A DNA stretch of 64,000 nucleotides, from positions 41,439-105,438 of the forward strand of contig JAKQEQ010000073.1 in NCBI GenBank assembly GCA_029556545.1, read 5' to 3'. Of the stretch, positions 1 through 64,000 are shown piece after piece. How positions within the stretch are numbered: the stretch's first letter is position 1; every line of letters begins with the position of its first letter. The translations under genes were made by a program, and so were the position numbers. The notes beneath the pieces are model-generated. The model made no database searches. It saw only the letters and a program-made list of their open reading frames with translations, and had not been told where the DNA came from. The DNA is from Candidatus Hydrogenedentota bacterium. Its GTDB lineage: Bacteria; Hydrogenedentota; Hydrogenedentia; Hydrogenedentales; JAGMZX01.

Positions 1-545
1 GTTGGACGGACTCGGACGGGGACGGTCATCTTGACAAGGACGGGACGCAGTTTGAGTTCGAGATGATGATCATCAACAGCAGCCCGGTCGCGGAGAAGAT
101 ATGCACGATATACCAGGAGGAGTTGGCCCGGGTCGGGATCAAGATGACGATACGCATGCTGGATTGGGCCGGGATGCTCGAGCGGACGGACAAGCGGCAA
201 TTCGACGCGATGATGATGGGCTGGCAGATGCCGCCGGACCCGGACCCGTACCAGGTGTGGCATTCGTCGCAGGCGGAGGCGGGATCGAACTACGTGGGCT
301 TCGTCAACGCGGAGGCGGACCGTCTGATCGAGGAGGCGCGGGTGAGCTTTGACCGAGAGGAACGCATCCGCCTTTACCATCGCTTCAGCAAGATTCTGCA
401 TGACGAGCAACCATATACATTTACGTTTTGCAGAAAATCCCTGCTGGCGGTGGACAGGCGGGTGCATGGCATCCGGATTTATCCCTTCGGGCCCGACCCG
501 CGCGAGTGGTTCGTGCCGAAGGCCACGCAACGGTATGGGAAGTGA
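1..545 (+). CDS. Peptide/oligopeptide ABC transporter substrate-binding protein, C-terminal part
   Basis: The reading frame is open from the left edge and ends at TGA 543-545, so only the last ~180 residues are seen. They match the C-terminal lobe of extracytoplasmic binding proteins of the SBP_bac_5 (DppA/OppA) family: a 'DxDGDGxLDKDG' loop, then 'QEELARVGIKMTIRMLDW', an aromatic 'GWQMPPDPDPYQVWHS' segment and a C-terminal 'FGPDPREWFVP' tail. The family delivers peptides or other oligomers to an inner-membrane permease. A DppB-type permease begins 34 bases downstream, consistent with one operon. The signal peptide and ligand-facing N-terminus lie outside the window, so the substrate cannot be judged. 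Confidence 0.88.
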   Translation, partial: WTDSDGDGHLDKDGTQFEFEMMIINSSPVAEKICTIYQEELARVGIKMTIRMLDWAGMLERTDKRQFDAMMMGWQMPPDPDPYQVWHSSQAEAGSNYVGFVNAEADRLIEEARVSFDREERIRLYHRFSKILHDEQPYTFTFCRKSLLAVDRRVHGIRIYPFGPDPREWFVPKATQRYGK

Positions 546-579
546 GAGGACATGGCGCGCGGGACGGGAGGCTGACGCG

Positions 580-1575
580 ATGAAGGCGTATCTCCTTCGG
601 CGATTCCTGCTTATCGTGCCGACCTTCATCGGCATCAGCCTGATTACGTTCGCGATTATCCAACTCGCGCCGGGCAGCCCGATCTATTTCAAGTTGCGCG
701 GCGTCGAGGGGAGCCTGCGGGCGGAGCGGGACACCCAAGAGGTGATCGAGCAGACGAAGGCGCTCTACGGTCTCGATAAGCCCCTGCCGGTGCAATATGT
801 GCGCTGGCTCGGGCGGCTGGTCACGCTGGATTTCGGGAATAGCCTCAAGGATCAGCGTCCTGTACTGGACAAGATCCGCGACGCCCTGCCGATCACGCTG
901 CAATTGAACATTCTGTCCATCTTCCTTATCTACTTGATCTCGATCCCCATCGGCGTGTATTCCGCGACGCATCAGGGAACCGCGACCGATTCGGGCCTGA
1001 CGCTCGGCCTCTTCATCCTCTACAGCCTGCCCACGTTCTGGGTGGCGATGCTGTTGATCATGTTTCTGGGCGGCGGGCAGTGGCTGAATTGGTTCCCGGT
1101 TCACGGTCTGAACTCGACGGGCGCGGACGCCTGGCCGTGGGGGCGGTGGTTTATCGACCGGCTGTGGCACATGGCCCTGCCGGTGTTCTGCATGACCTAC
1201 GGCGGGTTTGCCGGACTGTCGCGCTACATGCGGGCTGGCATGCTCGATACGGTCCGCCAGGACTATATCCGGACGGCGCGCGCCTACGGGTTCTCCGAGC
1301 GGGTCGTCATCTACAAGTACGCGATGCGCAATTCGCTGATCCCGATTATCACACTTCTGGGCGGGCTACTCCCGGCCATGATCGGCGGGAGCGTGATCAT
1401 CGAGAGCATCTTTTCGATTCCGGGGATGGGCTGGCTCGGCTTCGACGCGGTGCTCTCGCGCGATTACCCGCTCATCATGGGGATTTTCGCCATTTCCGCC
1501 CTGTTGACGCTGGCCGGTCTTATTCTCAGCGATATCTTGTACGCGCTCGTGGACCCACGCATCCGCCTCGAGTAG
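580..1575 (+). CDS. ABC transporter permease, DppB/OppB type
   Basis: A 331-residue inner-membrane permease starting at ATG 580. It has the family N-terminus 'MKAYLLRRFLLIVPTFIGISL', a periplasmic loop with 'YGLDKPLPVQYVRWL', and about six hydrophobic segments. The EAA coupling region is 'DYIRTARAYGFSERVVIYKYA' (about residues 228-248), and the C-terminus is 'ILYALVDPRIRLE', typical of DppB/OppB. It would form half of the translocation pore for the preceding binding protein. An upstream in-frame extension overlaps the binding-protein gene and has no family resemblance, so I use ATG 580. No DppC-type partner or ATPase follows: the next gene is convergent and ends 29 bases away. Confidence 0.93.
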   Translation: MKAYLLRRFLLIVPTFIGISLITFAIIQLAPGSPIYFKLRGVEGSLRAERDTQEVIEQTKALYGLDKPLPVQYVRWLGRLVTLDFGNSLKDQRPVLDKIRDALPITLQLNILSIFLIYLISIPIGVYSATHQGTATDSGLTLGLFILYSLPTFWVAMLLIMFLGGGQWLNWFPVHGLNSTGADAWPWGRWFIDRLWHMALPVFCMTYGGFAGLSRYMRAGMLDTVRQDYIRTARAYGFSERVVIYKYAMRNSLIPIITLLGGLLPAMIGGSVIIESIFSIPGMGWLGFDAVLSRDYPLIMGIFAISALLTLAGLILSDILYALVDPRIRLE

Positions 1576-1604
1576 CCGACGGACGCGAGAGCGGGGGAGA
1601 GGCA

Positions 1605-2732
1605 TCAGAACCAGACGGCGCGCGGCGCACCGGAACCGTTGCTCGTCTGCGGCGGCACGGGCTCCCAAACCCCGGGCAGGGCAGTCCGGCAATCGGGACA
1701 GTGCGCGCCGTCCATGCAATTCTGAACGACAAAGAAGCCGTGCCGCTCGATAAGCGTCGTGCCGCATTGGGGACAGCAGGTGTTTTCCCGTTCGCCCACC
1801 TGTCCCGGCAGATTGCCGGGGTAGACAAAGCGCAACCCCGCCGCCCTGCCGGCGCGCCACGCGCGGTCCAGGTCCTGCGCGGAGGTGCGGCGCGGTCCCG
1901 TCATCTTGTAGTCGGGGTGGAACGCGGTGATATGCCAGGGGATATCGGGCGATACGCCCGCGATGAATTCGGCGATCCTGCGGATTTCGTCGTCGCTGTC
2001 GTTGAAGCCGGGGACGATGAGTGTGACGATCTCGACCCAGAAATCCATGGCCTTGAGGCGCTCGATGGTTTCGAGCACGTTGGCGAGCGTGCAACCGAGT
2101 TGGCGATAGTTGCGGTCGCTAAATGACTTCAGATCGACCTTGTATAGCGTGACGAAGGGCCGCAGGAACTCGATGACCTCGGGCGTCGCGTTGCCGTTGC
2201 TGACGAAGCCGCACACAAGCCCCCGCTCGCGGGCCCGCTCGAACACCGCGGCGGCCCAGTCCGCCGTGATGAGCGGTTCGTTGTAGGTGCTGACGACGAC
2301 GGGGACGCTGTGGCGGAGGGCGAGGTCCACCAGTTCGCCCGCGCCGCAGAAATGCGGCATGGCCACCGCTTCATCGTCACGCAGCACCTGACTGCTGACC
2401 CAGTTCTGGCAATAGGCGCAGTGGAGGTCGCAGCCGAGCATGCCGAAGGAGAGCGCGTCACGGCCGGGAAATGCATGATAGAACGGCTTCTTTTCGATGG
2501 GATCGATTTGCAGCCCCGCGACGTAGCCGCCCGGCGCGCGCAACGCGCCGTCGCGGACGAAGCGCACGCGGCATACCCCGGCGCGGCCCTCGCGGATGAG
2601 GCAGCGGTGGCCGCAGGCCAGACAACGCACCGCGCGCCCGCCGCGGCCGTCCACTTCCTCGCGCGCGAGTTCGGGCGCGGCGGGGATCGTGTTATCCTCA
2701 AGCAACTCCCTGAGCCGGATCGTCTTACTCAT
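1605..2732 (-). CDS. AmmeMemoRadiSam-type radical SAM enzyme
   Basis: A 375-residue radical SAM protein. The cluster motif is 'GCDLHCAYCQNW' (C101, C105, C108), the version found in the AmmeMemoRadiSam family, related to pyruvate-formate-lyase activating enzymes. An N-terminal Cys-rich knuckle (C37, C40, C44, C54) and a C-terminal CxxC...CxxC zinc-ribbon-like segment (about residues 320-355) are also family features. Members are usually encoded with AMMECR1-domain and MEMO-domain proteins; neither is in this window. ATG 2732 ('MSKTIRL') is chosen because the 26-residue upstream extension has no family resemblance and runs toward the promoter. The reaction catalysed by this family is not established. 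It is divergent from the YjbQ gene. Confidence 0.85.
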   Translation of the reverse strand: MSKTIRLRELLEDNTIPAAPELAREEVDGRGGRAVRCLACGHRCLIREGRAGVCRVRFVRDGALRAPGGYVAGLQIDPIEKKPFYHAFPGRDALSFGMLGCDLHCAYCQNWVSSQVLRDDEAVAMPHFCGAGELVDLALRHSVPVVVSTYNEPLITADWAAAVFERARERGLVCGFVSNGNATPEVIEFLRPFVTLYKVDLKSFSDRNYRQLGCTLANVLETIERLKAMDFWVEIVTLIVPGFNDSDDEIRRIAEFIAGVSPDIPWHITAFHPDYKMTGPRRTSAQDLDRAWRAGRAAGLRFVYPGNLPGQVGERENTCCPQCGTTLIERHGFFVVQNCMDGAHCPDCRTALPGVWEPVPPQTSNGSGAPRAVWF

Positions 2733-2797
2733 GGCGTAATCTCGCTCTAGACTGCTCGTGCGCGCGCGGACGTTGTGCGTCTGCGCCGCCCGCGCGT

Positions 2798-2803
2798 TAT
2801 AAT
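2798..2803 (+). promoter_or_regulatory. Putative -10 element upstream of yjbQ
   Basis: A perfect TATAAT about 93 bases upstream of the YjbQ start codon. A poor TTGTGC lies 19 bases upstream as the only -35 candidate. It is one of two back-to-back TATAAT hexamers in this divergent spacer. Confidence 0.4.
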
Positions 2804-2845
2804 GCCACATGGCGCGGGCGCGCCGTGTCTCCTATTCCATAAGCC

Positions 2846-2854
2846 ATTATAACA
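2846..2854 (-). promoter_or_regulatory. Putative extended -10 promoter of the radical SAM gene
   Basis: On the minus strand this reads TGTTATAAT, a perfect extended -10 (TGnTATAAT), about 115 bases upstream of the radical SAM start at 2732. It faces away from yjbQ. Confidence 0.45.
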
Positions 2855-2895
2855 CGGGGTTTCCGTCCCGTCTGGAAAGGCATGAGGGCGTTTTC

Positions 2896-3312
2896 ATGAC
2901 GTTTCAGGAGTTCATCACCTTACACACCGCAACCGCGGGACAGATGCACGACTTGACGGAACATGTGCAGGAGATCGTGACGCGGTCCGGCATTCGCACG
3001 GGCGTCGCGCACGTGTTCAACATCGGCAGCACCGCGGGCATCGGCACGATCGAGTACGAGCCGGGGCTGATCGAGGACCTCCCCCGCGAGTTGAGCCGCT
3101 TGTTTCCGCCCGGCAGACACTACGCGCATGAGCAAACGTGGCACGACGGCAACGGTCATTCCCACTTGCAGGCGACCTTGCTCGGCCCAGAGACGACCGT
3201 GCCCGTGCGCGAGGCGCGGCTCGCGCTCGGAACGTGGCAGCAGATATTCCACGTCGAGCTCGATGTGAAGCCCCGCACGCGCGAGGTCGTCGTCACCGTG
3301 ATCGGCGGCTGA
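2896..3312 (+). CDS. yjbQ: YjbQ family protein (UPF0047, secondary thiamine-phosphate synthase-like)
   Basis: A 138-residue protein spanning the whole YjbQ/UPF0047 family length. Family landmarks are 'MHDLTEHVQEIV', 'GVAHVFNIGSTAGIGTIEYEPG' in two parts, the His-containing 'DGNGHSHLQATLLGP' segment, and the C-terminal 'LGTWQQIFHVELD' strand. E. coli YjbQ has weak thiamine-phosphate synthase activity, but the physiological role of the family is uncertain. ATG 2896 gives the conserved N-terminus. The longer frame from 2809 would put unrelated residues before it and would run through the divergent promoter region. No thiamine genes are nearby. Confidence 0.88.
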   Translation: MTFQEFITLHTATAGQMHDLTEHVQEIVTRSGIRTGVAHVFNIGSTAGIGTIEYEPGLIEDLPRELSRLFPPGRHYAHEQTWHDGNGHSHLQATLLGPETTVPVREARLALGTWQQIFHVELDVKPRTREVVVTVIGG

Positions 3313-4026
3313 AATCCGAGTACAATAGCGCCGGCGCGCCAGCGACACGGCCCGATAGTTGAGTGAAAAGCCTATCTATATGTCGTCATGAAACGCCACA
3401 AAGCGCAACAGCCTGCAAATACACGCCTTACGCATGATCGTCTTTCGCCACAGTGCGCCATGAATCGCCACAAAAGGCAAGACTTCGTTGTCATTGTCGT
3501 TGTCGCCTCAACCGCGCACTGCAGCCTGGAATTGCTTGAGAATGTAGCTCTCGATATTTTCTTCGTGAAGGAGGATCCGGCGGCTCCCTTGAATCCACCA
3601 TTCTCCGCGTCAATAAGGATTTCCTGGAAGATGTCGAAGTTCGACTCCACGAGAGCCCGGATCATATTCGGACCTTCCTGGACTGTGTGAGAGTGCGCAC
3701 GAAGCCGGTCACCGATGAAGAAATCGGTGGACGCAGCGCCATATGCTGTCACCTGCTGAATGAGGAGTACTACAATCACGAAGTCATCAAGTGGAATCCA
3801 AGGCAAATGTGTTTCGCGCACGACAGTGAAAAACCTGAATGGCTCACGCGCGACTACCGCGCTCCCTGGGACGTTTAGCGGCCCGCGCTCCATCCCGTGT
3901 GGTCAGAATACGCAACTGAGGCGCAATTGGTTGTGCCTGCGCGATTTGCATCAATCCTGACGGCGGTTCAAGTAATGTTGACGGTAAACGAAAACGATTT
4001 GCAAGGAGCCCTGCCTATTACGACTT
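3313..4026. other. Gene-free spacer with gene remnants
   Basis: No intact gene is supported here. Apart from the oxidoreductase remnant at 3594-3878, I see a short minus-strand open stretch (3540-3590) that ends mid-fold and repeated CGCCACA-containing words. The short open frames that cross this DNA show no family resemblance. Confidence 0.5.
3594..3878 (+). pseudogene. C-terminal remnant of a Gfo/Idh/MocA oxidoreductase
   Basis: Read in the frame that ends at TAG 3876-3878, this stretch encodes about 94 residues. They match the extreme C-terminus of the Gfo/Idh/MocA dehydrogenases common in Planctomycetes-like genomes: 'HIRTFLDCVRVRTKPVTDEE', then 'GGRSAICCHLLN', 'IKWNPRQMCF' and 'LTRDYRAPWDV'. 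The frame has no start codon before the homology and stops at TGA 3537. The NAD-binding domain and catalytic core are absent, so this is a dead fragment. DNA just upstream (3388-3590) holds unrelated remnants and repeated CGCCACA words (around 3393, 3446 and 3465), so the spacer appears assembled from debris. Confidence 0.65.
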
Positions 4027-4941
4027 CTACTCCCCGCTCATCCGCTTCGTCGTAATACGCCTTTGCACGTTGAGAAGGTTATGTTTGGTGATCTCGTACC
4101 CTTCGTCACAGACCGCGAGGGCGTTGTCATACCGTTCGAGTTCCGTCAGGCTTTTCGCCAGAAAGAGATAAGATTCGTAGAATAGTTGATCTTGATATGC
4201 GTCGAAGCGTCCCTCGGCCTTCTCGATGCGGGCCTTTTCTTCCTTGCCGTATGCAATGGCTTCCCGTAGAGCTTCGGCGGCCTTCTCGTAAGCCGTGGTG
4301 GGCGCCAGACCCAATTGCTGATGGTAGTCGAAGAGAAGCCGGCCCAGGGCGGCGCGGATTTCAAAGGTCCACGGGTTCGTCTTGACGCCGGCCTCAAGCA
4401 GGCTGCGGGCTTCTTGGGGCTCACCCGCGAAATCCGCCATGAAGAAGGCACTAAGGGTATATAGGCGTTCGAGGTTCGGGTTGAGCTTCAGCGTCAGTTG
4501 GTACCAGGGTATAAGCTCGACCGGGTCGCTGTGACGGTGAATTTGCATGTGGGGCATTACTGCTCGGTGGAGGCGTCCCACCGGACCGCGCCAATCCATC
4601 TCGTCGCTCAGAGCGACCGGCACCCCGCACTTGTGCGCAAGACCGGAAGCCACATCCGTCGCCTCGCGGGCACGGAAACCGCGTCTTTCCTCCGCGGCGG
4701 TGGGCGTTCGCAGCGCGACGCCGTAATGAAGGTATTCAAGGGTTTTCATCCAGATAAGGCTGTGCGCGGTGAATTGGATCTGGCCCATCAGGCTGAGCGC
4801 TATGGATTCTTTGGCCGCCTCCAGTTCCTCGGCGGTGAATTGTGTCCGGGTCGTCTTGATCCGCGCGTCATGGAATTCGATGAGGAGTCCACACAGGACG
4901 AATCCCGGGAGGAGACTTAGAGGGAAAAGCTTTGCCCGCAT
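4027..4941 (-). CDS. Membrane-anchored TPR-like protein of an ABC exporter operon
   Basis: A 304-residue protein with one N-terminal hydrophobic segment ('LFPLSLLPGFVLCGLLIEF', residues 4-22), followed by a mostly helical region. The C-terminal half has TPR-like helical pairs ('WYQLTLKLNPNLERLYTLSA', 'FEIRAALGRLLFDYHQ', 'LFYESYLFLAKSLTELERYD'). I do not recognise a named family. It starts 29 bases after the ABC-2 permease gene, and a longer frame would overlap that gene, so ATG 4941 is preferred. Its position after an ATPase and a permease suggests an accessory or scaffold role for that transporter (inference). Confidence 0.7.
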   Translation of the reverse strand: MRAKLFPLSLLPGFVLCGLLIEFHDARIKTTRTQFTAEELEAAKESIALSLMGQIQFTAHSLIWMKTLEYLHYGVALRTPTAAEERRGFRAREATDVASGLAHKCGVPVALSDEMDWRGPVGRLHRAVMPHMQIHRHSDPVELIPWYQLTLKLNPNLERLYTLSAFFMADFAGEPQEARSLLEAGVKTNPWTFEIRAALGRLLFDYHQQLGLAPTTAYEKAAEALREAIAYGKEEKARIEKAEGRFDAYQDQLFYESYLFLAKSLTELERYDNALAVCDEGYEITKHNLLNVQRRITTKRMSGE

Positions 4942-4970
4942 CGCTATAATCCTCGTTGTCCGTGTGCATA

Positions 4971-5738
4971 TCACAATGCTGTTCGTCGAAAGCGCCAACA
5001 GCCGAGCGCAAGAAAGATAGTGGCGTATATCACTGCATAACCGGTCAGCGCCGCCAGCGCGACGCCCGGAATAGACGGCCAGTCATGAATGACCTTTTTT
5101 GAGAGATCGAAGAGCTCCAGATGCGGAACGACCCAGTAGACCGCCTCGGCGAGTCTGCGCGCCGCGCCTTCCAATTCGCTGTGCACTGCGAGGACGGTGT
5201 TTGCGAACGTGCTCATGGCGAGGCAAAGCAATAGAGACACGGTGACGTTCGCGCCATGGGTAAGGAAGAGGGAAAGGGTTACGACGATGGCGGCTATCAG
5301 CCACATGGACAGAATACGCAGATATAACGCCTGAAAGAAGATCGCGCCGGCGGAGATGCCGAAAAGGAGGAATATCGCCAGCAGTTCCACCCAGAATAAC
5401 AGCACCACAGCGGAACTCATCAGGCCGACACCGACATATTTCCCTAGAAAGACCGTCGTCCGGCTGACCGGCTTGGCCAGAAGCGGGTAAAGCGTTCGAT
5501 TGTTGATCTCGACCGGGAGTTGTCGTGCCGCCGCCACCACGCAGATGGCGATACACAGAATGTTTGTCACCGTGAGCGCCACGTCTTTAACGAATTTCTC
5601 GAGCCCCTCGATCCCGAATTGGTTGAAGAGCGCGGCCCCCGACACAATGACCAAACCAAGAATCAGGACGACATACGGGTCTTTTCGCCGAAAGGACTCC
5701 AGAATGGCGACATGCGCAATGCCAAGAACTTTTTCCAT
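4971..5738 (-). CDS. ABC-2 type transporter permease
   Basis: A 255-residue integral membrane protein with about six hydrophobic segments. An ABC-2 style conserved segment follows the first two: 'ARQLPVEINNRTLYPLLAKP', then 'VSRTTVFLGKYVG'. This is the arrangement of export-type ABC permeases. It lies 39 bases downstream of an ABC ATPase gene on the same strand and would pair with it. The substrate is unknown. The amphipathic N-terminus 'VAILESFRRKDPYVVLI' is typical of this permease group. Confidence 0.85.
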   Translation of the reverse strand: MEKVLGIAHVAILESFRRKDPYVVLILGLVIVSGAALFNQFGIEGLEKFVKDVALTVTNILCIAICVVAAARQLPVEINNRTLYPLLAKPVSRTTVFLGKYVGVGLMSSAVVLLFWVELLAIFLLFGISAGAIFFQALYLRILSMWLIAAIVVTLSLFLTHGANVTVSLLLCLAMSTFANTVLAVHSELEGAARRLAEAVYWVVPHLELFDLSKKVIHDWPSIPGVALAALTGYAVIYATIFLALGCWRFRRTAL

Positions 5739-5777
5739 GATGTCGATCCTTTCCGTGGACGCGAGCCGCGCGGGACG

Positions 5778-6710
5778 CTACGTCGTCTTGTGCCCGAGCT
5801 TGCGCACGAAGTAGTCCTCGAGTGAAGCCGGCGCCTCCTTGACCTCGAGAATCTTCGCGCCTTGCTTCTCCAAGTGCTCGCGAACGCGTTGCGCGAGGTC
5901 CCAGTCATCGACGGTATAGAGATGCACGCCGCTGCCCAGATTCCGGGCGATGACCTTGTCGGGCAGGTCGCCCACCCGGCTGTCGTGCCGCACTCGCAGA
6001 ACCACGCACTTCGCCGACGCCAGCATCTGACCGAGGTCGTTCTCCTCGACGATGCTCCCGTCATCCAGCAGAATGATCCGGTCGCATAGCAGGGCGACTT
6101 CCGTCAATTCATGCGAAGAAAAGAAAACGGTCTTGCCCTGCGTCTTGAAATTCCTGAGGATTGCGCGCACGTCGTGCCGGGCGACGGGGTCCAGCCCGGA
6201 AGTCACTTCATCCAAGATGAGCAGGTCCGGCTCGCCCATGATGGCTTGGGCGATTCCCACGCGCTGCAACATGCCTTTCGAGAACCCGCTTAACCGTTCC
6301 CGGTCGCGGCCAAGCAACCCGACTTTCTCGATCAAGTCGCTGATAAGCTGCTCGCGCTGCCCGCGTGGTATCCCGGCAACCTTTGCATAGAGCCGTAACG
6401 CTTCCCGCGCCGTCAGGAAGGGATAGTATAGGGCTACCTCCGGAAGATAGCCGATGCGGCTTCGCGCGGAGAGGGAACCGGCGGCTTCGCCGAAGAGACG
6501 CGCTTTGCCGCGGTCAGGTTGGATGAATCCCATCAGCACTTTGATCGTGGTGGTCTTGCCGGCGCCGTTTGGCCCGATGAAGCCCACCACCTCCCCTGGT
6601 CTTACGGACAGGTCGAGTCCGTTAACGGCGGTTACATGGCGGCCTAAGGGGGTCTTGAAGGTAACATGGAGTCCTTCGATCTCAATGACTGGCGCTCTCT
6701 CCTGTATCAT
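5778..6710 (-). CDS. ABC transporter ATP-binding protein
   Basis: A 310-residue cytoplasmic ATPase. Walker A is 'GPNGAGKTT' (46-54), the signature is 'LSGFSKGMLQRVG' (about 143-155), Walker B is 'LLILDEVTSGLDP' and the H-loop is 'FFSSHELTE'. A C-terminal domain of about 90 residues follows, typical of ABC-2 exporter ATPases. ATG 6710 gives 'MIQERAPVIEIEGLHV', the family-like start; the longer frame adds 23 unrelated residues. It is first in a three-gene transcription unit with the permease and the TPR-like protein. Confidence 0.92.
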   Translation of the reverse strand: MIQERAPVIEIEGLHVTFKTPLGRHVTAVNGLDLSVRPGEVVGFIGPNGAGKTTTIKVLMGFIQPDRGKARLFGEAAGSLSARSRIGYLPEVALYYPFLTAREALRLYAKVAGIPRGQREQLISDLIEKVGLLGRDRERLSGFSKGMLQRVGIAQAIMGEPDLLILDEVTSGLDPVARHDVRAILRNFKTQGKTVFFSSHELTEVALLCDRIILLDDGSIVEENDLGQMLASAKCVVLRVRHDSRVGDLPDKVIARNLGSGVHLYTVDDWDLAQRVREHLEKQGAKILEVKEAPASLEDYFVRKLGHKTT

Positions 6711-6913
6711 GGCCTGCTCCTCCTGCCGAGGCACGCATTGTCTCGGGGCATGACGGAGTCTATCGTGGCGTTTACACACGCCCGTTTGGATAACAGCGCT
6801 TTTCCGGGCATTTTCGAGAGACTATGTTGGCCGCGGCGACTCCGAGCAACTCGCGTCATGCATAATTCACACTCCGTGAAGGGGCCGAGTTATTGTGAAT
6901 ACGCCCTTATATA

Positions 6914-7744
6914 CTATTCGTCCACGTCCAATTTGGTTCCGACTGGACAAGACATATATTGCGCCGGAAATTCCCGCCACAATCGCGCCATTGCGGGGAA
7001 TCCGGTGCAGTGGGCCGACATCAGGCGCTGTACGCGGAGACGGCGGAATGCTTCGACCGTCTTGTCCATGCGTTCCGGACTTGCCGACACAAGATGCATT
7101 CCGCCGATGACGGTGTGAATAGGCCGATTATCCGTCAGGGACTGCACGTATTGGAGCGTATTGACAACGCCGGCGTGCGCACAGCCGAGGACAACGACGG
7201 TTCCTTCCGATGTCTCGAAATACAGGGCCTGATCGTCGGGGAAATCGTCCGGCTCACGGCACGCGTAATCCGTGAAGAACGGTCCTCCGGCGTCCTCGAA
7301 GTCCGTCCGCCGGGGAATTGGTCCCGTGACGTACAGCCCCGCGGCGATTTCCGTCGGCGCTTCCGTCCACACCAGGCCTGTCCGCCTGCGGACCGCCTCG
7401 ACGGCGTCCCGCGGCATACCGATTTCGCGCGGCGTGCCGTCAGGCATTCGGGCGTACCTCGACGCGAGCGCGGCAGGATGCAGAAACACTACGGGATGCG
7501 TCTGTACATCGAGGACATCCGCCAGACCGCCGGTATGGTCAAAGTGGCCGTGACTCAGCACGACGGCATCGGCGGTTTCCAGGGGGATATTGAGGCGGCG
7601 GGCATTATTCTCCAGGACATAGCCCTGACCCGTATCGAAGAGGACGTTGCGCCCGGCGTGTTCGACCCAAAACGACAGCCCGTGTTCCGCCAAGAGCGCT
7701 TGCCCGGCGGCGGTGTTTTCGACGACAACCGTAATGCGCGACAT
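6914..7744 (-). CDS. MBL-fold metallo-hydrolase (COG1237-like)
   Basis: A 276-residue metallo-beta-lactamase-fold protein. The metal motif 'SHGHFDHTGG' (H65, H67, D69, H70) is intact, with later ligands in 'GCAHAGVVNT' and 'SAHCTGFP'. It resembles the COG1237 hydrolases that include 7,8-dihydropterin-6-yl-methyl-aminobenzene-phosphate synthase-like proteins. Genes of this type often accompany NifX/MinD clusters in anaerobes (recalled, not checked). Here it lies 215 bases downstream of the IscU-Mrp-NifX fusion on the same strand, so it may be the last gene of that operon. The substrate is unknown. Confidence 0.85.
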   Translation of the reverse strand: MSRITVVVENTAAGQALLAEHGLSFWVEHAGRNVLFDTGQGYVLENNARRLNIPLETADAVVLSHGHFDHTGGLADVLDVQTHPVVFLHPAALASRYARMPDGTPREIGMPRDAVEAVRRRTGLVWTEAPTEIAAGLYVTGPIPRRTDFEDAGGPFFTDYACREPDDFPDDQALYFETSEGTVVVLGCAHAGVVNTLQYVQSLTDNRPIHTVIGGMHLVSASPERMDKTVEAFRRLRVQRLMSAHCTGFPAMARLWREFPAQYMSCPVGTKLDVDE

Positions 7745-7959
7745 GATTGACCTACTCCTTCCGAGTTGTTGGCGAAGCCTGATCCAGGTTCCACGGAGCG
7801 TTCTGGGCCGACTTGCCGCCCGTGAAGCCGTATAACGCCGTATATGCTCGGTCTTTTCCGACAGCCTCTCGCGAATGACGAATCATTCAATCAGGAGCGT
7901 CACGCGACGCAAGCGCATCGGCTATTTGGATGCGTGACTTGATCAGCACCCGTTTGCGG

Positions 7960-9591
7960 TCAATGGTCGCAGACGTTCTCGCCGGTCTGGAGTGTGCCGT
8001 CAAGGTAGGCCCGGACGAGTTGTTCGGGGGTCTCCGAAGGCGCGCCGATGATGACGTGTATGTTGTGTTCCTCGAACAGGTTTCGGGCGCGCGATCCCAT
8101 GCCCCCGGCGATGATCACGTGGGCGCCCTGCTCCGCGAGCCAACGCGGCAACAAGCCGGGCTGGTGTTCGGGAGCATCCACCGTTTCCGTCTTAATAAGC
8201 TGTCCGGTGGAATGGTCCACGTCCACCAGCGCGAACTGCGCGCAATGGCCGAAATGCATGGCCAGTGCTCCGTTGGCAATTGGTACGGCGATACGCATGT
8301 ATTTACTCTCCTCTTCGATGGTTGTCGGGGTCTTGGCGCCCTCAAGCGCGAGAATGGGCTGCATCACGTGTTCAAATGCCTTAGCTGTCTCGGTCTGCGC
8401 ATAGTGATACACATAGGGCGCGCCGGCATCGCAGGCTTCGCCCACCTGGGAGTCCAACGGGATGCGGCCCAGGAAGGGCACGTTCATCTCGTCCGCCATG
8501 CGCTCGCCGCCGCCGACCTTGAAGATGTTGGTGACCTCGCCGCAGTGGGGGCAGACGAATCCGCTCATGTTCTCGATTACCCCCAGCACCGGCAGGCGCA
8601 GTGATCGGCAGAAGCTGATCGATCTGCGGACGTCGGCCACCGAGACGTCCTGCGGCGTGGTCACAATGACCGCGCCGTCCGCGTTCTCGATCAACTGGCA
8701 GACGGATAGCGGTTCGTCACCGGTCCCCGGCGGCGAATCAATCACGAGATAATCCAGGTCGCCCCATTCGCAGTCCTTGAGGAACTGCTTGATGACCCCC
8801 ATTTTCATCGGTCCGCGCCAGATGACGGCGTCGTCGGGGCTGTGGAGGAAGAAGCCAAGCGACAGCACCTTCATGGCGCCGACCTCAATCGGTATTATCG
8901 CGCCGCCTTCACTTAAGACAGCCGCGCCCTCGAGGCGAAGCATTTTCGGGATGCTCGGGCCGTGGATGTCCACGTCCAGCAATCCCACCCGCCGGCCAGC
9001 CAACGAAAGCGATACAGCGAGATTCACCGCGACGGTGCTCTTGCCCACGCCGCCTTTGCCGGAGAGCACGAGAATCTTGTGCGCGATTCGGTCAAGCCGT
9101 TGCGCGAGGATTCGGCGTTCCAGGAAGGCCTCGTCACTTTCATCGTCCCGTCGCGCCGTCGTAGCGGCGTCCTCGGCGGCACAACCCTCGGCCGCACAGG
9201 AATCACACGACGCAGCCCCCCGCCTGTGCAGGTAATCCTGCGCGGCTGCTTGCATGGTATTGGCAGCCAAGAGCGCGCAATGCCAGTGGTCTTCCGGAAA
9301 AGGCTCGAGTTCTTCGAGGATATCCTCTTGCTCCATTTCGAGAGCGGTCTTGATGGACCGACCTACGGCCAGTTCCGTGACCATGCTCCCGCAGGCGCAG
9401 GAAGGGCCGCAACCGGTCGTGGTGAAAGTTGCTTCCTTGACCCAACCCTTCTCGACGCGGAGCCAAATCTCCATCGTATCGCCGCACGGGCCGGTAATTC
9501 GGGCGTGACCATTGGCCTCCGCCAGAGAACCCATGTTCCGTGGGTTCTCGAAGCGCTCGAACGCCCTGTGTGAAATCATATTTGTCGGCAT
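7960..9591 (-). CDS. IscU-like / Mrp ATPase / NifX-like three-domain fusion
   Basis: A 543-residue protein with three parts. Residues 5-125 are IscU/NifU-N-like, with likely cluster ligands C36 ('GPCGDT'), C61 ('GCGPSCACGS') and C105 ('HWHCALLAANT'). A Cys-rich linker follows (C129, C132, C137). Residues 170-420 are Mrp/ApbC/NBP35-like, with P-loop 'SGKGGVGKST' (177-186), 'SPPGTGDE' and the bridging pair 'CPHC' (347-350). Residues 432-540 are a dinitrogenase iron-molybdenum cofactor (NifX/NifB C-terminal) domain. It probably builds and transfers Fe-S or mixed-metal clusters. ATG 9591 is preferred over GTG 9615 because GAGG lies 9 bases upstream of it. Mrp-NifX fusions are known in ORP clusters; the added IscU domain is less usual. 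Confidence 0.9.
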   Translation of the reverse strand: MPTNMISHRAFERFENPRNMGSLAEANGHARITGPCGDTMEIWLRVEKGWVKEATFTTTGCGPSCACGSMVTELAVGRSIKTALEMEQEDILEELEPFPEDHWHCALLAANTMQAAAQDYLHRRGAASCDSCAAEGCAAEDAATTARRDDESDEAFLERRILAQRLDRIAHKILVLSGKGGVGKSTVAVNLAVSLSLAGRRVGLLDVDIHGPSIPKMLRLEGAAVLSEGGAIIPIEVGAMKVLSLGFFLHSPDDAVIWRGPMKMGVIKQFLKDCEWGDLDYLVIDSPPGTGDEPLSVCQLIENADGAVIVTTPQDVSVADVRRSISFCRSLRLPVLGVIENMSGFVCPHCGEVTNIFKVGGGERMADEMNVPFLGRIPLDSQVGEACDAGAPYVYHYAQTETAKAFEHVMQPILALEGAKTPTTIEEESKYMRIAVPIANGALAMHFGHCAQFALVDVDHSTGQLIKTETVDAPEHQPGLLPRWLAEQGAHVIIAGGMGSRARNLFEEHNIHVIIGAPSETPEQLVRAYLDGTLQTGENVCDH

Positions 9592-9691
9592 TCCCTGATT
9601 CCTCAAACCAATCACACCAATACCGATGGCGCCGCAAACAAGCGGACGCCAAACTCGTGGTCTATGCTGTCTCGTTTCTCCACGTTATTCC

Positions 9692-10729
9692 TTATGGCGC
9701 TTCGCGATTCGCCTTGGGCTTATCCAGTTGCATCAATGCCGAGACTGCGGCCCAGACGTTTCTGATATCGTCCGCGACACCGTTGTTCGAGTATTCAAGA
9801 ACGCTCTTGCCCGCGACTTGCGCGGCCGTGACAGCCCGGTCATATCGAATTCTGCCGACGGGTGTTGCGTCTAAGGTCACCGCGGCGGCCTCGATGGCGT
9901 CGGTCATATCGGGATTCAGGTCCCACTTGTTCACGCCTACCACGGCGGGAATGCGGAAGTGGCGCGCGAGTTCGGCGACGCGCTGCAAGTCGTGCTGACC
10001 GCTGAGCGTGGGTTCCGTTACGATGAGGACCAGTGACGCGCCCGTAAGACTGGCGATAACGGGACAGCCGATTCCCGGCGGTCCGTCAACGAGGATGAAC
10101 TCCTTGTTCTGGTCTTGAGCAAGCTGTCGTGCCTGTTGCCGGACAAGACTCACGAGTTTTCCTGAGTTGTCGGCGGCAATACCGAGGCGGGCGTGCACCA
10201 TGGGGCCGTGGCGCGTGTCGGAGATAAACCACTCCCCTGAGACCCGTTCCGGAAAACTGATGGCCTTCACCGGGCAGATGTCCACGCAGACGCCGCATCC
10301 CTCACACGAAATAGGATCAACGACAAAGGCTGTCTTGCGCGCTTCGCCGGACGCCTCCCTCATGGCGTTAATCATGTCAAGCGACCGGAGCGGACATGAC
10401 CGCACGCACACGTCGCAATCGTTGCAGGCGTGAATCCCGGCGCCAAACATCCATGCCAGGTCCGCGTTCGACACGGTCCTTATCGCGTCAAATCGGCAGT
10501 TCACCAGACACGCGCCGCATCCAATGCAGGCGTCTTGCCGGATCACGGCTTCGTGCCCGCTGCGAAACTCATTACGCGACCGAATCTCGGGTTGCAGCAC
10601 CAAATGAAGGTCCGCGGCATCCACGTCGCAGTCCGCCAAGACCTTTGAGGGCGTCAGTGCTGCGAACGCGGCGACGATGCTCGTCTTGCCCGTCCCCCCT
10701 TTACCGCTGACAACGACCAGTTCCTTCAT
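9692..10729 (-). CDS. MinD-superfamily ATPase with inserted ferredoxin motifs (B)
   Basis: A 345-residue ParA/MinD-type P-loop ATPase of the COG1149 kind. The deviant Walker A is 'SGKGGTGKTS' (8-17). The ferredoxin insert carries three CxxCxxCxxxC motifs: C68-C78, C102-C112 and C142-C152. The usual number in this family, and in the neighbouring paralogue, is two. 'LVDGPPGIGCP' marks the Walker B/switch region. These proteins are thought to bind [4Fe-4S] clusters and act in cluster delivery. It overlaps the upstream radical SAM gene by four bases (10726-10729), implying translational coupling. Confidence 0.92.
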   Translation of the reverse strand: MKELVVVSGKGGTGKTSIVAAFAALTPSKVLADCDVDAADLHLVLQPEIRSRNEFRSGHEAVIRQDACIGCGACLVNCRFDAIRTVSNADLAWMFGAGIHACNDCDVCVRSCPLRSLDMINAMREASGEARKTAFVVDPISCEGCGVCVDICPVKAISFPERVSGEWFISDTRHGPMVHARLGIAADNSGKLVSLVRQQARQLAQDQNKEFILVDGPPGIGCPVIASLTGASLVLIVTEPTLSGQHDLQRVAELARHFRIPAVVGVNKWDLNPDMTDAIEAAAVTLDATPVGRIRYDRAVTAAQVAGKSVLEYSNNGVADDIRNVWAAVSALMQLDKPKANREAP

Positions 10730-11706
10730 TCGACTGCTTCCTCATCCGCGCCATGAGCGGCCGCAAAAAAAGCGACGCCCCCGAGACGCTTCTCAACGAC
10801 GGCGTTTTCCTCCAGCAAACGTTGCAGGAGCTTCGATACTTCAACGGCCCGTAACCCGAGGGCCACAGCAATCTCGCTGACCGGGCAGGGTCGCCGCTTG
10901 AGCAATTCCAGGATCGGCCCCGCGGTGGGATAGGCGTCCAGTTCCTCGGGCACGCCGCTGTAGTCCGCGATGACCTCCGCGCGGGGGCTGAACAACGCGG
11001 CCAGCGTTTCCAGGCGGGCGCGGGAAACCGGCACGGCAAAGGATTCCGCGGGCGGCCGCGCCACCGTGTTTAGTTGAACACGATCAGGGCGACTATGCCA
11101 GACCTGATCGGCGATTTCCCTAACTTCCGATTCCTCGGCGTTAATGCCTTCCATGAGCATTACCTCGAGCCAGATCGCATTGCGGAACGAGTCCCGAAAT
11201 GCACTGAGCCCGTCGAGCATTTGTTCGAACGGCAATCCGGGCGCCGGCCGATTGATGCGTTCATACAATCGGGCATTGCCCGCGTCCAGCGAGGGCAAGA
11301 CGAGATCGGCGTCGCGCAGGGCTTCTCGAACTTCGGCGTCCCAGAGAAGCGAACCGTTTGTGAGGACGGCCAGCGGGGCGTTTGTCCGTATCTTCACGCC
11401 CTCCACGATATCGCCGAGGCGCGCGTGCAGTGTGGGCTCGCCCGCGCCGGACAGCGTGACGTAGTCGGGCGCGGGGCGCGAGGACAAGAAGTGATCGAGC
11501 TCGGCGAGTATCTCAGAAACGGGAACATATTCCTCTCGACGCGTCGTATGTCTTGTGGTCCGCCCCTGCTCGCAATACACACAGTTGTAGGTGCACGTCT
11601 TGAACGGCAGCATATCGACGCCCAATGACCGTCCCAGGCGCCGCGACAGCACGGGGCCGAAGAGGCGTCGGTATTTCGGTGTCACGTTCTGCGCGGGCTG
11701 TGTCAT
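10726..11706 (-). CDS. Radical SAM protein (COG0731-like) with C-terminal winged helix
   Basis: A 326-residue radical SAM protein with 'CTYNCVYC' (C38, C42, C45), glycine motif 'TLSGAGEPTLH' and 'LAVLTNGSLL', like COG0731-type enzymes. Residues about 255-315 look like a winged-helix or small DNA/protein-binding domain ('ILELLKRRPCPVSEIAVALG'). It is wedged between two MinD/ferredoxin ATPase genes, with four-base overlaps on both sides, so it belongs to the cluster by position. The substrate is unknown. Possible roles are cofactor modification, or regulation if the winged helix binds DNA (inference). Confidence 0.85.
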   Translation of the reverse strand: MTQPAQNVTPKYRRLFGPVLSRRLGRSLGVDMLPFKTCTYNCVYCEQGRTTRHTTRREEYVPVSEILAELDHFLSSRPAPDYVTLSGAGEPTLHARLGDIVEGVKIRTNAPLAVLTNGSLLWDAEVREALRDADLVLPSLDAGNARLYERINRPAPGLPFEQMLDGLSAFRDSFRNAIWLEVMLMEGINAEESEVREIADQVWHSRPDRVQLNTVARPPAESFAVPVSRARLETLAALFSPRAEVIADYSGVPEELDAYPTAGPILELLKRRPCPVSEIAVALGLRAVEVSKLLQRLLEENAVVEKRLGGVAFFAAAHGADEEAVE

Positions 11707-12578
11707 GTGGCGCTCTGGACTCCGTTGGGGGCTGAGAGCAGATCGCGAATCCGCAGATCCAGTTGAAGGAAGAAAGGGCGCACATCCGGAAGGGATTCCA
11801 CGGCCATGCAGCCGCGAGAATAGGCCTCCGCGATACGCCGGTCATCGGGAATCTCGATCAGAATCGGGATTTCCTCGCGTTGGCAGTAGTCGGTTACGCG
11901 GTCATCGCCAATATCGCAACGGTTGACCACGACGCCAAACGGGATGCCGATCTGCCGAACCGTGTCCACGGCAAGCGTCAGGTCGTGCAGGCCGAAGGGG
12001 GTCGGCTCGGTGACCAAAACGACAAAGTCGCTGTCTTTGACGGCGGCAATCACGGGACACGAGGTTCCAGGCGGGGCATCGAGAATTACGGTGCCTTCGG
12101 ACGGAGATGCGGCCTTGGCCGCGCGAATGAGCGGGGGCGACATTGCCACGCCGATCTTCAAGCGTCCCTGAACGAAGCAGATATCGTTTGCGCGGCCTGT
12201 CTCGACCACGCCGATTTCGTGGTCGCATTCCGATATCGCATGTTCCGGACATGCCAGCATGCACCCGCCGCAACCGTGGCACAGTTCCGTAAACACGAGC
12301 ACTCTGCCTTTCACGCAGGCCAGCGCGTTATAACGGCACGCGGTTACGCATCGTGCGCAGCCGGTACATTTCTCTTTGTCCACTATGGGAACCGGAATGG
12401 CGACGCTGTTCGCGGCGGTGATGGCGGGCTTCAAGAATATATGGCCGTTCGGCTCTTCAACGTCGCAATCGACGTAGGCAACAGGGCCCTCCATGACCGC
12501 CGCGAGGTTCACGGCAATTGTGGTTTTTCCCGTGCCGCCTTTACCGGAGGCAATGGCAATGATTCGTCGTTCACGCAT
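11703..12578 (-). CDS. MinD-superfamily ATPase with inserted ferredoxin motifs (A)
   Basis: A 291-residue paralogue of the ATPase at 9692-10729. Walker A is 'SGKGGTGKTT' (11-20), and two ferredoxin motifs are present: C71-C81 ('CTGCARCVTAC') and C100-C110 ('CHGCGGCMLAC'). The Walker B/switch segment is 'ILDAPPGTSCP'. Such pairs of MinD/ferredoxin ATPases are a hallmark of ORP clusters. ATG 12578 is chosen because it gives the family start 'MRERRIIAIASGKGG'. It overlaps the methyltransferase gene upstream by 8 bases and the radical SAM gene downstream by 4. Confidence 0.92.
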   Translation of the reverse strand: MRERRIIAIASGKGGTGKTTIAVNLAAVMEGPVAYVDCDVEEPNGHIFLKPAITAANSVAIPVPIVDKEKCTGCARCVTACRYNALACVKGRVLVFTELCHGCGGCMLACPEHAISECDHEIGVVETGRANDICFVQGRLKIGVAMSPPLIRAAKAASPSEGTVILDAPPGTSCPVIAAVKDSDFVVLVTEPTPFGLHDLTLAVDTVRQIGIPFGVVVNRCDIGDDRVTDYCQREEIPILIEIPDDRRIAEAYSRGCMAVESLPDVRPFFLQLDLRIRDLLSAPNGVQSAT

Positions 12579-13233
12579 GGACTGATTTCCTGAAGCAATG
12601 GATGCCTGCAAAACGAAAACCAAATCGAGTAAACACGAATAGACCGGTGGAAGCGACCGCGGCGTGGATGTCCGCTCTGCTCATGTGATGATCGCTGACC
12701 GTAAGCAGACCGCGTGGTCCGGTCAGACGATATATTTCGGCAAGTACGCTCGCAGGGTCCGGCAGTTCGTGTAGAACGTCATAGACTATGGCCACGTCGA
12801 CAGTGCCGGGCGGGATGTGGTCCAAGTCGGTCGCCATGAGCGTTGTGATATTTGTGAATTTCTTTCTTGTCATTGTGTGGCGAACGGCGGCCAAGGCAAG
12901 CGGATTCACGTCGATCGCGAAAACTCGGCCCTCCGGTCCCACTATCTCGGCCGCCGCGATGGAGAACGCGCCGGGGCCGCAACCGAAGTCCAGTACCGTC
13001 TGGCTTGGCGTCAGACCGACCTCGTGAAGGATGGCCAAAGGCGGCTGGAACAGGTCTCGGATACGAAAGCCGAGCGCCATGAGCGAGAATGAAAGTCGAC
13101 CTTGAGGGGCCGCATGCGTCCGGTGATTCCGCTGCCGCCTGATCCTCCGGGCCCTATTTGTGGAACCATTTCCGCGTGCGTTGTTCTCGTTTTCAAGGCG
13201 CGGAACGCGCGTGCTGGGCCTTATTTCATTCAT
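12571..13233 (-). CDS. Class I SAM-dependent methyltransferase
   Basis: A 220-residue protein with a Rossmann methyltransferase core: motif I 'VLDFGCGPGAFSIAAAE', the acidic 'VFAIDVNPLAL', motif II 'VDVAIVYDVLHEL' and post II 'GPRGLLTVSDHHM'. It resembles small UbiE-like enzymes that sit in metal-related clusters. ATG 13233 has a good GGAGG nine bases upstream. An internal ATG at 13080 begins nearer the homology but lacks a Shine-Dalgarno, and the basic, low-similarity first ~50 residues leave the start uncertain. It overlaps the following MinD gene by 8 bases. The substrate is unknown. Confidence 0.82.
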   Translation of the reverse strand: MNEIRPSTRVPRLENENNARGNGSTNRARRIRRQRNHRTHAAPQGRLSFSLMALGFRIRDLFQPPLAILHEVGLTPSQTVLDFGCGPGAFSIAAAEIVGPEGRVFAIDVNPLALAAVRHTMTRKKFTNITTLMATDLDHIPPGTVDVAIVYDVLHELPDPASVLAEIYRLTGPRGLLTVSDHHMSRADIHAAVASTGLFVFTRFGFRFAGIHCFRKSVHA

Positions 13234-13298
13234 GCTTGAGCGCCTCCACGCATACTTGAGGTTAAGAATATCGCCATTTGCGGACCGTGGCCTTTCAC

Positions 13299-15326
13299 CT
13301 AGACGCGCTTGTCGAGCAGTGAGACGCCCTCGAAATCCGAAGGGACGTCCGCCCCGAGATACGCAAGTGTAGTGACTCCTATGTCGATTATCGCCGGACC
13401 CTCGACCAATGGGCTGTTTGAGAAGAGTATCCCCGGTGTCCCGGCGACATCCGAAGCGGCGTGGTCGCCGCTCCACTTGTCGTCGTTCAACGAAATGACT
13501 TCCGCGGGCGCGGCTCCCGCGGCGGAGGTCTTATCCGTCTGATACCCTTCCGCGTAACCTAACTGGAGGTCCGGCGCGTCGTGAGCCGCGTCGCCGCGAT
13601 AGGCTTCCTCTCGCGTGTAGACTGCGCGGAAAATTCGCACATTGGACTCCTTATCCGTGGCCGCCAGGAGCCTGTCGCGGATTTCCGCTCTCAGGGCGGG
13701 CGCGTCTTCCGGAGAAACGGCGCCTTGTCCTTCACGTCCCTTGATGTTGAGGTAAATGCTTCCCAGTCCGAGGCCGTAGGCCCTGGTCCGGGACCAGTCG
13801 TATTCCGTGAGATACTTGGCGTCGGTGAATGACGTCTCCGCATCGTTCCGGCCCTTCACCGCGAGATAACCGTTGCGTATGAGCCAGGTGTTGACGCTGA
13901 AGCCCTTGCGGAAACTATGGAATCCGTGATCGGAAAGCACCATAAGCAAGTCGTCTTCATTAAGCGCCTCCATTACCTTTCCGACCGCGGCGTCCATCCG
14001 TGCGTAAGTGTCTTCGAGGGCTCTTTGAAAGGCTTTAGCGCTCTTCTCGCTGTAGGTTGGATGGCTAACGTCGCGAAAACGCCAGAACATGTGCGCGATG
14101 CGGTCGGTGCTTGTCCAGCCGCCAATAAGCAGATCGAAATCGCCGGAGCCCAACTCATCCAGGATGAGTTTGTCCTGCCAATCCATGGTCGCCCACGCCT
14201 CTTCCAGGAAGAGGGCTTCATCAAGTTCCCCCTGTTGCAGCGCCTTCGTGTCATCCGTCCAGCCGATGGTCTTGAACAACCCGAAGCGGTCCGCCAGTTG
14301 GCCCGCATACTCTTCCGGCGCGCTGATGGGCAGATGCGGCTCTTTGGGGTGCATTTGAAGGCACGTCATGTACAGCCGTACGCGGGCGCCGGCCTCGAGG
14401 ACGTGAACGCGGCTGATGGCGCGCACCGCAAACTTCGGGGTTACGGGGAAAGTCCACTCGATCCAGTCCGACCATGCATGCTCCGAGAGACTGACAGTCT
14501 TGCCCTGGATTCCCAGCGTGATTGCGTGTTGTCCCCGGTCGACAACGACAGTCATGGGTACTTCCACCGATCGTCTTTCGCGGGGATGGCGAAGACCGGG
14601 CACTTGCACCTCCGCTTTGTTCCCCTCGAACTTGAGCGGCAGTCGCATGCCCCCTGGAAGCTGTTCGGTCTCTGAGAAGGCGTCCGAAAACGCGAGAAAA
14701 GTGCTCTGCGTGCCGCGAATATCGGGGACGTCCAGCCCGCAGAGCATCAGGCTTTCCGCGAGCGGCTCCGGCGGGTAGGCATAGGGAACATTCAACAGCT
14801 TGCACCGCACGCCCTGGCGGTTGGCCACTCTCCAGAATGTCTCGCCTTTCCGGTAGTTTACATACTCGGCGGGTCGCAACAGGCTTCCGTCCGGAGCGAG
14901 TTCGGGGCTCCGCATCGCGCCGAAGCCAAGCCCCGGAATGTAGGTCTCCGGGTTCCGCCGAAGGAAATCATAGATGCCATGATTCCCCGGCCGCTTGCAC
15001 GTGGCGAAAGAAGACCATGCCGTCGGCGACTGCGGAGGATTGCTGGACAGCAATCGCCGGTAGTTGCCTGCGGCCCGCAGGGCACGCAGGTTCGGCAGTT
15101 CGCCTGCCCTGAGCATGTCGTCAATGATCGTGGGTTCGACGCCGTCGAAACCTAAGATCACCACGCGCCCACGCTTGGCCTTCTCGTGAATACCCGAGAC
15201 GGCCGCAAAGACCCGTTGATGCTTCTTGACGCCGCCCGAACCGAGCGCCCACGGAGCGAGCGCCGAAGAAGTTCGCGCAAGAAATGACCGGCGGGTAATT
15301 TTGGCGGTAGGCTGGCCGCGTTTCAT
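13299..15326 (-). CDS. Tat-exported type I phosphodiesterase / alkaline phosphatase superfamily protein
   Basis: A 675-residue protein. The N-terminus carries a twin-arginine motif ('ITRRSFLART', residues 10-19) and an Ala-rich stretch, predicting Tat export. The body is of the type I phosphodiesterase/nucleotide pyrophosphatase group: metal/nucleophile region 'VVILGFDGVEPT' (D61), 'QSPTAWSSFATCK', and later metal ligands 'GGWTSTDRIAHMFWR' and 'VLSDHGFHSF'. Families like this cleave phosphodiester or phosphoanhydride bonds of nucleotides or lipids. The gene overlaps the upstream NifX-like gene by four bases, so it is co-translated with an intracellular cofactor protein. That pairing is unusual and its purpose is unclear. 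Confidence 0.88.
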   Translation of the reverse strand: MKRGQPTAKITRRSFLARTSSALAPWALGSGGVKKHQRVFAAVSGIHEKAKRGRVVILGFDGVEPTIIDDMLRAGELPNLRALRAAGNYRRLLSSNPPQSPTAWSSFATCKRPGNHGIYDFLRRNPETYIPGLGFGAMRSPELAPDGSLLRPAEYVNYRKGETFWRVANRQGVRCKLLNVPYAYPPEPLAESLMLCGLDVPDIRGTQSTFLAFSDAFSETEQLPGGMRLPLKFEGNKAEVQVPGLRHPRERRSVEVPMTVVVDRGQHAITLGIQGKTVSLSEHAWSDWIEWTFPVTPKFAVRAISRVHVLEAGARVRLYMTCLQMHPKEPHLPISAPEEYAGQLADRFGLFKTIGWTDDTKALQQGELDEALFLEEAWATMDWQDKLILDELGSGDFDLLIGGWTSTDRIAHMFWRFRDVSHPTYSEKSAKAFQRALEDTYARMDAAVGKVMEALNEDDLLMVLSDHGFHSFRKGFSVNTWLIRNGYLAVKGRNDAETSFTDAKYLTEYDWSRTRAYGLGLGSIYLNIKGREGQGAVSPEDAPALRAEIRDRLLAATDKESNVRIFRAVYTREEAYRGDAAHDAPDLQLGYAEGYQTDKTSAAGAAPAEVISLNDDKWSGDHAASDVAGTPGILFSNSPLVEGPAIIDIGVTTLAYLGADVPSDFEGVSLLDKRV

Positions 15327-15685
15327 GTCCAGTGTCCCGCGACATTGGGTGCGTCCGTCGGAGTCAAGGCGCCCGACTTGAAAGCTTCGATCGCTTCCGA
15401 AACCGTGCCTTGCGCGCCGACCATGACTTTGATGCCAGCGGAAGCCAGCGTCCTGAACGCATTCGGGCCGCAGTGCCCGGTGATCAGCGCTTCCGCGCCC
15501 AGGCGCGATACGGTGTCGGCGGCCTGAATGCCCGCGCCTTGGGCGGCGTTCAGGTTCTGGACATTGTCATGCGCCGACCACGCGCCCGTCTCCGTATCCA
15601 CAACGATGAGATAGGCCGCGCGTCCGAATCGCGGGTCCACTTGCGCGTCAAGGGATTGGCCCGACGCCGTAACGACTACTTTCAT
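15323..15685 (-). CDS. NifB/NifX-family metal-sulfur cofactor-binding protein (B), ORP-like
   Basis: A 120-residue single-domain protein of the dinitrogenase iron-molybdenum cofactor family. It has 'MKVVVTASGQSLDAQVDPRFGR' in two parts, the central 'LGAEALITGHCGPNAFRTL' segment and the C-terminal 'EAIEAFKSGALTP'. Stand-alone members include the MTH1175-like proteins and the Desulfovibrio orange protein ORP, which binds a Mo-Cu-S cluster. One cysteine is visible, in 'GHCGPNAF'. ATG 15685 is preceded by GGAGG at 8-base spacing. It is the most ORP-like gene of the cluster by size and position. Confidence 0.85.
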   Translation of the reverse strand: MKVVVTASGQSLDAQVDPRFGRAAYLIVVDTETGAWSAHDNVQNLNAAQGAGIQAADTVSRLGAEALITGHCGPNAFRTLASAGIKVMVGAQGTVSEAIEAFKSGALTPTDAPNVAGHWT

Positions 15686-15957
15686 GTTTGCCTCCAGTAC
15701 CGCGAAGTTCTTGCGGCTAAACCTGTTCAGACAGTCGCGGCGCTGTCCGACGCTCGCGCGGTCTCCGAACTGATCCGAATGAACATCACGCCAAGAAGTC
15801 GCGTTGCGTGTTATCTGGGCTATTCTTGCGTGAGACAGCCCCTATCTGTGCGGACACTTCTTCAGCACCATGAACCAGTCAAGGACCTTGGTGCCCGCGC
15901 CTGGCTGCTCGACCCGTTCCTTGGCCGTTCCACAGGAACCTGGCGACGGGCCGCTCA

Positions 15958-16320
15958 CTATTTCTCGGTGTCGGCGCCGGCCGCCAGCGTGTCCAGGCGC
16001 TGCCGGATCACGTCGAGTTGCTGCTGAAGCATCTCCGCTTGGCGCTGCAAGAGGACGCGCTCGGCCTCGCCCGGCGACGCGACGGGAACGGTCGCCGCGC
16101 CCCAACCAAAGCGCATCCAACCGGGCAGGCCGGTAGCGTAATACCAATGCCGCCACCCGCGGCCGCCGCCACCGCCGCCGCGCCCAAATCCGCGTCCCCA
16201 GAAACCTCGACCTGGGACCGGATTGGCATATCCCGGCATGTCAAACCCGGCACAACGCCCCGCGCCGCGCCCCGTCATGGGTCCCGCTCCGAGCGGGCCT
16301 GTTCTATCTCCGCCTGGCAT
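15958..16320 (-). CDS. DUF5320 domain-containing protein
   Basis: A 120-residue protein with the DUF5320 N-terminus 'MPGGDRTGPLGAGPMTGRGAG' in two parts, followed by 'GRCAGFDMPGY', a Gly/Arg/Trp-rich middle and a C-terminal coiled-coil-like helix (about residues 88-115, 'LLQRQAEMLQQQLDVIRQRL'). Such proteins are found beside NifX-like genes in anaerobes and have no known activity. It lies between the zinc-ribbon gene and NifX-like B on the same strand. Another frame over the same DNA is longer at the 3' side but lacks family resemblance. Confidence 0.8.
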   Translation of the reverse strand: MPGGDRTGPLGAGPMTGRGAGRCAGFDMPGYANPVPGRGFWGRGFGRGGGGGGRGWRHWYYATGLPGWMRFGWGAATVPVASPGEAERVLLQRQAEMLQQQLDVIRQRLDTLAAGADTEK

Positions 16321-16384
16321 TTCATGTCTCCCTTATTCACGGGCCTCGCCCGTTTGCTGGATACCGCAATACAAACGCCTGGGG

Positions 16385-16636
16385 TCAACCACGGCGCATG
16401 GCCACGCCGCACGTGGGACAGGTGACTTGAGCGCACGGCACACCGCGCTCGTGCGGTTGCGAATGACCGCATTGCGGACAGACGCATACCCCGCCAAGTC
16501 CCGCCGCATTTCCGCCTTGCCGTCCTTGCCCGCCACCTGCTTGGCCTCCGCGCCCGCGGCCTTGTCCCTGCCCGCCGCCGACGCCGCCGCTACCGCCAGC
16601 ACGCCCGCCGCCTTTTCCTTTTCCGAATCCAAACAT
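16385..16636 (-). CDS. Gly-rich zinc-ribbon small protein
   Basis: An 83-residue protein starting 'MFGFGKGKGGG'. The first ~50 residues are Gly/Gln/Arg low complexity. The C-terminus carries two CPxCG knuckles ('VCPQCGHSQPH', 'VTCPTCGVAMRRG') that would bind one metal. Its ATG overlaps the TAA of NifX-like A by one base (TAATG at 16638-16634), indicating translational coupling. The function is unknown; position suggests an accessory of the cofactor cluster. The flexible Gly-rich half resembles disordered linkers seen with DUF5320 genes. Confidence 0.75.
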   Translation of the reverse strand: MFGFGKGKGGGRAGGSGGVGGGQGQGRGRGGQAGGGQGRQGGNAAGLGGVCVCPQCGHSQPHERGVPCAQVTCPTCGVAMRRG

Positions 16637-17067
16637 TACTTTTTCTCCAGAGTAGGTCTTACTTCGATGACCTCCCTTTGTTGGGCCGGCCCGCAACGGC
16701 CGCGTCGCGCGCGCAAGCGCCGCCCGCGGCCGCAACCGCAGCCCGGCATTGAAAACGCCTTGCTGGGAACGCCGCCCGCGATCACCGCGTCCATAACCTC
16801 ACCGAACTCACCGGAGACAAACGGAACCAATCGGATACCGGAGGCAGTCACCAAGTCGGCCAGCGGACGGGAAACCGCGCCGCACACCAGCACCTCAACG
16901 CCCAAGGCGCGGAGCCGCGCGACTTTTTCGTGTCCCGAATCGGCCGGCAATTCCTCACTACGCTGGGAAACGAGGCCGCCCCCGTCGATATCAGCGACCA
17001 CAAGCGCCCGCGCCGTGTCGAGGACCGGCGATATCCTGCCTTCCCATATGGTCATTGCAACTTTCAC
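16636..17067 (-). CDS. NifX-like cofactor-binding protein (A) with Cys/Arg-rich tail
   Basis: A 143-residue protein. With a GTG start at 17067 it reads 'MKVAMTIWEGRISPVLDTAR', the standard N-terminus of one NifX-like subgroup, followed by 'LRALGVEVLVCGAVSRPLADLV' in two parts. The tail after about residue 105 carries a tight Cys group ('PGCGCGRG') and further Arg and Cys, which could bind metal. A longer frame starting at ATG 17118 is rejected: it overlaps the -24/-12 promoter and adds residues absent from the family. AAGG lies 8 bases before the GTG. It is the first gene of the sigma54-controlled operon. Confidence 0.83.
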   Translation of the reverse strand: MKVAMTIWEGRISPVLDTARALVVADIDGGGLVSQRSEELPADSGHEKVARLRALGVEVLVCGAVSRPLADLVTASGIRLVPFVSGEFGEVMDAVIAGGVPSKAFSMPGCGCGRGRRLRARRGRCGPAQQREVIEVRPTLEKK

Positions 17068-17105
17068 CGTCGAGCCCTTACTGGCAACTTCATGCAAGAA
17101 GAGAG

Positions 17106-17122
17106 AAGCAGGAACCATGCCG
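17106..17122 (-). promoter_or_regulatory. Putative sigma54 (-24/-12) promoter of the NifX/Mrp operon
   Basis: On the minus strand this reads CGGCATGGTTCCTGCTT. It keeps the invariant GG (-24) and GC (-12) dinucleotides at ten-base spacing, with GGCA and TGC of the consensus TGGCAC-N5-TTGCA. The start point would fall near 17096, giving a ~29-base leader to the GTG at 17067. A sigma54 activator gene and palindromic sites lie immediately upstream. Confidence 0.6.
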
Positions 17123-17209
17123 CAGTAGTCAATAGAGGATTAGAACATGTAAGGTATTGAGCCGCAGGCACTTAATGTTGTAGGCGCGGCCTTGGTATCG
17201 CAACACCAC

Positions 17210-17227
17210 AGTCGCAATATTGCGACT
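17210..17227. promoter_or_regulatory. Palindromic activator site 1 (perfect)
   Basis: AGTCGCAATATTGCGACT is a perfect 18-base palindrome. Its centre is about 122 bases upstream of the predicted sigma54 start, the usual distance for an enhancer-type site. A further TCGCAA half-site lies at 17198-17203. Confidence 0.6.
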
Positions 17228-17243
17228 CTATGACGAGACGGGG

Positions 17244-17257
17244 TCGCAATTCTGCGA
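17244..17257. promoter_or_regulatory. Palindromic activator site 2 (imperfect)
   Basis: TCGCAATTCTGCGA repeats site 1 with mismatches only at the centre. The two centres are 32 bases apart, about three helical turns, as expected for cooperative binding of two activator dimers on one DNA face. Confidence 0.55.
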
Positions 17258-17262
17258 TGCTA

Positions 17263-18654
17263 TTATTGTCCGGGGCGCGCCGTTCGCCCGTCCTCGCGGG
17301 GTGGGGAGATACCCAAAGCCCGAATCTTGCGGAATAGGGTGCTCTTATGCATGCCCAATAATTGGGCGGCTTCCGTGCGATTCCCGCCGCATTGTTCCAG
17401 CGCATTCAGAATTGCCTGCGCTTCCGCGGTCTTCACGGTCTGACCAAATGCGGATACGGAGGCCGGCGGCATCGAGCGTCGCTTCGCGGCGAGGGATTCC
17501 GGCAGACAGCGCGCGCGGATGGAGGCGTCCGGGCAGATCACGAAGGCATGTTCGATGATGTTCTCCAGTTCGCGAACGTTGCCGGGATAATCATGGGCCA
17601 TGAGCAGCGCCATGGCCGCCGGGGATACGCCCGCGACGGCGCGTCCCTGCATCTGATTGAATCGGTGGATGAAGTGCTCGACTAGCAGGGGGATGTCTTC
17701 CTTGCGTTCTCGCAGGGCCGGCAGTTCCAGCCGCACCACGTTGATGCGGTAGTAGAGGTCCCGCCGAAATTCTCCCTTGGCTACCAAATCCGCGAGGTTC
17801 TTGTTGGTCGCCGTGACAACGCGGACATCGGTCTTGATCGACTGCGTGCCGCCGAGCGGTTCGTACTTCTTTTCCTGGAGCACGCGCAGCAGCCGCACTT
17901 GGAGGGCCGCGCTCACGTCTCCGATCTCGTCCAGGAACAAGGTGCCGCCTTTCGCCAGCGCAAAACGGCCGGGCTTCTCCTTGTCCGCGCCGGTGAAGGC
18001 GCCCTCCTTGTATCCAAACAACTCCGATTCGAGCAGGGTATCCGGCAGGGCGCCGCAATTGACCGCCACAAACGGCCCGTCCTTTCGGGCGCTCATCGTG
18101 TGCAACGCGCGCGCGAGCAGTTCCTTCCCGGTGCCCGTTTCGCCCTCGATGACGACCGTGGCGTCGCTCGCGGCGATCTGCGGCAACACGTCGAACAACT
18201 TTCGCATCGACGCGCTCCGGCTGACCATGTCGCCCACTTCGTACCGTTGCGCAATCTCCTTTCGCAGCTCCTCGACAAGGCTCAGGTCGCGGAAGGTCTC
18301 GACGCCGCCTACGATCTTCCCCTGTGCACTTCGCAGCAGGGCGGTGGACACGCTGATCGGAATGCGCCGTCCATTGGCGTCGATGATGAAGGCGGACTTG
18401 TTGATAATCGGCTTGCCCGAGTCCATGGTCTGGCGCAGCGCGCATTCGGTCTCGCACATGCTCGCCCGAAACACCTCGCAGCACCGCCGCCCGATGGCTT
18501 CTTCGCGGGGGATTCCGGTGATCTCCTCCGCCGCATGGTTAAACGAGGTCACCCGCCACTCATGGTCCACCGTGAAGACACCGTCCGATATGCTTTCCAG
18601 AATGATCCGCGTGCTTTCCGGGGGCAAGACGTTCGTTGTTCGTGTTCCGCTCAT
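17263..18654 (-). CDS. PAS-domain sigma54-dependent transcriptional activator
   Basis: A 463-residue enhancer-binding protein. Residues 14-125 form a PAS domain with four cysteines (C58, C59, C67, C71). The AAA+ domain has Walker A 'GETGTGKE' (171-178), the sigma54-contact loop 'GAFTGA' (218-223) and Walker B 'GGTLFLDEIG' (236-245). A Fis-type helix-turn-helix covers 412-447 ('NRTEAAQLLGMHKSTLFRKI'). ATG 18654 is preferred because the 61-residue upstream extension has no family match. The gene ends just before two palindromes and a -24/-12 promoter, so it very likely activates the NifX/Mrp operon downstream, as the cognate regulator does in Desulfovibrio ORP clusters. Confidence 0.92.
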   Translation of the reverse strand: MSGTRTTNVLPPESTRIILESISDGVFTVDHEWRVTSFNHAAEEITGIPREEAIGRRCCEVFRASMCETECALRQTMDSGKPIINKSAFIIDANGRRIPISVSTALLRSAQGKIVGGVETFRDLSLVEELRKEIAQRYEVGDMVSRSASMRKLFDVLPQIAASDATVVIEGETGTGKELLARALHTMSARKDGPFVAVNCGALPDTLLESELFGYKEGAFTGADKEKPGRFALAKGGTLFLDEIGDVSAALQVRLLRVLQEKKYEPLGGTQSIKTDVRVVTATNKNLADLVAKGEFRRDLYYRINVVRLELPALRERKEDIPLLVEHFIHRFNQMQGRAVAGVSPAAMALLMAHDYPGNVRELENIIEHAFVICPDASIRARCLPESLAAKRRSMPPASVSAFGQTVKTAEAQAILNALEQCGGNRTEAAQLLGMHKSTLFRKIRALGISPPREDGRTARPGQ

Positions 18655-18703
18655 ACCGCCGTAAGAGTAGACGTTACCACGCGGGTGCTTCAAGCAGGGC
18701 AGG

Positions 18704-18732
18704 TTTGTTTTTTCGCGAACGGGGCGTATACT
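18704..18732 (+). promoter_or_regulatory. Putative sigma70 promoter of the DUF3160 gene
   Basis: TATACT at 18727-18732, with TTTGTT at 18704-18709 and 17-base spacing. The -35 match is weak. It lies ~93 bases upstream of ATG 18825. Confidence 0.35.
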
Positions 18733-18824
18733 GAAGAAGGGTCGTGACGAAACACGTGTACAAGTCTGAAAGCCGACAGCGCCTCGCTCCGGCGAGGAGC
18801 GGGCGCCGCGCGAGGAGGTGGGCC

Positions 18825-21320
18825 ATGCGCGGAGCAAACATTCGGTATACTGTCTTCCTGGGAATCAGCCTGGCTGTCGTGGGTCCCGTGTTCGGGGGCC
18901 CCATCCATACGGCGGACCGTGACGGGGACCGCTGCGTCAGTCTCTCCGAACTACTGCGCGTTGTCCAGTTCTTCAATAGTCGCGCCTACCATTGCGATAC
19001 TGAAGGCGAGGACGGCTACGCCCCCGGGGGCGGTAAGGACCACTCGTGTCCGCCTCACGATTCCGATTACATGGAAGCGGACTGGCGTATCAGCCTGTCG
19101 GAACTCCTGCGCCTGATTCAGTTCTATAATTCGACGGGTTATTTCCGCGCCGGGGACACCGAGGACGGCTTCGCGCCTGATTTGGGACTCCGCGAACAGC
19201 CCGGCTTGGCGGGTCATTACAGCGCGTTCAGTAATCCGGTCCAACCGAGCGCGCCCGGCTACGCGCTGCCACTGTCCGTGGCCGGCATCGTCAACTACGA
19301 GGTATTCGACAGCCGTTTCGGTCTGCAAGCCGTGGAAAGTCACCTTGCAGCCAACGGCTTTGCTGTCATGGAATATGATCTGACGCCGTTCTACCCGGGG
19401 CAGGAGACGAACGACGACGTCATTTCGCCTTACCAGTACTTCAACGAAGACAACCTCCCGATTTTCATCACGTCCGACTCGTTGTTGCATCTGTACCACG
19501 TGCAGTTCGGCGAAACGCTGAAGGACGTCGAGGAGCGCGAATTCATTCCGGACATCACCGCGTTGACGGCGGCCCTGCTCGATGCGGTCTTGGCGCAACA
19601 TGACGACCTGACGGGCGACCTGCAAGAGGCGGCCCGGCGCGACGCGGCCTATCTCGCCGTGGCCCGAAAACTGCTTGAACCCGCGGCGGACACGCCGGCG
19701 CTTGTGGCGGACGTGGTCTCGAGCGAGATCGCCAAGATTGAAGCGCACGCGGGCTTCGCGGCGAGCGATATTCTCGTCTACGAGGAAGATTACTCGCAGT
19801 ACGTCCCGCGAGGCCATTACACGCGCAGCGAGGCTCTCGAACGCTACTTCAAGGCAATGATGTGGTACGGTCGCCTGGCGTTCCTTCTCAAAGGCGATGA
19901 GGACTGGGGAAGGGAGGGCACTGCCCTGGTCAGCGTCCACGATGCCAAAATCCAGACGCTACAGGCCGTGCTGCTGGCCAAGGCCATCGAGGACGTCGCC
20001 GTGGGCGAGCGCGCCGGCCGCGAGGTCTGGGACCGCATCTACGCCATTACCTCCTTCTACGTCGGGGTGGCGGACGACCTCACACCCTATGAATACATCG
20101 AAGTCATTACCCGGCTCTTTGGAGATGACTTCAACGTTTTGGAACTTGAGGACGAGACGGCTTTCTTCGACCTCAAGGCCGAGTTGTCGTTACTGCGGGC
20201 GCCGCAAATCTATGGGGGCACGGGCAATATCTACGTAACCCCGCCCGTGACGCCGGAGACGTTGAACGAGACGCTCGACAAGACAAAAGGCATGCGGTTC
20301 ATGGGCCAGCGGTTCATCCCCGATTCGTACATGTTCCAGCGCCTCGTTTTCTCGTCGGTCCAGGACTATATCGGGACCATGAATCCGCCGCCGTTTTCGT
20401 ATGGCTTTACGGGTGCGCGCTTCGCGCGTTGCTATCCTCGGGGTCTCGACGTCATGGCCATTCTCGAATCTGAATTGGCGGAGACGATTCTCGAGGAGGG
20501 CGGCGATACGGACTACCTCGAATTCGACGACCGCTTCAATGAACTCAAAGACCTGTTCAACGGCTTTGACGAAGCGGCCTGGAACCAGAATCTCTATTGG
20601 GGCTGGCTGTATGTTCTGAAGACGCTGCTCGAACCGGCGCCGGAAGGTTCTCCCAGCTTTATGGGGACGGAGGCTTGGCGGAAGAAGCAACTCAATGCCG
20701 CGCTGGCTTCCTGGGCGGAACTGCGCCACGACACCATTCTCTACGCGAAGCAGAGCTACACGGAAACCGAATCCGGCGTGCCCGAACTGCCGCCGGGCTA
20801 CGTCGAGCCCGTACCCGATTTCTTCGGGCGGCTCATGGCGCTGACACGGATGACCCGCGAGGGGCTCGCCGCGTTCGGCGCCCTTTCCGAGGCGGCCGCC
20901 GCTCGCCTTGAACTGCTCGAAGGGCTGCTTCAGCGGCTTATCGAGATCGCGAACAAGGAGTTGGTGAACGAGCCCTTGTCCGAGTGGGACATCTGGTTCA
21001 TCAAGAGCTTCGGCGATACCCTCGAAGGGGTGGTGTTGGGCGTCGAGGAAGAAGGCGTGAAAACGACGCTCGTGGCGGACGTGCACACGCACGCCCTCGA
21101 AGGCAACGTGGTGGAGGAGGCTGTCGGCGACGTGGACTTGATCTTCGTGGCCTGTCCCACGCCCGCCGGGGACGTATTCCTGGCCGTCGGCCCCGTGCTT
21201 TCCTACTACGAGTTCAAGCATCCCATGAGCGACCGCTTGACCGACGAAGCGTGGCGCGACATGCTCGCCGGGCCGGAGCGGCCCGCCCGCCCGGAATGGT
21301 ACGCGCCGCTCGTGAATTAA
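18825..21320 (+). CDS. Secreted DUF3160 protein with paired dockerin-like motifs
   Basis: An 831-residue exported protein. ATG 18825 is chosen for its near-perfect AGGAGG six bases upstream. A signal peptide ('YTVFLGISLAVVGPVFGG') precedes two calcium-loop/dockerin-like repeats: 'DRDGDRCVSLSELLRVVQFF' and 'WRISLSELLRLIQFYNS' (about residues 30-95). The remainder is a DUF3160 domain ('NYEVFDSRFGLQAVE...', 'LPIFITSDSLLHLYHVQFGE', 'YEFKHPMSDRLTDEAWRDML'). DUF3160 has no assigned activity. The repeat pair is typical of secreted proteins in Hydrogenedentes-like genomes and may anchor the protein on the cell surface (inference). Confidence 0.85.
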   Translation: MRGANIRYTVFLGISLAVVGPVFGGPIHTADRDGDRCVSLSELLRVVQFFNSRAYHCDTEGEDGYAPGGGKDHSCPPHDSDYMEADWRISLSELLRLIQFYNSTGYFRAGDTEDGFAPDLGLREQPGLAGHYSAFSNPVQPSAPGYALPLSVAGIVNYEVFDSRFGLQAVESHLAANGFAVMEYDLTPFYPGQETNDDVISPYQYFNEDNLPIFITSDSLLHLYHVQFGETLKDVEEREFIPDITALTAALLDAVLAQHDDLTGDLQEAARRDAAYLAVARKLLEPAADTPALVADVVSSEIAKIEAHAGFAASDILVYEEDYSQYVPRGHYTRSEALERYFKAMMWYGRLAFLLKGDEDWGREGTALVSVHDAKIQTLQAVLLAKAIEDVAVGERAGREVWDRIYAITSFYVGVADDLTPYEYIEVITRLFGDDFNVLELEDETAFFDLKAELSLLRAPQIYGGTGNIYVTPPVTPETLNETLDKTKGMRFMGQRFIPDSYMFQRLVFSSVQDYIGTMNPPPFSYGFTGARFARCYPRGLDVMAILESELAETILEEGGDTDYLEFDDRFNELKDLFNGFDEAAWNQNLYWGWLYVLKTLLEPAPEGSPSFMGTEAWRKKQLNAALASWAELRHDTILYAKQSYTETESGVPELPPGYVEPVPDFFGRLMALTRMTREGLAAFGALSEAAAARLELLEGLLQRLIEIANKELVNEPLSEWDIWFIKSFGDTLEGVVLGVEEEGVKTTLVADVHTHALEGNVVEEAVGDVDLIFVACPTPAGDVFLAVGPVLSYYEFKHPMSDRLTDEAWRDMLAGPERPARPEWYAPLVN

Positions 21321-21669
21321 GAGCGCCGGCTATCGGACCTTCCTCTGACAGCGGCGCCAATCGCGACCCACGGCGAGCGGATTCGGGCGGCGAGGTCTCT
21401 ATCGCTCATCCATCGCCTCTTGGCCCCTATCATTCCGGCACGGGCCATCAAGGGTTTGCTTCGCTGCTTCGCGCCTCTGACTGCCGCGTGCTGCGGCATG
21501 ATGGACGGGTCCGCGATGGACGGATCCGTCGGGAAAGGGCAACGTCGCCGCACCGCGAACTATGCCGTTGCGTCTGGAATATGAACCCGGGGCGCCTCCG
21601 GATGAAGTGGAAACCATCGAGGGGGGGACTATGCTATAATCATCTTGTCAATCCACAGGAGCGAAATTA
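21321..21669. other. Gene-free spacer with a small tandem duplication
   Basis: No gene is supported. The spacer contains a tandem pair of 15-base units, GATGGACGGGTCCGC (21500-21514) and GATGGACGGATCCGT (21515-21529). Its right end holds the promoter of the antitoxin gene. Confidence 0.5.
21632..21640 (+). promoter_or_regulatory. Extended -10 promoter of the antitoxin gene
   Basis: TGCTATAAT is a perfect extended -10 (TGnTATAAT), 30 bases before the antitoxin ATG. No good -35 is seen, which is acceptable for extended -10 promoters. Confidence 0.5.
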
Positions 21670-21909
21670 ATGACGACGACCACAATCATCGCGGATGGTC
21701 AAGTAACAGTTCCCAAAGAGATGCTTCTAGCGCCAAATACCCAGACCGGCGGCAAGGTGGATATCGAAACCATGCCGGACGACGTTATCCGTGTCTTTCC
21801 CCAAACGCTTAATACGTCGGATGCGGCGGGTATGCTAGAGGCGAATGTTCAATTCACCATCGAGGGGACGGATGAAGCGGTTGCAGCCTTCAGGAGATCT
21901 TCTGGATGA
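21670..21909 (+). CDS. AbrB/MazE-fold (VapB-like) antitoxin
   Basis: A 79-residue protein with the SpoVT-AbrB swapped-hairpin pattern 'IIADGQVTVPKEML', followed by 'GGKVDIETMPDDVIRVFP'. A C-terminal toxin-wrapping tail ('AAGMLEANVQFTIEGTDEAV') resembles VapB antitoxins. AGGAG lies 8 bases upstream of ATG 21670. The stop codon overlaps the next start as ATGA, the classic VapBC arrangement. The partner toxin is truncated, so the antitoxin may now be an orphan that only represses its own promoter or counters toxins elsewhere. Confidence 0.75.
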   Translation: MTTTTIIADGQVTVPKEMLLAPNTQTGGKVDIETMPDDVIRVFPQTLNTSDAAGMLEANVQFTIEGTDEAVAAFRRSSG

Positions 21910-22028
21910 ACGCTCTCGACACCAATATTGTCGTGCGAGGTCGCATGCCAGATACCGTTGTATCGATACATACAAGTCACAACGAATTTCCTTTGTGTTG
22001 TCCTTTTCGTTTACAGTCTTTGTTATAA
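21906..22028 (+). pseudogene. Truncated PIN-domain (VapC-like) toxin
   Basis: The frame begins with 'MNALDTNIVVRG', the exact start expected of a PIN-domain nuclease with its first catalytic Asp. It loses all resemblance after about 12 residues and ends at TAA 22026-22028 after 40 codons. It overlaps the antitoxin stop by four bases. The remaining PIN acidic residues are missing, so the protein cannot be an active RNase. The break falls just before the AT-rich DNA in front of tRNA-Arg and the mobile element. Confidence 0.65.
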
Positions 22029-22090
22029 GGGTTATTTTATTATTATTTTAAACGATTGCAAATAAAATACTTACAAATAACACATATAGT

Positions 22091-22165
22091 GCCCCGATAG
22101 TTCAGTGGATAGAACGAGGCCCTCCTAAGGCTTAAACGCAGGTTCGATTCCTGCTCGGGGCGCCA
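22091..22165 (+). tRNA. tRNA-Arg (anticodon CCT)
   Basis: A 75-base cloverleaf with encoded CCA. Acceptor stem GCCCCGA/TCGGGGC, D arm GTTC...GAAC, anticodon loop CTCCTAA (anticodon CCT), and T arm GCAGG-TTCGATT-CCTGC. It reads AGG codons. An AT-rich stretch (22029-22090) lies in front. The 3' half overlaps, in antisense, the last codons of the serine recombinase gene, marking it as the integration site of the downstream element. Confidence 0.95.
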
Positions 22166-23759
22166 GACTGTTATTTGACTTGCGGCATGGTCGTAAGTCG
22201 TTGCAAAATATACCGGTTACGGGGGTTAGAAAGTGTTTTCCGTCGAATTTCAGCCCTTGGGGGAAGGCGATCCGCTGCACGGCCATCTTGGATTCAAGGG
22301 AACCGCGTTCCCAACGTCGGCGGAAATCTGAGAGATTGCGCACGGCGGCATCCGCGAGTTTCGCCACGTCGATGCAAGCCGACTGCCTTACCGCTTCCAG
22401 TCGTTCCAACAACGTGCGCTCTTCGGCATCCAGTCGGTTACGCTCGGAATCGTATGTTGCCTGGTCGATTGCTTTCTCGTACACGAAAGCGTCAACCAAG
22501 CACCGCCGTTTTTCTTCGATACGATCAAGGTCGGCTTGGATGGGTTTCCGGGAATCGATTTTCTCACGGCGCGTTTTCTTGAACGAGGCAAGCACACGCT
22601 GGCGCATCTTCTCAAGAAATTCCGTGGTAGGCTGCACGCGATCAATCAGCGCAAGAAATTCACCTTCAAGAACGTCTTTCCGCGTGTGTACCCTGCGGCA
22701 ATCCGGGCGAAAGCAACGGTAATAACCGATGTGCTTTGCGTTGTTCCAATATGCGGTCAGAAATTCACCGCAATGCGCACAGTGGACAACGCTTTTCAAG
22801 GCGAAGTCTTCCCGCAATTTCCGATAGGCGCGTGCGCCGTTTCCGTTGCTTGGCGCGGCGGTTTCCGCGCCGTTGTTTTTCTTCAATAGCGCCTGGATTT
22901 TTTCATATGTGGCCATGTCGATTAGAGGCTCCCAATTGCCCGGCAAGACTTCGCCGGTTTCGCGGTCTATCATCTTACCGACATACACCGGAGATTCGAG
23001 CATCGCGCGAACACGAGAGTATGCCGGAACGGTCTTCCCGCCTTTGGTTCTCAGACCATTCTTCACCGCGCGTTTGTAGACTTCCATGACAGTCCATCGG
23101 CCTGTCGAAAACTCCCTCAACAACTTGCACACAATCGCCCCTTGCGCCTTGTCGATAATCAGGCATGGCGTTGTACGTCGGGCCGCATCTGTTTTCGTCA
23201 TGGCGCGGCGAATTGGATTCGTCTTGAATCCTACAGGCGCTTGGTGCGGCCACACGCCGTCTTCACGTTGCGCTTTCAACGTTCCGCGCACACTGGCTTC
23301 CGCATCAATGGCGGAACCGTGTTCGGCCATCGCCGCCATGATAACGCGGGTCAAGTTTCCAACAGGCGTTGTCTCAGGCGGCAAGTTCAAGATTTCAAGA
23401 TGAATCCCAAGCGAATTCAATTCGGCTTGAAACCGTATGAACGCTTCCACGGAACGCGCAAAGCGTTTGATGTCCCAGACGACAACGTTTCCGACCTTGC
23501 CGCGATTGTCACGGCAATACCGCATCATTTCCGTGAAGGCATCACGCTTGAAAGCCCGGTCTGAAAACGCGGAAGCCTGTTCCTCGAATCTGGCGACAAT
23601 CTCCCATCCCATGTCACGGCATCGGGCTTCAACCGCTGGCTTCTGCTGTTCAATGTTGCCGGTCTGCATCTGGCGCGGGTCCGAAACCCTGTAATAGCAG
23701 ACCGCCGTCTTTGCGCAACGGTCGAGATTCAGCCTTGTACGCTTCGCCCTGGTCGCCAT
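22125..23759 (-). CDS. Large serine recombinase (integrase)
   Basis: A 544-residue site-specific recombinase. The resolvase catalytic domain occupies about residues 17-160: 'AVCYYRVSDPRQ' with the nucleophilic Ser, 'VVVWDIKRFARSVEAF' with the catalytic Arg. A Recombinase domain follows ('VWPHQAPVGFKTNP', 'GKMIDRETGEVLPG'), then a zinc ribbon ('VVHCAHCGEF...YYRCFRPDCRR') and a coiled coil ('RLDAEERTLLERLEAVRQ'). ATG 23759 has GGGAG 7-8 bases upstream. The last ~13 codons are antisense to tRNA-Arg, so the C-terminus is written by the attachment site. It should catalyse integration and excision of this element. Confidence 0.92.
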   Translation of the reverse strand: MATRAKRTRLNLDRCAKTAVCYYRVSDPRQMQTGNIEQQKPAVEARCRDMGWEIVARFEEQASAFSDRAFKRDAFTEMMRYCRDNRGKVGNVVVWDIKRFARSVEAFIRFQAELNSLGIHLEILNLPPETTPVGNLTRVIMAAMAEHGSAIDAEASVRGTLKAQREDGVWPHQAPVGFKTNPIRRAMTKTDAARRTTPCLIIDKAQGAIVCKLLREFSTGRWTVMEVYKRAVKNGLRTKGGKTVPAYSRVRAMLESPVYVGKMIDRETGEVLPGNWEPLIDMATYEKIQALLKKNNGAETAAPSNGNGARAYRKLREDFALKSVVHCAHCGEFLTAYWNNAKHIGYYRCFRPDCRRVHTRKDVLEGEFLALIDRVQPTTEFLEKMRQRVLASFKKTRREKIDSRKPIQADLDRIEEKRRCLVDAFVYEKAIDQATYDSERNRLDAEERTLLERLEAVRQSACIDVAKLADAAVRNLSDFRRRWERGSLESKMAVQRIAFPQGLKFDGKHFLTPVTGIFCNDLRPCRKSNNSLAPRAGIEPAFKP

Positions 23760-23793
23760 GTCAAACACTCCCGCGCGGAATTTGTGGTCTGGG

Positions 23794-23900
23794 GTGCTTG
23801 ACGTGGTATGATGCGCTGGTCAAGCACTTCGCCGCCGTGTTTTCCCGCGCAATCTTGCACGGCGGCAAACCCGTGAACGTTTCGCCACGTTCGCGGGTTT
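23794..23900. repeat. Three consecutive perfect or near-perfect inverted repeats upstream of the recombinase
   Basis: Hairpin 1: GTGCTTGAC 23794-23802 with GTCAAGCAC 23819-23827. Hairpin 2: GCCGCCGTG at 23831 with CACGGCGGC ending 23866. Hairpin 3: AAACCCGTGAACGT 23867-23880 with ACGTTCGCGGGTTT 23887-23900, loop of six, where the single non-Watson-Crick pair is T-G. They lie 35-141 bases upstream of the recombinase start. Confidence 0.7.
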
Positions 23901-24030
23901 ATCATTTCAACTTTACTCGCCCGCCACCGCCTTTTTCAATCCGCGCTGTAGAATCGCCTAGGACGGCCTGTGACGCCCGCGCCCTGGTCCCGAACACGCC
24001 AGACACCCGCCGCGTGCGGCTACGGGCATC

Positions 24031-24303
24031 CTAGCGGCTTTGGCGGGCGCGTTCATACACCACGTCCGAGAGTCTGTCAATACCTGCGCCCTGGTCCGAG
24101 AAATCCACGCTATTTTCTGTCAACAGTGAACCCCCGGATTTCTGGACTCTACCACGCCGATCCGCCGCGTCGGACGCCACAATCGGCCTTCCCGGAAAAC
24201 TCTTGACAACATTTCCGCCGCAATAATCTTCGCCGCGTCTTGCAATCGCCAATAGATTCAGCCTTTTTTCTTCGTAGTGTCCGATAATCCCTCTTTTGTT
24301 CAC
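24031..24303 (-). CDS. Small hypothetical protein of the element
   Basis: An open frame of 90 codons from a GTG start ('MNKRGIIGHYEEKRLNLLAIARRG'). It has a charged N-terminal helix but no family I recognise and no clear Shine-Dalgarno. Direction and spacing fit the leftward operon, between the coiled-coil gene and the recombinase. It could be chance coding in GC-rich DNA. Confidence 0.35.
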   Translation of the reverse strand: MNKRGIIGHYEEKRLNLLAIARRGEDYCGGNVVKSFPGRPIVASDAADRRGRVQKSGGSLLTENSVDFSDQGAGIDRLSDVVYERARQSR

Positions 24304-24326
24304 GGGACAAAACTGCTACTCGATAT

Positions 24327-25361
24327 TCACGCCGCTCGCGCCCGTGCCCGCGATGACTTTTTGCCCTTCACCGCCCGCCGCGTGCAGGCACGCGCACCGC
24401 GCCACGGATGGTCACTCTTGGGCCGCGCCTGGTCCGCCGTCTTGCCCTGGTCCGTCTTGCGCTTCTTCGCCGTGCGCCGCGCCGCGCGATGCTTTACGGA
24501 TTCGGCGCGTGCCTGTCGTGCAAGGCGTTGCTCGATTCTCGCATCGGCATCGGCGGCATCGGCGGCGGGCGCGGCGGCGGTGTCGGGCGTGCGGTCGTCT
24601 TCTTCCTGCAAGAGGCATTCGCGCGGAATCGTGTCATCCGGGTCAAGACCGGTTTCCTCAAGAGCAAGCGGCGGCTCTTCGCGCAACACCTCGAAGCCGT
24701 GCGGGAAAATCTTTGTCCACTGTGGTTCCGGCGTGCGGTCACGGCTTGGCAGTTCTCTCGTGAGGAACGCACAAAACGTGCTCGGACCTATCGGAAAATG
24801 AAGCACAGGCTCTTCCGGCAATTCCGCGCCGTCTCGAAGCAATTGCAGCCGTGCGCGGGACATATGGCGCGCGGCCATTGTGAATAACGATTCTTGTTCA
24901 CGCACCGCGTCAAACAACGTGAACATCCTGCGCATGTTCGCAAACAACGCGCGTGCCTCTCTCGTGCCGCGTCTGACCGCCGCGCGGATTTCGTTCCATG
25001 AGGAATCGTAGACGGCACGAACGCGGCCTTCCTCATACCCGTTGATCTTTTTGCGCCAATACTCGCAAGCCTTTTCCGCTTGGAATGTTTCGTGCTCCAA
25101 GTCCTGCAAACGCTCTTCATCCACCGCGCGTTGTGCAGACGTGTACGCTTTTTCTCCGACAAGAGCGCTATGCTTCCGCGCATCGACAACCGCAACGTAG
25201 CGGTCGCGTTTTTGCTTCGCACCCTTCAGCCCATCGAGGGCGTTCGGCAATTGCTCATACTTCCATCGGCGGTACTCCCGCTCTTCCTGTGTCTCGCTTT
25301 CTGCCGCCGCCTCAAAAATCTTTCGAGTATGCTGCGGTCCTTTTCGCTCTTTCTTCAGCAT
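24327..25361 (-). CDS. Coiled-coil hypothetical protein of the element
   Basis: A 344-residue, highly charged, helical protein. The N-terminal ~150 residues are predicted coiled coil ('QRAVDEERLQDLEHETFQAE'). A middle part contains 'LHFPIGPSTFCAFLTRELPS'. The C-terminal ~90 residues are Ala/Lys/Arg-rich and disordered-looking, suitable for nucleic-acid binding. Of two nearby ATGs, 25361 is chosen because AAGG lies nine bases upstream of it. I do not recognise the family. It is the largest cargo gene of the tRNA-Arg element and sits in a leftward operon with three smaller genes. Confidence 0.65.
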   Translation of the reverse strand: MLKKERKGPQHTRKIFEAAAESETQEEREYRRWKYEQLPNALDGLKGAKQKRDRYVAVVDARKHSALVGEKAYTSAQRAVDEERLQDLEHETFQAEKACEYWRKKINGYEEGRVRAVYDSSWNEIRAAVRRGTREARALFANMRRMFTLFDAVREQESLFTMAARHMSRARLQLLRDGAELPEEPVLHFPIGPSTFCAFLTRELPSRDRTPEPQWTKIFPHGFEVLREEPPLALEETGLDPDDTIPRECLLQEEDDRTPDTAAAPAADAADADARIEQRLARQARAESVKHRAARRTAKKRKTDQGKTADQARPKSDHPWRGARACTRRAVKGKKSSRARARAA

Positions 25362-25472
25362 GTCTGGCATCCTTTTTGTTCGGTCCCTATTCGCCTTACG
25401 AATCCATTACTTCTTTCGCGGTCTCCGCCGCGCATATCAATCAATGTTCGCGCACTCGCGGGCGTTTTTCGG

Positions 25473-26105
25473 CTACCTTGTTTCCGTAACGTTCTCTGAC
25501 AGCGTTTTTTGTCTTGCCAGCATGAGACTACGCAGACCTTTTATGCCCAACAATCTGGCTCTCTGGGTCGGTGGTAATTGCAATTCCTTTTCAGTCAGAT
25601 ATCGGCGTTCGGTGCTTGCCCAGTCGTTGAAAAATTTCCGCCACCTTTCCTCACACTGTCGGTGCTCGTTTTGATTCACGACGTGCGTTATTTGTCGCGG
25701 TAGAACAACACCCGCTTCGGTTTGCAGATTCTCTTGTGCGTATTCCGAAAAGTCCGCCAACGTTTGGTGCGCTTCCGCAATCATTTTCATCAGTCGCGCG
25801 TACTCGACAGTCGATACGGTTATCGTTCCATCGACATTCCGTTTTCCATCGACCTTCAATCGCAACTTGTTGCATTGCGCTAACAGTTCTTTGGTCAGTT
25901 TCGATTGTGTCTCGATGAACGTTTCCCCGCGCCGTTGCTCCGCTATCTCGGTAAGGTTTTTGATCGCCGGAAACCCCCTTGCGCCCAACGTGATAAATTT
26001 CGCCGCCGTCGTTTCCGAGATACCGCATCGCCGCGCCGTTTCCGCGATGCTTCTGCACTCGAAAAACGTGTCACGTAATTCGGTCCATTTTTGCCGCGTG
26101 ATCAT
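25473..26105 (-). CDS. HTH-containing hypothetical protein of the element
   Basis: A 210-residue protein. The N-terminus has a probable helix-turn-helix ('SIAETARRCGISETTAAKFI', about residues 19-38), similar in style to small terminase subunits or transposase/phage DNA-binding proteins. A helical region follows with no recognised motif. Its ATG directly abuts the TAG of the 76-residue gene upstream (TAG at 26108-26106, ATG at 26105), so the two are translationally coupled. A role in DNA recognition for the element is inference from the HTH alone. Confidence 0.65.
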   Translation of the reverse strand: MITRQKWTELRDTFFECRSIAETARRCGISETTAAKFITLGARGFPAIKNLTEIAEQRRGETFIETQSKLTKELLAQCNKLRLKVDGKRNVDGTITVSTVEYARLMKMIAEAHQTLADFSEYAQENLQTEAGVVLPRQITHVVNQNEHRQCEERWRKFFNDWASTERRYLTEKELQLPPTQRARLLGIKGLRSLMLARQKTLSENVTETR

Positions 26106-26336
26106 CTACCACACCCGCAACTTGATCTTGCGCACACCCGTTCCCCGTGGGTTCGGCGTCGGTTTCGCTTTGCCCGGTCTTACAAAACGTTCAAGCGCAT
26201 CCATCGTGCGCCGATACGATTCGATTTCGCTTTCCATGTCGTCATTGCCGCGCAATTCGTTCACGTTCAACGCGCCAGACGGCGATTGTCGTTCGCGTAA
26301 CGTCTGCCACGCTTGCTCTGAACGCATCACGCTCAT
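26106..26336 (-). CDS. Small hypothetical protein of the element (76 aa)
   Basis: A 76-residue protein with an acidic helical middle ('GNDDMESEIESYRRTMDALERF') and a basic C-terminus ('GVRKIKLRVW'). It overlaps the upstream 110-residue gene by four bases and abuts the HTH gene, so it is embedded in a compact operon, which supports its reality. No family is recognised. Confidence 0.6.
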   Translation of the reverse strand: MSVMRSEQAWQTLRERQSPSGALNVNELRGNDDMESEIESYRRTMDALERFVRPGKAKPTPNPRGTGVRKIKLRVW

Positions 26337-26665
26337 TCAACACTTCCGATTCTGACAAGCGAATCCGCGTCGTCGGGGTGCTGCACGAAAAGCGGTTGTC
26401 CCTGCAATCGCGCCAACTTGTCTCCCGGAATGTGAAAGCGCAATTCGCCGTGTACGTCGTCGTCGGATTCCGCCTTGCGGTCGTGCATGACCGCATCGCC
26501 GGTCAGTCTTTTCAAGACCGCTTCTCGCAATCGCTCTACGCGCCCCGGCTCGCCTTCCGCCCGCACGGTCGATTGATCCATGCGGCGCAGTCGATTGACG
26601 AAATCGCGCACGCCCTGGCGGATTTCCAAGTCTTCCGCCAACGTTTTCAATTTTGCTGCATCCAT
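26333..26665 (-). CDS. Small hypothetical protein of the element (110 aa)
   Basis: A 110-residue protein starting 'MDAAKLKTLAEDLEIRQGVR', mostly helical, with a C-terminal 'LRFHIPGDKLARLQGQPLFV'. ATG 26665 is preceded by AAAGGA at about ten bases. A longer upstream frame exists but crosses strong inverted repeats and has no coding character. It is the first gene of the four-gene leftward operon. No family is recognised. Confidence 0.6.
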   Translation of the reverse strand: MDAAKLKTLAEDLEIRQGVRDFVNRLRRMDQSTVRAEGEPGRVERLREAVLKRLTGDAVMHDRKAESDDDVHGELRFHIPGDKLARLQGQPLFVQHPDDADSLVRIGSVE

Positions 26666-26695
26666 AGTAAACCATCCTTTCTTGTTCCGCCCTGT

Positions 26696-27037
26696 GGGGC
26701 GCGGCCTAGCGTGAAAGCAAGGAGTTTTTCTCTCTCGCCGGGCCGCGCCCCGTTGCGCTGTATGAAGCAGAGTCGAAACCGTTGCTCTGGTATAGCCTTT
26801 GGGACCGCCGCGCGTCTGTTGACGTGCATAGCGGGCATGTCCGCGCGGCGGTCCGGTGACAACATGGGTTGAACGAAATCGCTCAACGCATGGCAATGAG
26901 GCGGTTCAACTTTCCCGACACCAAACAAAAACACACCAACGCCCGGCGCTCGCTTTGCGCCGCACTCTGGTGTGTCATCTTCATCCGAAGCGCGTTGTTT
27001 ACTTCGCGGGTGTGGCCTTGGTCCCGCCGCGCTTCGG
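26696..27037. repeat. String of long perfect inverted repeats (structured region, possible RNA)
   Basis: Five inverted repeats in series. (A) GGGGCGCGGCC 26696-26706 with 26741-26751. (B) GGACCGCCGCGCG 26802-26814 with 26842-26854, plus inner stem GACGTGC/GCATGTC 26821-26827/26835-26841. (E) GTTGAAC 26868-26874 with 26904-26910. (C) ACACACCA 26931-26938 with 26968-26975, plus inner GGCGC/GCGCC. (D) CCGAAGCGCG 26985-26994 with 27028-27037, plus inner GCGGG/CCCGC 27006-27010/27023-27027. Inner stems separated by bulges look like folded RNA. No protein is supported here. Confidence 0.7.
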
Positions 27038-27835
27038 TGGCCTTGAACCTAATCTATAACGAACACACGAGCAAATGTCAAGACTTTTTTTTGCCCCTGG
27101 AAATTTAGGGTTCGCACGTTGCCCTGGTCGCGCCCTGGTCAACGCTATTCGACAACGTGAACGATTCGTTCACCTGCTACTTCACGATGCCGCCGATGAA
27201 CGCTTCACAGCACCTCGATAAACCGCTCTAGAATCGCCGCTGTCGCGCGTGGACGGATAAATCCATATCGAAGTGCTCCCAAATCAATCTGGGACATCCT
27301 GGGCGATTGTGGCGCGTGTGTTGCATCGCGAATCGAAACCATCGAAAAAAATCGGCGTGTTACTTGCGTTTGGAAAAACACCTTTACAAGAAATAACCTT
27401 TTTTCTTTACCAAGGTCGCGACGAAAAAATCACAAAAAGCATATCGCAAAAGCGATAAGCGGCAGAATGAAGATTTCATCAAACCCCCTTTTTCCTCTTG
27501 AAAAAACTTCATAGCGAAAAGGACTACCGCGAGCCTGAAAAACGAGGTTAGAAAGGTTTTCCGAAAAAGACGTTGTCAGCCCTTTATCACCACCAAACAA
27601 GAGTTAGCAGGAGTGTGCTTACTTGCTCGTACACGAGCACAACACAGGGGAGGTTAGATTCTTCTTTGGGAGACTGAATCGGCCCGAAAACAAAAGGGAT
27701 CATTGATTGAAGGCTATCGGCAATTTCACGAAGCGGCAATGTCTTGTAGCGTTTCGATAAATGAAAACAAGTCCATAGAATCAATGTCCGTATGTCGCGC
27801 CATTTTCGTATCGGGGGATATGCCCGAACCCACGG
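27038..27835. other. Gene-free, AT-richer right part of the mobile element
   Basis: No gene is supported. Visible structures: GCCCTGGTC twice in tandem (27121-27129, 27132-27140), the palindrome GTGAACGATTCGTTCAC (27157-27173), several poly-A/T tracts (27340-27500) and a TGCTCGT-AC-ACGAGCA hairpin (27624-27639). A short minus-strand open frame at 27587-27784 shows no family resemblance. This may hold the right attachment site. Confidence 0.5.
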
Positions 27836-30800
27836 TCATTGTGGGCGGGTGGGGGCGGTGGCGGCCGGTTCTTCTAGTGCGAGCGTAATGCCTTGTGCCG
27901 AGGCGTCGAGGGGTATGCCGTTCCGACTGGTCGCGAGAAAGCCGGGCACTTCGATGTGGATGCGTGCGGCGGGCTCGGCAACGTCTCGGAACTCCCAGGG
28001 GAGGGTCGCCACAAGGGCGGGTTGCCGCGCGGCCCACGTGGGCTTGCGGTTGGTCAAAATCAGCGCGCCGTTGTCGAGGACGCGCGTCTCCCAGAGCGTT
28101 GGTTCGCTGCGGCTGCCGTCGTCGGCAGGTGTTACGCGCCACCGAAAGCCGGCGGCGGGCTCCGGTCGCAGGAGAGCGATCACCTGACGGACCAGGACAG
28201 CGTCCGGAGACTCGAGCGTGACGGCGACCACGCCATCGTATAGACCGTCGACATGCCGGGGGCTTGCCTCTTGCGTCAGCACGAGGCGGACGCGGCTCTC
28301 AGGTTCGTAACGGAAGCCCTCGGAGAATATCGCCTCGACGGGGGCGCGGTCGGGAACCGCACCGGGACCCGTGACGCGCACGTCCACCACGCCGCCCTGC
28401 GGGTTCGCGGCGGGCGGCGCTACGGTGAGGATGGTCGTCGCGGAGGGCACGTGGGCGACAGGGGCCTGCCGGTCCCCGAACCAGACGGTTGCGTTCGGCG
28501 TGAAATTTCTTCCCGAGAGCACGACCGTGGCGCCGCCTTCGGCGGGACCGGCGGCGGGGCCTCGAATACCTTCAACCGCGAGAATCCGCGGTGCGCCGAT
28601 GACGGGACAGGGCGAGGGATCGGCCCCATCGTAAATGCCATCGCCGTCCGAATCGCGGTTGCGCGGGTCCGTCTCGCCGTCATCGACGATGGCGTTCCGG
28701 TTCAAGTCTTCGAGCCCGTCCGGGATACTGTCTCGGTCCGTGTCCGCTTGCAGGTAATTTGTCTCGCCGGGGTCCCATGCGCCGTTATTGTTGGCGTCCT
28801 CAACGTAATCCGGAATGCCGTCACCGTCCATGTCGCTGATTTCGACGCCGGCGAGGCGGAGCCACTGAAAGAGGTCCTCGGCAAAGAGGCGGTTCTCGCC
28901 GCGATCAAGCGCGGCGTCGCTGATCGGGGACGCAGATGCGAGCAGGGCGATCCGGCCATAGCCGTGACGATGGGCCGCGAGATAGACGCGGTCAGGGTCT
29001 TGCGGGTCTCGGATGATTGCCTGGGCGGCGGAAACCGAGAGCGCGCAGCCTGCCTCGACGGCGAAGTCCCGCCAATGGCGTCCGAGATACAGGTCTGCCG
29101 CCAAGCCGCCAAAGTTCTCCGACGCGACCATCATCGCTCGGGACTGATCCACGCGGATGGCGGTGTCGATACGCACGCCGATGGGATCGAGCCAGCGCGT
29201 CAAGGAGCGGGTATCGCGGTCCTCGATGTGGGCGCCCAGGAAGAGGAGCGCGCCCCCATCGGCAACGTAATCGAGGAGCCCCTGCCGCGTTACCGCACCC
29301 TGCGCGGCGGCGCGGGCGTCAAGGATCACCAGTTGAAAGTCATTGAGCGGTTCTTCAATGGGACCTTGGTGTAACGTGTGCGAGTAATAGAACGGCGGTC
29401 CCGCCAACAGCCCGGCCAACACCGCCATTCCGTTTCGTTTTGCTTCATTTGAGCGAAACGCGCCTCCATCGCGCTGACCGGGTCTGTCTCGGCCGTGGGC
29501 ATTCGCGTCTTCGGAAAGCCACAGTACGCGCTGTGGGCCCGGCGGCTCGGGCAGCACGCGCACCAGTACCTCCGCCGGGCTGTCCGCCGCCTCGACACCG
29601 CTGTGGGCGCCGGTCATGTGTACGCGGACGCGGCCCTCGAGAGCGGCGCCGCGCACGCCCGCCAATGGACTTACGGCGAGATAGACTTGGCTCGGGACGC
29701 GCCCCGATCGCGGTGTGATCACAAGCCAGTCCTTCGCCGCGTCGTCGGGCTCGACACGCCACAGGATGTTTTCCAACCCCCGGTCCGCGAAGTCCAACGC
29801 GCGGATTTCGTACCCGACCGCCTTGCCTCGAAACGTGATCTCGGCGGGGATTTCGAGGCGCGGCGACGGCGTGTGCGGCTCGGGATCGCTCCCGTCGGGG
29901 ATGCCGTCACCGTCTGAGTCCGGGTTGGTGTCCAAGGTGCCGGCTTCGCGTTCGGCGGCGGGCGAAAGGCCGTCGGCGTCAATATCCACCGCCGGGAGAC
30001 GCCCCCGGGGCACGGCGGCGAAGTCGACGACGTGACCGCTCTGTAATTGGATGCTCGCGACAGGTTGGGCGGTGGCGGGGTCGATACGAGACACGCGGCC
30101 CGCACTCCCGGCGAAGAGGCCTTCCTGGAACCAGCCCAACGCCTGAACAGCGGGCGGGTAGCGCCCCTCCGCGCCGTCGTGGTCGCCGTTGCGCCAGATT
30201 TCGAGGCGATCGCCGAGGGCCACGGCGAGTGCGTCTTCAAACGGGCAGGCCGCCAGGACCACGGTTTGCCCCGTGTTGTCGAGGGGATACTCGGCGTCCT
30301 TGTGCAGATAGAGTTGCTTATCCACGCGGAGGCGGGTCACGTACACAAACGCCGCGCCGGGCACGCGCGTGGTTACCCAGAAGACACCGCCATAGCCTGG
30401 AGCCACCACGCGGTCCGACGGGTCGCCCGCGCCTCGAATCGGGACCGGCGCGAGCGTCGCGGTCATCCCGTCGCGCAAGTCCACGAGGAACGCCGCGGAA
30501 ACGGGTTCGCCCGCCGGACTATCCATAGCGTAGCCTGAGGCAACGACTAGGGCGCAGCCGCGAACGGGATCGACGCCGAGCCCGACGGCGGCAAAGCCCG
30601 GCCTTTCGAGTTCGTTGCTCAGCGTCAGGACCGATGGGGGAGGGGCGCCCGCCGAGAGGTCGCCAATGACCAGTTCAATGCCAGTGTCCGAGGTCGTTCT
30701 GCACACCACCAGCGCCCGCCCGCCGCCCGCGAGCGCCGCGGCGACGGGGCGTCCCGGCAGAGTCCACGAGGTCGGGCCGGGCCGCGGCGGCGTGCCGTCG

Positions 30801-31297
30801 CGCGAATAGATGCGTGTCGCGAGACGCCCTTGTCCAGTTCCCTCCGCGCTAATTGGCGCACCAAGGACGACGGCAATCGTATCCCCTGTATCCGTGGTTT
30901 GATGCGCGCACGCTATCCATTCGCGCCAGCCCGACTCTGGAGTCCGTCGTAGTTCGGGCAACTCGGTGAAGGGCGCAACTTGGAACGCGGAATGCCAACT
31001 GCGATCGTGCGGCGAGCCGCCCGCACCCGCGTCGCGGCTGGGGCCGGTGGTGAGCAGAGCCGGGCCATCGTTGGAAACCAGCAGCGGCCCGAGCGGCATC
31101 GCGCCGGGCAAAGGCCGTGTGCCCGGGAGGGGGCCGCCCCAATCAAAGTCGATGCTGTGCACGTATACGCGCGCGGCCTCGCGGGTAGCGGACAGCGTAT
31201 TAGTCACGACCACGAGCCGCTGGGCGTGCGCCGCGGAACAGCAGCAAAGAAGCGCCGGCAGCGCGGCGCGCGCGGCTAAGGACGCCATCCGGCCCAT
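27836..31297 (-). CDS. Large secreted protein with TSP3-like calcium loops and an IPT/TIG domain
   Basis: An 1153-residue exported protein with signal peptide 'LAARAALPALLCCCSAAHAQ'. The first ~430 residues look like a repetitive beta structure. Calcium-binding TSP3-like loops follow at about 435-475 ('DIDADGLSPAAERE', 'NPDSDGDGIPDGSDPEP') and 820-890 ('MDGDGIPDYVEDANNNGAWD'). A segment near 480-560 resembles bacterial Ig-like/BACON folds. Around 600-800 is a ThuA/GATase-like stretch ('FQLVILDARAAAQG', 'YVADGGALLFLGAHIED'). About residues 900-990 form an IPT/TIG domain ('GGATVVLSGRNFTPNATVWF'). The role is unknown, probably cell-surface. It is the first chromosomal gene right of the element. 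Confidence 0.75.
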   Translation of the reverse strand: MGRMASLAARAALPALLCCCSAAHAQRLVVVTNTLSATREAARVYVHSIDFDWGGPLPGTRPLPGAMPLGPLLVSNDGPALLTTGPSRDAGAGGSPHDRSWHSAFQVAPFTELPELRRTPESGWREWIACAHQTTDTGDTIAVVLGAPISAEGTGQGRLATRIYSRDGTPPRPGPTSWTLPGRPVAAALAGGGRALVVCRTTSDTGIELVIGDLSAGAPPPSVLTLSNELERPGFAAVGLGVDPVRGCALVVASGYAMDSPAGEPVSAAFLVDLRDGMTATLAPVPIRGAGDPSDRVVAPGYGGVFWVTTRVPGAAFVYVTRLRVDKQLYLHKDAEYPLDNTGQTVVLAACPFEDALAVALGDRLEIWRNGDHDGAEGRYPPAVQALGWFQEGLFAGSAGRVSRIDPATAQPVASIQLQSGHVVDFAAVPRGRLPAVDIDADGLSPAAEREAGTLDTNPDSDGDGIPDGSDPEPHTPSPRLEIPAEITFRGKAVGYEIRALDFADRGLENILWRVEPDDAAKDWLVITPRSGRVPSQVYLAVSPLAGVRGAALEGRVRVHMTGAHSGVEAADSPAEVLVRVLPEPPGPQRVLWLSEDANAHGRDRPGQRDGGAFRSNEAKRNGMAVLAGLLAGPPFYYSHTLHQGPIEEPLNDFQLVILDARAAAQGAVTRQGLLDYVADGGALLFLGAHIEDRDTRSLTRWLDPIGVRIDTAIRVDQSRAMMVASENFGGLAADLYLGRHWRDFAVEAGCALSVSAAQAIIRDPQDPDRVYLAAHRHGYGRIALLASASPISDAALDRGENRLFAEDLFQWLRLAGVEISDMDGDGIPDYVEDANNNGAWDPGETNYLQADTDRDSIPDGLEDLNRNAIVDDGETDPRNRDSDGDGIYDGADPSPCPVIGAPRILAVEGIRGPAAGPAEGGATVVLSGRNFTPNATVWFGDRQAPVAHVPSATTILTVAPPAANPQGGVVDVRVTGPGAVPDRAPVEAIFSEGFRYEPESRVRLVLTQEASPRHVDGLYDGVVAVTLESPDAVLVRQVIALLRPEPAAGFRWRVTPADDGSRSEPTLWETRVLDNGALILTNRKPTWAARQPALVATLPWEFRDVAEPAARIHIEVPGFLATSRNGIPLDASAQGITLALEEPAATAPTRPQ

Positions 31298-31358
31298 TCT
31301 GTGCCTCCGTCCGGTTTGTTCCCAACGGACCGCCCGTGCACGCGCGGCGGTCTTCGTA

Positions 31359-31814
31359 TCAATTCATAATGCGCCACCGGCCTTCGATCCGGCGCAATAC
31401 AAGATACCTTGGAAACCCTTCGCGCCAGAAGGTTGCAGTCGCATCCTCAGGCGCGAAGCGCGGTTTCATGCGCCGCGTTTCCTTCAGCACGCGCAGTAGT
31501 TCGTCGCCCTCCGCGCCGGCGATTCGCGCTGCTATGTCATCAAGGGTCCCTTCGGCGCGTGCGTCATCGACCAACTTCGGATCGCCATAGGTCTCCAGAA
31601 ATTGTCCATGCTCTCTTCCTTCGATCATGGCGATCATCGCGTCGATAGCCTCGCGCAACTCCTGTTCGTGTTTGGGGGCGACCGTCAGTCCGTCTCCCGT
31701 CGCCACCGGGGTGGTCTGCTGGTCCGGATTGGGAATGCCGCATCCCAAGTTAACGAGTACGCAGAAGAGTATTCCCGCAGACGAGATGGAAGAAAGACAC
31801 ACAGACCTCCTCAT
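31359..31814 (-). CDS. Putative lipoprotein
   Basis: A 151-residue protein with a type II signal peptide ending in lipobox-like 'LVNLGCG', so it is probably lipid-anchored. The mature part is helical ('LREAIDAMIAMIEGREHGQF') and ends in a beta-like 'YLVLRRIEGRWRIMN', similar to small lipoproteins with an NTF2-like tail. No family is named. It overlaps the inositol dehydrogenase gene by four bases and is probably co-transcribed with it. Confidence 0.65.
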   Translation of the reverse strand: MRRSVCLSSISSAGILFCVLVNLGCGIPNPDQQTTPVATGDGLTVAPKHEQELREAIDAMIAMIEGREHGQFLETYGDPKLVDDARAEGTLDDIAARIAGAEGDELLRVLKETRRMKPRFAPEDATATFWREGFPRYLVLRRIEGRWRIMN

Positions 31815-32842
31815 TGCGATAGTACCTCAACCAATCGCACCGGACGATGTTCGTCGTAGGACTTCCGGGCGGCGATGCCCATCACGACGGGGGCGAGGCC
31901 GTCGTGGCCGGTGACCGGAGTGGGGGTGTTGTCGAGGACGGCGTCAATGAAGGCGCGCATCTCGGCGAGGAAACTCTCGGTATAGCGGTCCATGAAGAAA
32001 TTGAGAGGGAGATCGCGCCGGACGGACCCCGCGTCGCTGATGAGCGCCGTGTTTGGGTAGTTGTTGTCGATACGGACGCCGCCCGCACTGCCGAAGACCT
32101 CGACACGCTGGTCGTAGCCATAGACGGCACGACGGCTGTTGTCTATCGTACCGATGACACCGTTGGCGAATTCGAGCACGACGACCGCCGTGTCGAGGTC
32201 GCCGGCCGCGCCGATGGCCGGGTCCACAAGCACGCCCGCCGCCGTATACACCTCCTCGACCTCGGCCCCGATGAGAAACCGGGCCATATCGAAGTCGTGG
32301 ATGGTCATATCGAGGAACAGGCCGCCGGAGACCTTGATGTATGAAATTGGCGGCGGCGCCGGGTCCCGGCTGATGATGTGGAGCAAGTGTGGCTGGCCTA
32401 TTTCGCCGTCAAGGATGGCACGGCGGACGCGCGCGAAGTTCGCGTCAAAGCGGCGATTGAAGCCGATCTGGAGTTTGACCCCCGCGCGTTCGACGGCATC
32501 GAGGGCGCGGCGTATCTTCGCAAGGTCGTGATCGATAGGCTTCTCGCAGAATATGTGTTTGCCCGCCTGCGCGGTTTCCGTGACGATGCGCGCGTGGGTG
32601 TCCGTCGAGGAACACACGACCACGGCGTCCACGCCGGGATCATCGAGGACGGCGCGGTGGTCCGCCACCGCGCGCGGTACGCCGTTCTCTTGCGCGCAGG
32701 CGCGCGCGGCCTCTTCCGAAACGTCGGCAATGACGGCGAGCCGCGCACGCGGCACGTGGCGCGCGAGATGCGCCGCGTGCACCTTGCCGATGCGCCCGGC
32801 GCCGATGATGCCGATATTCAAGTGCGCGGCGGATGTTGCCAT
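31811..32842 (-). CDS. iolG: Inositol 2-dehydrogenase-like Gfo/Idh/MocA oxidoreductase
   Basis: A 343-residue NAD(P)-dependent dehydrogenase. The N-terminal Rossmann fold has 'IGIIGAGRIGKVHAAHLA'. The catalytic 'EKPID' is present, and 'GGLFLDMTIHDFDMARFL' is the signature of the IolG (myo-inositol 2-dehydrogenase) branch, with the active-site Asp/His pair. It oxidises inositol or a related polyol using NAD. The neighbouring upstream gene is a sodium:solute symporter, so the two may take up and oxidise a polyol. Specificity for myo-inositol is inference from the motif. Confidence 0.85.
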   Translation of the reverse strand: MATSAAHLNIGIIGAGRIGKVHAAHLARHVPRARLAVIADVSEEAARACAQENGVPRAVADHRAVLDDPGVDAVVVCSSTDTHARIVTETAQAGKHIFCEKPIDHDLAKIRRALDAVERAGVKLQIGFNRRFDANFARVRRAILDGEIGQPHLLHIISRDPAPPPISYIKVSGGLFLDMTIHDFDMARFLIGAEVEEVYTAAGVLVDPAIGAAGDLDTAVVVLEFANGVIGTIDNSRRAVYGYDQRVEVFGSAGGVRIDNNYPNTALISDAGSVRRDLPLNFFMDRYTESFLAEMRAFIDAVLDNTPTPVTGHDGLAPVVMGIAARKSYDEHRPVRLVEVLSQ

Positions 32843-32884
32843 GTCTTCAACTCCTTCAACGATTCGGTGTGACTGCCTGACGCG

Positions 32885-34711
32885 CTAATCGCGGCCCTTG
32901 ACGTGAATGGTCATGCGAATGCGCAGCGGGTGGACGAGGCGGGTCCACAGGCGGACGAGGACGGCGGTGACAACCGCAAACAAGCCCGTTAGTGTCGCGG
33001 CCAAGGTGTATTGCCCGTATATCCAGTAGCCGGTGGCGAACAGGGCGGCGTAGATAGCCATGCACCCGAGCACCATGCACAGGATGCCGAGGGGTAGCTG
33101 GCCGATGCGGTCCACGTCGCGCATCGAGTGTCCCTCGGCCTCGGCGCGCTCGATGAACCGCCGCCATCCGGGTCCGCCCGGCTGTGTGGTCCGGTAGAAC
33201 TTGACTAGCGTATCGAGCCTGGTCGCCGGCGTGGCGAAGGTGGCGAGCAGCCAGCAAGCGGTGGTAATCGCGACGATGATGCAAAGCCGCATCCAATCGT
33301 CGAGCAATGGGAGCCCCGTCTTCGCGTGCAAGAACTGAAAATAAAGCGCGACGGCGAAGGAAACAATCAACGCCGTGATTTCGCTGACGGCGTTGATGCG
33401 CCACCAGAACCAGCGGAGGATGAAGAGCAACCCGGTCCCGGCGCCGATGTTGAGGATGATTTTGAAGTTGTCGAGGGCGCTCTCCATTTGAAGGGCAAGA
33501 TATCCCGCGCCAACCATGAGCAGCAGCGTGCAGATGCGCCCCACGAGCACGAGGTGCTTCTCGCTGCTTTTCGGGCGGATGAACCGCTTGTAGAAGTCGT
33601 TCACCAAATAGGACGCGCCCCAGTTGAGGTGGGTCGCGATGGTGGACATGTACGCCGCGATAAGCGAGGCGACGACCATCCCGAGCAGACCCACGGGAAG
33701 GAACGTGAGCATGGCGGGATAACCCATGTCATGGTTGATCACGTCGCCCGCGTTTGGGAAGCGGGCGCGCATGGCGTCGAGATCGGGAAAAACCACCAGC
33801 GAGCACAGAGCAACAATAATCCAGGGCCAGGGGCGTAGGGCGTAGTGGGCCGCGTTGAAGAGAAACACCGCGCCCAGCGCGTGCTTCTCATTCTTCGCGG
33901 CCAGCATGCGTTGCGCAACGTAGCCGCCGCCGCCGGGTTCGGCCCCCGGGTAGTAGGCGGCCCACCATTGCACGCACAACGGGATCAGGAACACGCCTAG
34001 TAGAAGCGACGGGTCGTTGAAGTTCGGCAGGAGACTCAACCGCGTTTGCACGTTTTCATGGGCGAGCAGGCCGGCAAGCCCGCCGATTTCCGGCAACGAC
34101 AGCGCGTAATACGCGGCGGCTATCGAGCCGATCATGGCCAGAATGAACTGGAAGAAGTCGGTCCAGAGCACGCCGAGCAGGCCTCCCAGCGCGCTGTATA
34201 TGGCGGTAACCACGCTCGCGATAAGAATCGTTTGCATCGGCGAGAGATCGAGCAGAACACGTCCGATCTTGATGGCGGCGAGGGAGACGGAAGCCATGAT
34301 AACGATGTTGAACATGATGCCAAGGTAGAGCGCCCGAAACCCGCGCAGGAACGCCGCGGGCTTGCCACTGTAACGCAATTCGTAGAACTCGACGTCCGTC
34401 AATACGCCGGATCGCTTCCACAGCCGCGCGTACAGAAACGCGGTCAGCATGCCGGTGAGAAGAAACGCCCACCATTCCCAGTTCCCCGCAACGCCGTTCT
34501 TGCGCACCATGTTGGTGACGAGGTTCGGGGTGTCCGTCGAGAACGTCGTCGCCACCAGGGAAACCCCCAGAAGCCACCACGGCATGGCGCGGCCCCCGGC
34601 AAAGAAGTCGGCGGCGCTGCGGCTGGCGCGCCGGGTCACGGCGACGCCCACAATCAACGAGGCCAGGAAATAGACGGCGACAATCGCCCAGTCTATCGGA
34701 TGCAACAGCAT
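32885..34711 (-). CDS. Sodium:solute symporter (SSS family)
   Basis: A 608-residue membrane protein with about 13-14 hydrophobic segments. It has the SSS family start 'DWAIVAVYFLASLIVGVAVT', the 'SAADFFAGGRAMPWWLLGVS' motif, 'SLVATTFSTDTPNLV' and the conserved 'LGVLWTDFFQFILAM' segment. It imports a sugar, inositol or organic acid with sodium. ATG 34711 gives the conserved N-terminus; the longer frame reads through a tandem repeat into Asp-Arg-Ser repeats and is rejected. It ends 42 bases before the iolG-like gene on the same strand. Confidence 0.9.
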   Translation of the reverse strand: MLLHPIDWAIVAVYFLASLIVGVAVTRRASRSAADFFAGGRAMPWWLLGVSLVATTFSTDTPNLVTNMVRKNGVAGNWEWWAFLLTGMLTAFLYARLWKRSGVLTDVEFYELRYSGKPAAFLRGFRALYLGIMFNIVIMASVSLAAIKIGRVLLDLSPMQTILIASVVTAIYSALGGLLGVLWTDFFQFILAMIGSIAAAYYALSLPEIGGLAGLLAHENVQTRLSLLPNFNDPSLLLGVFLIPLCVQWWAAYYPGAEPGGGGYVAQRMLAAKNEKHALGAVFLFNAAHYALRPWPWIIVALCSLVVFPDLDAMRARFPNAGDVINHDMGYPAMLTFLPVGLLGMVVASLIAAYMSTIATHLNWGASYLVNDFYKRFIRPKSSEKHLVLVGRICTLLLMVGAGYLALQMESALDNFKIILNIGAGTGLLFILRWFWWRINAVSEITALIVSFAVALYFQFLHAKTGLPLLDDWMRLCIIVAITTACWLLATFATPATRLDTLVKFYRTTQPGGPGWRRFIERAEAEGHSMRDVDRIGQLPLGILCMVLGCMAIYAALFATGYWIYGQYTLAATLTGLFAVVTAVLVRLWTRLVHPLRIRMTIHVKGRD

Positions 34712-34838
34712 GGCGTATTCCTCCGCGGTCCGGGATGGCGCGTAAGTTGTAGCATGTTTCGGCATGCGGGGGCCAGAGAGCGTCGAATGCGGGTTGTGGT
34801 CGGCGGGGGATGGGGCTGCTTGGAGGGCTGACCTGGCC

Positions 34839-34865
34839 GACCGATCAGACCGATCCGACCGATCG
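34839..34865. repeat. Three tandem copies of a 9-base unit, GACCGATCN
   Basis: GACCGATCA, GACCGATCC and GACCGATCG follow each other without gaps in the spacer between the symporter start and the porin terminator. Confidence 0.8.
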
Positions 34866-34915
34866 GAACAGCACGGCAAAGCCGACCCCAGCGTCGCGGC
34901 GCCGCGTCAACAAGA

Positions 34916-34945
34916 CAAGGCCCCGCGGCGGTCCGCGGGGCCTTG
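34916..34945 (-). terminator. Rho-independent terminator of the porin gene
   Basis: A 13-base-pair perfect stem, CAAGGCCCCGCGG with its complement, and a four-base loop. In the minus direction it is followed by TCTTGTTG. It lies 21 bases after the porin stop codon. Confidence 0.75.
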
Positions 34946-34966
34946 CGTCAGACGCTCAACCTTGGA

Positions 34967-36529
34967 CTAGAAGTCCACCCGGCAACCGGCAAAGACGTAG
35001 TCCGCGTCGTCCTTGTCGCTGCCGCCGTTGAATACGAGGCCGTTGAAGGCGTTGTAATTGCCTTGGCCGTAGCCATCGCCGGTGAACAGGTGCGTCCAGC
35101 CGATGTCGAATGACAGGTCCTGGCTATAGAGGTACGTGACCGCGAGCATGACGTCGATCCCGAGATCATCGTCGTTCTGCTGCGTCCACCACGAGGCGAG
35201 CGGGAATATTGGGATACGCGCCTTGCCAACTTTGAAGTGGCGCGGCGCGTCGAAGTCCGCCAGCGACTCGTAATAAGAGACCCAGAACATGGTGCGCAGT
35301 TTCTCGGTGGGCGCGGTCATAAGGCCGAGGCGCGCGTACCAAGCGTTGGTGAAATCGTTGTTCGCGTCGATAAACCCGCTGAGGATATCGTTCGAGAACA
35401 AGCGATTGAAGCTGACGCTCGCTTCGGGCTTGTAGAACGGGTTCAGCCATTCCCAGAACGAGATGTCGCGGTTATCTTCGCCGCCGTAATAGCGGAAGGC
35501 CGCGAAAAGTCGCGGATGCCAGGCCACGTCGAAGCTGTATCCGAGTTCAAGCTTCGCGCCGAGATTGTCGAAGTCCGCGCTGTCGTCGCCGAAGAGCCCT
35601 GGCTTGAACGTCGCGCCGATCATGTCGGCCTCACCGAACTGATAGGCGATTTCGGCGTCATAGTCGAAGGCGCCGAACGCGCCGGCGGCGCGCAGGCCGA
35701 TGGTGTGCAGCATGGTCGCGTCGTAGTCGTCAACGCCCCACACGTCCTGCAGCCATTCGACGATGGGACCGCCGGCCACGTCCTCGATGTCGGTGTCGTC
35801 GCGCAGCAACATCCAGTACAAGTCGAAGGTGTGCCCCTCGATGCCGGTGTAGCTGCCATAGAGGCCGTAGAAGTCCACGTCGTCGTCGCCGAAATCGGAG
35901 AACCGCTCCGCGAGCTTGCTGGCCCAGGCGTCGATCGTGAGATTGTCGGCCGCATAGGTCAGCCGCAATGCGTCGAACGAGATGCCCGTGAAGAAGAAGC
36001 CGAAGTCGCGCGGGCCGACCAGCCACTGGCTTCCGAAAGCCAGTTCCTGGCGTCCGATCCGCATGCTCAGCGGCGTGTCCCATAACTCGCGCGCCTCGAT
36101 GTACGCCTGGAAGACTTCGACGTCATCGACGCTGGCGGCGCGGCCATCCACGCCGGTGATGTAATTGGAACGGAAATCCTCGCCCCAATTATCGTACGAA
36201 TCGAGTTCGATGAACGCGCTGACATTGTCGGTGAAGTCGGCCTTCACGTGGAGGCGCGTCCGCATTTCGACCGAAGAGTAGGCCGGGCCGTCGTCGTCCC
36301 AGTGGTAGATGCTGGCCACAGCGGGATTGAAGGGCCCGCCGATGGGCCGCTTTCCCAGCAACGGGGGCGCCCACCGCAATTGGGGCAGCGGACCGGTCAG
36401 TTCATTGTGGACGTAGTTGCCGCGGATGCGGATGGACCCGCCCACGGAAACCTGTTGCAGTTCGGCCACGGCGGAGACTGCCACCGTAACCAATGCTATG
36501 GTTGCCACGATAAGTGCGTATTTGCGCAT
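34967..36529 (-). CDS. Outer-membrane porin, alginate-export-like
   Basis: A 520-residue protein with signal peptide 'YALIVATIALVTVAVSAVAE'. The mature part consists of amphipathic beta strands rich in Tyr/Trp/Asp: 'VSVGGSIRIRGNYVHNE', 'VEVFQAYIEARELWDTPLSM', 'RIGRQELAFGSQWLVGPRDF', 'FDIGWTHLFTGDGY', ending in a terminal strand with C-terminal Phe ('YVFAGCRVDF'). This is typical of Gram-negative beta-barrels, and 'RIGRQELAFG' is typical of the alginate-export/porin type. ATG 36529 is chosen at the signal peptide; the 87-residue upstream extension is unlikely. A strong terminator follows. Confidence 0.8.
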   Translation of the reverse strand: MRKYALIVATIALVTVAVSAVAELQQVSVGGSIRIRGNYVHNELTGPLPQLRWAPPLLGKRPIGGPFNPAVASIYHWDDDGPAYSSVEMRTRLHVKADFTDNVSAFIELDSYDNWGEDFRSNYITGVDGRAASVDDVEVFQAYIEARELWDTPLSMRIGRQELAFGSQWLVGPRDFGFFFTGISFDALRLTYAADNLTIDAWASKLAERFSDFGDDDVDFYGLYGSYTGIEGHTFDLYWMLLRDDTDIEDVAGGPIVEWLQDVWGVDDYDATMLHTIGLRAAGAFGAFDYDAEIAYQFGEADMIGATFKPGLFGDDSADFDNLGAKLELGYSFDVAWHPRLFAAFRYYGGEDNRDISFWEWLNPFYKPEASVSFNRLFSNDILSGFIDANNDFTNAWYARLGLMTAPTEKLRTMFWVSYYESLADFDAPRHFKVGKARIPIFPLASWWTQQNDDDLGIDVMLAVTYLYSQDLSFDIGWTHLFTGDGYGQGNYNAFNGLVFNGGSDKDDADYVFAGCRVDF

Positions 36530-37031
36530 GTTGCGTACTCTCCCCTTCCTTCGCGCGTGCGCGCCTTCCTGGCGCACGCACGGTTGGCCGCGCGAGACAC
36601 CGCTCGCACGGCGCACGTAAAATTCCCACTCCGATACCGTATACACAAGACCCCGCCCCGCGCGTCCGCGCGTCGTTTCTCCGCGCTTGCATCCCTCCTC
36701 TCCGCGCGTAGCTTCAGACGCTTGGGCGGAATCAGACTTCAACTCCCCCCTCCCTCCGGGCCGGTACTGCTCGTGGCCCTCCCCAGCCACACGCTAGCAG
36801 AGATTCAACGGCCTGTCAAATCGGCGAGGAAGGCAGCACCGGGGGAACGGGAGGGGCGGGGAGATTCACTGGCAAGGTGCCCGTGTTACGAGCGGCTGGG
36901 GCTTGGCCTCGTCTGAAACCCCATAGAGGACGGTTCAGTCGAAAGTTCTGGAATAGGCCGCGGATTTCGATCGTTCCGGGATGCGCGTATCATCGCGATG
37001 CTCGCGAACTTCAACTCGTGGAAACGAACCA
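36530..37031. other. Divergent spacer between porin and ceramidase-like gene
   Basis: About 500 bases with no supported gene. It contains GC-rich, purine-rich tracts (36840-36870) and must hold the promoters of both divergent genes. I found no convincing -35/-10 pair or riboswitch core. Confidence 0.5.
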
Positions 37032-38306
37032 ATGAACAGGCTTGTAGTGATTGTCTCGCTGTGTTTCTGCCTTATTTCGTACGCTGCTCTGGGTGAGACC
37101 GCAGTGTTCAAAGCCGGCGCGGCATTGCGGGTAGTCACGCCTTACCCGCTGCTGCCGGTGAGCGGCGGCGTGGGCGCGCCGCGGCCGGTCAATGAGAAGA
37201 AGGGCGACCTCTTCGCGCGCGCGCTGGTTTTCGAGAAAGGGGAGGTGCGCGTCGCGATCGTCGGGGTGGATTTCCTGGGCTGGCCCTCCGTGTTGTGCGA
37301 TCGCGTTCGCGCCAAGGTCCCGGGCATTCCGTCGGAAAACATCCTTATCGGCGCCACGCACACGCACAGCGCGCCCGATTCGTATGGGTTTCCTGACATG
37401 CACGGCGGCACCGGCGCGGACCTAGAGTATTTGGACTGGGTCTGCGGCGAGATTGCGGCGGCGGTGAATGAGGCGGCGGACAACCTCGAACCGGCGTCGC
37501 TGAAGATCGCCGTGCGCGAGGCGCAGGGCAAGATCGCCTACAACTACTATGCGCCGCAACTGTATGACCCGCGCTGCGGGGTCGTCCAGCCCGTTGCGAA
37601 GACCGGCCCGAACGCCGGCAAGCCCATCGCCACGATCGTGAATTACGCCATTCACCCGGAAGTCCTCGGTTCAGATGTCCTCAGCCCCGACCTGTGCGGC
37701 CCGCTCTACGACCGCATCGCGTCGCGCGGCGGCGGCATGGCCCTGTTCATGAACAGCGCCCAAGGCGGCATGGTCACCGCGGACAACCGCCGGCCCGACG
37801 GAGAGGACGCGCGCACGTGGGACGAGTGCGTGCGTATCGGCGAATTGCTTGCCGACGAGGCCCTGCGCATTATCGCGGATGCGCCGCCGCAGGACGACCC
37901 GACGCTCTACAGCGCGGCGCGCATTGTCGATTTCCCTGTCAAATCGAAGCTGCTGCGCGGTGTACTCAAGCATTCGGCGCTCGGCAACGCCGTGGGGGAG
38001 GACGCGATGCTGCCGGCGCAGTTGAACCTGGTGAACCTCGGCACGGCGCAGATGCTGACGATTCCCGGCGAGGCGCTGCCCAACATCGGTTACTACCTCA
38101 AGCGCAACATGCCCACGAAGCACTCGTTCCTCCTTGGTCTGACCAACGAGGCGTTTGGCTACATTCTGACGAGGGTGGACTGGAACAGTTTCAAGCGCTA
38201 CGACTACATCACGCGGACCTGCATGGGGGAGATGACCGGCGAGATACTCATCGAGTCGCTGCTGGCGCTCGTGGCGGAATGCCCGAGCCCCGATGGTCCG
38301 AAGTGA
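37032..38306 (+). CDS. Neutral/alkaline ceramidase-like hydrolase
   Basis: A 424-residue exported protein with signal peptide 'LVVIVSLCFCLISYAALG'. It is similar to the N-terminal catalytic half of neutral/alkaline non-lysosomal ceramidases: 'ILIGATHTHSAPDSYGFPD' with the metal-binding His pair (H110, H112), 'ATIVNYAIHPEVLG' and 'ALFMNSAQGGM'. A C-terminal 'LTIPGEALPNIGYYLKR' resembles the family's conserved 'PGE' loop. True ceramidases are longer, so the substrate could be another amide or lipid; such short homologues are common in Planctomycetes-like genomes. ATG 37032 is used, 51 bases inside a longer frame that lacks a signal peptide at its start. Confidence 0.82.
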   Translation: MNRLVVIVSLCFCLISYAALGETAVFKAGAALRVVTPYPLLPVSGGVGAPRPVNEKKGDLFARALVFEKGEVRVAIVGVDFLGWPSVLCDRVRAKVPGIPSENILIGATHTHSAPDSYGFPDMHGGTGADLEYLDWVCGEIAAAVNEAADNLEPASLKIAVREAQGKIAYNYYAPQLYDPRCGVVQPVAKTGPNAGKPIATIVNYAIHPEVLGSDVLSPDLCGPLYDRIASRGGGMALFMNSAQGGMVTADNRRPDGEDARTWDECVRIGELLADEALRIIADAPPQDDPTLYSAARIVDFPVKSKLLRGVLKHSALGNAVGEDAMLPAQLNLVNLGTAQMLTIPGEALPNIGYYLKRNMPTKHSFLLGLTNEAFGYILTRVDWNSFKRYDYITRTCMGEMTGEILIESLLALVAECPSPDGPK

Positions 38307-38494
38307 GACCCGGGGCGGTTCGCCGGATTCTTCCGTTTCTCGCGCGCCGGACACGCAACACGGCGTAACCTATTGCACCCCAGGTGTTTACGCTGTTGTC
38401 TGCGCGTATTCCATTAAAGTTTGTCGCATGTTTTGCCGAAGATCAGAAAGCAGTGGAGTCAAGGAGACCCGGCGCGGTCTAAGGAGGCACGGTC

Positions 38495-38686
38495 ATGAAT
38501 ACGATCACTGCCACAGCCAGCGTCGGGGCCGGTGTGAGTCGTTCTCAGGCGGTTTACCAGTCGCCTAAGCTGACGGAACAGCAAAGGACGCCTGAAACCA
38601 GCAGCGTGCGAGCCGCCGCCGAACTGCTGCAACGCGTATTGGCGTTGCCTGATACGAGCGGGCACGACCTCGACGTAGTGGCTTAA
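38495..38686 (+). CDS. Small Ala/Ser/Thr-rich protein (63 aa)
   Basis: A 63-residue protein starting 'MNTITATASVGAGVSRSQAV'. A helical, Leu-rich C-terminal half follows ('AAAELLQRVLALPDTSG'). There is no signal peptide or transmembrane segment. The start has a near-perfect Shine-Dalgarno (AAGGAGG, seven bases upstream), and a terminator-like hairpin follows the stop, so it is probably a real, well-translated monocistronic gene. No family is recognised. Confidence 0.6.
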   Translation: MNTITATASVGAGVSRSQAVYQSPKLTEQQRTPETSSVRAAAELLQRVLALPDTSGHDLDVVA

Positions 38687-38706
38687 CACTCACCAATCTC
38701 CTTCAC

Positions 38707-38739
38707 GAGGGAGGCGCCGCATGGATGCGGCCCTCCCTC
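38707..38739 (+). terminator. Terminator-like hairpin after the 63-residue gene
   Basis: GAGGGAGG-(C)-GCCGC pairs with GCGG-CCCTCCCTC around a six-base loop, with one bulge, 20 bases after the stop codon. A T-run appears at 38751-38758, further away than ideal. Confidence 0.5.
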
Positions 38740-39065
38740 ACTGCTTTCGTCCCTTTTTCACCGGCGATTGTTCCGCATCCACGTGCGCGTGCCCCGTGCC
38801 GCGCGGAATGCGCCTGCGCGCGCTGTGGCGTCGCTTTCGCCGCTCAGCACATTGATTCCCTCAAATCCCAACGGTCCCTGAACGTTCTTCGTATCATGCG
38901 ACTTGAACCCAACCCGCAATGTCTGGTAAGAAAGATTTCGGGTTGCACTTTACAGTGCGTGGAGCACGTGGGCGACGGTGTAACGGTGAGAGGACGCTGA
39001 GCCGGTCGGGGTGCGAAACCTGCACGGTGCATGTATTGGCCCCGCGGGTCTCAGGAGAAGCAGCC
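38740..39065. other. Spacer before the response regulator gene
   Basis: No gene is supported. The last 120 bases contain several GC-rich repeats (GTGCATG, GCACGTG) that can form weak stems, but I could not match any known riboswitch core. Confidence 0.4.
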
Positions 39066-39989
39066 TTGGCCAATATCCTGATCCTGGACGACGACACACG
39101 CCTGGCGCGTCAACTCAGCGATTTCTTGACGAAGTCCGGTCACGTGTGCCGCGTCGAATCACGTGGGGACACTGCGCTCACCTTTCTGGATGCCACGCGG
39201 CAGGTGGATTTATTGATCCTCGATATTATGCTTCCCGGCATATCCGGCTTCGAGGTGTGTCGCCGCGTGCGCGCGCATGCCCATCATTTTAGGCTGCCCA
39301 TTCTCCTTATCTCCGCCATGACGAATGAGGAGGAGATCGGGCACGGCTTGGCGCAGGGCGCCGACGATTACCTCACCAAGCCGCTAGATCTGGCGGAGGT
39401 GCTCCAGCGCGTCAATCGTCTGCTTAGCGCCAATTCCTTGCGCGACGATCTCACGGAATTGCCCGACTCGAAGGGAATTCGTCTTGAGGTGCAACGGGCG
39501 CTGAGCCGTCGCGACCCGTTCGCGATTATTTATGTCGAACTATTGAACCTGGCCGAATTCGGACGGTCAGTCGGTGCGGACGGGCGCGCGAAGGCTATCC
39601 GTCATCTCGGGCGCGGTCTTCACGCCATCGGCCAGGAAACGCAATCGTCGATCTTTCGGGTCGGCCACTTGGGCGGGGGGCATTTTGTGGTTATTATCGA
39701 CCCCGACAATGCGACGCGCCTCTGCAAACACGTGCAGCGTCTCTGGCAGGAGCATCTCCCGCGGTTTTACGAGTCCGTCGGCCAGGAGCGGGCATTCCGC
39801 GAGGCGATGGCCCGGCGCGACAAGGATCCGAATGCGCCGCTGCCAATACTTGATATCTTGTTCTGCGTCGCCGTGCATGACGGAGACGCCGTGCGAAACG
39901 CCCAGGAACTGTTCGACGTGTTATCGCACCTGCGCGAGGGCGCATTGGCCGCCAAGGTCACTGGCATTTACACGGACCGCCGGCACTAG
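39066..39989 (+). CDS. Response regulator with degenerate GGDEF domain
   Basis: A 307-residue protein. Residues 2-118 are a receiver domain with phospho-acceptor D52 ('LLILDIMLPGISGFE') and Lys in 'YLTKPLDL'. Residues about 125-300 follow a GGDEF-type fold ('DDLTELPDSKGIRLEVQRAL', 'FAIIYVELLNLAEFGRSVG'), but the catalytic signature is 'GGGHF' (about residues 203-207) instead of GGDEF, so it is unlikely to make c-di-GMP. It may bind nucleotide or act as a protein-interaction module. The start is TTG 39066, with AGGAG nine bases upstream; the longer open frame lacks receiver homology before it. Confidence 0.82.
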   Translation: MANILILDDDTRLARQLSDFLTKSGHVCRVESRGDTALTFLDATRQVDLLILDIMLPGISGFEVCRRVRAHAHHFRLPILLISAMTNEEEIGHGLAQGADDYLTKPLDLAEVLQRVNRLLSANSLRDDLTELPDSKGIRLEVQRALSRRDPFAIIYVELLNLAEFGRSVGADGRAKAIRHLGRGLHAIGQETQSSIFRVGHLGGGHFVVIIDPDNATRLCKHVQRLWQEHLPRFYESVGQERAFREAMARRDKDPNAPLPILDILFCVAVHDGDAVRNAQELFDVLSHLREGALAAKVTGIYTDRRH

Positions 39990-40011
39990 TCGGCACGCGG
40001 GGGCGACGCCG

Positions 40012-40668
40012 CTACAAGCCGACGATCTTGCGGGCATAGAATGCCTCGGCGTACTTGGACGGCGCGCCGCATTCCATGCCGCGCAGGCGCAACGCCGCGT
40101 GGAAGAGGTCCTCGTCGAACCAGTGTTTGCCCGACTGGCTCGGGAAACACCGGGCAAGCGCGGCGAGTTTGCGGCGGACGATGGCAGGGTTGAGGGGGAC
40201 AAGAAGGTTCGGCGTCCCGAAGTCGCCGTCGTACTTGGGCACTTCGTACTCGAGAATGAGGTGATTCCGCCAAGTATTCCAGGTCAACTCATGGATCAGC
40301 CGGTGATCCTGATGGCGATCGTCCCGGCAGTGCGTAAAGATCAGGTCGGGTTGCGTCATCGTCTTAAGGTTCTCGAACTCTTCCTTGATGGCGCCGCCGA
40401 AGTACGGGAAGAAGCCGTCGCGAAATTGCCGAAGCGTAACGGTCGCGGACGCGGCATGCCTCAGAAAGTACTTCGCACCGCGTGCGGCCTCGCGGGCGCG
40501 GACGCCCGTCGCGCCAAACACGACCCAGTGCACGTTTGTATTACGGCGCGCATCGAGGAGGCGGAGTATCGACCCGCCGCAGCCGATCTCGATGTCGTCA
40601 CTGTGGGCGCCAAGGCAGAGGATGGTCAGCGGGGCGCCTGCGTCGCGGTCAAGCACAAGGTGGAGCAT
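40012..40668 (-). CDS. PIG-L family deacetylase
   Basis: A 218-residue LmbE/PIG-L protein. The zinc motif 'GAHSDDIEIGCGG' (about residues 20-32) and 'DRHQDHRLIHE' supply the ligands. This fold removes N-acetyl groups from sugars such as GlcNAc-lipids or NDP-linked sugars. ATG 40668 has GAGGA 7 bases upstream and is 10 bases after the stop of the nucleotidyltransferase gene on the same strand. It is the last of a three-gene leftward unit (C-methyltransferase, nucleotidyltransferase, deacetylase), suggesting a role in modifying an activated sugar or surface glycan. Confidence 0.87.
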   Translation of the reverse strand: MLHLVLDRDAGAPLTILCLGAHSDDIEIGCGGSILRLLDARRNTNVHWVVFGATGVRAREAARGAKYFLRHAASATVTLRQFRDGFFPYFGGAIKEEFENLKTMTQPDLIFTHCRDDRHQDHRLIHELTWNTWRNHLILEYEVPKYDGDFGTPNLLVPLNPAIVRRKLAALARCFPSQSGKHWFDEDLFHAALRLRGMECGAPSKYAEAFYARKIVGL

Positions 40669-40678
40669 GTGATGGTCC

Positions 40679-41524
40679 TCAGAGCAACCCAGGCGCGCGC
40701 TTGTCGGGCGTGGTTGTACGCCACACCTGCCAAGGCGTATTGCCGCGGGCGCACATCGCATCCAGTTCCTCTCGTTCCTTGAAGGTGTCCATACAGGTCC
40801 AAAAGCCGCGGTACTGGTAGCCGAAGAGCTGGTTTGCGCGTATGAGCCGCTGGAACGGCTCCATGACCAAGTCCTCACCGGGCTTTAGGTAATCGAAGAT
40901 TGCGCGGCGAAAGACGAAATACCCGCCGTTGATCCATACGTCGGCGGACCGGATGGGCTCGATACCGTGCACGGTGCAGTCTTCCGCGACGCGCACGACG
41001 TGGGTTGTGTAAGGCGGGCGCACACAGATGAAGGCGCCGACCTTCCCGCTATCCAGGAAGCGGCGTATGTAGTCGGTCAGCGGAAGATCGGTCAGACCGT
41101 CGCAGTAGTTGGCCAAGAAGACCTCCTCGCCCTCGAGGTGGGACTCGACGGCCTTCAGCCGTTCGCCCACGGATGCGATAAGACCGGTATCCACAAAGGT
41201 GATGCGCCACTCGTGGATGTCATTGTGTAACAACTGCAGGGTGGCGCCGCCCTCGGCAAGAATGAAGTCATTACTTAAGTACTCGCTGTAATTGAGGAAG
41301 AAGTTCTTGATGACGTCGGCGCGATAACCCAGACAGAGGATGAAATCATTGAACCCGAAATAGGCGTAATACTTCATGACGTGCCACAACAGGGGCCGCT
41401 GCCCGCCGATGTGCGCCATGGGTTTGGGCAGGTCCTCTGAGACGCCGGGCGACATGCTGAACGACTCCGGACTCAGGGGACGCAGGCGCATGCCTAATCC
41501 ACCGCAGAAGAGCACCACTTTCAT
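40679..41524 (-). CDS. Sugar nucleotidyltransferase, glucose-1-phosphate cytidylyltransferase-like
   Basis: A 281-residue nucleotidyltransferase. It has 'VVLFCGGLGMRLRPLS' (nucleotide loop) and 'LPKPMAHIGGQRPLLWHVMK' (substrate motif with the catalytic Lys). The RfbF-type 'YYAYFGFNDFILCLGYR' and 'GGYFVFRRAIFDYL' favour glucose-1-phosphate cytidylyltransferase over dTDP-glucose synthases. An insert of about 15 residues separates the first two motifs. It makes an NDP-sugar for deoxysugar or glycan synthesis. The 4,6-dehydratase that would follow is not in this window. ATG 41524 is the family start. Confidence 0.85.
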   Translation of the reverse strand: MKVVLFCGGLGMRLRPLSPESFSMSPGVSEDLPKPMAHIGGQRPLLWHVMKYYAYFGFNDFILCLGYRADVIKNFFLNYSEYLSNDFILAEGGATLQLLHNDIHEWRITFVDTGLIASVGERLKAVESHLEGEEVFLANYCDGLTDLPLTDYIRRFLDSGKVGAFICVRPPYTTHVVRVAEDCTVHGIEPIRSADVWINGGYFVFRRAIFDYLKPGEDLVMEPFQRLIRANQLFGYQYRGFWTCMDTFKEREELDAMCARGNTPWQVWRTTTPDKRAPGLL

Positions 41525-41558
41525 AGAAACTACTACCTCCCGAACTCGGGGACTCCGC

Positions 41559-42803
41559 TCAGGGACAGACCTCCGCTTCGGGGATGGGCACGATGAAACG
41601 CCCACCCCACTCTCGAATATACGCCATTTGGCGCGTGATTTCTTCTCGCAGATTCCACGGCAGAATCAGGAGGTAATCCGGCCGGGTCTCGCGCACCTTG
41701 TCCACCGGCAGAATGGGAATATGCGTGCCGGGGCAGTACTTGCCGTGCTTGAAAGGGTTGCGGTCCACGGTGTAATCCAGGAAATCCGTTCGGATACCGC
41801 AATAATTGAGCAGCGTGTTGCCCTTGCCGGGCGCGCCGTAACCGGCGATGGACTTGCCGGCCTGCTTCGCCGCAATAAGCAGTTCGAGCAGCTTGCGCTT
41901 GGCTGCCGCGACTTGGGGGGCGAAGGAGCGGTAGAAATCGGGACCCGTCATGCCGTGCGCGCGCTCCAACGCGAGAAGGCGGTCCACGCGCGCGTGGCGG
42001 GCGAATCGCCCGGCGTCCCGATGGCACCCATAGATACGCAGTGATCCGCCGTGGGTGGGCAGTTCCTCGACGTCAAACAGGCGGAGGCCGTGGGCCTCGA
42101 AGATGCGTCGCGTTACCTCGAAAGAGAGGTAGCTGAAGTGCTCGTGATAGATGGTGTCGAACTGATTCCCCTCGACAAGTCGGAGTAGGTGGGGGAATTC
42201 CATTGTTATGACGCCGTCCGGCTTGAGCAGCCGCCGGATTCCCGCGACGAAATCGTTGATGTCCGGCACGTGAGCCAGGACGTTGTTCCCGACAATCAAG
42301 TCTGCCATCTTTTCGTCCGCGGCAAGGTCGCGCGCGGCGTTGTCTCCGAAGAACCGGACAACGGTGGGGATGCCCTTGGCGCGGGCCGCCTCGGCGACAT
42401 TCGCGGCGGGCTCGACGCCCGTTACCGGAATGCCGCGCTCGACGAAGAATTGGAGCAGGTAACCGTCGTTACTGGCGATTTCGACGACATGGCTGTTTTT
42501 CGTGAGGCTGAAGCGATCGATCGCGATGCCGACGTAGGCGCGGGCATGGGCAAGCCAGGTGTCGGAGTACGAGGAGAAATAGGCGTAGTGGCTGAAGATG
42601 GCCGGCGGGCTCACGTATTCCTGGAGTTGCACCAGAAAACACCGATCACAGACCCACACGTGAAGCGGATAAAACGCCTCCATTTCGTTAAGACGTTCGG
42701 ACTCGACAAAGCTCTCGCATAGGGGCGACATGCCAAGGTCCACGAAGGTATGGCGGAGGGGCGCGGAGCAGAAGCGACAGACCGCCTCACCCGATGCCGT
42801 CAT
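41559..42803 (-). CDS. NDP-sugar C-methyltransferase (TylC3/EvaC type)
   Basis: A 414-residue protein with the three-part layout of sugar C-methyltransferases. The N-terminal zinc knuckle is 'CRFCSAPL...VWVCDRCFLVQL' (C9, C12 and a later CxxC). The SAM domain has 'VVEIASNDGYLLQFF' and 'IVGNNVLAHVPDIN'. The catalytic 'IYHEHFSYLS' Tyr/His-Glu region is present, as is a C-terminal domain with 'GYGAPGKGNTLLNYCGI'. It would add a methyl group at C-3 of a keto-deoxysugar nucleotide. The start at 42803 has GGAGG upstream. It is the first gene of the nucleotide-sugar unit. Confidence 0.87.
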   Translation of the reverse strand: MTASGEAVCRFCSAPLRHTFVDLGMSPLCESFVESERLNEMEAFYPLHVWVCDRCFLVQLQEYVSPPAIFSHYAYFSSYSDTWLAHARAYVGIAIDRFSLTKNSHVVEIASNDGYLLQFFVERGIPVTGVEPAANVAEAARAKGIPTVVRFFGDNAARDLAADEKMADLIVGNNVLAHVPDINDFVAGIRRLLKPDGVITMEFPHLLRLVEGNQFDTIYHEHFSYLSFEVTRRIFEAHGLRLFDVEELPTHGGSLRIYGCHRDAGRFARHARVDRLLALERAHGMTGPDFYRSFAPQVAAAKRKLLELLIAAKQAGKSIAGYGAPGKGNTLLNYCGIRTDFLDYTVDRNPFKHGKYCPGTHIPILPVDKVRETRPDYLLILPWNLREEITRQMAYIREWGGRFIVPIPEAEVCP

Positions 42804-43013
42804 GCTCGCTCTTCCTCCTTCCGTAAAGTTCGCGAGGGCGACGTAGTCCCGCACCGCCCAGACTAGCACGCCGGCGAGCGCGGATGCCACGGCGCGAATC
42901 AAGACGGGCGCGTGCGGGGGCGAGAACGAGGAACGCTAGGCCCGGTCGCCATATTGAGAATGTGTTGGGCCGCGGGACCCGATCCAGCGTTTGATGCGGC
43001 CCGCGTTCGGCGA

Positions 43014-44150
43014 TTAGGACGGCGCCAGTTCCTTGACTTTGAAGCGGGAAATAACGGGCGTGCCCTGTCGGTCCGCCTTGAGTATGACGTCGTCGCCGAC
43101 AAAGAGATCCCAAGTCAGATAGTCGATGTCGGCGGGGTGCTCGACGGGCTCGTTATTCATCTCGATGATCACGTCGCCCAGGCGCAACCCCGCCTCATAG
43201 GCGGGGGTGTTGCGCAGAATCTCCGTGACGATGACACCGGCTTCCACCTGCACGGCCATCCGGCGCAGTGAGTATTCCGTGAGCGCGCTTACGGCCTCGC
43301 CGTGGAAGCCGAGCCACGGATCGCGGCGGCGGCCATACTCGATAATCTCCTGGGCGACACGGCGGGCGCGATTGATGGGAATGGCAAAACCGAGACCCTG
43401 GTGGCCGCCGGAACTGCTGAAGATCATCGTGTTGACGCCGACGACCTGTCCGGCGGCGTTCACGAGCGGACCGCCGCTGTTGCCGGGGTTGATGGCGGCG
43501 TCAGTCTGGATCATGCCCTGATACAGGCGTTCGCCGCCGCCGACCTCGCGTCGCACGCGGCGATGGACGGCGGAGATGACCCCGACGCTCACGCTGGGCT
43601 TGGCGTCGCGCATCATCAAACCGAAGGGATTGCCAATCGCGATGACCCACTCTCCGACCAGCAGCTTGTCGGAATCGGCAAAACGGACATAAGGGAAGTC
43701 TTGGCCTTTCGCGCGCAAGACCGCCAAGTCGGTCCGGGCGTCGCCTCCCACGAAATCAAATTCGATTTCCCGTCCGTCCGGCAGGGTTACGGTGCCGTAA
43801 TCCGCGCCCTGGATTACATGGAAGTTGGTCAGGATGTGTCCGGCTTCGTCGATGAAGAAGCCGGACCCGACAGCCTCGACGGCGCGCCGCCGCACGAGCG
43901 GCCGGCTGCGAAACAGACCGAAATTGCGATAGAAGTCCTCCATCAACGGGTCGTACACGCGCTCGGTGCGTATATCGACCGCGCTGATGGTGACGACGGC
44001 CGGCGCGGCGGCCTCGATGGCGTGAACGATGGCGTTGCGGCGCGAGTCGGCGATGTCGTCCTGTGCCAGGGCAGCCCCAGTAAGACAACAACAAACCGCC
44101 ACAAGGCCTACCGTCCGAAGGCCGTCGCACGTAATACCTGTCCGCATCAC
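43014..44150 (-). CDS. HtrA/DegP-like periplasmic serine protease
   Basis: A 378-residue exported protease with signal peptide 'VGLVAVCCCLTGAALAQ'. The trypsin-like domain has an intact triad: H111 ('LTNFHVIQG'), D141 ('ARTDLAVL') and S225 ('NPGNSGGPLV'). One PDZ domain follows ('GVIVTEILRNTPAYEAGLRL', 'GDVIIEMNNEPVE'). It would degrade or refold misfolded envelope proteins. It lies 28 bases after the DUF4340 gene on the same strand, so it may be co-expressed with the Gld-type ABC system. Confidence 0.92.
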   Translation of the reverse strand: MMRTGITCDGLRTVGLVAVCCCLTGAALAQDDIADSRRNAIVHAIEAAAPAVVTISAVDIRTERVYDPLMEDFYRNFGLFRSRPLVRRRAVEAVGSGFFIDEAGHILTNFHVIQGADYGTVTLPDGREIEFDFVGGDARTDLAVLRAKGQDFPYVRFADSDKLLVGEWVIAIGNPFGLMMRDAKPSVSVGVISAVHRRVRREVGGGERLYQGMIQTDAAINPGNSGGPLVNAAGQVVGVNTMIFSSSGGHQGLGFAIPINRARRVAQEIIEYGRRRDPWLGFHGEAVSALTEYSLRRMAVQVEAGVIVTEILRNTPAYEAGLRLGDVIIEMNNEPVEHPADIDYLTWDLFVGDDVILKADRQGTPVISRFKVKELAPS

Positions 44151-44178
44151 CGTTGCGTTCCTTGGGGCCGGCGCGTTC

Positions 44179-46341
44179 TTATTCCTGCTCGGGTTCCGGT
44201 GCGGATTCCGCGCTCGCGGACTCGCCGACTTCGGTTTTGGAGACCTCTGTTACCGAGGTCTCCACCTCGGCCGGCGCGACTTCCACTTGCGGCAGTTCCA
44301 CCTGGACGGGCGCATCGATCGCAGCGCCCGGCGTTTCAACCGTCAGGGGAGTGGGGAGGGGCGGCAGCGCCACCTCGACGGGGGTGTCCTCCGTAGTGTC
44401 CGCAGCGTCGTTGACGGGCGGTTCTTGCGGCGCTTCGACATCCGCGGCTTCCTCAGCCGTTTCCTCGGGCGGGGCCGGGGGCGGTTCCGCTAAGCTGGTC
44501 AGGATAGTGTCCATCATACCGCTAATCATTTGCACGTCGCTCGGCTTCGCGGTAAGCCCATGGGAAATGCCGCTCACGGTCATTAGCTGTACGCCGTCCT
44601 GTTCGGGAGCGAAAGCGATTGCGTGGACCGTGCCGTCTTCCATGGTTACCTCGAAGCGGGCCGCGGGATCGCCTTCAAGTCGGGCGACGTCCAGGCGCAA
44701 GTTGTCGGCCTGGAACCCGATAACGCGGGTGATGAGACCGGAGACGGTCCCTTCCTCGACGGCGCGGGCCACGCCGTCCTGCAAAGCCTGCCAGGCGGCG
44801 TCCTCGGTCTTTTCGAGGACAAACTGTTTGTCGCCCACGTGCAGGTTCAGGCCTTTCACCTGCGCCTCCTCGACGTCGAGCACCGTAAGCTGGTAGACGT
44901 CGCGCGGCGTCAGCAGCAGTTTCTTCGCATCCGTGCGGCTCATGACAAGCGTCGGGCCCGCGTCGCCGATGCGGGTGTATAGGCCGTCGATACACTTCGA
45001 ATCGCCCCCGACACCGAAAGCGCGCGTCTGATCGCCGACGGTAATCGTAACGGTGCGCGTGAAGGCGCCGATGTCCGCGCCTTCATCGGCGTAATCGGCG
45101 GCGGTCCAACTGAGCAGCGTCGAGGCGAGTGTGCTCAGGGTTGCGTCCTGGGTTTTCAGGTCCGACTTGGGCTCGATCACGGCCCATTTGCCATCCGTCT
45201 TTTCGACCACGAGGTTGCTTCCGTCCTCCTGGCTGACAACGACGCGGTTCAACTCATCCAGTTTGAGCCCTTCGCCGAGCTTGGGCAGTTCGAACAATTG
45301 CCCGCACTTCGGGAATACCTGCTCGAAGGTGTAGGAATCCAACTCGTATAGAATCTCCTGTTCCGCGCCGGCAACGCGGACATAGCCGTTGCCCGTCTTG
45401 TTGGGGCGGGCGCCCTCGAGCGTTATCGTTCTCTCGTTGTCGAGGGTAATCTCTGTGCGGTAGGCCGGCGCGTCCAAACCGTATTCCTGCCGCTTCTCGG
45501 GGTCTGCGATGTCGCGCGCCGTCAAGTTCTTGAATCGGCTCAGCGTGCTTTGGAGGCTCGAATCCTTATGCGGCGTTCCGGGGCCGCCCTCGGCCAGCAC
45601 CCATTCATATTCGACCGGTGGCTCGGGCTTCGGCTCGGCGTCCGCGTCCTCCGCGTCTTCGTCCTTGGGTTGTTCCTTCGCGCGACGTTCGAAGACGAGG
45701 CGCTTATCCGGCAACGTGCACGCCAATCGCGTGATTTCCACGCCATCCTCGACCTTCGCGATGGTCTTGTCCAGCCATTTGCTCGCCGTGGGCTGTTCGC
45801 CGGCGACGTATACACCCGCGTCGCGGCGCAGATCCGTCTTTTCGCTGTAGACTTCCGCCGCGCCTGCGCGTCGCACGAACGTGGTGGCCATGCCTTCCGA
45901 CTTGCCCACGAGCACATGGTGCGCCGGGGTCTCCGCGCCGGCCTTGTAGACGGCGACGTGGAAGGCCTGGTCGTCCTTGAGTTCGTAGCGGGCCAGCCGT
46001 TCATCCGTAGACGCACCATCGCGATGCTCCCCCTGGAGGCCCAACACGGACGCGAGATAGTCGCCCACCGTGTCGGCGACGGCGGGCGCATTGAAGTGAC
46101 TGGTGACACGCCAAGGCGCGTCGGACTTCTCACGCTCGATGGTCACTTTCTGGTCCGGCTGCGCGCCTTGATAGAGTTCGATCTTCATGATGCTCGCGGC
46201 GTCGAGGTCTTCCAGCGTGAGCTTGACCAGACCGACCTGCTCGATGATGCTGGGTGGCTGTTGCCTGCCCTGTTTGAGCACGACCAGTGCGATGAGCACG
46301 GCCAACACCAGGGCCAACACAATCAGCGTCTTGCTGTTCAT
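44179..46341 (-). CDS. DUF4340 domain-containing protein
   Basis: A 720-residue protein with one N-terminal membrane anchor ('LIVLALVLAVLIALVVLKQG'). A repeated beta-rich DUF4340 body follows ('SIMKIELYQGAQPDQKVTIERE', 'AYRTEITLDNERTITLEGARP'). The last ~95 residues are a Pro/Glu/Val low-complexity tail ('PPAPPEETAEEAADVEAPQE'). DUF4340 proteins are regularly encoded after Gld-type ABC ATPase and permease/GldG genes, as here, and probably act at the outer face of that complex. Their activity is unknown. Confidence 0.85.
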   Translation of the reverse strand: MNSKTLIVLALVLAVLIALVVLKQGRQQPPSIIEQVGLVKLTLEDLDAASIMKIELYQGAQPDQKVTIEREKSDAPWRVTSHFNAPAVADTVGDYLASVLGLQGEHRDGASTDERLARYELKDDQAFHVAVYKAGAETPAHHVLVGKSEGMATTFVRRAGAAEVYSEKTDLRRDAGVYVAGEQPTASKWLDKTIAKVEDGVEITRLACTLPDKRLVFERRAKEQPKDEDAEDADAEPKPEPPVEYEWVLAEGGPGTPHKDSSLQSTLSRFKNLTARDIADPEKRQEYGLDAPAYRTEITLDNERTITLEGARPNKTGNGYVRVAGAEQEILYELDSYTFEQVFPKCGQLFELPKLGEGLKLDELNRVVVSQEDGSNLVVEKTDGKWAVIEPKSDLKTQDATLSTLASTLLSWTAADYADEGADIGAFTRTVTITVGDQTRAFGVGGDSKCIDGLYTRIGDAGPTLVMSRTDAKKLLLTPRDVYQLTVLDVEEAQVKGLNLHVGDKQFVLEKTEDAAWQALQDGVARAVEEGTVSGLITRVIGFQADNLRLDVARLEGDPAARFEVTMEDGTVHAIAFAPEQDGVQLMTVSGISHGLTAKPSDVQMISGMMDTILTSLAEPPPAPPEETAEEAADVEAPQEPPVNDAADTTEDTPVEVALPPLPTPLTVETPGAAIDAPVQVELPQVEVAPAEVETSVTEVSKTEVGESASAESAPEPEQE

Positions 46342-46371
46342 GATTCATCCTCCTATGCTCTTGTCTCGTCT

Positions 46372-48930
46372 CTAGGCCCGCTGCGCGGCCGCGTATCGCA
46401 TGGTATACGCATTGCGCGCGCGCCGCCGCACCAAGGCGAAGGTAACGCCGACGCCGGCGATAATCAGATTCGCCAACCCGTAGTTCAGAACCTGCCACGT
46501 CACGAAAGTCCGGTATTTCGGGTCATCCGCGTTCTCGGGCTTGCGCACGGTGCGGGGCATGGGCACCCGCGAGCGGAGTTCCGCGACCTGGGGCGAAAGG
46601 GTCGCTGTGTCCACCAGTTTCAGGAAGAACTCCGCGTTCATTTCGTTCATATTGTTCTTCTGGAACGCCTGGGAACATCCGAGGAGGACCAAGCGTCCGG
46701 GCTTCGGATCGATGGTTGGCGCGGGGCCTTCTTCCTCCGGTTCCGGCGGTACGGGCCGCGACGGGTCCGGCGGCGTCTCGGGCCAAGCGGGTCGATCCTT
46801 GCCCTCGAAGGCGTCGGGAAACTGCCCGGTCACTTCCGCAAGCAGCGGGTAGCTTCGCATGGCCGCGGCGTCCGGCGGGTCAAAGCGCATGTTTTCGCCG
46901 GTTTCCGATGCGGGGATAGTCCACGAACGGCTGCTCGACGTCATGTAGACGCGCGATTTCAAGCCTGATTCCTGGAGTTTCTGGTCATTGAGTTCAAGCG
47001 CGGTGCCCCAGAGATAAAGGAATCCGGTCAGGTTGTCCGTGAAGGGGCTCTTTTGGTCCATCGTGTCGGACTGCACGAAGATTTGTATCGGGGTGTCGAA
47101 CCGCTGGAGCTGGCCGGTGCCGAAGAGATAGGTCAACGGCAGCCGGCTCTGGTCCAGCAGCAAGTCCTCGCTTACTTTGAGGCCGTAGCTATCGAGCAGC
47201 GGGTTGATCTGCGGGTCTTCGTTGCCGCGCGCGAGGTTGAGCCGGCCTTGCCGCGACACGTCATAGTTCCAAGTGTAGTGCTGGACGGCCATGACGACGG
47301 TCTTGCCGGAGCGCAACGCACGGTGGATTTCCCAGCGCTGCCGCTCGTTAAGCGCGCGGGGGTTCAGCACGACCAGCGTGTCGTAATCCTCCGGCAGCGG
47401 CTCCTCTTTCGTGAGGGCCACGCGCCGCACGTCGTACTTGAAGCGTCGGAGCACTTGATCAACCTGCGCGAAGGGGTCGTCGTAGTACTGCGCCGGGAGC
47501 CGCTGCCCCATTTGTTCCATCATGGCTCGCTGCTGGGGGTCGATATTGAACGCGGTGTCCGGCGCGACCAGGGCAATGACCGGCGTCTTCGCGCGTTCAA
47601 GCTTATAGATGGTGCTGATCAGGCGGTACTCGAAGTCGGGCGGCAGGCGCTCGCCGCGGCGGGTCGGCACGACCGCCGGCAAAATCTCTTCCGGCTTGTC
47701 CGCGTAGGCGATGCCGAGACTGGCGTAGATCATGGCCTGAGTCGCCTGGACGCCGGTGCTGCCCGCATAGGAGAGAGGCGAGATACCCTTTTCGAGCATC
47801 CGTTCCTCGACCTTCTTTTCTTCTGTCTCTTCCTTTTCCTCCTGGTCCATCGCGAACTGGGAGGACATGGCCGAAATCAGGTTCTCGGCCTCGAGATAGA
47901 CGGTCTTGTACTGAAGCTTGCCGTTCGAGGCGAGACGCAATTCCTCGAGGCGGTCGAGAATGCTTTCTTCGAGGCGCTTCAACTCGGTCGGCATCTTCGC
48001 GCGCGGCGTGATGTAGAGCGTCATGGTAACCTTCGAGTCCAGTCCGCGCAGAATGCCCTTCGAGGCGTCCGCCACCGTGTTGACTTTGTCTTCGGTGAGG
48101 TCGAAACGCTTGAGGCTGCTGCCCGCGGCCAGCCAGTTGAGCGCCATACCGATGCCGACGCACAAGGCGGTGACTATCGCGAAGTTGAGTTTGGCGTTGG
48201 GCCGCCCGCGCGCATCGATGTAGACCATGTTCAACCCGAGGAAGATCGCGGCCCAGCCCACGAAGTAGACCAGGTCTACCGCGTCCACGACGCCGCGCGT
48301 GAAGGGGGTGAAGTGGGTGAACACGCCGAGCAGGCTCATCAGCAGCGTGCCCAGCCCCGCGATGCGACTGTCGAGGTAGCCCGCGATAAAGTCGGTGCCG
48401 CACAGGAACATGATGAAGCAGGCCAGCAACGTCACCACGAAGGCGATGATCTGGTCCTTGAAAAACCCGGAGAAGAAGATGCCGAGGGCGAAGAACATGG
48501 CGCCGACAAGCGCGGCGCCGAGGTAGCCGCCGAGGATCAACCCGATGTCCGGATCGCCGAGCCAAGCGAGCATGGCGGGCACGGTGATGGTGGCGGCCAG
48601 CGTGAGCCCGAAGAACGTGAGCGCGGCGAAGTACTTGCCGAGGACAAGCTCATAGGAGCGCATCGGAAACGTGAGTAGCATTTCCCACGTGTTTTCCTTG
48701 CGTTCTTCGGCCCACATTCTCATGGTAACCGCCGGCACAAACACGCACAGCACCAGCGGGATGTAATCGAAGAACGGACTCATGTCGATGGCGAGAACCG
48801 GGCCGCTGAACAGTCCGGTCACGAAGAGCCAGACGTTCAAGGTCACGAAGACCATCATGTAGATGTACGCGATGGGCGAAGTGAAGTACGCCGCGAGGTC
48901 GCGCCGGAAAACGGTGATAATGTTGCGCAT
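46372..48930 (-). CDS. Fused ABC-2 permease and GldG-like protein
   Basis: An 852-residue membrane protein. Residues 1-260 are an ABC-2 permease ('NIITVFRRDLAAYFTSPIAY', 'MRMWAEERKENTWEMLLTFP') with about six to eight membrane segments. Residues about 265-800 match the GldG/ABC_transp_aux type: 'KRFDLTEDKVNTVADASKGI', 'VTMTLYITPRAKMPTELKRL', 'YDTLVVLNPRALNERQRWEI'. A final membrane segment follows ('YGLANLIIAGVGVTFALVRR'). GldF and GldG are separate genes in Bacteroidetes; here they are one chain. It works with the ATPase encoded 12 bases upstream. The substrate is unknown. Confidence 0.88.
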   Translation of the reverse strand: MRNIITVFRRDLAAYFTSPIAYIYMMVFVTLNVWLFVTGLFSGPVLAIDMSPFFDYIPLVLCVFVPAVTMRMWAEERKENTWEMLLTFPMRSYELVLGKYFAALTFFGLTLAATITVPAMLAWLGDPDIGLILGGYLGAALVGAMFFALGIFFSGFFKDQIIAFVVTLLACFIMFLCGTDFIAGYLDSRIAGLGTLLMSLLGVFTHFTPFTRGVVDAVDLVYFVGWAAIFLGLNMVYIDARGRPNAKLNFAIVTALCVGIGMALNWLAAGSSLKRFDLTEDKVNTVADASKGILRGLDSKVTMTLYITPRAKMPTELKRLEESILDRLEELRLASNGKLQYKTVYLEAENLISAMSSQFAMDQEEKEETEEKKVEERMLEKGISPLSYAGSTGVQATQAMIYASLGIAYADKPEEILPAVVPTRRGERLPPDFEYRLISTIYKLERAKTPVIALVAPDTAFNIDPQQRAMMEQMGQRLPAQYYDDPFAQVDQVLRRFKYDVRRVALTKEEPLPEDYDTLVVLNPRALNERQRWEIHRALRSGKTVVMAVQHYTWNYDVSRQGRLNLARGNEDPQINPLLDSYGLKVSEDLLLDQSRLPLTYLFGTGQLQRFDTPIQIFVQSDTMDQKSPFTDNLTGFLYLWGTALELNDQKLQESGLKSRVYMTSSSRSWTIPASETGENMRFDPPDAAAMRSYPLLAEVTGQFPDAFEGKDRPAWPETPPDPSRPVPPEPEEEGPAPTIDPKPGRLVLLGCSQAFQKNNMNEMNAEFFLKLVDTATLSPQVAELRSRVPMPRTVRKPENADDPKYRTFVTWQVLNYGLANLIIAGVGVTFALVRRRARNAYTMRYAAAQRA

Positions 48931-48942
48931 TCCTGGTGCTCC

Positions 48943-49905
48943 TCAGTTGTTGCCGCCGGATGCGGCCTGGTTTTCGGTCAGTGCGAGGAAGGTCTCCTCG
49001 AGGGTGGGCGGGCTCTCGCGCAGTTCGCGCAATTCCCATCGTTTCTCTCTCGCGAGCGCGTTGATCTCCGTCCACGGCGACGCTCCCAGCTTGGCGTAGA
49101 CCGTGAAGGCCGCGCATGCGCCCGCCTGTTCATCCGAGGGCGGTTTGAGTTGGGTCACGCCGTTGATGCCGGAGAGCAGGCGCTCGACCTCGGGAGCCGG
49201 CTGACCGGCTACGGCGATGTCGAACCGCTCGACGCGCTTGGCGCGGGCGCGCAATTCGTCAATCGTGCCGTCGCCCACGATCCGGCCCTGGTTGATGATC
49301 ACGATGCGGTCGGCCGTGGCCTCGACCTCTTGCAGGATATGGGTCGAGAGGATGACGGTCTTGTCCTTGGCAAGCGCGTTGATAAGGTGTCGGATTTCAA
49401 GAATCTGGTGGGGGTCGAGGCCCGATGTAGGCTCGTCCAGGATGATGACCTCGGGATCATGAATGAGCGCCTGGGCGAGCGCGGTGCGCTGCTTGTACCC
49501 TTTCGAGAGTTCCCGGATCACCTTGCGAAACATGGGGCGCAAGCCGCAGGCGTCGATGACGGCCTCGGTGCGTTCCCTGAGCCGGTTGCCGCTCAGTCCT
49601 CGGGCGTTCGCCACGAAGCGCAGGTAGGTCCGCACCTCCATATCGAGGTACAGCGGCAGGATTTCCGGCAGGTAACCGATGCTGCGCCGGACCTTAAGCG
49701 GTTCCTGGAGCACGTCCATCCCCGCGACCTCCGCCGTGCCCCGCGTCGGGTACAGGTACGTAGTAAGAATCTTCATCGCCGTTGACTTGCCCGCCCCGTT
49801 CGGGCCGAGCAGTCCGACGATCTCGCCCCGCCTTACCTCGAACGAGACGTCGTCCAAGGCCACTACGGGGCCGTAGTGCATCGTAAGACTCTTGGCTTTG
49901 ATCAT
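48943..49905 (-). CDS. ABC transporter ATP-binding protein, GldA-like
   Basis: A 320-residue ATPase. Walker A 'GPNGAGKST' (34-42), signature 'LSKGYKQRTALAQA', Walker B 'VIILDEPTSGLDP', and H-loop 'ILSTHILQE' are intact. A C-terminal domain ends '...SPPTLEETFLALTENQAA', typical of this exporter type. ATG 49905 ('MIKAKSLTMHYGPVV') is the family start; the 58-residue upstream extension is rejected. It is the first gene of the leftward Gld-type operon with the fused permease, DUF4340 and possibly HtrA genes. Confidence 0.93.
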   Translation of the reverse strand: MIKAKSLTMHYGPVVALDDVSFEVRRGEIVGLLGPNGAGKSTAMKILTTYLYPTRGTAEVAGMDVLQEPLKVRRSIGYLPEILPLYLDMEVRTYLRFVANARGLSGNRLRERTEAVIDACGLRPMFRKVIRELSKGYKQRTALAQALIHDPEVIILDEPTSGLDPHQILEIRHLINALAKDKTVILSTHILQEVEATADRIVIINQGRIVGDGTIDELRARAKRVERFDIAVAGQPAPEVERLLSGINGVTQLKPPSDEQAGACAAFTVYAKLGASPWTEINALAREKRWELRELRESPPTLEETFLALTENQAASGGNN

Positions 49906-50385
49906 GAAGCATCTCCCGATTCGGCCATGTTCCCAGTTTCCTTCCGCGTCCGCCCCTGCAATCCGGTGCGGCGAAGCGCCTTTCGCCAAGCTTGCCCGAC
50001 ACTGCGGCGCTCGGACACAATCGTGTCCCTCGCACCTTGGGGGAGCAACTAATATGCCATACGCCCGTCCGGGATGCAACGATGACCCCGGTTGCGCAAG
50101 GCCTTACGATACAACGCCTTACGCTATCGGTCATCTGGCGCGGCGGCGGCTGACAGCGTTCCGGACGCGGACGCGTGCCACGTTTTCCGGCCCCATATCG
50201 GGCATCGCGCCCCTTTTGCGTTGCCGAACGCACGCCGGTCTTGGCGAAACTGGGGCGTCCCGTTCGCGGTCGATGACGCTTCACTACCCAAAGGCGCGTT
50301 GGCTGGAACCGAGAATGCGCCGGCGCACCTCCTGTGATACACTGTTGCCGGAACGCAGGTTTTTGAAAAGGGGGCATGTGAGAAA
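49906..50385. other. Divergent spacer between GldA-like ATPase and histidine kinase
   Basis: 480 bases with no supported gene. An 81-codon open frame at 50092-50337 lacks family resemblance and a ribosome site. The right end holds an extended -10 for the kinase. Confidence 0.5.
50335..50343 (+). promoter_or_regulatory. Putative extended -10 promoter of the histidine kinase
   Basis: TGATACACT (TGnTACACT) lies 42 bases before ATG 50386. No clear -35 is visible. Confidence 0.4.
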
Positions 50386-53139
50386 ATGGGTGTGCGTGGG
50401 AAGCGGAAGGGACTGAAAGCGTATCCCGATCTCGACATGGTCCGGCAGGAGGCCATGGCGTTCGCGAAGATCGGCCTTTACCGCTATCGGTTCGACGGGC
50501 GTGTAGTCTTCATGGACGAACGCGCCCTTCGGATTTTCGAGCTTGAAGACCGATTTCCAAGTCCGGCCGACGTGGCGAACCGCACGCTCGCCGACCTGTT
50601 CGTCTACACCACGCCCCCCGGAGCCATGCGGCAGGAAATCCGGAATCGCGGCGAGTTGCACGACCGGGAGTGGTCTTTCAAGACCCTGAAGGGGACGCTG
50701 AAGTGGGTCGTCGAGGATTCGTACCTTGTTCCCGATCCTGAATCGGGAGAGGAGGCCATACAGGTACTGTGCCGCGACATCACGGACGAGAAGCGCGCGC
50801 ATCGGGCCCTCGCGGAAACTGAGGAAAAATACCGCATGCTGGTGGATGCGCTGCCCTTTTCCCTTTCGATTCTTCAGGACGAGAAGATCGTCTATGCAAA
50901 CCCGGCTACATTGCGCATGCTCGGCCTCGAATCTCTGGACCAGTTGCGCGGACGCGACATCGGGGCCGGCGTCGCCGAGTCGGAGAAGGTTCGGCTCCGC
51001 GAGTACGCGCAGCAACGCATCGAGGGCGCCACGTCACCGCCATCCCACTATGAGACGATCCTGCTCCGTGAGAACGGCGAGTCCTTTCCGGCGGAAGTCT
51101 TTATCGACCGCATTACCTTCGGCGGCCGCCTCGCGCTCCAGGCGCTTGTGATCGACATCAGTGAGCGTCAGCGGGCACAGCAGGCCCTCATCGAGAGCGA
51201 GGAACGCTATCGAAGCATCCTCGAAAACATCGCCGAGGGCTATTACGAAGTCGATCTCGAAGGCAACTTGACCTTCTTCAATCCGGCGTTGTGCCGCATA
51301 TTCGGGTACCCGGCAGAGGAGTTGCTGGGTCTCAATTACCGCCACTATTACCGCGACGAAGCCGCTATTCGCCGGGCGTATCGCACCTACCGAGAAGTCT
51401 ACAAGACCGGCCAGCCCGTGCACCTGATTGACTGGCGGATCATGTGCAAGAACGGCGCCGAGGCCATACTCGAAGTATCCATTAACCTTATGCGCGACCG
51501 GAGCGGCGCTCCCGTCGGGTTTCGCGGCATCGCCCGCGACGTCACGGCGCGCAAGCTCGCCGAGGGCAAGCTGCAGGAGGCCGAGGCCCGGTATCGCGAA
51601 CTCTTCGAGAACGCCAATGATATTCTGTACACGCACGATTTGGCGGGCACGCTGACGTCGGTGAACAAGACCGCACTTGAGATAAGCGGCTACGCGGCGG
51701 AGGAGGTATTGGGCCGCAGCGTCCTCGATCTGTTGGCGCCGGAGTGCCGCGCCGAGGCATTCCGGATGGTCCAGCGCAAGCTCAGCGGCGAGGACACAGC
51801 GACCCGTTACGAATCCGTCCTGGTCAGCAAGAGCGGCGCGCGCATCCCGGTCGAGGTCAGCACGCGCCTCATCCGCGAGAACGGCGTTCCGGCGGGCGTC
51901 CAAGGCATCGCGCGCGACATCACCGAGCGCAAGCGCGCGGAGGCGGAGCGCCTGCGGCTCGAAGCGCAGATACAGCATACGCAGAAGCTCGAGGGGCTCG
52001 GCGTGCTTGCCGGCGGCATCGCCCACGATTTCAATAACCTGCTCGTGGGCATTCTCGGCAACGCGGGCCTCGCGCTCACTCGACTTTCCGACAGCGCCCC
52101 CGCCCGACCCTTCGTCGAGAAAATCGAGGCCACCGCCCAGCGCGCCGCCGAATTGACCAACCAGATGCTCGCCTACGCGGGCAAAGGCACATTCGAGGTT
52201 CGGCCCGTGCACCTGCCCACGCTGGCCCGGGAAATGACCCAGCTTCTGGCCGCCTCGATCTCGAAAACCGCGCTGCTGCGCTATGATTTCGAGCCAGACC
52301 TCCCCCTGATTCGCGGCGACATCGCCCAATTACACCAAGTGATAATGAACCTCGTTACCAACGCAAGCGACGCTATCGGCGACCGGTCCGGCACGATCAC
52401 CATACGTACCGGTACTGTCGTCCTCGAGCGGGAACAACTGGTGGAAACCTATCTGCACGACGATTTCGAGCCGGGACCGTACGTCTGTCTCGAAGTGGCG
52501 GACACGGGCTGCGGCATGGACGCCGAGACGCAGAAGCGCATGTTTGATCCCTTCTTCAGCACGAAATTCGCGGGTCGCGGACTCGGCCTTGCCGCCGTAC
52601 TCGGGATTGTCCGCAGCCATCGCGGCGCCATCCGCATCCAGAGCCAACCCGGGGCAGGCACCACGTTCCAGGTGTTTTTCCCCGCAGTGCCGCGCACGGT
52701 CGCGGTGGAAGGCGAAGCGCCGCCTATCGACCCGGACGCCGAGGTTCGCCGGTGGCGCGGCAACGGGCTCGTGCTCATCGTCGATGACGAGAAGCGGGTG
52801 CGTGACGTGGCCAAGTCCATACTCGAACACCGGGGTTTCCAGACCTTGACCGCGGTGGACGGGCGGGAGGGCGTGCGTCTCTTCGCGGAATACAGCGACC
52901 AGATTCGCCTCGTTCTGCTTGACCTGACCATGCCGGGCCTCGACGGCAACGCCGTGCTCGCCGAAATCCGGCGCATGCGCGCCGACGTGCCCGTCATCCT
53001 GTCAAGCGGCTATACGAAGCAGGACGTGGTCGCCGAGGCCAGCGAACAGGACGCCTTCGCGTTTATCCAGAAGCCTTATCTTCCCGTCGATCTCATCCGA
53101 ATCGTGCGCGATGCGCTGAGCACCGGGGGAGGGGCGTAA
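50386..53139 (+). CDS. Multi-PAS hybrid histidine kinase
   Basis: A 917-residue cytoplasmic sensor with no membrane segment. Four PAS domains occupy about residues 20-515 (boundaries marked by 'DITDEKRAHRAL', 'DISERQRAQQAL', 'DVTARKLAEGKL', 'DITERKRAEAER'). The dimerisation/phospho-acceptor site is 'LAGGIAHDFNNLL' (H near 546). The ATPase domain has 'VMNLVTNASDAI' (N box) and 'ADTGCGMDAET' (G1 box). A C-terminal receiver has phospho-acceptor D near 845 ('LVLLDLTMPGLDG'). It probably autophosphorylates in response to cytoplasmic redox or ligand signals. No output regulator is adjacent. Confidence 0.92.
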   Translation: MGVRGKRKGLKAYPDLDMVRQEAMAFAKIGLYRYRFDGRVVFMDERALRIFELEDRFPSPADVANRTLADLFVYTTPPGAMRQEIRNRGELHDREWSFKTLKGTLKWVVEDSYLVPDPESGEEAIQVLCRDITDEKRAHRALAETEEKYRMLVDALPFSLSILQDEKIVYANPATLRMLGLESLDQLRGRDIGAGVAESEKVRLREYAQQRIEGATSPPSHYETILLRENGESFPAEVFIDRITFGGRLALQALVIDISERQRAQQALIESEERYRSILENIAEGYYEVDLEGNLTFFNPALCRIFGYPAEELLGLNYRHYYRDEAAIRRAYRTYREVYKTGQPVHLIDWRIMCKNGAEAILEVSINLMRDRSGAPVGFRGIARDVTARKLAEGKLQEAEARYRELFENANDILYTHDLAGTLTSVNKTALEISGYAAEEVLGRSVLDLLAPECRAEAFRMVQRKLSGEDTATRYESVLVSKSGARIPVEVSTRLIRENGVPAGVQGIARDITERKRAEAERLRLEAQIQHTQKLEGLGVLAGGIAHDFNNLLVGILGNAGLALTRLSDSAPARPFVEKIEATAQRAAELTNQMLAYAGKGTFEVRPVHLPTLAREMTQLLAASISKTALLRYDFEPDLPLIRGDIAQLHQVIMNLVTNASDAIGDRSGTITIRTGTVVLEREQLVETYLHDDFEPGPYVCLEVADTGCGMDAETQKRMFDPFFSTKFAGRGLGLAAVLGIVRSHRGAIRIQSQPGAGTTFQVFFPAVPRTVAVEGEAPPIDPDAEVRRWRGNGLVLIVDDEKRVRDVAKSILEHRGFQTLTAVDGREGVRLFAEYSDQIRLVLLDLTMPGLDGNAVLAEIRRMRADVPVILSSGYTKQDVVAEASEQDAFAFIQKPYLPVDLIRIVRDALSTGGGA

Positions 53140-53328
53140 CGGCCAGTCTCTTGCGCGCACCGGCGCACTCGACGCTACCCTCGCCGCCGCGGAGGCGGCG
53201 AACGGGGGACACAGCGTGTGAACCGCGATGTCCCCTTCGAACGAGTCGAAAGCCCTTGAAAACAAAGGTCTCACGTGTCATAATGTGCGACAGTTTCTTA
53301 CAAGCAGTTAACAGAGTATATTACTGGA

Positions 53329-54117
53329 GTGGAAGTTCTCATTCTCGATACGCCGGAGGCGGCGGCGGAGCTGACGGCGCGGGTCATCGCGAAGGCGCTG
53401 CGCGACAATCCGCACCTGACGCTCGGCCTCGCGACGGGCCGCACGATGGAGCGGGTCTACGGGCTGCTTGTGCGAATGCACCGCGAGGAAAGGCTCGATT
53501 TCTCGCTCGCCTGCACCTTCAACCTAGATGAATACATCGGCGTATCCGCCGACAGCCCAAACTCATACCACCACTACATGTATGAACACCTGTTCCGGCA
53601 CATCAACATCAACTTGCGGCATGCGCACCTGCCAAACGGCATGGCCGCGGACAGCGCCGCCGAGTGCCGTCAGTACGAGTCGGCCATCAAGAACCACGGT
53701 GGCATCGATCTGCAATTGCTCGGCATCGGTCGATCCGGACATGTCGGGTTCAATGAACCCCTGTCCGCACTGTTCTCTCGTACCCGCGAGAAAGCGCTTT
53801 CCCCGGAGACCATCGCGCAAAACAGCCGCCTATTCGTGGGGGATGAGCCCATGCCGCGCCGGGCGATCACGATGGGCGTGGGCACGATCCTCGAGTCGCG
53901 GCGCTGTCTGCTGCTGGCCACGGGCGCGGAGAAGGCCGCGATCATCGCGAAGGCGGTGGAAGGGCCAATTACGGGGATGATCTCCGCGACGGCGCTGCAA
54001 TTGCATCCGCACTGCACCGTGATCGTGGACGAAGCCGCCGCGGCGCAACTGGAAAATACGGAGTATTATCGCTGGATATTTGAGAACGAACCGGAGTGGG
54101 AAGAATTCCGATGTTGA
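53329..54117 (+). CDS. nagB: Glucosamine-6-phosphate deaminase
   Basis: A 262-residue NagB protein. Substrate and catalytic motifs are 'GLATGRTMERVY', 'FNLDEYIGV' (D67, proton abstraction), 'GIGRSGHVGFNEP' (H138, E143), and 'LSALFSRTREKALSP'. It converts glucosamine-6-phosphate to fructose-6-phosphate and ammonia. The residue aligned with E. coli D141 is Ser; Thr or Ser there is common in other bacterial NagB proteins. The start is GTG 53329. A TATATT ends 6 bases before it, so the mRNA might be leaderless (inference). It overlaps the next gene by 7 bases. Confidence 0.9.
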   Translation: MEVLILDTPEAAAELTARVIAKALRDNPHLTLGLATGRTMERVYGLLVRMHREERLDFSLACTFNLDEYIGVSADSPNSYHHYMYEHLFRHININLRHAHLPNGMAADSAAECRQYESAIKNHGGIDLQLLGIGRSGHVGFNEPLSALFSRTREKALSPETIAQNSRLFVGDEPMPRRAITMGVGTILESRRCLLLATGAEKAAIIAKAVEGPITGMISATALQLHPHCTVIVDEAAAAQLENTEYYRWIFENEPEWEEFRC

Positions 54118-54950
54118 CGGGCGGGCACCGGGGCAGTGACGCCGGGAAGGGTACACAGTTGAAAAACGTCGAGACAAAGTTGATCGAGGAGTTTCTGGTC
54201 GAGACCGGGGACTACGTGCGGGAGCGCTACGCGGCCCGGGAGCGGGTGGCGGTGGTGGCGAAGGCGCACGCGAGCGATTTGTTGACGGAAGTCGATCTCA
54301 CCGTGCAGAAACGGGCGGTCGAGGCGGTGGCGCGCGCCTTTCCTCGCGACGCGTTCATCGGCGAGGAGGAGGGGCTGGCCCGTTTTCCCGCCAATCCCGA
54401 CGGGCGCTGCTGGGTCATGGACCCTATCGACGGCACGTACAACTTCGTGCGCGGCCTGCTACCCATGTTCGGCGTGTCGCTGGCTTTCGTCGAGCACGGC
54501 GTACCTCAGGCGGGCGGCGTGCTATTTCCGGTGACGGGCGACTTGCTGATCGCCGAGCGTGGGGGAGGAGCGTATCGAAACGGCCAACGTATCCGGGTAT
54601 CGACCGTACGCACCTTAGAAGAGTGCTCGCTCGGCGTTGATTTCGGAGATGGCGGGGACCGGATCAGCCTGTTCGAGCGAGGCGCGGGATTGCTGCGGGC
54701 CGTGGGGCAGCTGCGGTGCCTGGGTTGTGCCGTGCTGTCGCTATGTCAGATAGCGACAGGCGATGCGGACGCTTACGTGCACCTGACGTTGACGCCGTGG
54801 GACTATGCCGCTTCGCAGATCATCGTGGAAGAGGCCGGGGGGAGGGCCTCGCGATTGGACGGCGGTCCCTTGCGGCTTTTCGACGGCAAACGGGGCGTGC
54901 TTTTCAGCAACAGCGCTCTGCATGATGCGATCGTGGAACTGTTCGACTGA
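54111..54950 (+). CDS. Inositol monophosphatase family protein
   Basis: A 279-residue sugar/inositol phosphatase. Metal motifs: 'FIGEEEG' (E84-E87 region), 'DPIDGTYNFVRG' (104-115) and the C-terminal 'TPWDYAASQIIVEEAGG'. It hydrolyses inositol-1-phosphate or related sugar phosphates with Mg2+. ATG 54111 is preceded by GGGAAG at seven bases and overlaps the nagB stop. A TTG at 54160, also with a good ribosome site, would remove 16 residues that are outside the family core and is an alternative start. It is co-transcribed with nagB. Confidence 0.88.
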   Translation: MLTGGHRGSDAGKGTQLKNVETKLIEEFLVETGDYVRERYAARERVAVVAKAHASDLLTEVDLTVQKRAVEAVARAFPRDAFIGEEEGLARFPANPDGRCWVMDPIDGTYNFVRGLLPMFGVSLAFVEHGVPQAGGVLFPVTGDLLIAERGGGAYRNGQRIRVSTVRTLEECSLGVDFGDGGDRISLFERGAGLLRAVGQLRCLGCAVLSLCQIATGDADAYVHLTLTPWDYAASQIIVEEAGGRASRLDGGPLRLFDGKRGVLFSNSALHDAIVELFD

Positions 54951-55075
54951 CGGCGTATCGTACCGGCCTCGTCCATACCGTCGGCGCCGCTTGGTTTTCT
55001 TGTCTCTTCCGCTTCCCCACACACATCACACCGCAGTAACCGCCCCTCACCCCCCGCCCAAATTCGGCGAATGTG

Positions 55076-55084
55076 TGGTATGAT
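55076..55084 (+). promoter_or_regulatory. Putative extended -10 promoter of the subtilase gene
   Basis: TGGTATGAT (TGnTATGAT), about 93 bases before ATG 55177, without a clear -35. Confidence 0.4.
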
Positions 55085-55176
55085 AACGCGCAGATCGCGG
55101 ACGGGCTGTGTCGTCAGGTTGCGCAGGGGCGTGCAGACGCAGGCGAAACGACGCAACAAGTGAGGTGTACGGCATC

Positions 55177-58100
55177 ATGTTCGCTCACATTGCGGGACTT
55201 GCGGCAGGCACTGTATTGCTCATCGGGGCCGCCCTGCCGGGGGCGCCGGGAAACACCGTTCCCGCCGGGGGAGACGATGCGCGCGCCTACCTCGTCGAAT
55301 TGCACGCACCTCCCGCGGCGAAGGTCTATGCCGCCCACTTGGCCGCGAAGGCGGACGCGCGGGCGAGTGTGGCGGCTACGCGGGCGCACCTTGAGGCGCT
55401 GGAAGCAGCCCAGGGGGAATTGATCCGGGCGCTTGGCTGGGAGCTGCCCGACGTACCCGTGCTGTACCAGGTTCGTCGCGTCTTGAATGGCGTCGCCGTG
55501 ATCGCGACGGGCGAGGAAGCCGCGGAGATCGAGCGGATCCCGGGCGTGGCGCGGGTGAGTATGCTGCCGGTGCTGTACCCGAGTCTGACCACCAGCGTCC
55601 CGTTCATCGAGGCGCAACGGGTCTGGGGACAGGAGTCCACAGGCTTCACGGGTCGTGGCGTGCGCATCGGCATAATCGATACGGGTATCGATTACTTGCA
55701 CCCGAATTTCGGCGGCCCGGGCACTCCCGCGGCATACCAGCAGAACAGCCGCATCGTGATCGGAGACGCGCCCTACCCGAACGAGAAGGTCGTCGGGGGC
55801 TTCGATTTCGCGGGCGAGTACTACAATCCCGGCGACTCGCTCTATCGCGTTCCTATTCCCGACCCTGACCCGACAGACACGCGCGGTCACGGCACGCACG
55901 TCGCGTCGATTGCCGCGGGCTATGGGATCACTATACTGCCGACGCGGCATCCGGGGCCGTACGAGGAGTCGACGGACTTTTCGAGGTACTTGATCGGGCC
56001 GGGCGTGGCGCCGGAGGCACTGCTCTACGCCTTGAAGGTGTTTGGAGACACGGGCGGCACGAATCTGGTGCCGCAGGCGATTGATTGGGCGGTGGATCCC
56101 GACGATGACGGCGACTTCTCGGACCATTTGGACGTGATAAATCTATCGCTGGGCGCGGCCTACGCCGTGCTCCCGGACACCATGGCGTCCGCCTGCGACT
56201 CTGCGGTCCAGGTGGGGGTTATCGTGTGTATCTCCGCGGGGAACAACGGCGACGTCTTCTTTGTGTTGGACACCCCCGGTGCGTCGCCGCGGGCGTTGTG
56301 CGTGGCCGCATCCGAGGACCTGGACGACACGTACACGGGGGCAAGCGCGCCACTTATCCCGGACACCTTGGCGACGTTCTCCAGCCGAGGCCCCGTGCCC
56401 GAGGGACAAAATGCTATTCTCAAGCCGGACCTCTGCGCGCCGGGGGTCGGCATCACGGCGGCGCGGGCCCTCGCCGTAAACCGGGAGACGCTCGCCATCC
56501 GTTTCAGCGGGACCTCGATGGCGGCGCCGCACGTGGCGGGCGTCATGGCGCTCTTGCGCGAACAGCACCCGGACTGGACCGCCGCGGAACTCAAGGCGCT
56601 GGTCATGAACACGGCGACGCACGATGTGTACCTCGGCGAGCCCGACGCGTCGCCCCGCGCGGGCACGTCGCGCGTCGGCGCCGGGCGCGTGAACGCGGCG
56701 GCGGCCGCCGCCGCGGAAGTGATTGTATTCAACGCCGTGCGCCCGGATCTCGTCAGCCTCCCGTTTCGGACGAAGGACGTCCGCGATTTCACGCGGGAAA
56801 CGTTGATCTGCCGTGTCGTGAACAAGGGCGCGAATACGGTCCGTTTCGAGATTTCGCTGGATTCGGTCATCGCGGCCCCGGGCGTCGCGTTACGACTCTA
56901 CGAAACGGACACCGGCCCGATTGCGCCGGGCGCTTCCGTCGAGTTCCCCGTTATCCTCGAGGCCACCGCGTCGGCCATGAAGCACGTTCGCGGGGCGGAC
57001 GTGGGGGAGACGCAACTCGGCTTCCCGCGCCAGTGGATGACCGAGGTTTCGGGCTACGTGACGCTTACGCCTTACGATGCGGGGCCCCGCCTGCGTTTGG
57101 CGTACTACGCCGCGCCGCGGCCCGCCGCCGCAGTCCGAGCCGCCACGTCCGTGTTGGATGTCTCCGCTTCTTCAAGAGTCTCATTGGATTTGATTGGGGA
57201 CGGATTCGAGGGCCCGAACCCGCCGGTCGATGTGGTGTCGCTCGTGACGCCGGCGGCGTTGATGTGGGTCAGCCCCCAGGCACAGAACCCTTTTGCCCGG
57301 AGTACACCCGGCGATCTCCGTTACGTGGGGATACAAAGCGACTACCACGACGTGAACCGTGTTACGGCGCGAACCACCGTGTCGTTCGCCATCGCGGCGT
57401 TCGGAGAATGGCATACGCCCGCGAGCGGCTACTACCTCGTCCGCGTCGACATCAATCGCGACGGCTGGCCGGACTACACGGTCTACAATGGCATCTTCTG
57501 GGAGCCGTTCAGCGAAGTCCCCTTTCAACTGAGCGATATCCTCGTTACCGTGCGCGGGCTTTGGGATTCGCTCTATCAGGGTCTTGCAAACGGCCTGCCC
57601 ATCAACTACTTCTCGCCGGACGTCCGGGATACGGTCGCTTTTCGCGGAAGCGTCTTGGTCCTGCCGATTTCCGCGCATTCACTCGGCCTGCGCGACAGCG
57701 GGCGTTCGAGTTTCGACTTCTGGGTCGATACCTTCTTCTCCGAACGCGCGTTCAGGACCGGTATCCCCGATGATCGGTCCGCCGTGCTTTACCACGATAT
57801 CAAGGCGCCGGGACTGCGTTTCCCGGACGGGAATCCGGCCCCGCCGAGGCGGAGTCGAGGCGGCGATTCGATCGTCGTCGAGGTGGACAGCGAAGCCTAT
57901 GCGCACAGCAAGACGAAGGGCGTGCTGCTCCTGCACCATCATAACCGCATCGAGGACCGGGCCGAGTGGGTAAAGGTCATCACCGACGGCGACAGCGACC
58001 TCGACGGTATCCCCGACGTCATCGAGGGGGTCGAAGACTTCGACGGCGACGGGGCGCCCAACCTCCTCGACCCCGATGCGGACGGCGACACCTTACTCGA

Positions 58101-58887
58101 CAAGGACGAGGGAACGGACGACGTGGACGGCGACGGTTGGCCCAATTTTCTTGACCTGGACTCGGACGGCGACGGCATCCCCGATCGGGTCGAAAGCCTC
58201 GATGACGCAGACCGGGACGGCAACCCCAACGCTTACGACTTCGACTCGGACGGCGACGGGGTCCTGGACGCCATCGAAGGCGCGGACGACGCGGACGGCG
58301 ACGGGGTTCCGAACTGCCTGGACCTGGACGCGGACGGTGATACGCTGCCTGACTGGTTCGAGGGCATCGACGATATTGATGGCGACGGTGTCCCCAGTTT
58401 TCTCGATCTCGACTCCGACGGCGACGGCCTGTGCGATTACGACGAGGCGAACGTCTATTTCACGAACCCCTATGACCGCGACACCGACGGCGACGGCATC
58501 GATGACGGCGACGAAATCGCGCGGGGCACGGATCCGCTCACGGCGGAGCCGCCGCCGCCGACCGACTCGGTGCGCGCGACAATCGGCGCTTACGCCGACC
58601 GCGTGCAAGTCTGGTGGACGGCGGTACCCGGCAAGACCACCTACCGCGTGTATCGCACGACCACCGACAACCCGGACACGGCAATTCCGGTATCGAACTG
58701 GATAGCGGAGACGGTCCACGTGGACTACACGGCGGATTCCCCGCGTGAGCAGCGAGTAGGCGGCTGCAGCGGATACGTCACCGAATTCACCTATTACACC
58801 TACTTTGTCAAGGCGCGGAATCCCGGTGGCGAGAGCCTATGGAGCGCCGGCGCCGTAGGTTGCCGCGGCGGCCCCGCCACACGCTGA
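55177..58887 (+). CDS. Secreted subtilisin-like serine protease with TSP3 repeats
   Basis: A 1236-residue exported protease with signal peptide 'IAGLAAGTVLLIGAALPG' and an inhibitor-I9-like propeptide. The S8 triad is intact: Asp near 168 ('IGIIDTGIDYLHP'), His near 237 ('RGHGTHVASIAAG') and Ser near 447 ('FSGTSMAAPHVAG'). A large insert between Asp and His/Ser regions holds acidic loops. After about residue 600 come beta-rich domains. Residues about 938-1115 form five to six TSP3-like calcium repeats ('DSDGDGIPDRVESLDDADRD'). A fibronectin-III-like C-terminus follows ('VQVWWTAVPGKTTYRVYR'). ATG 55177 is chosen for the signal peptide. It probably acts on the cell surface or outside. Confidence 0.9.
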   Translation: MFAHIAGLAAGTVLLIGAALPGAPGNTVPAGGDDARAYLVELHAPPAAKVYAAHLAAKADARASVAATRAHLEALEAAQGELIRALGWELPDVPVLYQVRRVLNGVAVIATGEEAAEIERIPGVARVSMLPVLYPSLTTSVPFIEAQRVWGQESTGFTGRGVRIGIIDTGIDYLHPNFGGPGTPAAYQQNSRIVIGDAPYPNEKVVGGFDFAGEYYNPGDSLYRVPIPDPDPTDTRGHGTHVASIAAGYGITILPTRHPGPYEESTDFSRYLIGPGVAPEALLYALKVFGDTGGTNLVPQAIDWAVDPDDDGDFSDHLDVINLSLGAAYAVLPDTMASACDSAVQVGVIVCISAGNNGDVFFVLDTPGASPRALCVAASEDLDDTYTGASAPLIPDTLATFSSRGPVPEGQNAILKPDLCAPGVGITAARALAVNRETLAIRFSGTSMAAPHVAGVMALLREQHPDWTAAELKALVMNTATHDVYLGEPDASPRAGTSRVGAGRVNAAAAAAAEVIVFNAVRPDLVSLPFRTKDVRDFTRETLICRVVNKGANTVRFEISLDSVIAAPGVALRLYETDTGPIAPGASVEFPVILEATASAMKHVRGADVGETQLGFPRQWMTEVSGYVTLTPYDAGPRLRLAYYAAPRPAAAVRAATSVLDVSASSRVSLDLIGDGFEGPNPPVDVVSLVTPAALMWVSPQAQNPFARSTPGDLRYVGIQSDYHDVNRVTARTTVSFAIAAFGEWHTPASGYYLVRVDINRDGWPDYTVYNGIFWEPFSEVPFQLSDILVTVRGLWDSLYQGLANGLPINYFSPDVRDTVAFRGSVLVLPISAHSLGLRDSGRSSFDFWVDTFFSERAFRTGIPDDRSAVLYHDIKAPGLRFPDGNPAPPRRSRGGDSIVVEVDSEAYAHSKTKGVLLLHHHNRIEDRAEWVKVITDGDSDLDGIPDVIEGVEDFDGDGAPNLLDPDADGDTLLDKDEGTDDVDGDGWPNFLDLDSDGDGIPDRVESLDDADRDGNPNAYDFDSDGDGVLDAIEGADDADGDGVPNCLDLDADGDTLPDWFEGIDDIDGDGVPSFLDLDSDGDGLCDYDEANVYFTNPYDRDTDGDGIDDGDEIARGTDPLTAEPPPPTDSVRATIGAYADRVQVWWTAVPGKTTYRVYRTTTDNPDTAIPVSNWIAETVHVDYTADSPREQRVGGCSGYVTEFTYYTYFVKARNPGGESLWSAGAVGCRGGPATR
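57985..58530 (+). repeat. TSP3-type tandem repeat coding block
   Basis: Repeated units of roughly 28-32 codons, each with one or two DxDGDGxPD loops. They alternate 'DGDG.PN.LDLD' with 'DGD..PD..EG.DD'. Related units recur at the DNA level (GACGGCGACGG words). Confidence 0.8.
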
Positions 58888-59035
58888 CCCACACCTTACC
58901 CGGTCTCCTTTGTCCCGGGCGGCCCATGCCGATCGTGCGTCCATCCCGTAAACCGTTCGTGACTTGAAAAGACCGACGATGCCCGAGAATACTTGCGGTT
59001 CTTCACAACGCGACTTGCGCGCAGGGAGAGGCGAC

Positions 59036-62000
59036 ATGAAACGGGATACGGACAATGAATCGGTGGAGGCGCTAAAGCGGCGCATGAGCAGGTCCGACTG
59101 CGGCTGCGGCGGGGCGTGCGGCGGCCTGGCGCGGCGCGAGTTTCTCAAGATGGCCGGCGGGGGTCTGGTTGCCACTTCCTTTGGACGCGGACTCCTGCCG
59201 ATGGCGGGTCCGTTCGCGGCCGTGGACACGGACCACGGCCATTTGGTGCCTGCGGACAAGAAGCTGAGTGAAGCGTGGATAAGGAGCCTTTACGAACGCG
59301 GCACGAAGGAGGTCTTTCGCGGGAAGAGCCTCGAAAACATCGGCATGCCGTGCGGCGGCATCGGCGCCGGTCAACTGTACCTGTGCGGCGACGGCACCCT
59401 CGGCTGCTGGCAAATCTTCAATAATGCCGCCTCGAATTGGGTGGAAGGCACCCACGCAACCTACAAGCATCGCGGCATCGCGAAGCCAGTCGATCAGGGC
59501 TTCGCCGTCTCCGTCCTCCAGGGCAGCGACCTCCTGTGGCGCCCCCTCAACAGCGAGGGCTTCGCGGATATCGAGTTCCAGGGTGAATATCCGATAGGCA
59601 CGGTGCGATACGCCTCGCCCGGGTTTCCCGTCAAGATTGAAATGGAGGCGTTTTCGCCCTTCGTCCCATTGAATGCCACCGACTCGACCCTGCCCGCGAC
59701 CGTCTTCCACATCACCGTCGAGAACGTCACGGACGACCTGGCGCGGGTCAGTATCGGCGCGTGGCTCCAGAACGCCGTGGGCCATGCCTATGGCCTCGAA
59801 CACGATGCCTTGCGCCGCACGCGCCTGCTCCGCGAGCGGGGCCGCGCCTTCATCGTGCATTCCGCGGAGGAACGGCCCGTCGAGCCGCCCGCGGAAGCCG
59901 CCGCGCCGCGTGCGCCGATAGCGTTTGCGGATTTCGAGTCGGACGGCTACGGCGATTGGCGAGTCGAGGGCGACGCCTTCGGGCCGGGGCCCGCGAAGGG
60001 CACCCTGCCCGGCCAGAACCCGGTGACGGGCTTCCTGGGCGACAGGCTGGTCAACACCTTCTTCGGCGGCGACGACGCGAAAGGCGCGCTGACTTCGCCG
60101 GCCTTCACGGTCTCGCGCAGGTACGTCAATTTTCTGATTGGCGGCGGCAATCACCCGGAAAGGACGTGTATGAACCTCGTCGTGGAGGGACGGGCCGTGC
60201 GCAGCGCGACGGGCCGCAACAACGAGGCGTTGCAGTGGCACGCCTGGGACGTGGCGGAATTCGAGGGGAAACAGGCCCATCTCGTCATCGTCGACGATAA
60301 ACTGGGCGGTTGGGGCCACATCAACATCGATCACATCGAGTTCGCCGACGCCCTGCGCGAGGGCAGCCCCGCAACGCTCGAAACCGCCGCGGATTACGGC
60401 ACGCTGGCGCTGGCGTGCGTGGACGGCGTTGTTGCGGTCACACGACGGTACCCGGGGCGTCCGGCCGAGCAGTACGTTGTCGAAAACGACGCCGTCTACG
60501 GCATCCGAGAGACGCGGCTGGGATATCTGCGGAGTGCGGAAATCGACCTGGCGCGCCGGCAGCGCTGTACCTTCACGTTTGTGCTTGCGTGGCATTTCCC
60601 AAACCAGCAGAACGGCCATCATTACGCGGCCCGCTTCGAAGACGCCGCCGCCGTGGCGCGGTATGTCCTCGATCATCATGATCGACTTAGCGCGGACACC
60701 CGGCGCTGGCGCGATACCTACTACGACAGCACCCTGCCGTACTGGCTTCTCGACCGTCTCCACTCGGTGGTCTCGAACCTGGCGACCGGTACGTGCCAGT
60801 ACTGGAAGAATGGGCGCTTCTGGGCCTACGAGGGCGTGACCTGCTGTCACGGCACCTGCACCCACGTTTGGAATTACGCCCACGCCCACGCGCGCCTATT
60901 TCCCGAACTCGCCCGGAGCGCGCGCGAACTTCAGGACTTCAACCCGCGGGAAAACGGCGGGGGGTTTCACCCGGAGACGGGGCTCGTCGGCTTTCGCAGC
61001 GACGACAACTACGCCGCCGACGGGCAGTGCGGGACGATCCTGAAGGCATTTCGCGAGCATCTGACGTCGCGGGACAACGCCTTCCTCGAAAGGAACTGGC
61101 CCAGTATCAGGAAGGCGCTCGAATACTCGATCGAGCAGGACGCCAAGGGCGTGACCGGCGGTGCGCCGGAGGACCCGGACGGGCTGATCGAAAACACCCA
61201 GCACAACACCTACGACATCAACTACGAAGGCGCGAACACCTTCGTGGGCGGGCTGTACCTCGCGGCGCTGCGCGCGGGCGAGGAGATGGCGAAAATCGTC
61301 GGCGACGCGGCGTTCGCGGAACGCGCGCGGGCGCTGTTCGAGTCGGGCCGGGACAAGACCGTCGATCGGCTCTGGAACGGCGAGTATTTCGTTCAGGAAG
61401 TGGACCTCGAGAAATACCCGAAACACCAGTACAAAGACGGATGCCTCTCGGATCAACTCTTCGGCCAGGGCTGGGCGCACCACGTGGGGCTCGGGTACAT
61501 CTACCCGCCGGAACTCGTCCAGACGGCGCTGCGATCCATCTGGAAATACAACTGGGCGCCGGATATCGGCCCATACAATGAGGTCTACCCGCCGTTCCGG
61601 TGGTTTGTCAGTCCCGGCGAGGCCGGTCTGCTGACGTGTACGTGGCCCAAGAGCGATCACCTGAAGGAAGGTACGCTGTATCGCGAGGAAGTGTGGACCG
61701 GTATTGAGTACCAGGTGGCGGGCCACATGATCTGGGAGGGCATGATCGAGGAGGGACTCGCGGTCTGCCGCGCGGCGCATGATCGCTATCATCCCGATCG
61801 TTTCAATCCCTACAACGAAATCGAGTGTGGCGACCACTACGCCCGCGCGCTTGCCAGTTGGGGCGTGTATCATGCTCTCGCCGGCTTCGAGTACGACGGG
61901 CCGCGCGGTTTCATCGCCTTCGCGCCCCGCTTCAAGCCGGACCACTTCAAGGCCGCATTCACCGCGGCCGAGGGGTGGGGCGTCTTCGAGCAGCGCATCG

Positions 62001-62230
62001 AACGCGGGGCGCATACGACGGCGATAAGCATGCGCTGGGGCGGCCTGCGCCTGAAAACGTGCAAACTGGCCACTGCGGCGGATTTCAAAGTCAGGCACGT
62101 GCGCGCCGCGTTTGACGGCGCCACCGTGGACGCCGCCGTCGACTGCGAGCCAGGTGGCGTGACGGTCCGCCTCGCGCAGGAACTGGCCTTGGGCGCGGAT
62201 ACGCGGTTCGAGGTGATCCTGGAGTCGTGA
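59036..62230 (+). CDS. GH116-family glycosidase (glucosylceramidase-like) with inserted module
   Basis: A 1064-residue exported enzyme. A Cys/Gly-rich lead ('SDCGCGGACGG') precedes a Tat-like signal ('LARREFLKMAGGGLVATSFG'). The GH116 N-terminal domain starts 'GKSLENIGMPCGGIGAGQLY'. It is interrupted by a beta-sandwich module (about residues 297-437; 'FADFESDGYGDWRVEGDAFG', 'FLIGGGNHPERTCMNLVV', 'GGWGHINIDHIEF') of a type often attached to levanases. The catalytic (a/a)6 domain includes 'TQHNTYDINYEGANTFVGG' and the acid/base motif 'YNEIECGDHYARALASWG' (about 926-942). It probably cleaves beta-glucosides or xylosides; ceramide activity is not shown. Confidence 0.87.
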   Translation: MKRDTDNESVEALKRRMSRSDCGCGGACGGLARREFLKMAGGGLVATSFGRGLLPMAGPFAAVDTDHGHLVPADKKLSEAWIRSLYERGTKEVFRGKSLENIGMPCGGIGAGQLYLCGDGTLGCWQIFNNAASNWVEGTHATYKHRGIAKPVDQGFAVSVLQGSDLLWRPLNSEGFADIEFQGEYPIGTVRYASPGFPVKIEMEAFSPFVPLNATDSTLPATVFHITVENVTDDLARVSIGAWLQNAVGHAYGLEHDALRRTRLLRERGRAFIVHSAEERPVEPPAEAAAPRAPIAFADFESDGYGDWRVEGDAFGPGPAKGTLPGQNPVTGFLGDRLVNTFFGGDDAKGALTSPAFTVSRRYVNFLIGGGNHPERTCMNLVVEGRAVRSATGRNNEALQWHAWDVAEFEGKQAHLVIVDDKLGGWGHINIDHIEFADALREGSPATLETAADYGTLALACVDGVVAVTRRYPGRPAEQYVVENDAVYGIRETRLGYLRSAEIDLARRQRCTFTFVLAWHFPNQQNGHHYAARFEDAAAVARYVLDHHDRLSADTRRWRDTYYDSTLPYWLLDRLHSVVSNLATGTCQYWKNGRFWAYEGVTCCHGTCTHVWNYAHAHARLFPELARSARELQDFNPRENGGGFHPETGLVGFRSDDNYAADGQCGTILKAFREHLTSRDNAFLERNWPSIRKALEYSIEQDAKGVTGGAPEDPDGLIENTQHNTYDINYEGANTFVGGLYLAALRAGEEMAKIVGDAAFAERARALFESGRDKTVDRLWNGEYFVQEVDLEKYPKHQYKDGCLSDQLFGQGWAHHVGLGYIYPPELVQTALRSIWKYNWAPDIGPYNEVYPPFRWFVSPGEAGLLTCTWPKSDHLKEGTLYREEVWTGIEYQVAGHMIWEGMIEEGLAVCRAAHDRYHPDRFNPYNEIECGDHYARALASWGVYHALAGFEYDGPRGFIAFAPRFKPDHFKAAFTAAEGWGVFEQRIERGAHTTAISMRWGGLRLKTCKLATAADFKVRHVRAAFDGATVDAAVDCEPGGVTVRLAQELALGADTRFEVILES

Positions 62231-62291
62231 CGGCGGCGACGGTGCGCACGGGGGTGCGCGGCGGGCAAGTTCGACACGGCGTAAAGAAAAC

Positions 62292-62300
62292 TGCTACACT
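62292..62300 (+). promoter_or_regulatory. Putative extended -10 promoter of the 35-residue gene
   Basis: TGCTACACT (TGnTACACT), 48 bases before ATG 62348. The same form is seen before the histidine kinase gene. Confidence 0.4.
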
Positions 62301-62347
62301 GTCTCTCGGTTCTTTCCAACCCTAAAACCATCGCAGGGAAACATGAC

Positions 62348-62455
62348 ATGAGCCTTCTGGAACAAATCCTGAGTCTTTTTGAGTCCTTCGGCGCCATCAC
62401 GCAGCTGCTGAATTTCATCCTCATCGTGCTCCGCGCACTCGGTTTGGGTGTATAA
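62348..62455 (+). CDS. Small hydrophobic protein (35 aa)
   Basis: A 35-codon frame starting 'MSLLEQILSLFESFGAITQL' and ending 'LRALGLGV'. The second half is a single hydrophobic helix ('LLNFILIVLRALGLGV') long enough to lie in or on the membrane. It has its own extended -10, and AGGGAA lies about eight bases upstream of the ATG. The nearer ATG at 62342 ends at once (ATG ACA TGA). No homologue is recognised. A long hairpin follows the stop. Possible roles are membrane peptide, toxin-like peptide or leader of the downstream gene. Confidence 0.5.
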   Translation: MSLLEQILSLFESFGAITQLLNFILIVLRALGLGV

Positions 62456-62479
62456 TACCCTTCAGAGTTGACCGAGGCC

Positions 62480-62531
62480 GGATGCAGGATTAAGGCGTGG
62501 ATACGACATCACCGGGGCCTTAATTGCATCC
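62480..62531. repeat. Long imperfect hairpin between the small gene and the (GE)n protein gene
   Basis: GGATGCA (62480-62486) and ATTAAGGC (62489-62496) pair with GCCTTAAT (62517-62524) and TGCATCC (62525-62531): 15 pairs with a two-base GG bulge and a 20-base loop. There is no T-run, so it is a poor intrinsic terminator. Confidence 0.7.
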
Positions 62532-62564
62532 GATCGTGCAGTCAGTAACGGGGAGAGCACGCTT

Positions 62565-64000
62565 GTGGGTAGTCCGGAAGCAAGGCGAAGGCGGGGGGGC
62601 GCGTGCCTGGCGGTGGCGCTGTTGGCGGGATCATGCGCTGTACAGGCCTACGCGCAGAATGATTGGTTTACCGAACGTTTTTACTTCGGGTCGGACCTGA
62701 GTTATCGCTCCATCACGTTCACGCCGGACGGCTCGCCAAACTTCTACAAAGCGTGCATCGAACCGGCGAACAGCTATCCTACCGACCCGACGGGCGGCAC
62801 CGCGCTCGTGCTTGGAAGAAACGATTACGGCGGTGCGTCGCTGCTGCCGGGGCACAGCGTATGGCTGTACGGTGTCGAGTACACCTCAATATTCATCGGA
62901 AGCAACGGCTATCTGACGTTTGTGTCGGGGGACATGAGTAGCGACCTGAGCGAGGACAGGCACTTTTCGCAGCCCCGGATTTCGGGTTATTTCCATGATT
63001 TCGACCCGACGCGGGGCGGCACGATCTCGTACCGGGAGCTTTCCAATCGGTTCGTCGTCACGTTCCACCGCATGTCGGAATACCAGCTTATACCCATCAC
63101 GAATCCGCGCAGCTCCTTCCAGATCGAGCTGTTCTACAACGGCGTGATTCGTATTACCTGGTTGAGCGTCGAGCCTTGGGCCGGACTCGCCGGCCTCTCG
63201 CAAGGTTATGGCATACCCGAGAACTACAATGAGAGCGATTTGACCGGTTACCCGCCGTGCATACCCGGTGAGGGCGAGGGGGAGGGAGAAGGCGAGGGCG
63301 AGGGAGAAGGCGAGCCCGACGCGCCGTGCGCGCCGCCCTGCGAGACCCCGTGCTCCGGGACAGCGTTCAATCCCCGGGTCCGAGACGCCATCGTCAACAT
63401 CTACCACATTCCCGCGCTGGGGGTGAATCCCGGAACCGCAGACCAGGACGGGAACGGCATGCTGGACATGGCGCAAGGCCAGATGTTGGACGAAATTCTC
63501 TGGCGGACGAGTCTGCCGGTGCACTGCTGTGTGCGCGTGGCTTGGGAATACAACAAGCCGCTGGTGGACGCTTATGTCGCCGAGCTGCAGGCCGCCCCGA
63601 ATCCGGGCATCCTGCTGAACGGTTCCACGCCCGAGAAGATACAAGCCGCTTTCTGCGGGTTCATCACCATCGGCGAACCGGCCACGGTCGGCCTGATCGA
63701 ATGGCTGCTATCCGATATGCCGGACCGCCCGCCGTTGGACCTGGACCAGTTCGACTACTCCGCCCGGAAGTACTTAGCGTGGTACGGGGACGCCGACAGG
63801 GACCCCATCTGCAACTTGGGCGAATATCGCGGCACAGTGTCCAGTTTCCTCGATATCACCGAGTTCATCAAAGTGGTTCTTGATTCGAGCAAGGCCCCGA
63901 ACGGCGGTGGGTGTCTGCCTTGCGAGGAAATCGGTGAAGGCGAGGGTGAAGGGGAGGGCGAGGGTGAAGGCGAGGGCGAAGGGGAGGGCGAGGGCGAAGG
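62565..64000 (+). CDS. Secreted (Gly-Glu)n-linker protein, N-terminal part
   Basis: A frame open to the right edge, at least 478 codons. GTG 62565 has GGGGAGAG seven bases upstream and begins a signal peptide ('CLAVALLAGSCAVQAYAQ'). A beta-rich domain (about residues 35-225) contains 'SIFIGSNGYLTFVSGD' and 'FQIELFYNGVIRITWLSV', similar to fold-like domains in other secreted proteins. A first GEGEGE linker spans 63271-63315. A helical, dockerin-like domain follows ('DQDGNGMLDMAQGQMLDEIL', 'CNLGEYRGTVSSFLDITEFI'). A second GEGEGE linker begins at about 63931 and continues past the window. This architecture is typical of Hydrogenedentes-like secreted proteins. Confidence 0.8.
   Translation, partial: MGSPEARRRRGGACLAVALLAGSCAVQAYAQNDWFTERFYFGSDLSYRSITFTPDGSPNFYKACIEPANSYPTDPTGGTALVLGRNDYGGASLLPGHSVWLYGVEYTSIFIGSNGYLTFVSGDMSSDLSEDRHFSQPRISGYFHDFDPTRGGTISYRELSNRFVVTFHRMSEYQLIPITNPRSSFQIELFYNGVIRITWLSVEPWAGLAGLSQGYGIPENYNESDLTGYPPCIPGEGEGEGEGEGEGEGEPDAPCAPPCETPCSGTAFNPRVRDAIVNIYHIPALGVNPGTADQDGNGMLDMAQGQMLDEILWRTSLPVHCCVRVAWEYNKPLVDAYVAELQAAPNPGILLNGSTPEKIQAAFCGFITIGEPATVGLIEWLLSDMPDRPPLDLDQFDYSARKYLAWYGDADRDPICNLGEYRGTVSSFLDITEFIKVVLDSSKAPNGGGCLPCEEIGEGEGEGEGEGEGEGEGEGEGE

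Follow-up and report, generated by a model that had tools for sequence, protein, structure and literature searches.

The question raised by this locus is whether twelve genes of a Candidatus Hydrogenedentota bacterium, resembling the "orange protein" (ORP) system that is widespread in anaerobes, are indeed related to that system, and what a radical SAM protein, a methyltransferase and a Tat-signal phosphodiesterase embedded among them contribute. A preliminary description of the 64,000-nucleotide stretch of DNA analysed here (the window) had proposed that the set might build, or couple to export, an undescribed metal-sulfur cofactor. Our preferred answer, which we hold at a probability of roughly 0.6, is that the locus is an ORP-type, anaerobe-specific operon for the handling of iron-sulfur (or thiometallate) units, with lineage-specific additions of SAM enzymes. 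The sequence shows an ORP-type core, an activator with dedicated palindromes and a sigma54-like box, the recurrence of the radical SAM and methyltransferase genes in such clusters, and a genus-level insertion of the phosphodiesterase; the mechanism proposed below is inferred.

Organization of the gene cluster

ORF and domain annotation identified 12 co-directional genes on the minus strand between positions 6914 and 18654, in the transcription order sigma54 activator, NifXa, zinc-ribbon, DUF5320, NifXb, Tat phosphodiesterase, methyltransferase, MinD1, radical SAM, MinD2, NifU-Mrp-NifX and MBL; all gene coordinates below refer to this strand. The genes listed in the preliminary description were all found where it had placed them, and so were their overlaps, which amount to 4 bp at NifXb/phosphodiesterase, MinD1/radical SAM and radical SAM/MinD2 and to 8 bp at methyltransferase/MinD1, while NifXa and the zinc-ribbon gene overlap at TAATG. 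The radical SAM, methyltransferase and phosphodiesterase genes were likewise confirmed within the cluster by their domains (PF04055, PF13847 and PF01663, respectively). The 272-bp gap between the DUF5320 gene and NifXb contains the relic of a peroxiredoxin gene, of which the last 36 codons are left (15851..15958, minus strand; 64% identity, E 1e-10 against the gene of genome G010); in G010 a full-length gene, scoring over the peroxiredoxin cut-off, occupies the same position. The grouping is not a product of chance, since another species of the genus shows the same order and the core is found across many phyla. Adjoining ABC transporter/TPR genes were considered as part of the cluster and rejected, being present in 11 of 68 genomes of the phylum and absent from G001, the second member of the genus; they are 83% identical to genes of two genomes of another family in which no MrpORP was detected and therefore look like separate horizontal traffic. 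A PHROGs search gave nothing informative.

The core proteins and the ORP system

On the evidence of its sequence the cluster is of ORP type, a genuine relative of the "orange protein" system of anaerobes. NifXb, the ORP homologue (15323..15685, 120 aa; PF02579, 1.2e-23), found its best solved-structure match in the ORP of Desulfovibrio gigas (2wfb, E 3.4e-22, 113 residues aligned), and the Mrp protein (7960..9615) passed the MrpORP equivalog NF041136 with 545.8 bits against a cut-off of 450. The Mrp-NifX fusion recognized earlier in this protein holds, but an N-terminal NifU_N domain had been missed, and the chain is a triple fusion of NifU_N (PF01592, 5.9e-28), Mrp/ParA (PF10609, 2.5e-102) and NifX (PF02579, 9.3e-21) domains. 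Three scaffold cysteines of the NifU_N domain are present, at GPCGD, TTGCGPS and HWHCALL, and the NifX domain shows an AMHFGHCA motif and a terminal CDH. Both MinD ATPases, MinD1 (11703..12578, with two [4Fe-4S] motifs) and MinD2 (9692..10729), carry CbiA together with Fer4, the [4Fe-4S] ferredoxin insert. The activator (17263..18654) is a PAS-AAA+-Fis protein (Sigma54_activat 3.2e-70, PAS, HTH_8) in which the GAFTGA motif is present. With an ORP homologue, an MrpORP above cut-off, a MinD/ferredoxin pair and a sigma54 activator with adjacent palindromes, the likeness to DVU2103-DVU2109 pointed out for this locus is borne out. In D. vulgaris, MrpORP holds Fe-S clusters in both of its domains and transfers clusters in vitro to the MinD/ferredoxin proteins Orp3 and Orp4 (PMC6345978).

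NifXa (16636..17067; PF02579, 31 bits) joins a NifX domain to an MPGC motif and a cationic Gly/Arg/Cys-rich tail. Its start is most likely the GTG at 17067, which lies 3' of the promoter box, rather than 17118. Among its relatives [ML]PGC occurs in 27 of 28 sequences, the window included, and a cationic Gly/Arg/Cys tail is usual. In IssA, which stores thioferrate, a cationic Gly-rich tail has been proposed to wrap the anionic thioferrate (PMC5524996). The Gly/Arg-rich zinc-ribbon protein (16385..16636) gave no match in the Pfam search; its sequence contains CPQC followed by CPTC, and homologues are found at many MinD1 loci. The remaining members are the DUF5320 protein (15958..16320; PF17253, 5.5e-28) and an MBL-fold hydrolase (6914..7744; PF00753, 1.5e-12), of which the best PDB match is TM1679 (4.5e-36).

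Regulation

In D. vulgaris, transcription of the orp operons depends on sigma54, with IHF and DVU2106, an activator that acts at palindromic sites (PMC3897727). In the window, the activator gene is set apart from NifXa by a regulatory spacer of ~195 bp, so that the cluster comprises at least two transcription units. The spacer contains a perfect 18-bp palindrome, AGTCGCAATATTGCGACT (17210..17227), a putative activator site and the single exact occurrence of GTCGCA-N4-TGCGAC in the 6.1-Mb genome. A one-mismatch copy, ATCGCAGAATTGCGAC (17243..17258), lies 32 bp away as a putative second upstream activator site and is one of 24 sites with at most one mismatch in the same genome. Of the 21 clusters tested, 8 have the exact palindrome core at the equivalent position, namely that of the window and those from Smithella, Desulfofustis, Desulfobulbaceae, Syntrophaceae and another three genomes of the phylum; over all 21 clusters the mean palindrome score was 10.0, against 7.7 in 200 shuffles (shuffle maximum 8.1). 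Because the palindrome recurs at the same place in relatives, sigma54 control looks conserved, and such an activator-site code may mark the ORP regulon in uncultured phyla.

A putative sigma54 -24/-12 box, CGGCATGGTTCCTGCT (17107..17122, minus strand), was assigned from its position and from a better match in G001. At the equivalent place the box is strong in G001 (TGGCACGGGTTCTGCT), G014 and G016 and weak in the window. A sigma54 consensus scan of the window with 2 mismatches did not return CGGCATGGTTCCTGCT and gave no more matches than chance; as the scan showed no enrichment, the case for the promoter rests on position and on the relatives. The activator very probably controls the genes from NifXa onward, its own gene forming a separate unit. 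Neither internal terminators nor sigma70 promoters rose above the shuffled-sequence level.

Distribution in the phylum and beyond

We compared the locus with 68 genomes of the phylum, all of one order, and with the best 80 MinD1-type loci of a cross-phylum sample, where contigs are often short and every count is to be read as a minimum. MrpORP-like proteins were detected at a strict threshold in 10 of the 68 genomes, and further ORP-type clusters were found around the radical SAM gene in G002, G013, G014, G050, G052, G060 and G067. The core order is conserved within the phylum. G001 has an identical gene order, its phosphodiesterase, methyltransferase and radical SAM protein being 65%, 44% and 55% identical to those of the window. 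In G002, G009, G014 and G015 the radical SAM gene sits between the MinD genes, with no phosphodiesterase in the cluster, and G016, G020 and G045 have none of the three added enzymes. The activator of the window is 78% identical to those of G002 and G016 and 69% to that of G001, and NifXb is 74%, 70% and 64% identical to its counterparts in G002, G016 and G001. Since the ORP proteins are about equally close to other families as to the same genus, while the ordinary phosphodiesterase copies of the two genus members are 85% identical, the clusters have either evolved fast or moved between lineages. That the phosphodiesterase and the methyltransferase were retained through this turnover is the best argument for their importance to the operon, and comes from two genomes.

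Genes for FeoB, Fur-family regulators and DUF364 putative metal-chelation proteins recur near the MinD1 loci, as do DUF134, ARMT1-like, CGGC, PvlArgDC and TrmO families. These FeoB, Fur-family and DUF364 neighbours, together with the IssA-like NifXa tails, lead us to favour a role in storing and delivering units of iron-sulfur or another thiometallate. A separate clade of HydG paralogues was also observed embedded in the ORP clusters of relatives.

The radical SAM protein and the methyltransferase

The stand-alone radical SAM protein (10726..11706; PF04055, 5.4e-19) consists, by domain search and structure model, of a CX3CX2C barrel and a C-terminal winged helix. NCBIfam offered no specific name for it, for the methyltransferase or for the phosphodiesterase. 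A sequence search against solved structures gave no match for the radical SAM protein or the phosphodiesterase, and structure models of the two were therefore folded. The best folds for the radical SAM model were tied between pyruvate formate-lyase activase, NifB, TYW1 and RlmN (Z 19-20). In eight diverse relatives C38, C42, C45 and C274 were the sole invariant cysteines, which makes NifB-type chemistry with auxiliary clusters unlikely.

Of the best 80 MinD1-type loci, 15 carry the radical SAM gene on the same strand, in bacteria as well as archaea (Planctomycetota, Thermodesulfobacteriota, Omnitrophota, Chloroflexota, Raymondbacteria, Bipolaricaulota, Pseudomonadota, Bathyarchaeota and Methanophagales); for one gene per ~5-Mb genome the chance of falling in a 20-kb interval was estimated at ~0.4%. 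It comes immediately after MinD1, the order seen in the window, in Smithella, Syntrophaceae and an unclassified bacterium. ORP-linked and unlinked copies are mixed in the radical SAM tree, with seven changes for each label, though less so than under shuffled labels. The mixing indicates repeated recruitment of a more general radical SAM enzyme, and the protein may thus have a general role. We regard it as a recurrent accessory that is probably functional in the ORP system or co-regulated with it. Our literature search, which left most subscription journals outside, found nothing joining "orange protein" with radical SAM/Mrp/NifX or with HydG, and a recurrent radical SAM (plus methyltransferase) partner from Planctomycetota to archaea would add a link for which that literature gave no precedent.

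The class I SAM methyltransferase (12571..13233; PF13847, 2.8e-18) has an uncertain start, at 13233 or 13080. In the phylum search its G001 counterpart scored E 4e-51 and the next match 4e-19, there being no close relative outside the two genus clusters. Among the cross-phylum matches listed, the nearest methyltransferase comes from a Dehalococcoidia ORP cluster (37%), and the window type was found in ORP clusters only. Methyltransferases of at least three subfamilies lie inside about nine of the best 80 MinD1 loci, and radical SAM genes accompany them at 5 of 9 loci against 10 of the other 71 (Fisher p 0.01, uncorrected for kinship). The methyltransferase, too, is a recurrent accessory, probably functional or co-regulated, on a weaker case than that for the radical SAM protein. 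Since both genes recur in the clusters of relatives, the earlier idea that the added genes belong with the ORP genes survives for these two across phyla; for the phosphodiesterase conservation ends with the genus.

The Tat phosphodiesterase

The third added enzyme is an AP-superfamily phosphodiesterase of NPP type with a Tat signal (13299..15326; PF01663, 2e-34). Its residues D61, S100, D408, H412, D466, H467 and H622 are invariant in 18 sequences, S100 being the presumed nucleophile, and its model superimposes on NPP enzymes with Z 23 over 353 residues at 3.9 A. The family is present in 55 of the 68 phylum genomes and in 37 of the 38 good ones, with two copies in the genus. In the tree the ORP copies form one clade (100/99) with the ordinary copy of G043 as sister; between the two species of the genus the ORP copy is 65% identical against 85% for the ordinary copy, i.e. 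the ORP copy is diverging faster. A distinct ORP-specific subfamily was considered and rejected, as the ORP copies of the genus and the copies beside the ORP clusters of G051/G052 are separate in the tree.

Could the enzyme be a working part of the system, performing an export or periplasmic step of a cofactor pathway? Its 4-bp overlap with NifXb, its same place in both members of the genus, the intact catalytic residues of its single ORP clade and the presence of a different AP lineage lying convergently beside the ORP cluster in G051/G052 would fit such a role, yet the family is missing from all of the best 80 cross-phylum loci and from the further ORP clusters examined in the phylum, standing inside an ORP operon in the two genomes of this genus only, and elsewhere it is an ordinary paralogue. 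We know of no exported ORP partner. We consider this role very unlikely and find no comparative support for the export coupling put forward in the preliminary description. The phosphodiesterase is a duplicate of a phylum-wide enzyme, added at genus level and probably a passenger of the regulon, and the comparison thereby sets apart a likely passenger from the ORP system.

Proposed role and alternatives

If the radical SAM protein and the methyltransferase tailor a metal-sulfur cluster borne by the NifX/ORP proteins, the cluster would assemble a distinct, undescribed cofactor. In favour of this, the window, Smithella, Syntrophaceae and others have their radical SAM gene inside the operon, flanked by MinD genes; the two SAM enzymes tend to share loci, NifB is among the closest folds, and relatives have HydG paralogues embedded in their ORP clusters. 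But three other enzymes match the fold equally well and the ligands of the NifB auxiliary clusters are missing; and because many ORP clusters do without both enzymes, tailoring would be an optional branch. We think it distinctly unlikely. The further idea that radical-SAM-linked ORP clusters, with HydG paralogues in relatives, use NifX/ORP proteins as the site for building an undescribed metal-sulfur species, modified and possibly organometallic, is a speculation to which we attach little probability. Assembly of the nitrogenase FeMo-cofactor, which the company of NifX, NifU and radical SAM genes might call to mind, can hardly be the function: the PF00148 component is absent from the genome as assembled (96% complete), whereas control genomes with PF00148 did match. 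The two SAM enzymes might instead be ordinary anaerobic enzymes of RNA or protein modification, Fe-S-demanding and co-regulated, that do not act on a cofactor. TYW1 among the best folds, the C-terminal winged helix, TrmO-family genes near some ORP clusters and the frequent siting of the radical SAM gene away from ORP genes agree with this, but in the phylum nothing close to the window-type methyltransferase was found other than in ORP clusters, and the radical SAM gene overlaps each of its two neighbours by 4 bp, which suggests that they are tightly coupled. This is possible, though on balance we lean against it.

Under the preferred reading, an operon for iron-sulfur or thiometallate handling, the PAS sensor would fire and the activator, occupying both palindromes, would open the sigma54 promoter before NifXa. 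NifXa, the RG-rich zinc-ribbon protein, the DUF5320 protein and NifXb would then hold anionic metal-sulfide units, the NifXa tail acting as proposed for IssA; the target of the tail is suggested by its composition only. The NifU domain would build Fe-S units that move in cis to the Mrp NTPase with its CxxC, scaffold, carrier and ORP-like domain being joined in one chain, and Mrp would in turn load the two MinD/ferredoxin proteins, as Desulfovibrio MrpORP supplies Orp3/Orp4. The two SAM enzymes would be SAM-dependent partners, either clients for clusters or modifiers of a component, and the phosphodiesterase, probably co-transcribed, would most likely act outside the cytoplasm on a substrate of its own. 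The metal involved might be Mo/Cu, which D. gigas ORP carries.

Comparison with known systems

With the orp cluster of D. vulgaris Hildenborough (DVU2103-DVU2109) the window shares the sigma54 activator gene, palindromic sites, ORP/NifX, MrpORP and twin MinD/ferredoxin ATPases. D. vulgaris has two divergent operons, whereas the window has one collinear operon 3' of the activator; we treat the divergent layout as a trait of that species and not as a defining feature of ORP clusters. The window differs further in the NifU domain fused to its MrpORP, in a GAFTGA activator motif where D. vulgaris has GAFTDA, and in the addition of DUF5320, zinc-ribbon, MBL, radical SAM, methyltransferase and Tat phosphodiesterase genes. 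Compared with MrpORP as defined by NF041136 and Pardoux et al. 2019 (PMC6345978), the window protein likewise has a P-loop NTPase with CxxC and a NifX domain whose motifs are partly kept: HFGHC and a terminal CDH are there, but in CXHFGHCE the first Cys and the last Glu are replaced by Ala. It also differs in beginning with NifU_N. NifXb resembles D. gigas ORP (2wfb) in sequence. The phosphodiesterase has PF01663, the fold and the conserved metal ligands of NPP-type AP-superfamily enzymes and differs from them in a large inserted beta-rich region and the Tat signal. As in the NifB/NifX pathway, a radical SAM barrel of similar fold with a CX3CX2C motif stands beside NifX proteins; unlike NifB, the window protein ends in a winged helix in place of a NifX fusion and lacks the auxiliary-cluster cysteines, and its genome is without nitrogenase. 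Finally, NifXa has in common with IssA of Pyrococcus furiosus a NifX-type domain and, by composition, a cationic Gly/Arg-rich tail, to which it adds the conserved MPGC motif and further cysteines.

Gene content of the ORP cluster and its flanks

The window's DUF5320 gene is immediately followed by a relic of a peroxiredoxin gene, of which the last 36 codons remain (window 15851-15958), and at the same position in genome G010 of the phylum the gene is intact (L033:256-984). In the sister species, the ORP cluster contains extra genes (L031:2608-5044 and 13859-15316); a Tat-signal amidohydrolase, a DSP-type phosphatase and a second methyltransferase are placed ahead of the MBL gene, and a catalase-like ORF occupies the interval between the activator and NifXa genes. 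The ORP clusters of G052 (L183:8312-17304) and G051 (L182) carry MBL and radical SAM genes at their end, and the AP-superfamily phosphodiesterase gene convergent to them belongs to a lineage distinct from the window's copy.

Just downstream of the window's cluster, genes for an ABC ATPase, an ABC membrane protein and a TPR protein were found (window 4027-6779). These were probably acquired horizontally, since the membrane protein shares 83% identity with proteins in genomes of another family and has no counterpart in the sister species. Divergent from the activator gene lies a gene for a DUF3160 protein (window 18744-21320; PF11369, 4e-198) with a repeated DxDxD-type motif close to its N-terminus, and beyond it a serine recombinase with a zinc ribbon is encoded (window 22125-23768).

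Relatives of the cluster in other genomes

Among the 80 best-matching MinD1 loci (L102-L181), DUF134, ARMT1-like (DUF89), FeoB, Fur family, DUF364/DUF4213, CGGC, pyruvoyl arginine decarboxylase and TrmO genes recur near MinD/ferredoxin pairs, as does a family of ~250 aa with no Pfam match (for example L104:9087-9995).

The window's genome lacks HydG. In three other genomes of the phylum, and in one from Planctomycetaceae, a HydG paralogue (TIGR03955) is embedded in the ORP cluster (L034:7469-8923, L033:6463-7917, L035:10748-12214 and L149:7394-8887). The paralogues of the three genomes scored reached 465-478 bits against the TIGR03955 cut-off of 312. The CX3CX2C motif is present in all four paralogues and CX2CX22C in three. 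Two genomes possess a canonical HydG besides the embedded paralogue, and the ORP-embedded proteins form their own clade (96/94), separate from another 30 HydGs in the phylum.
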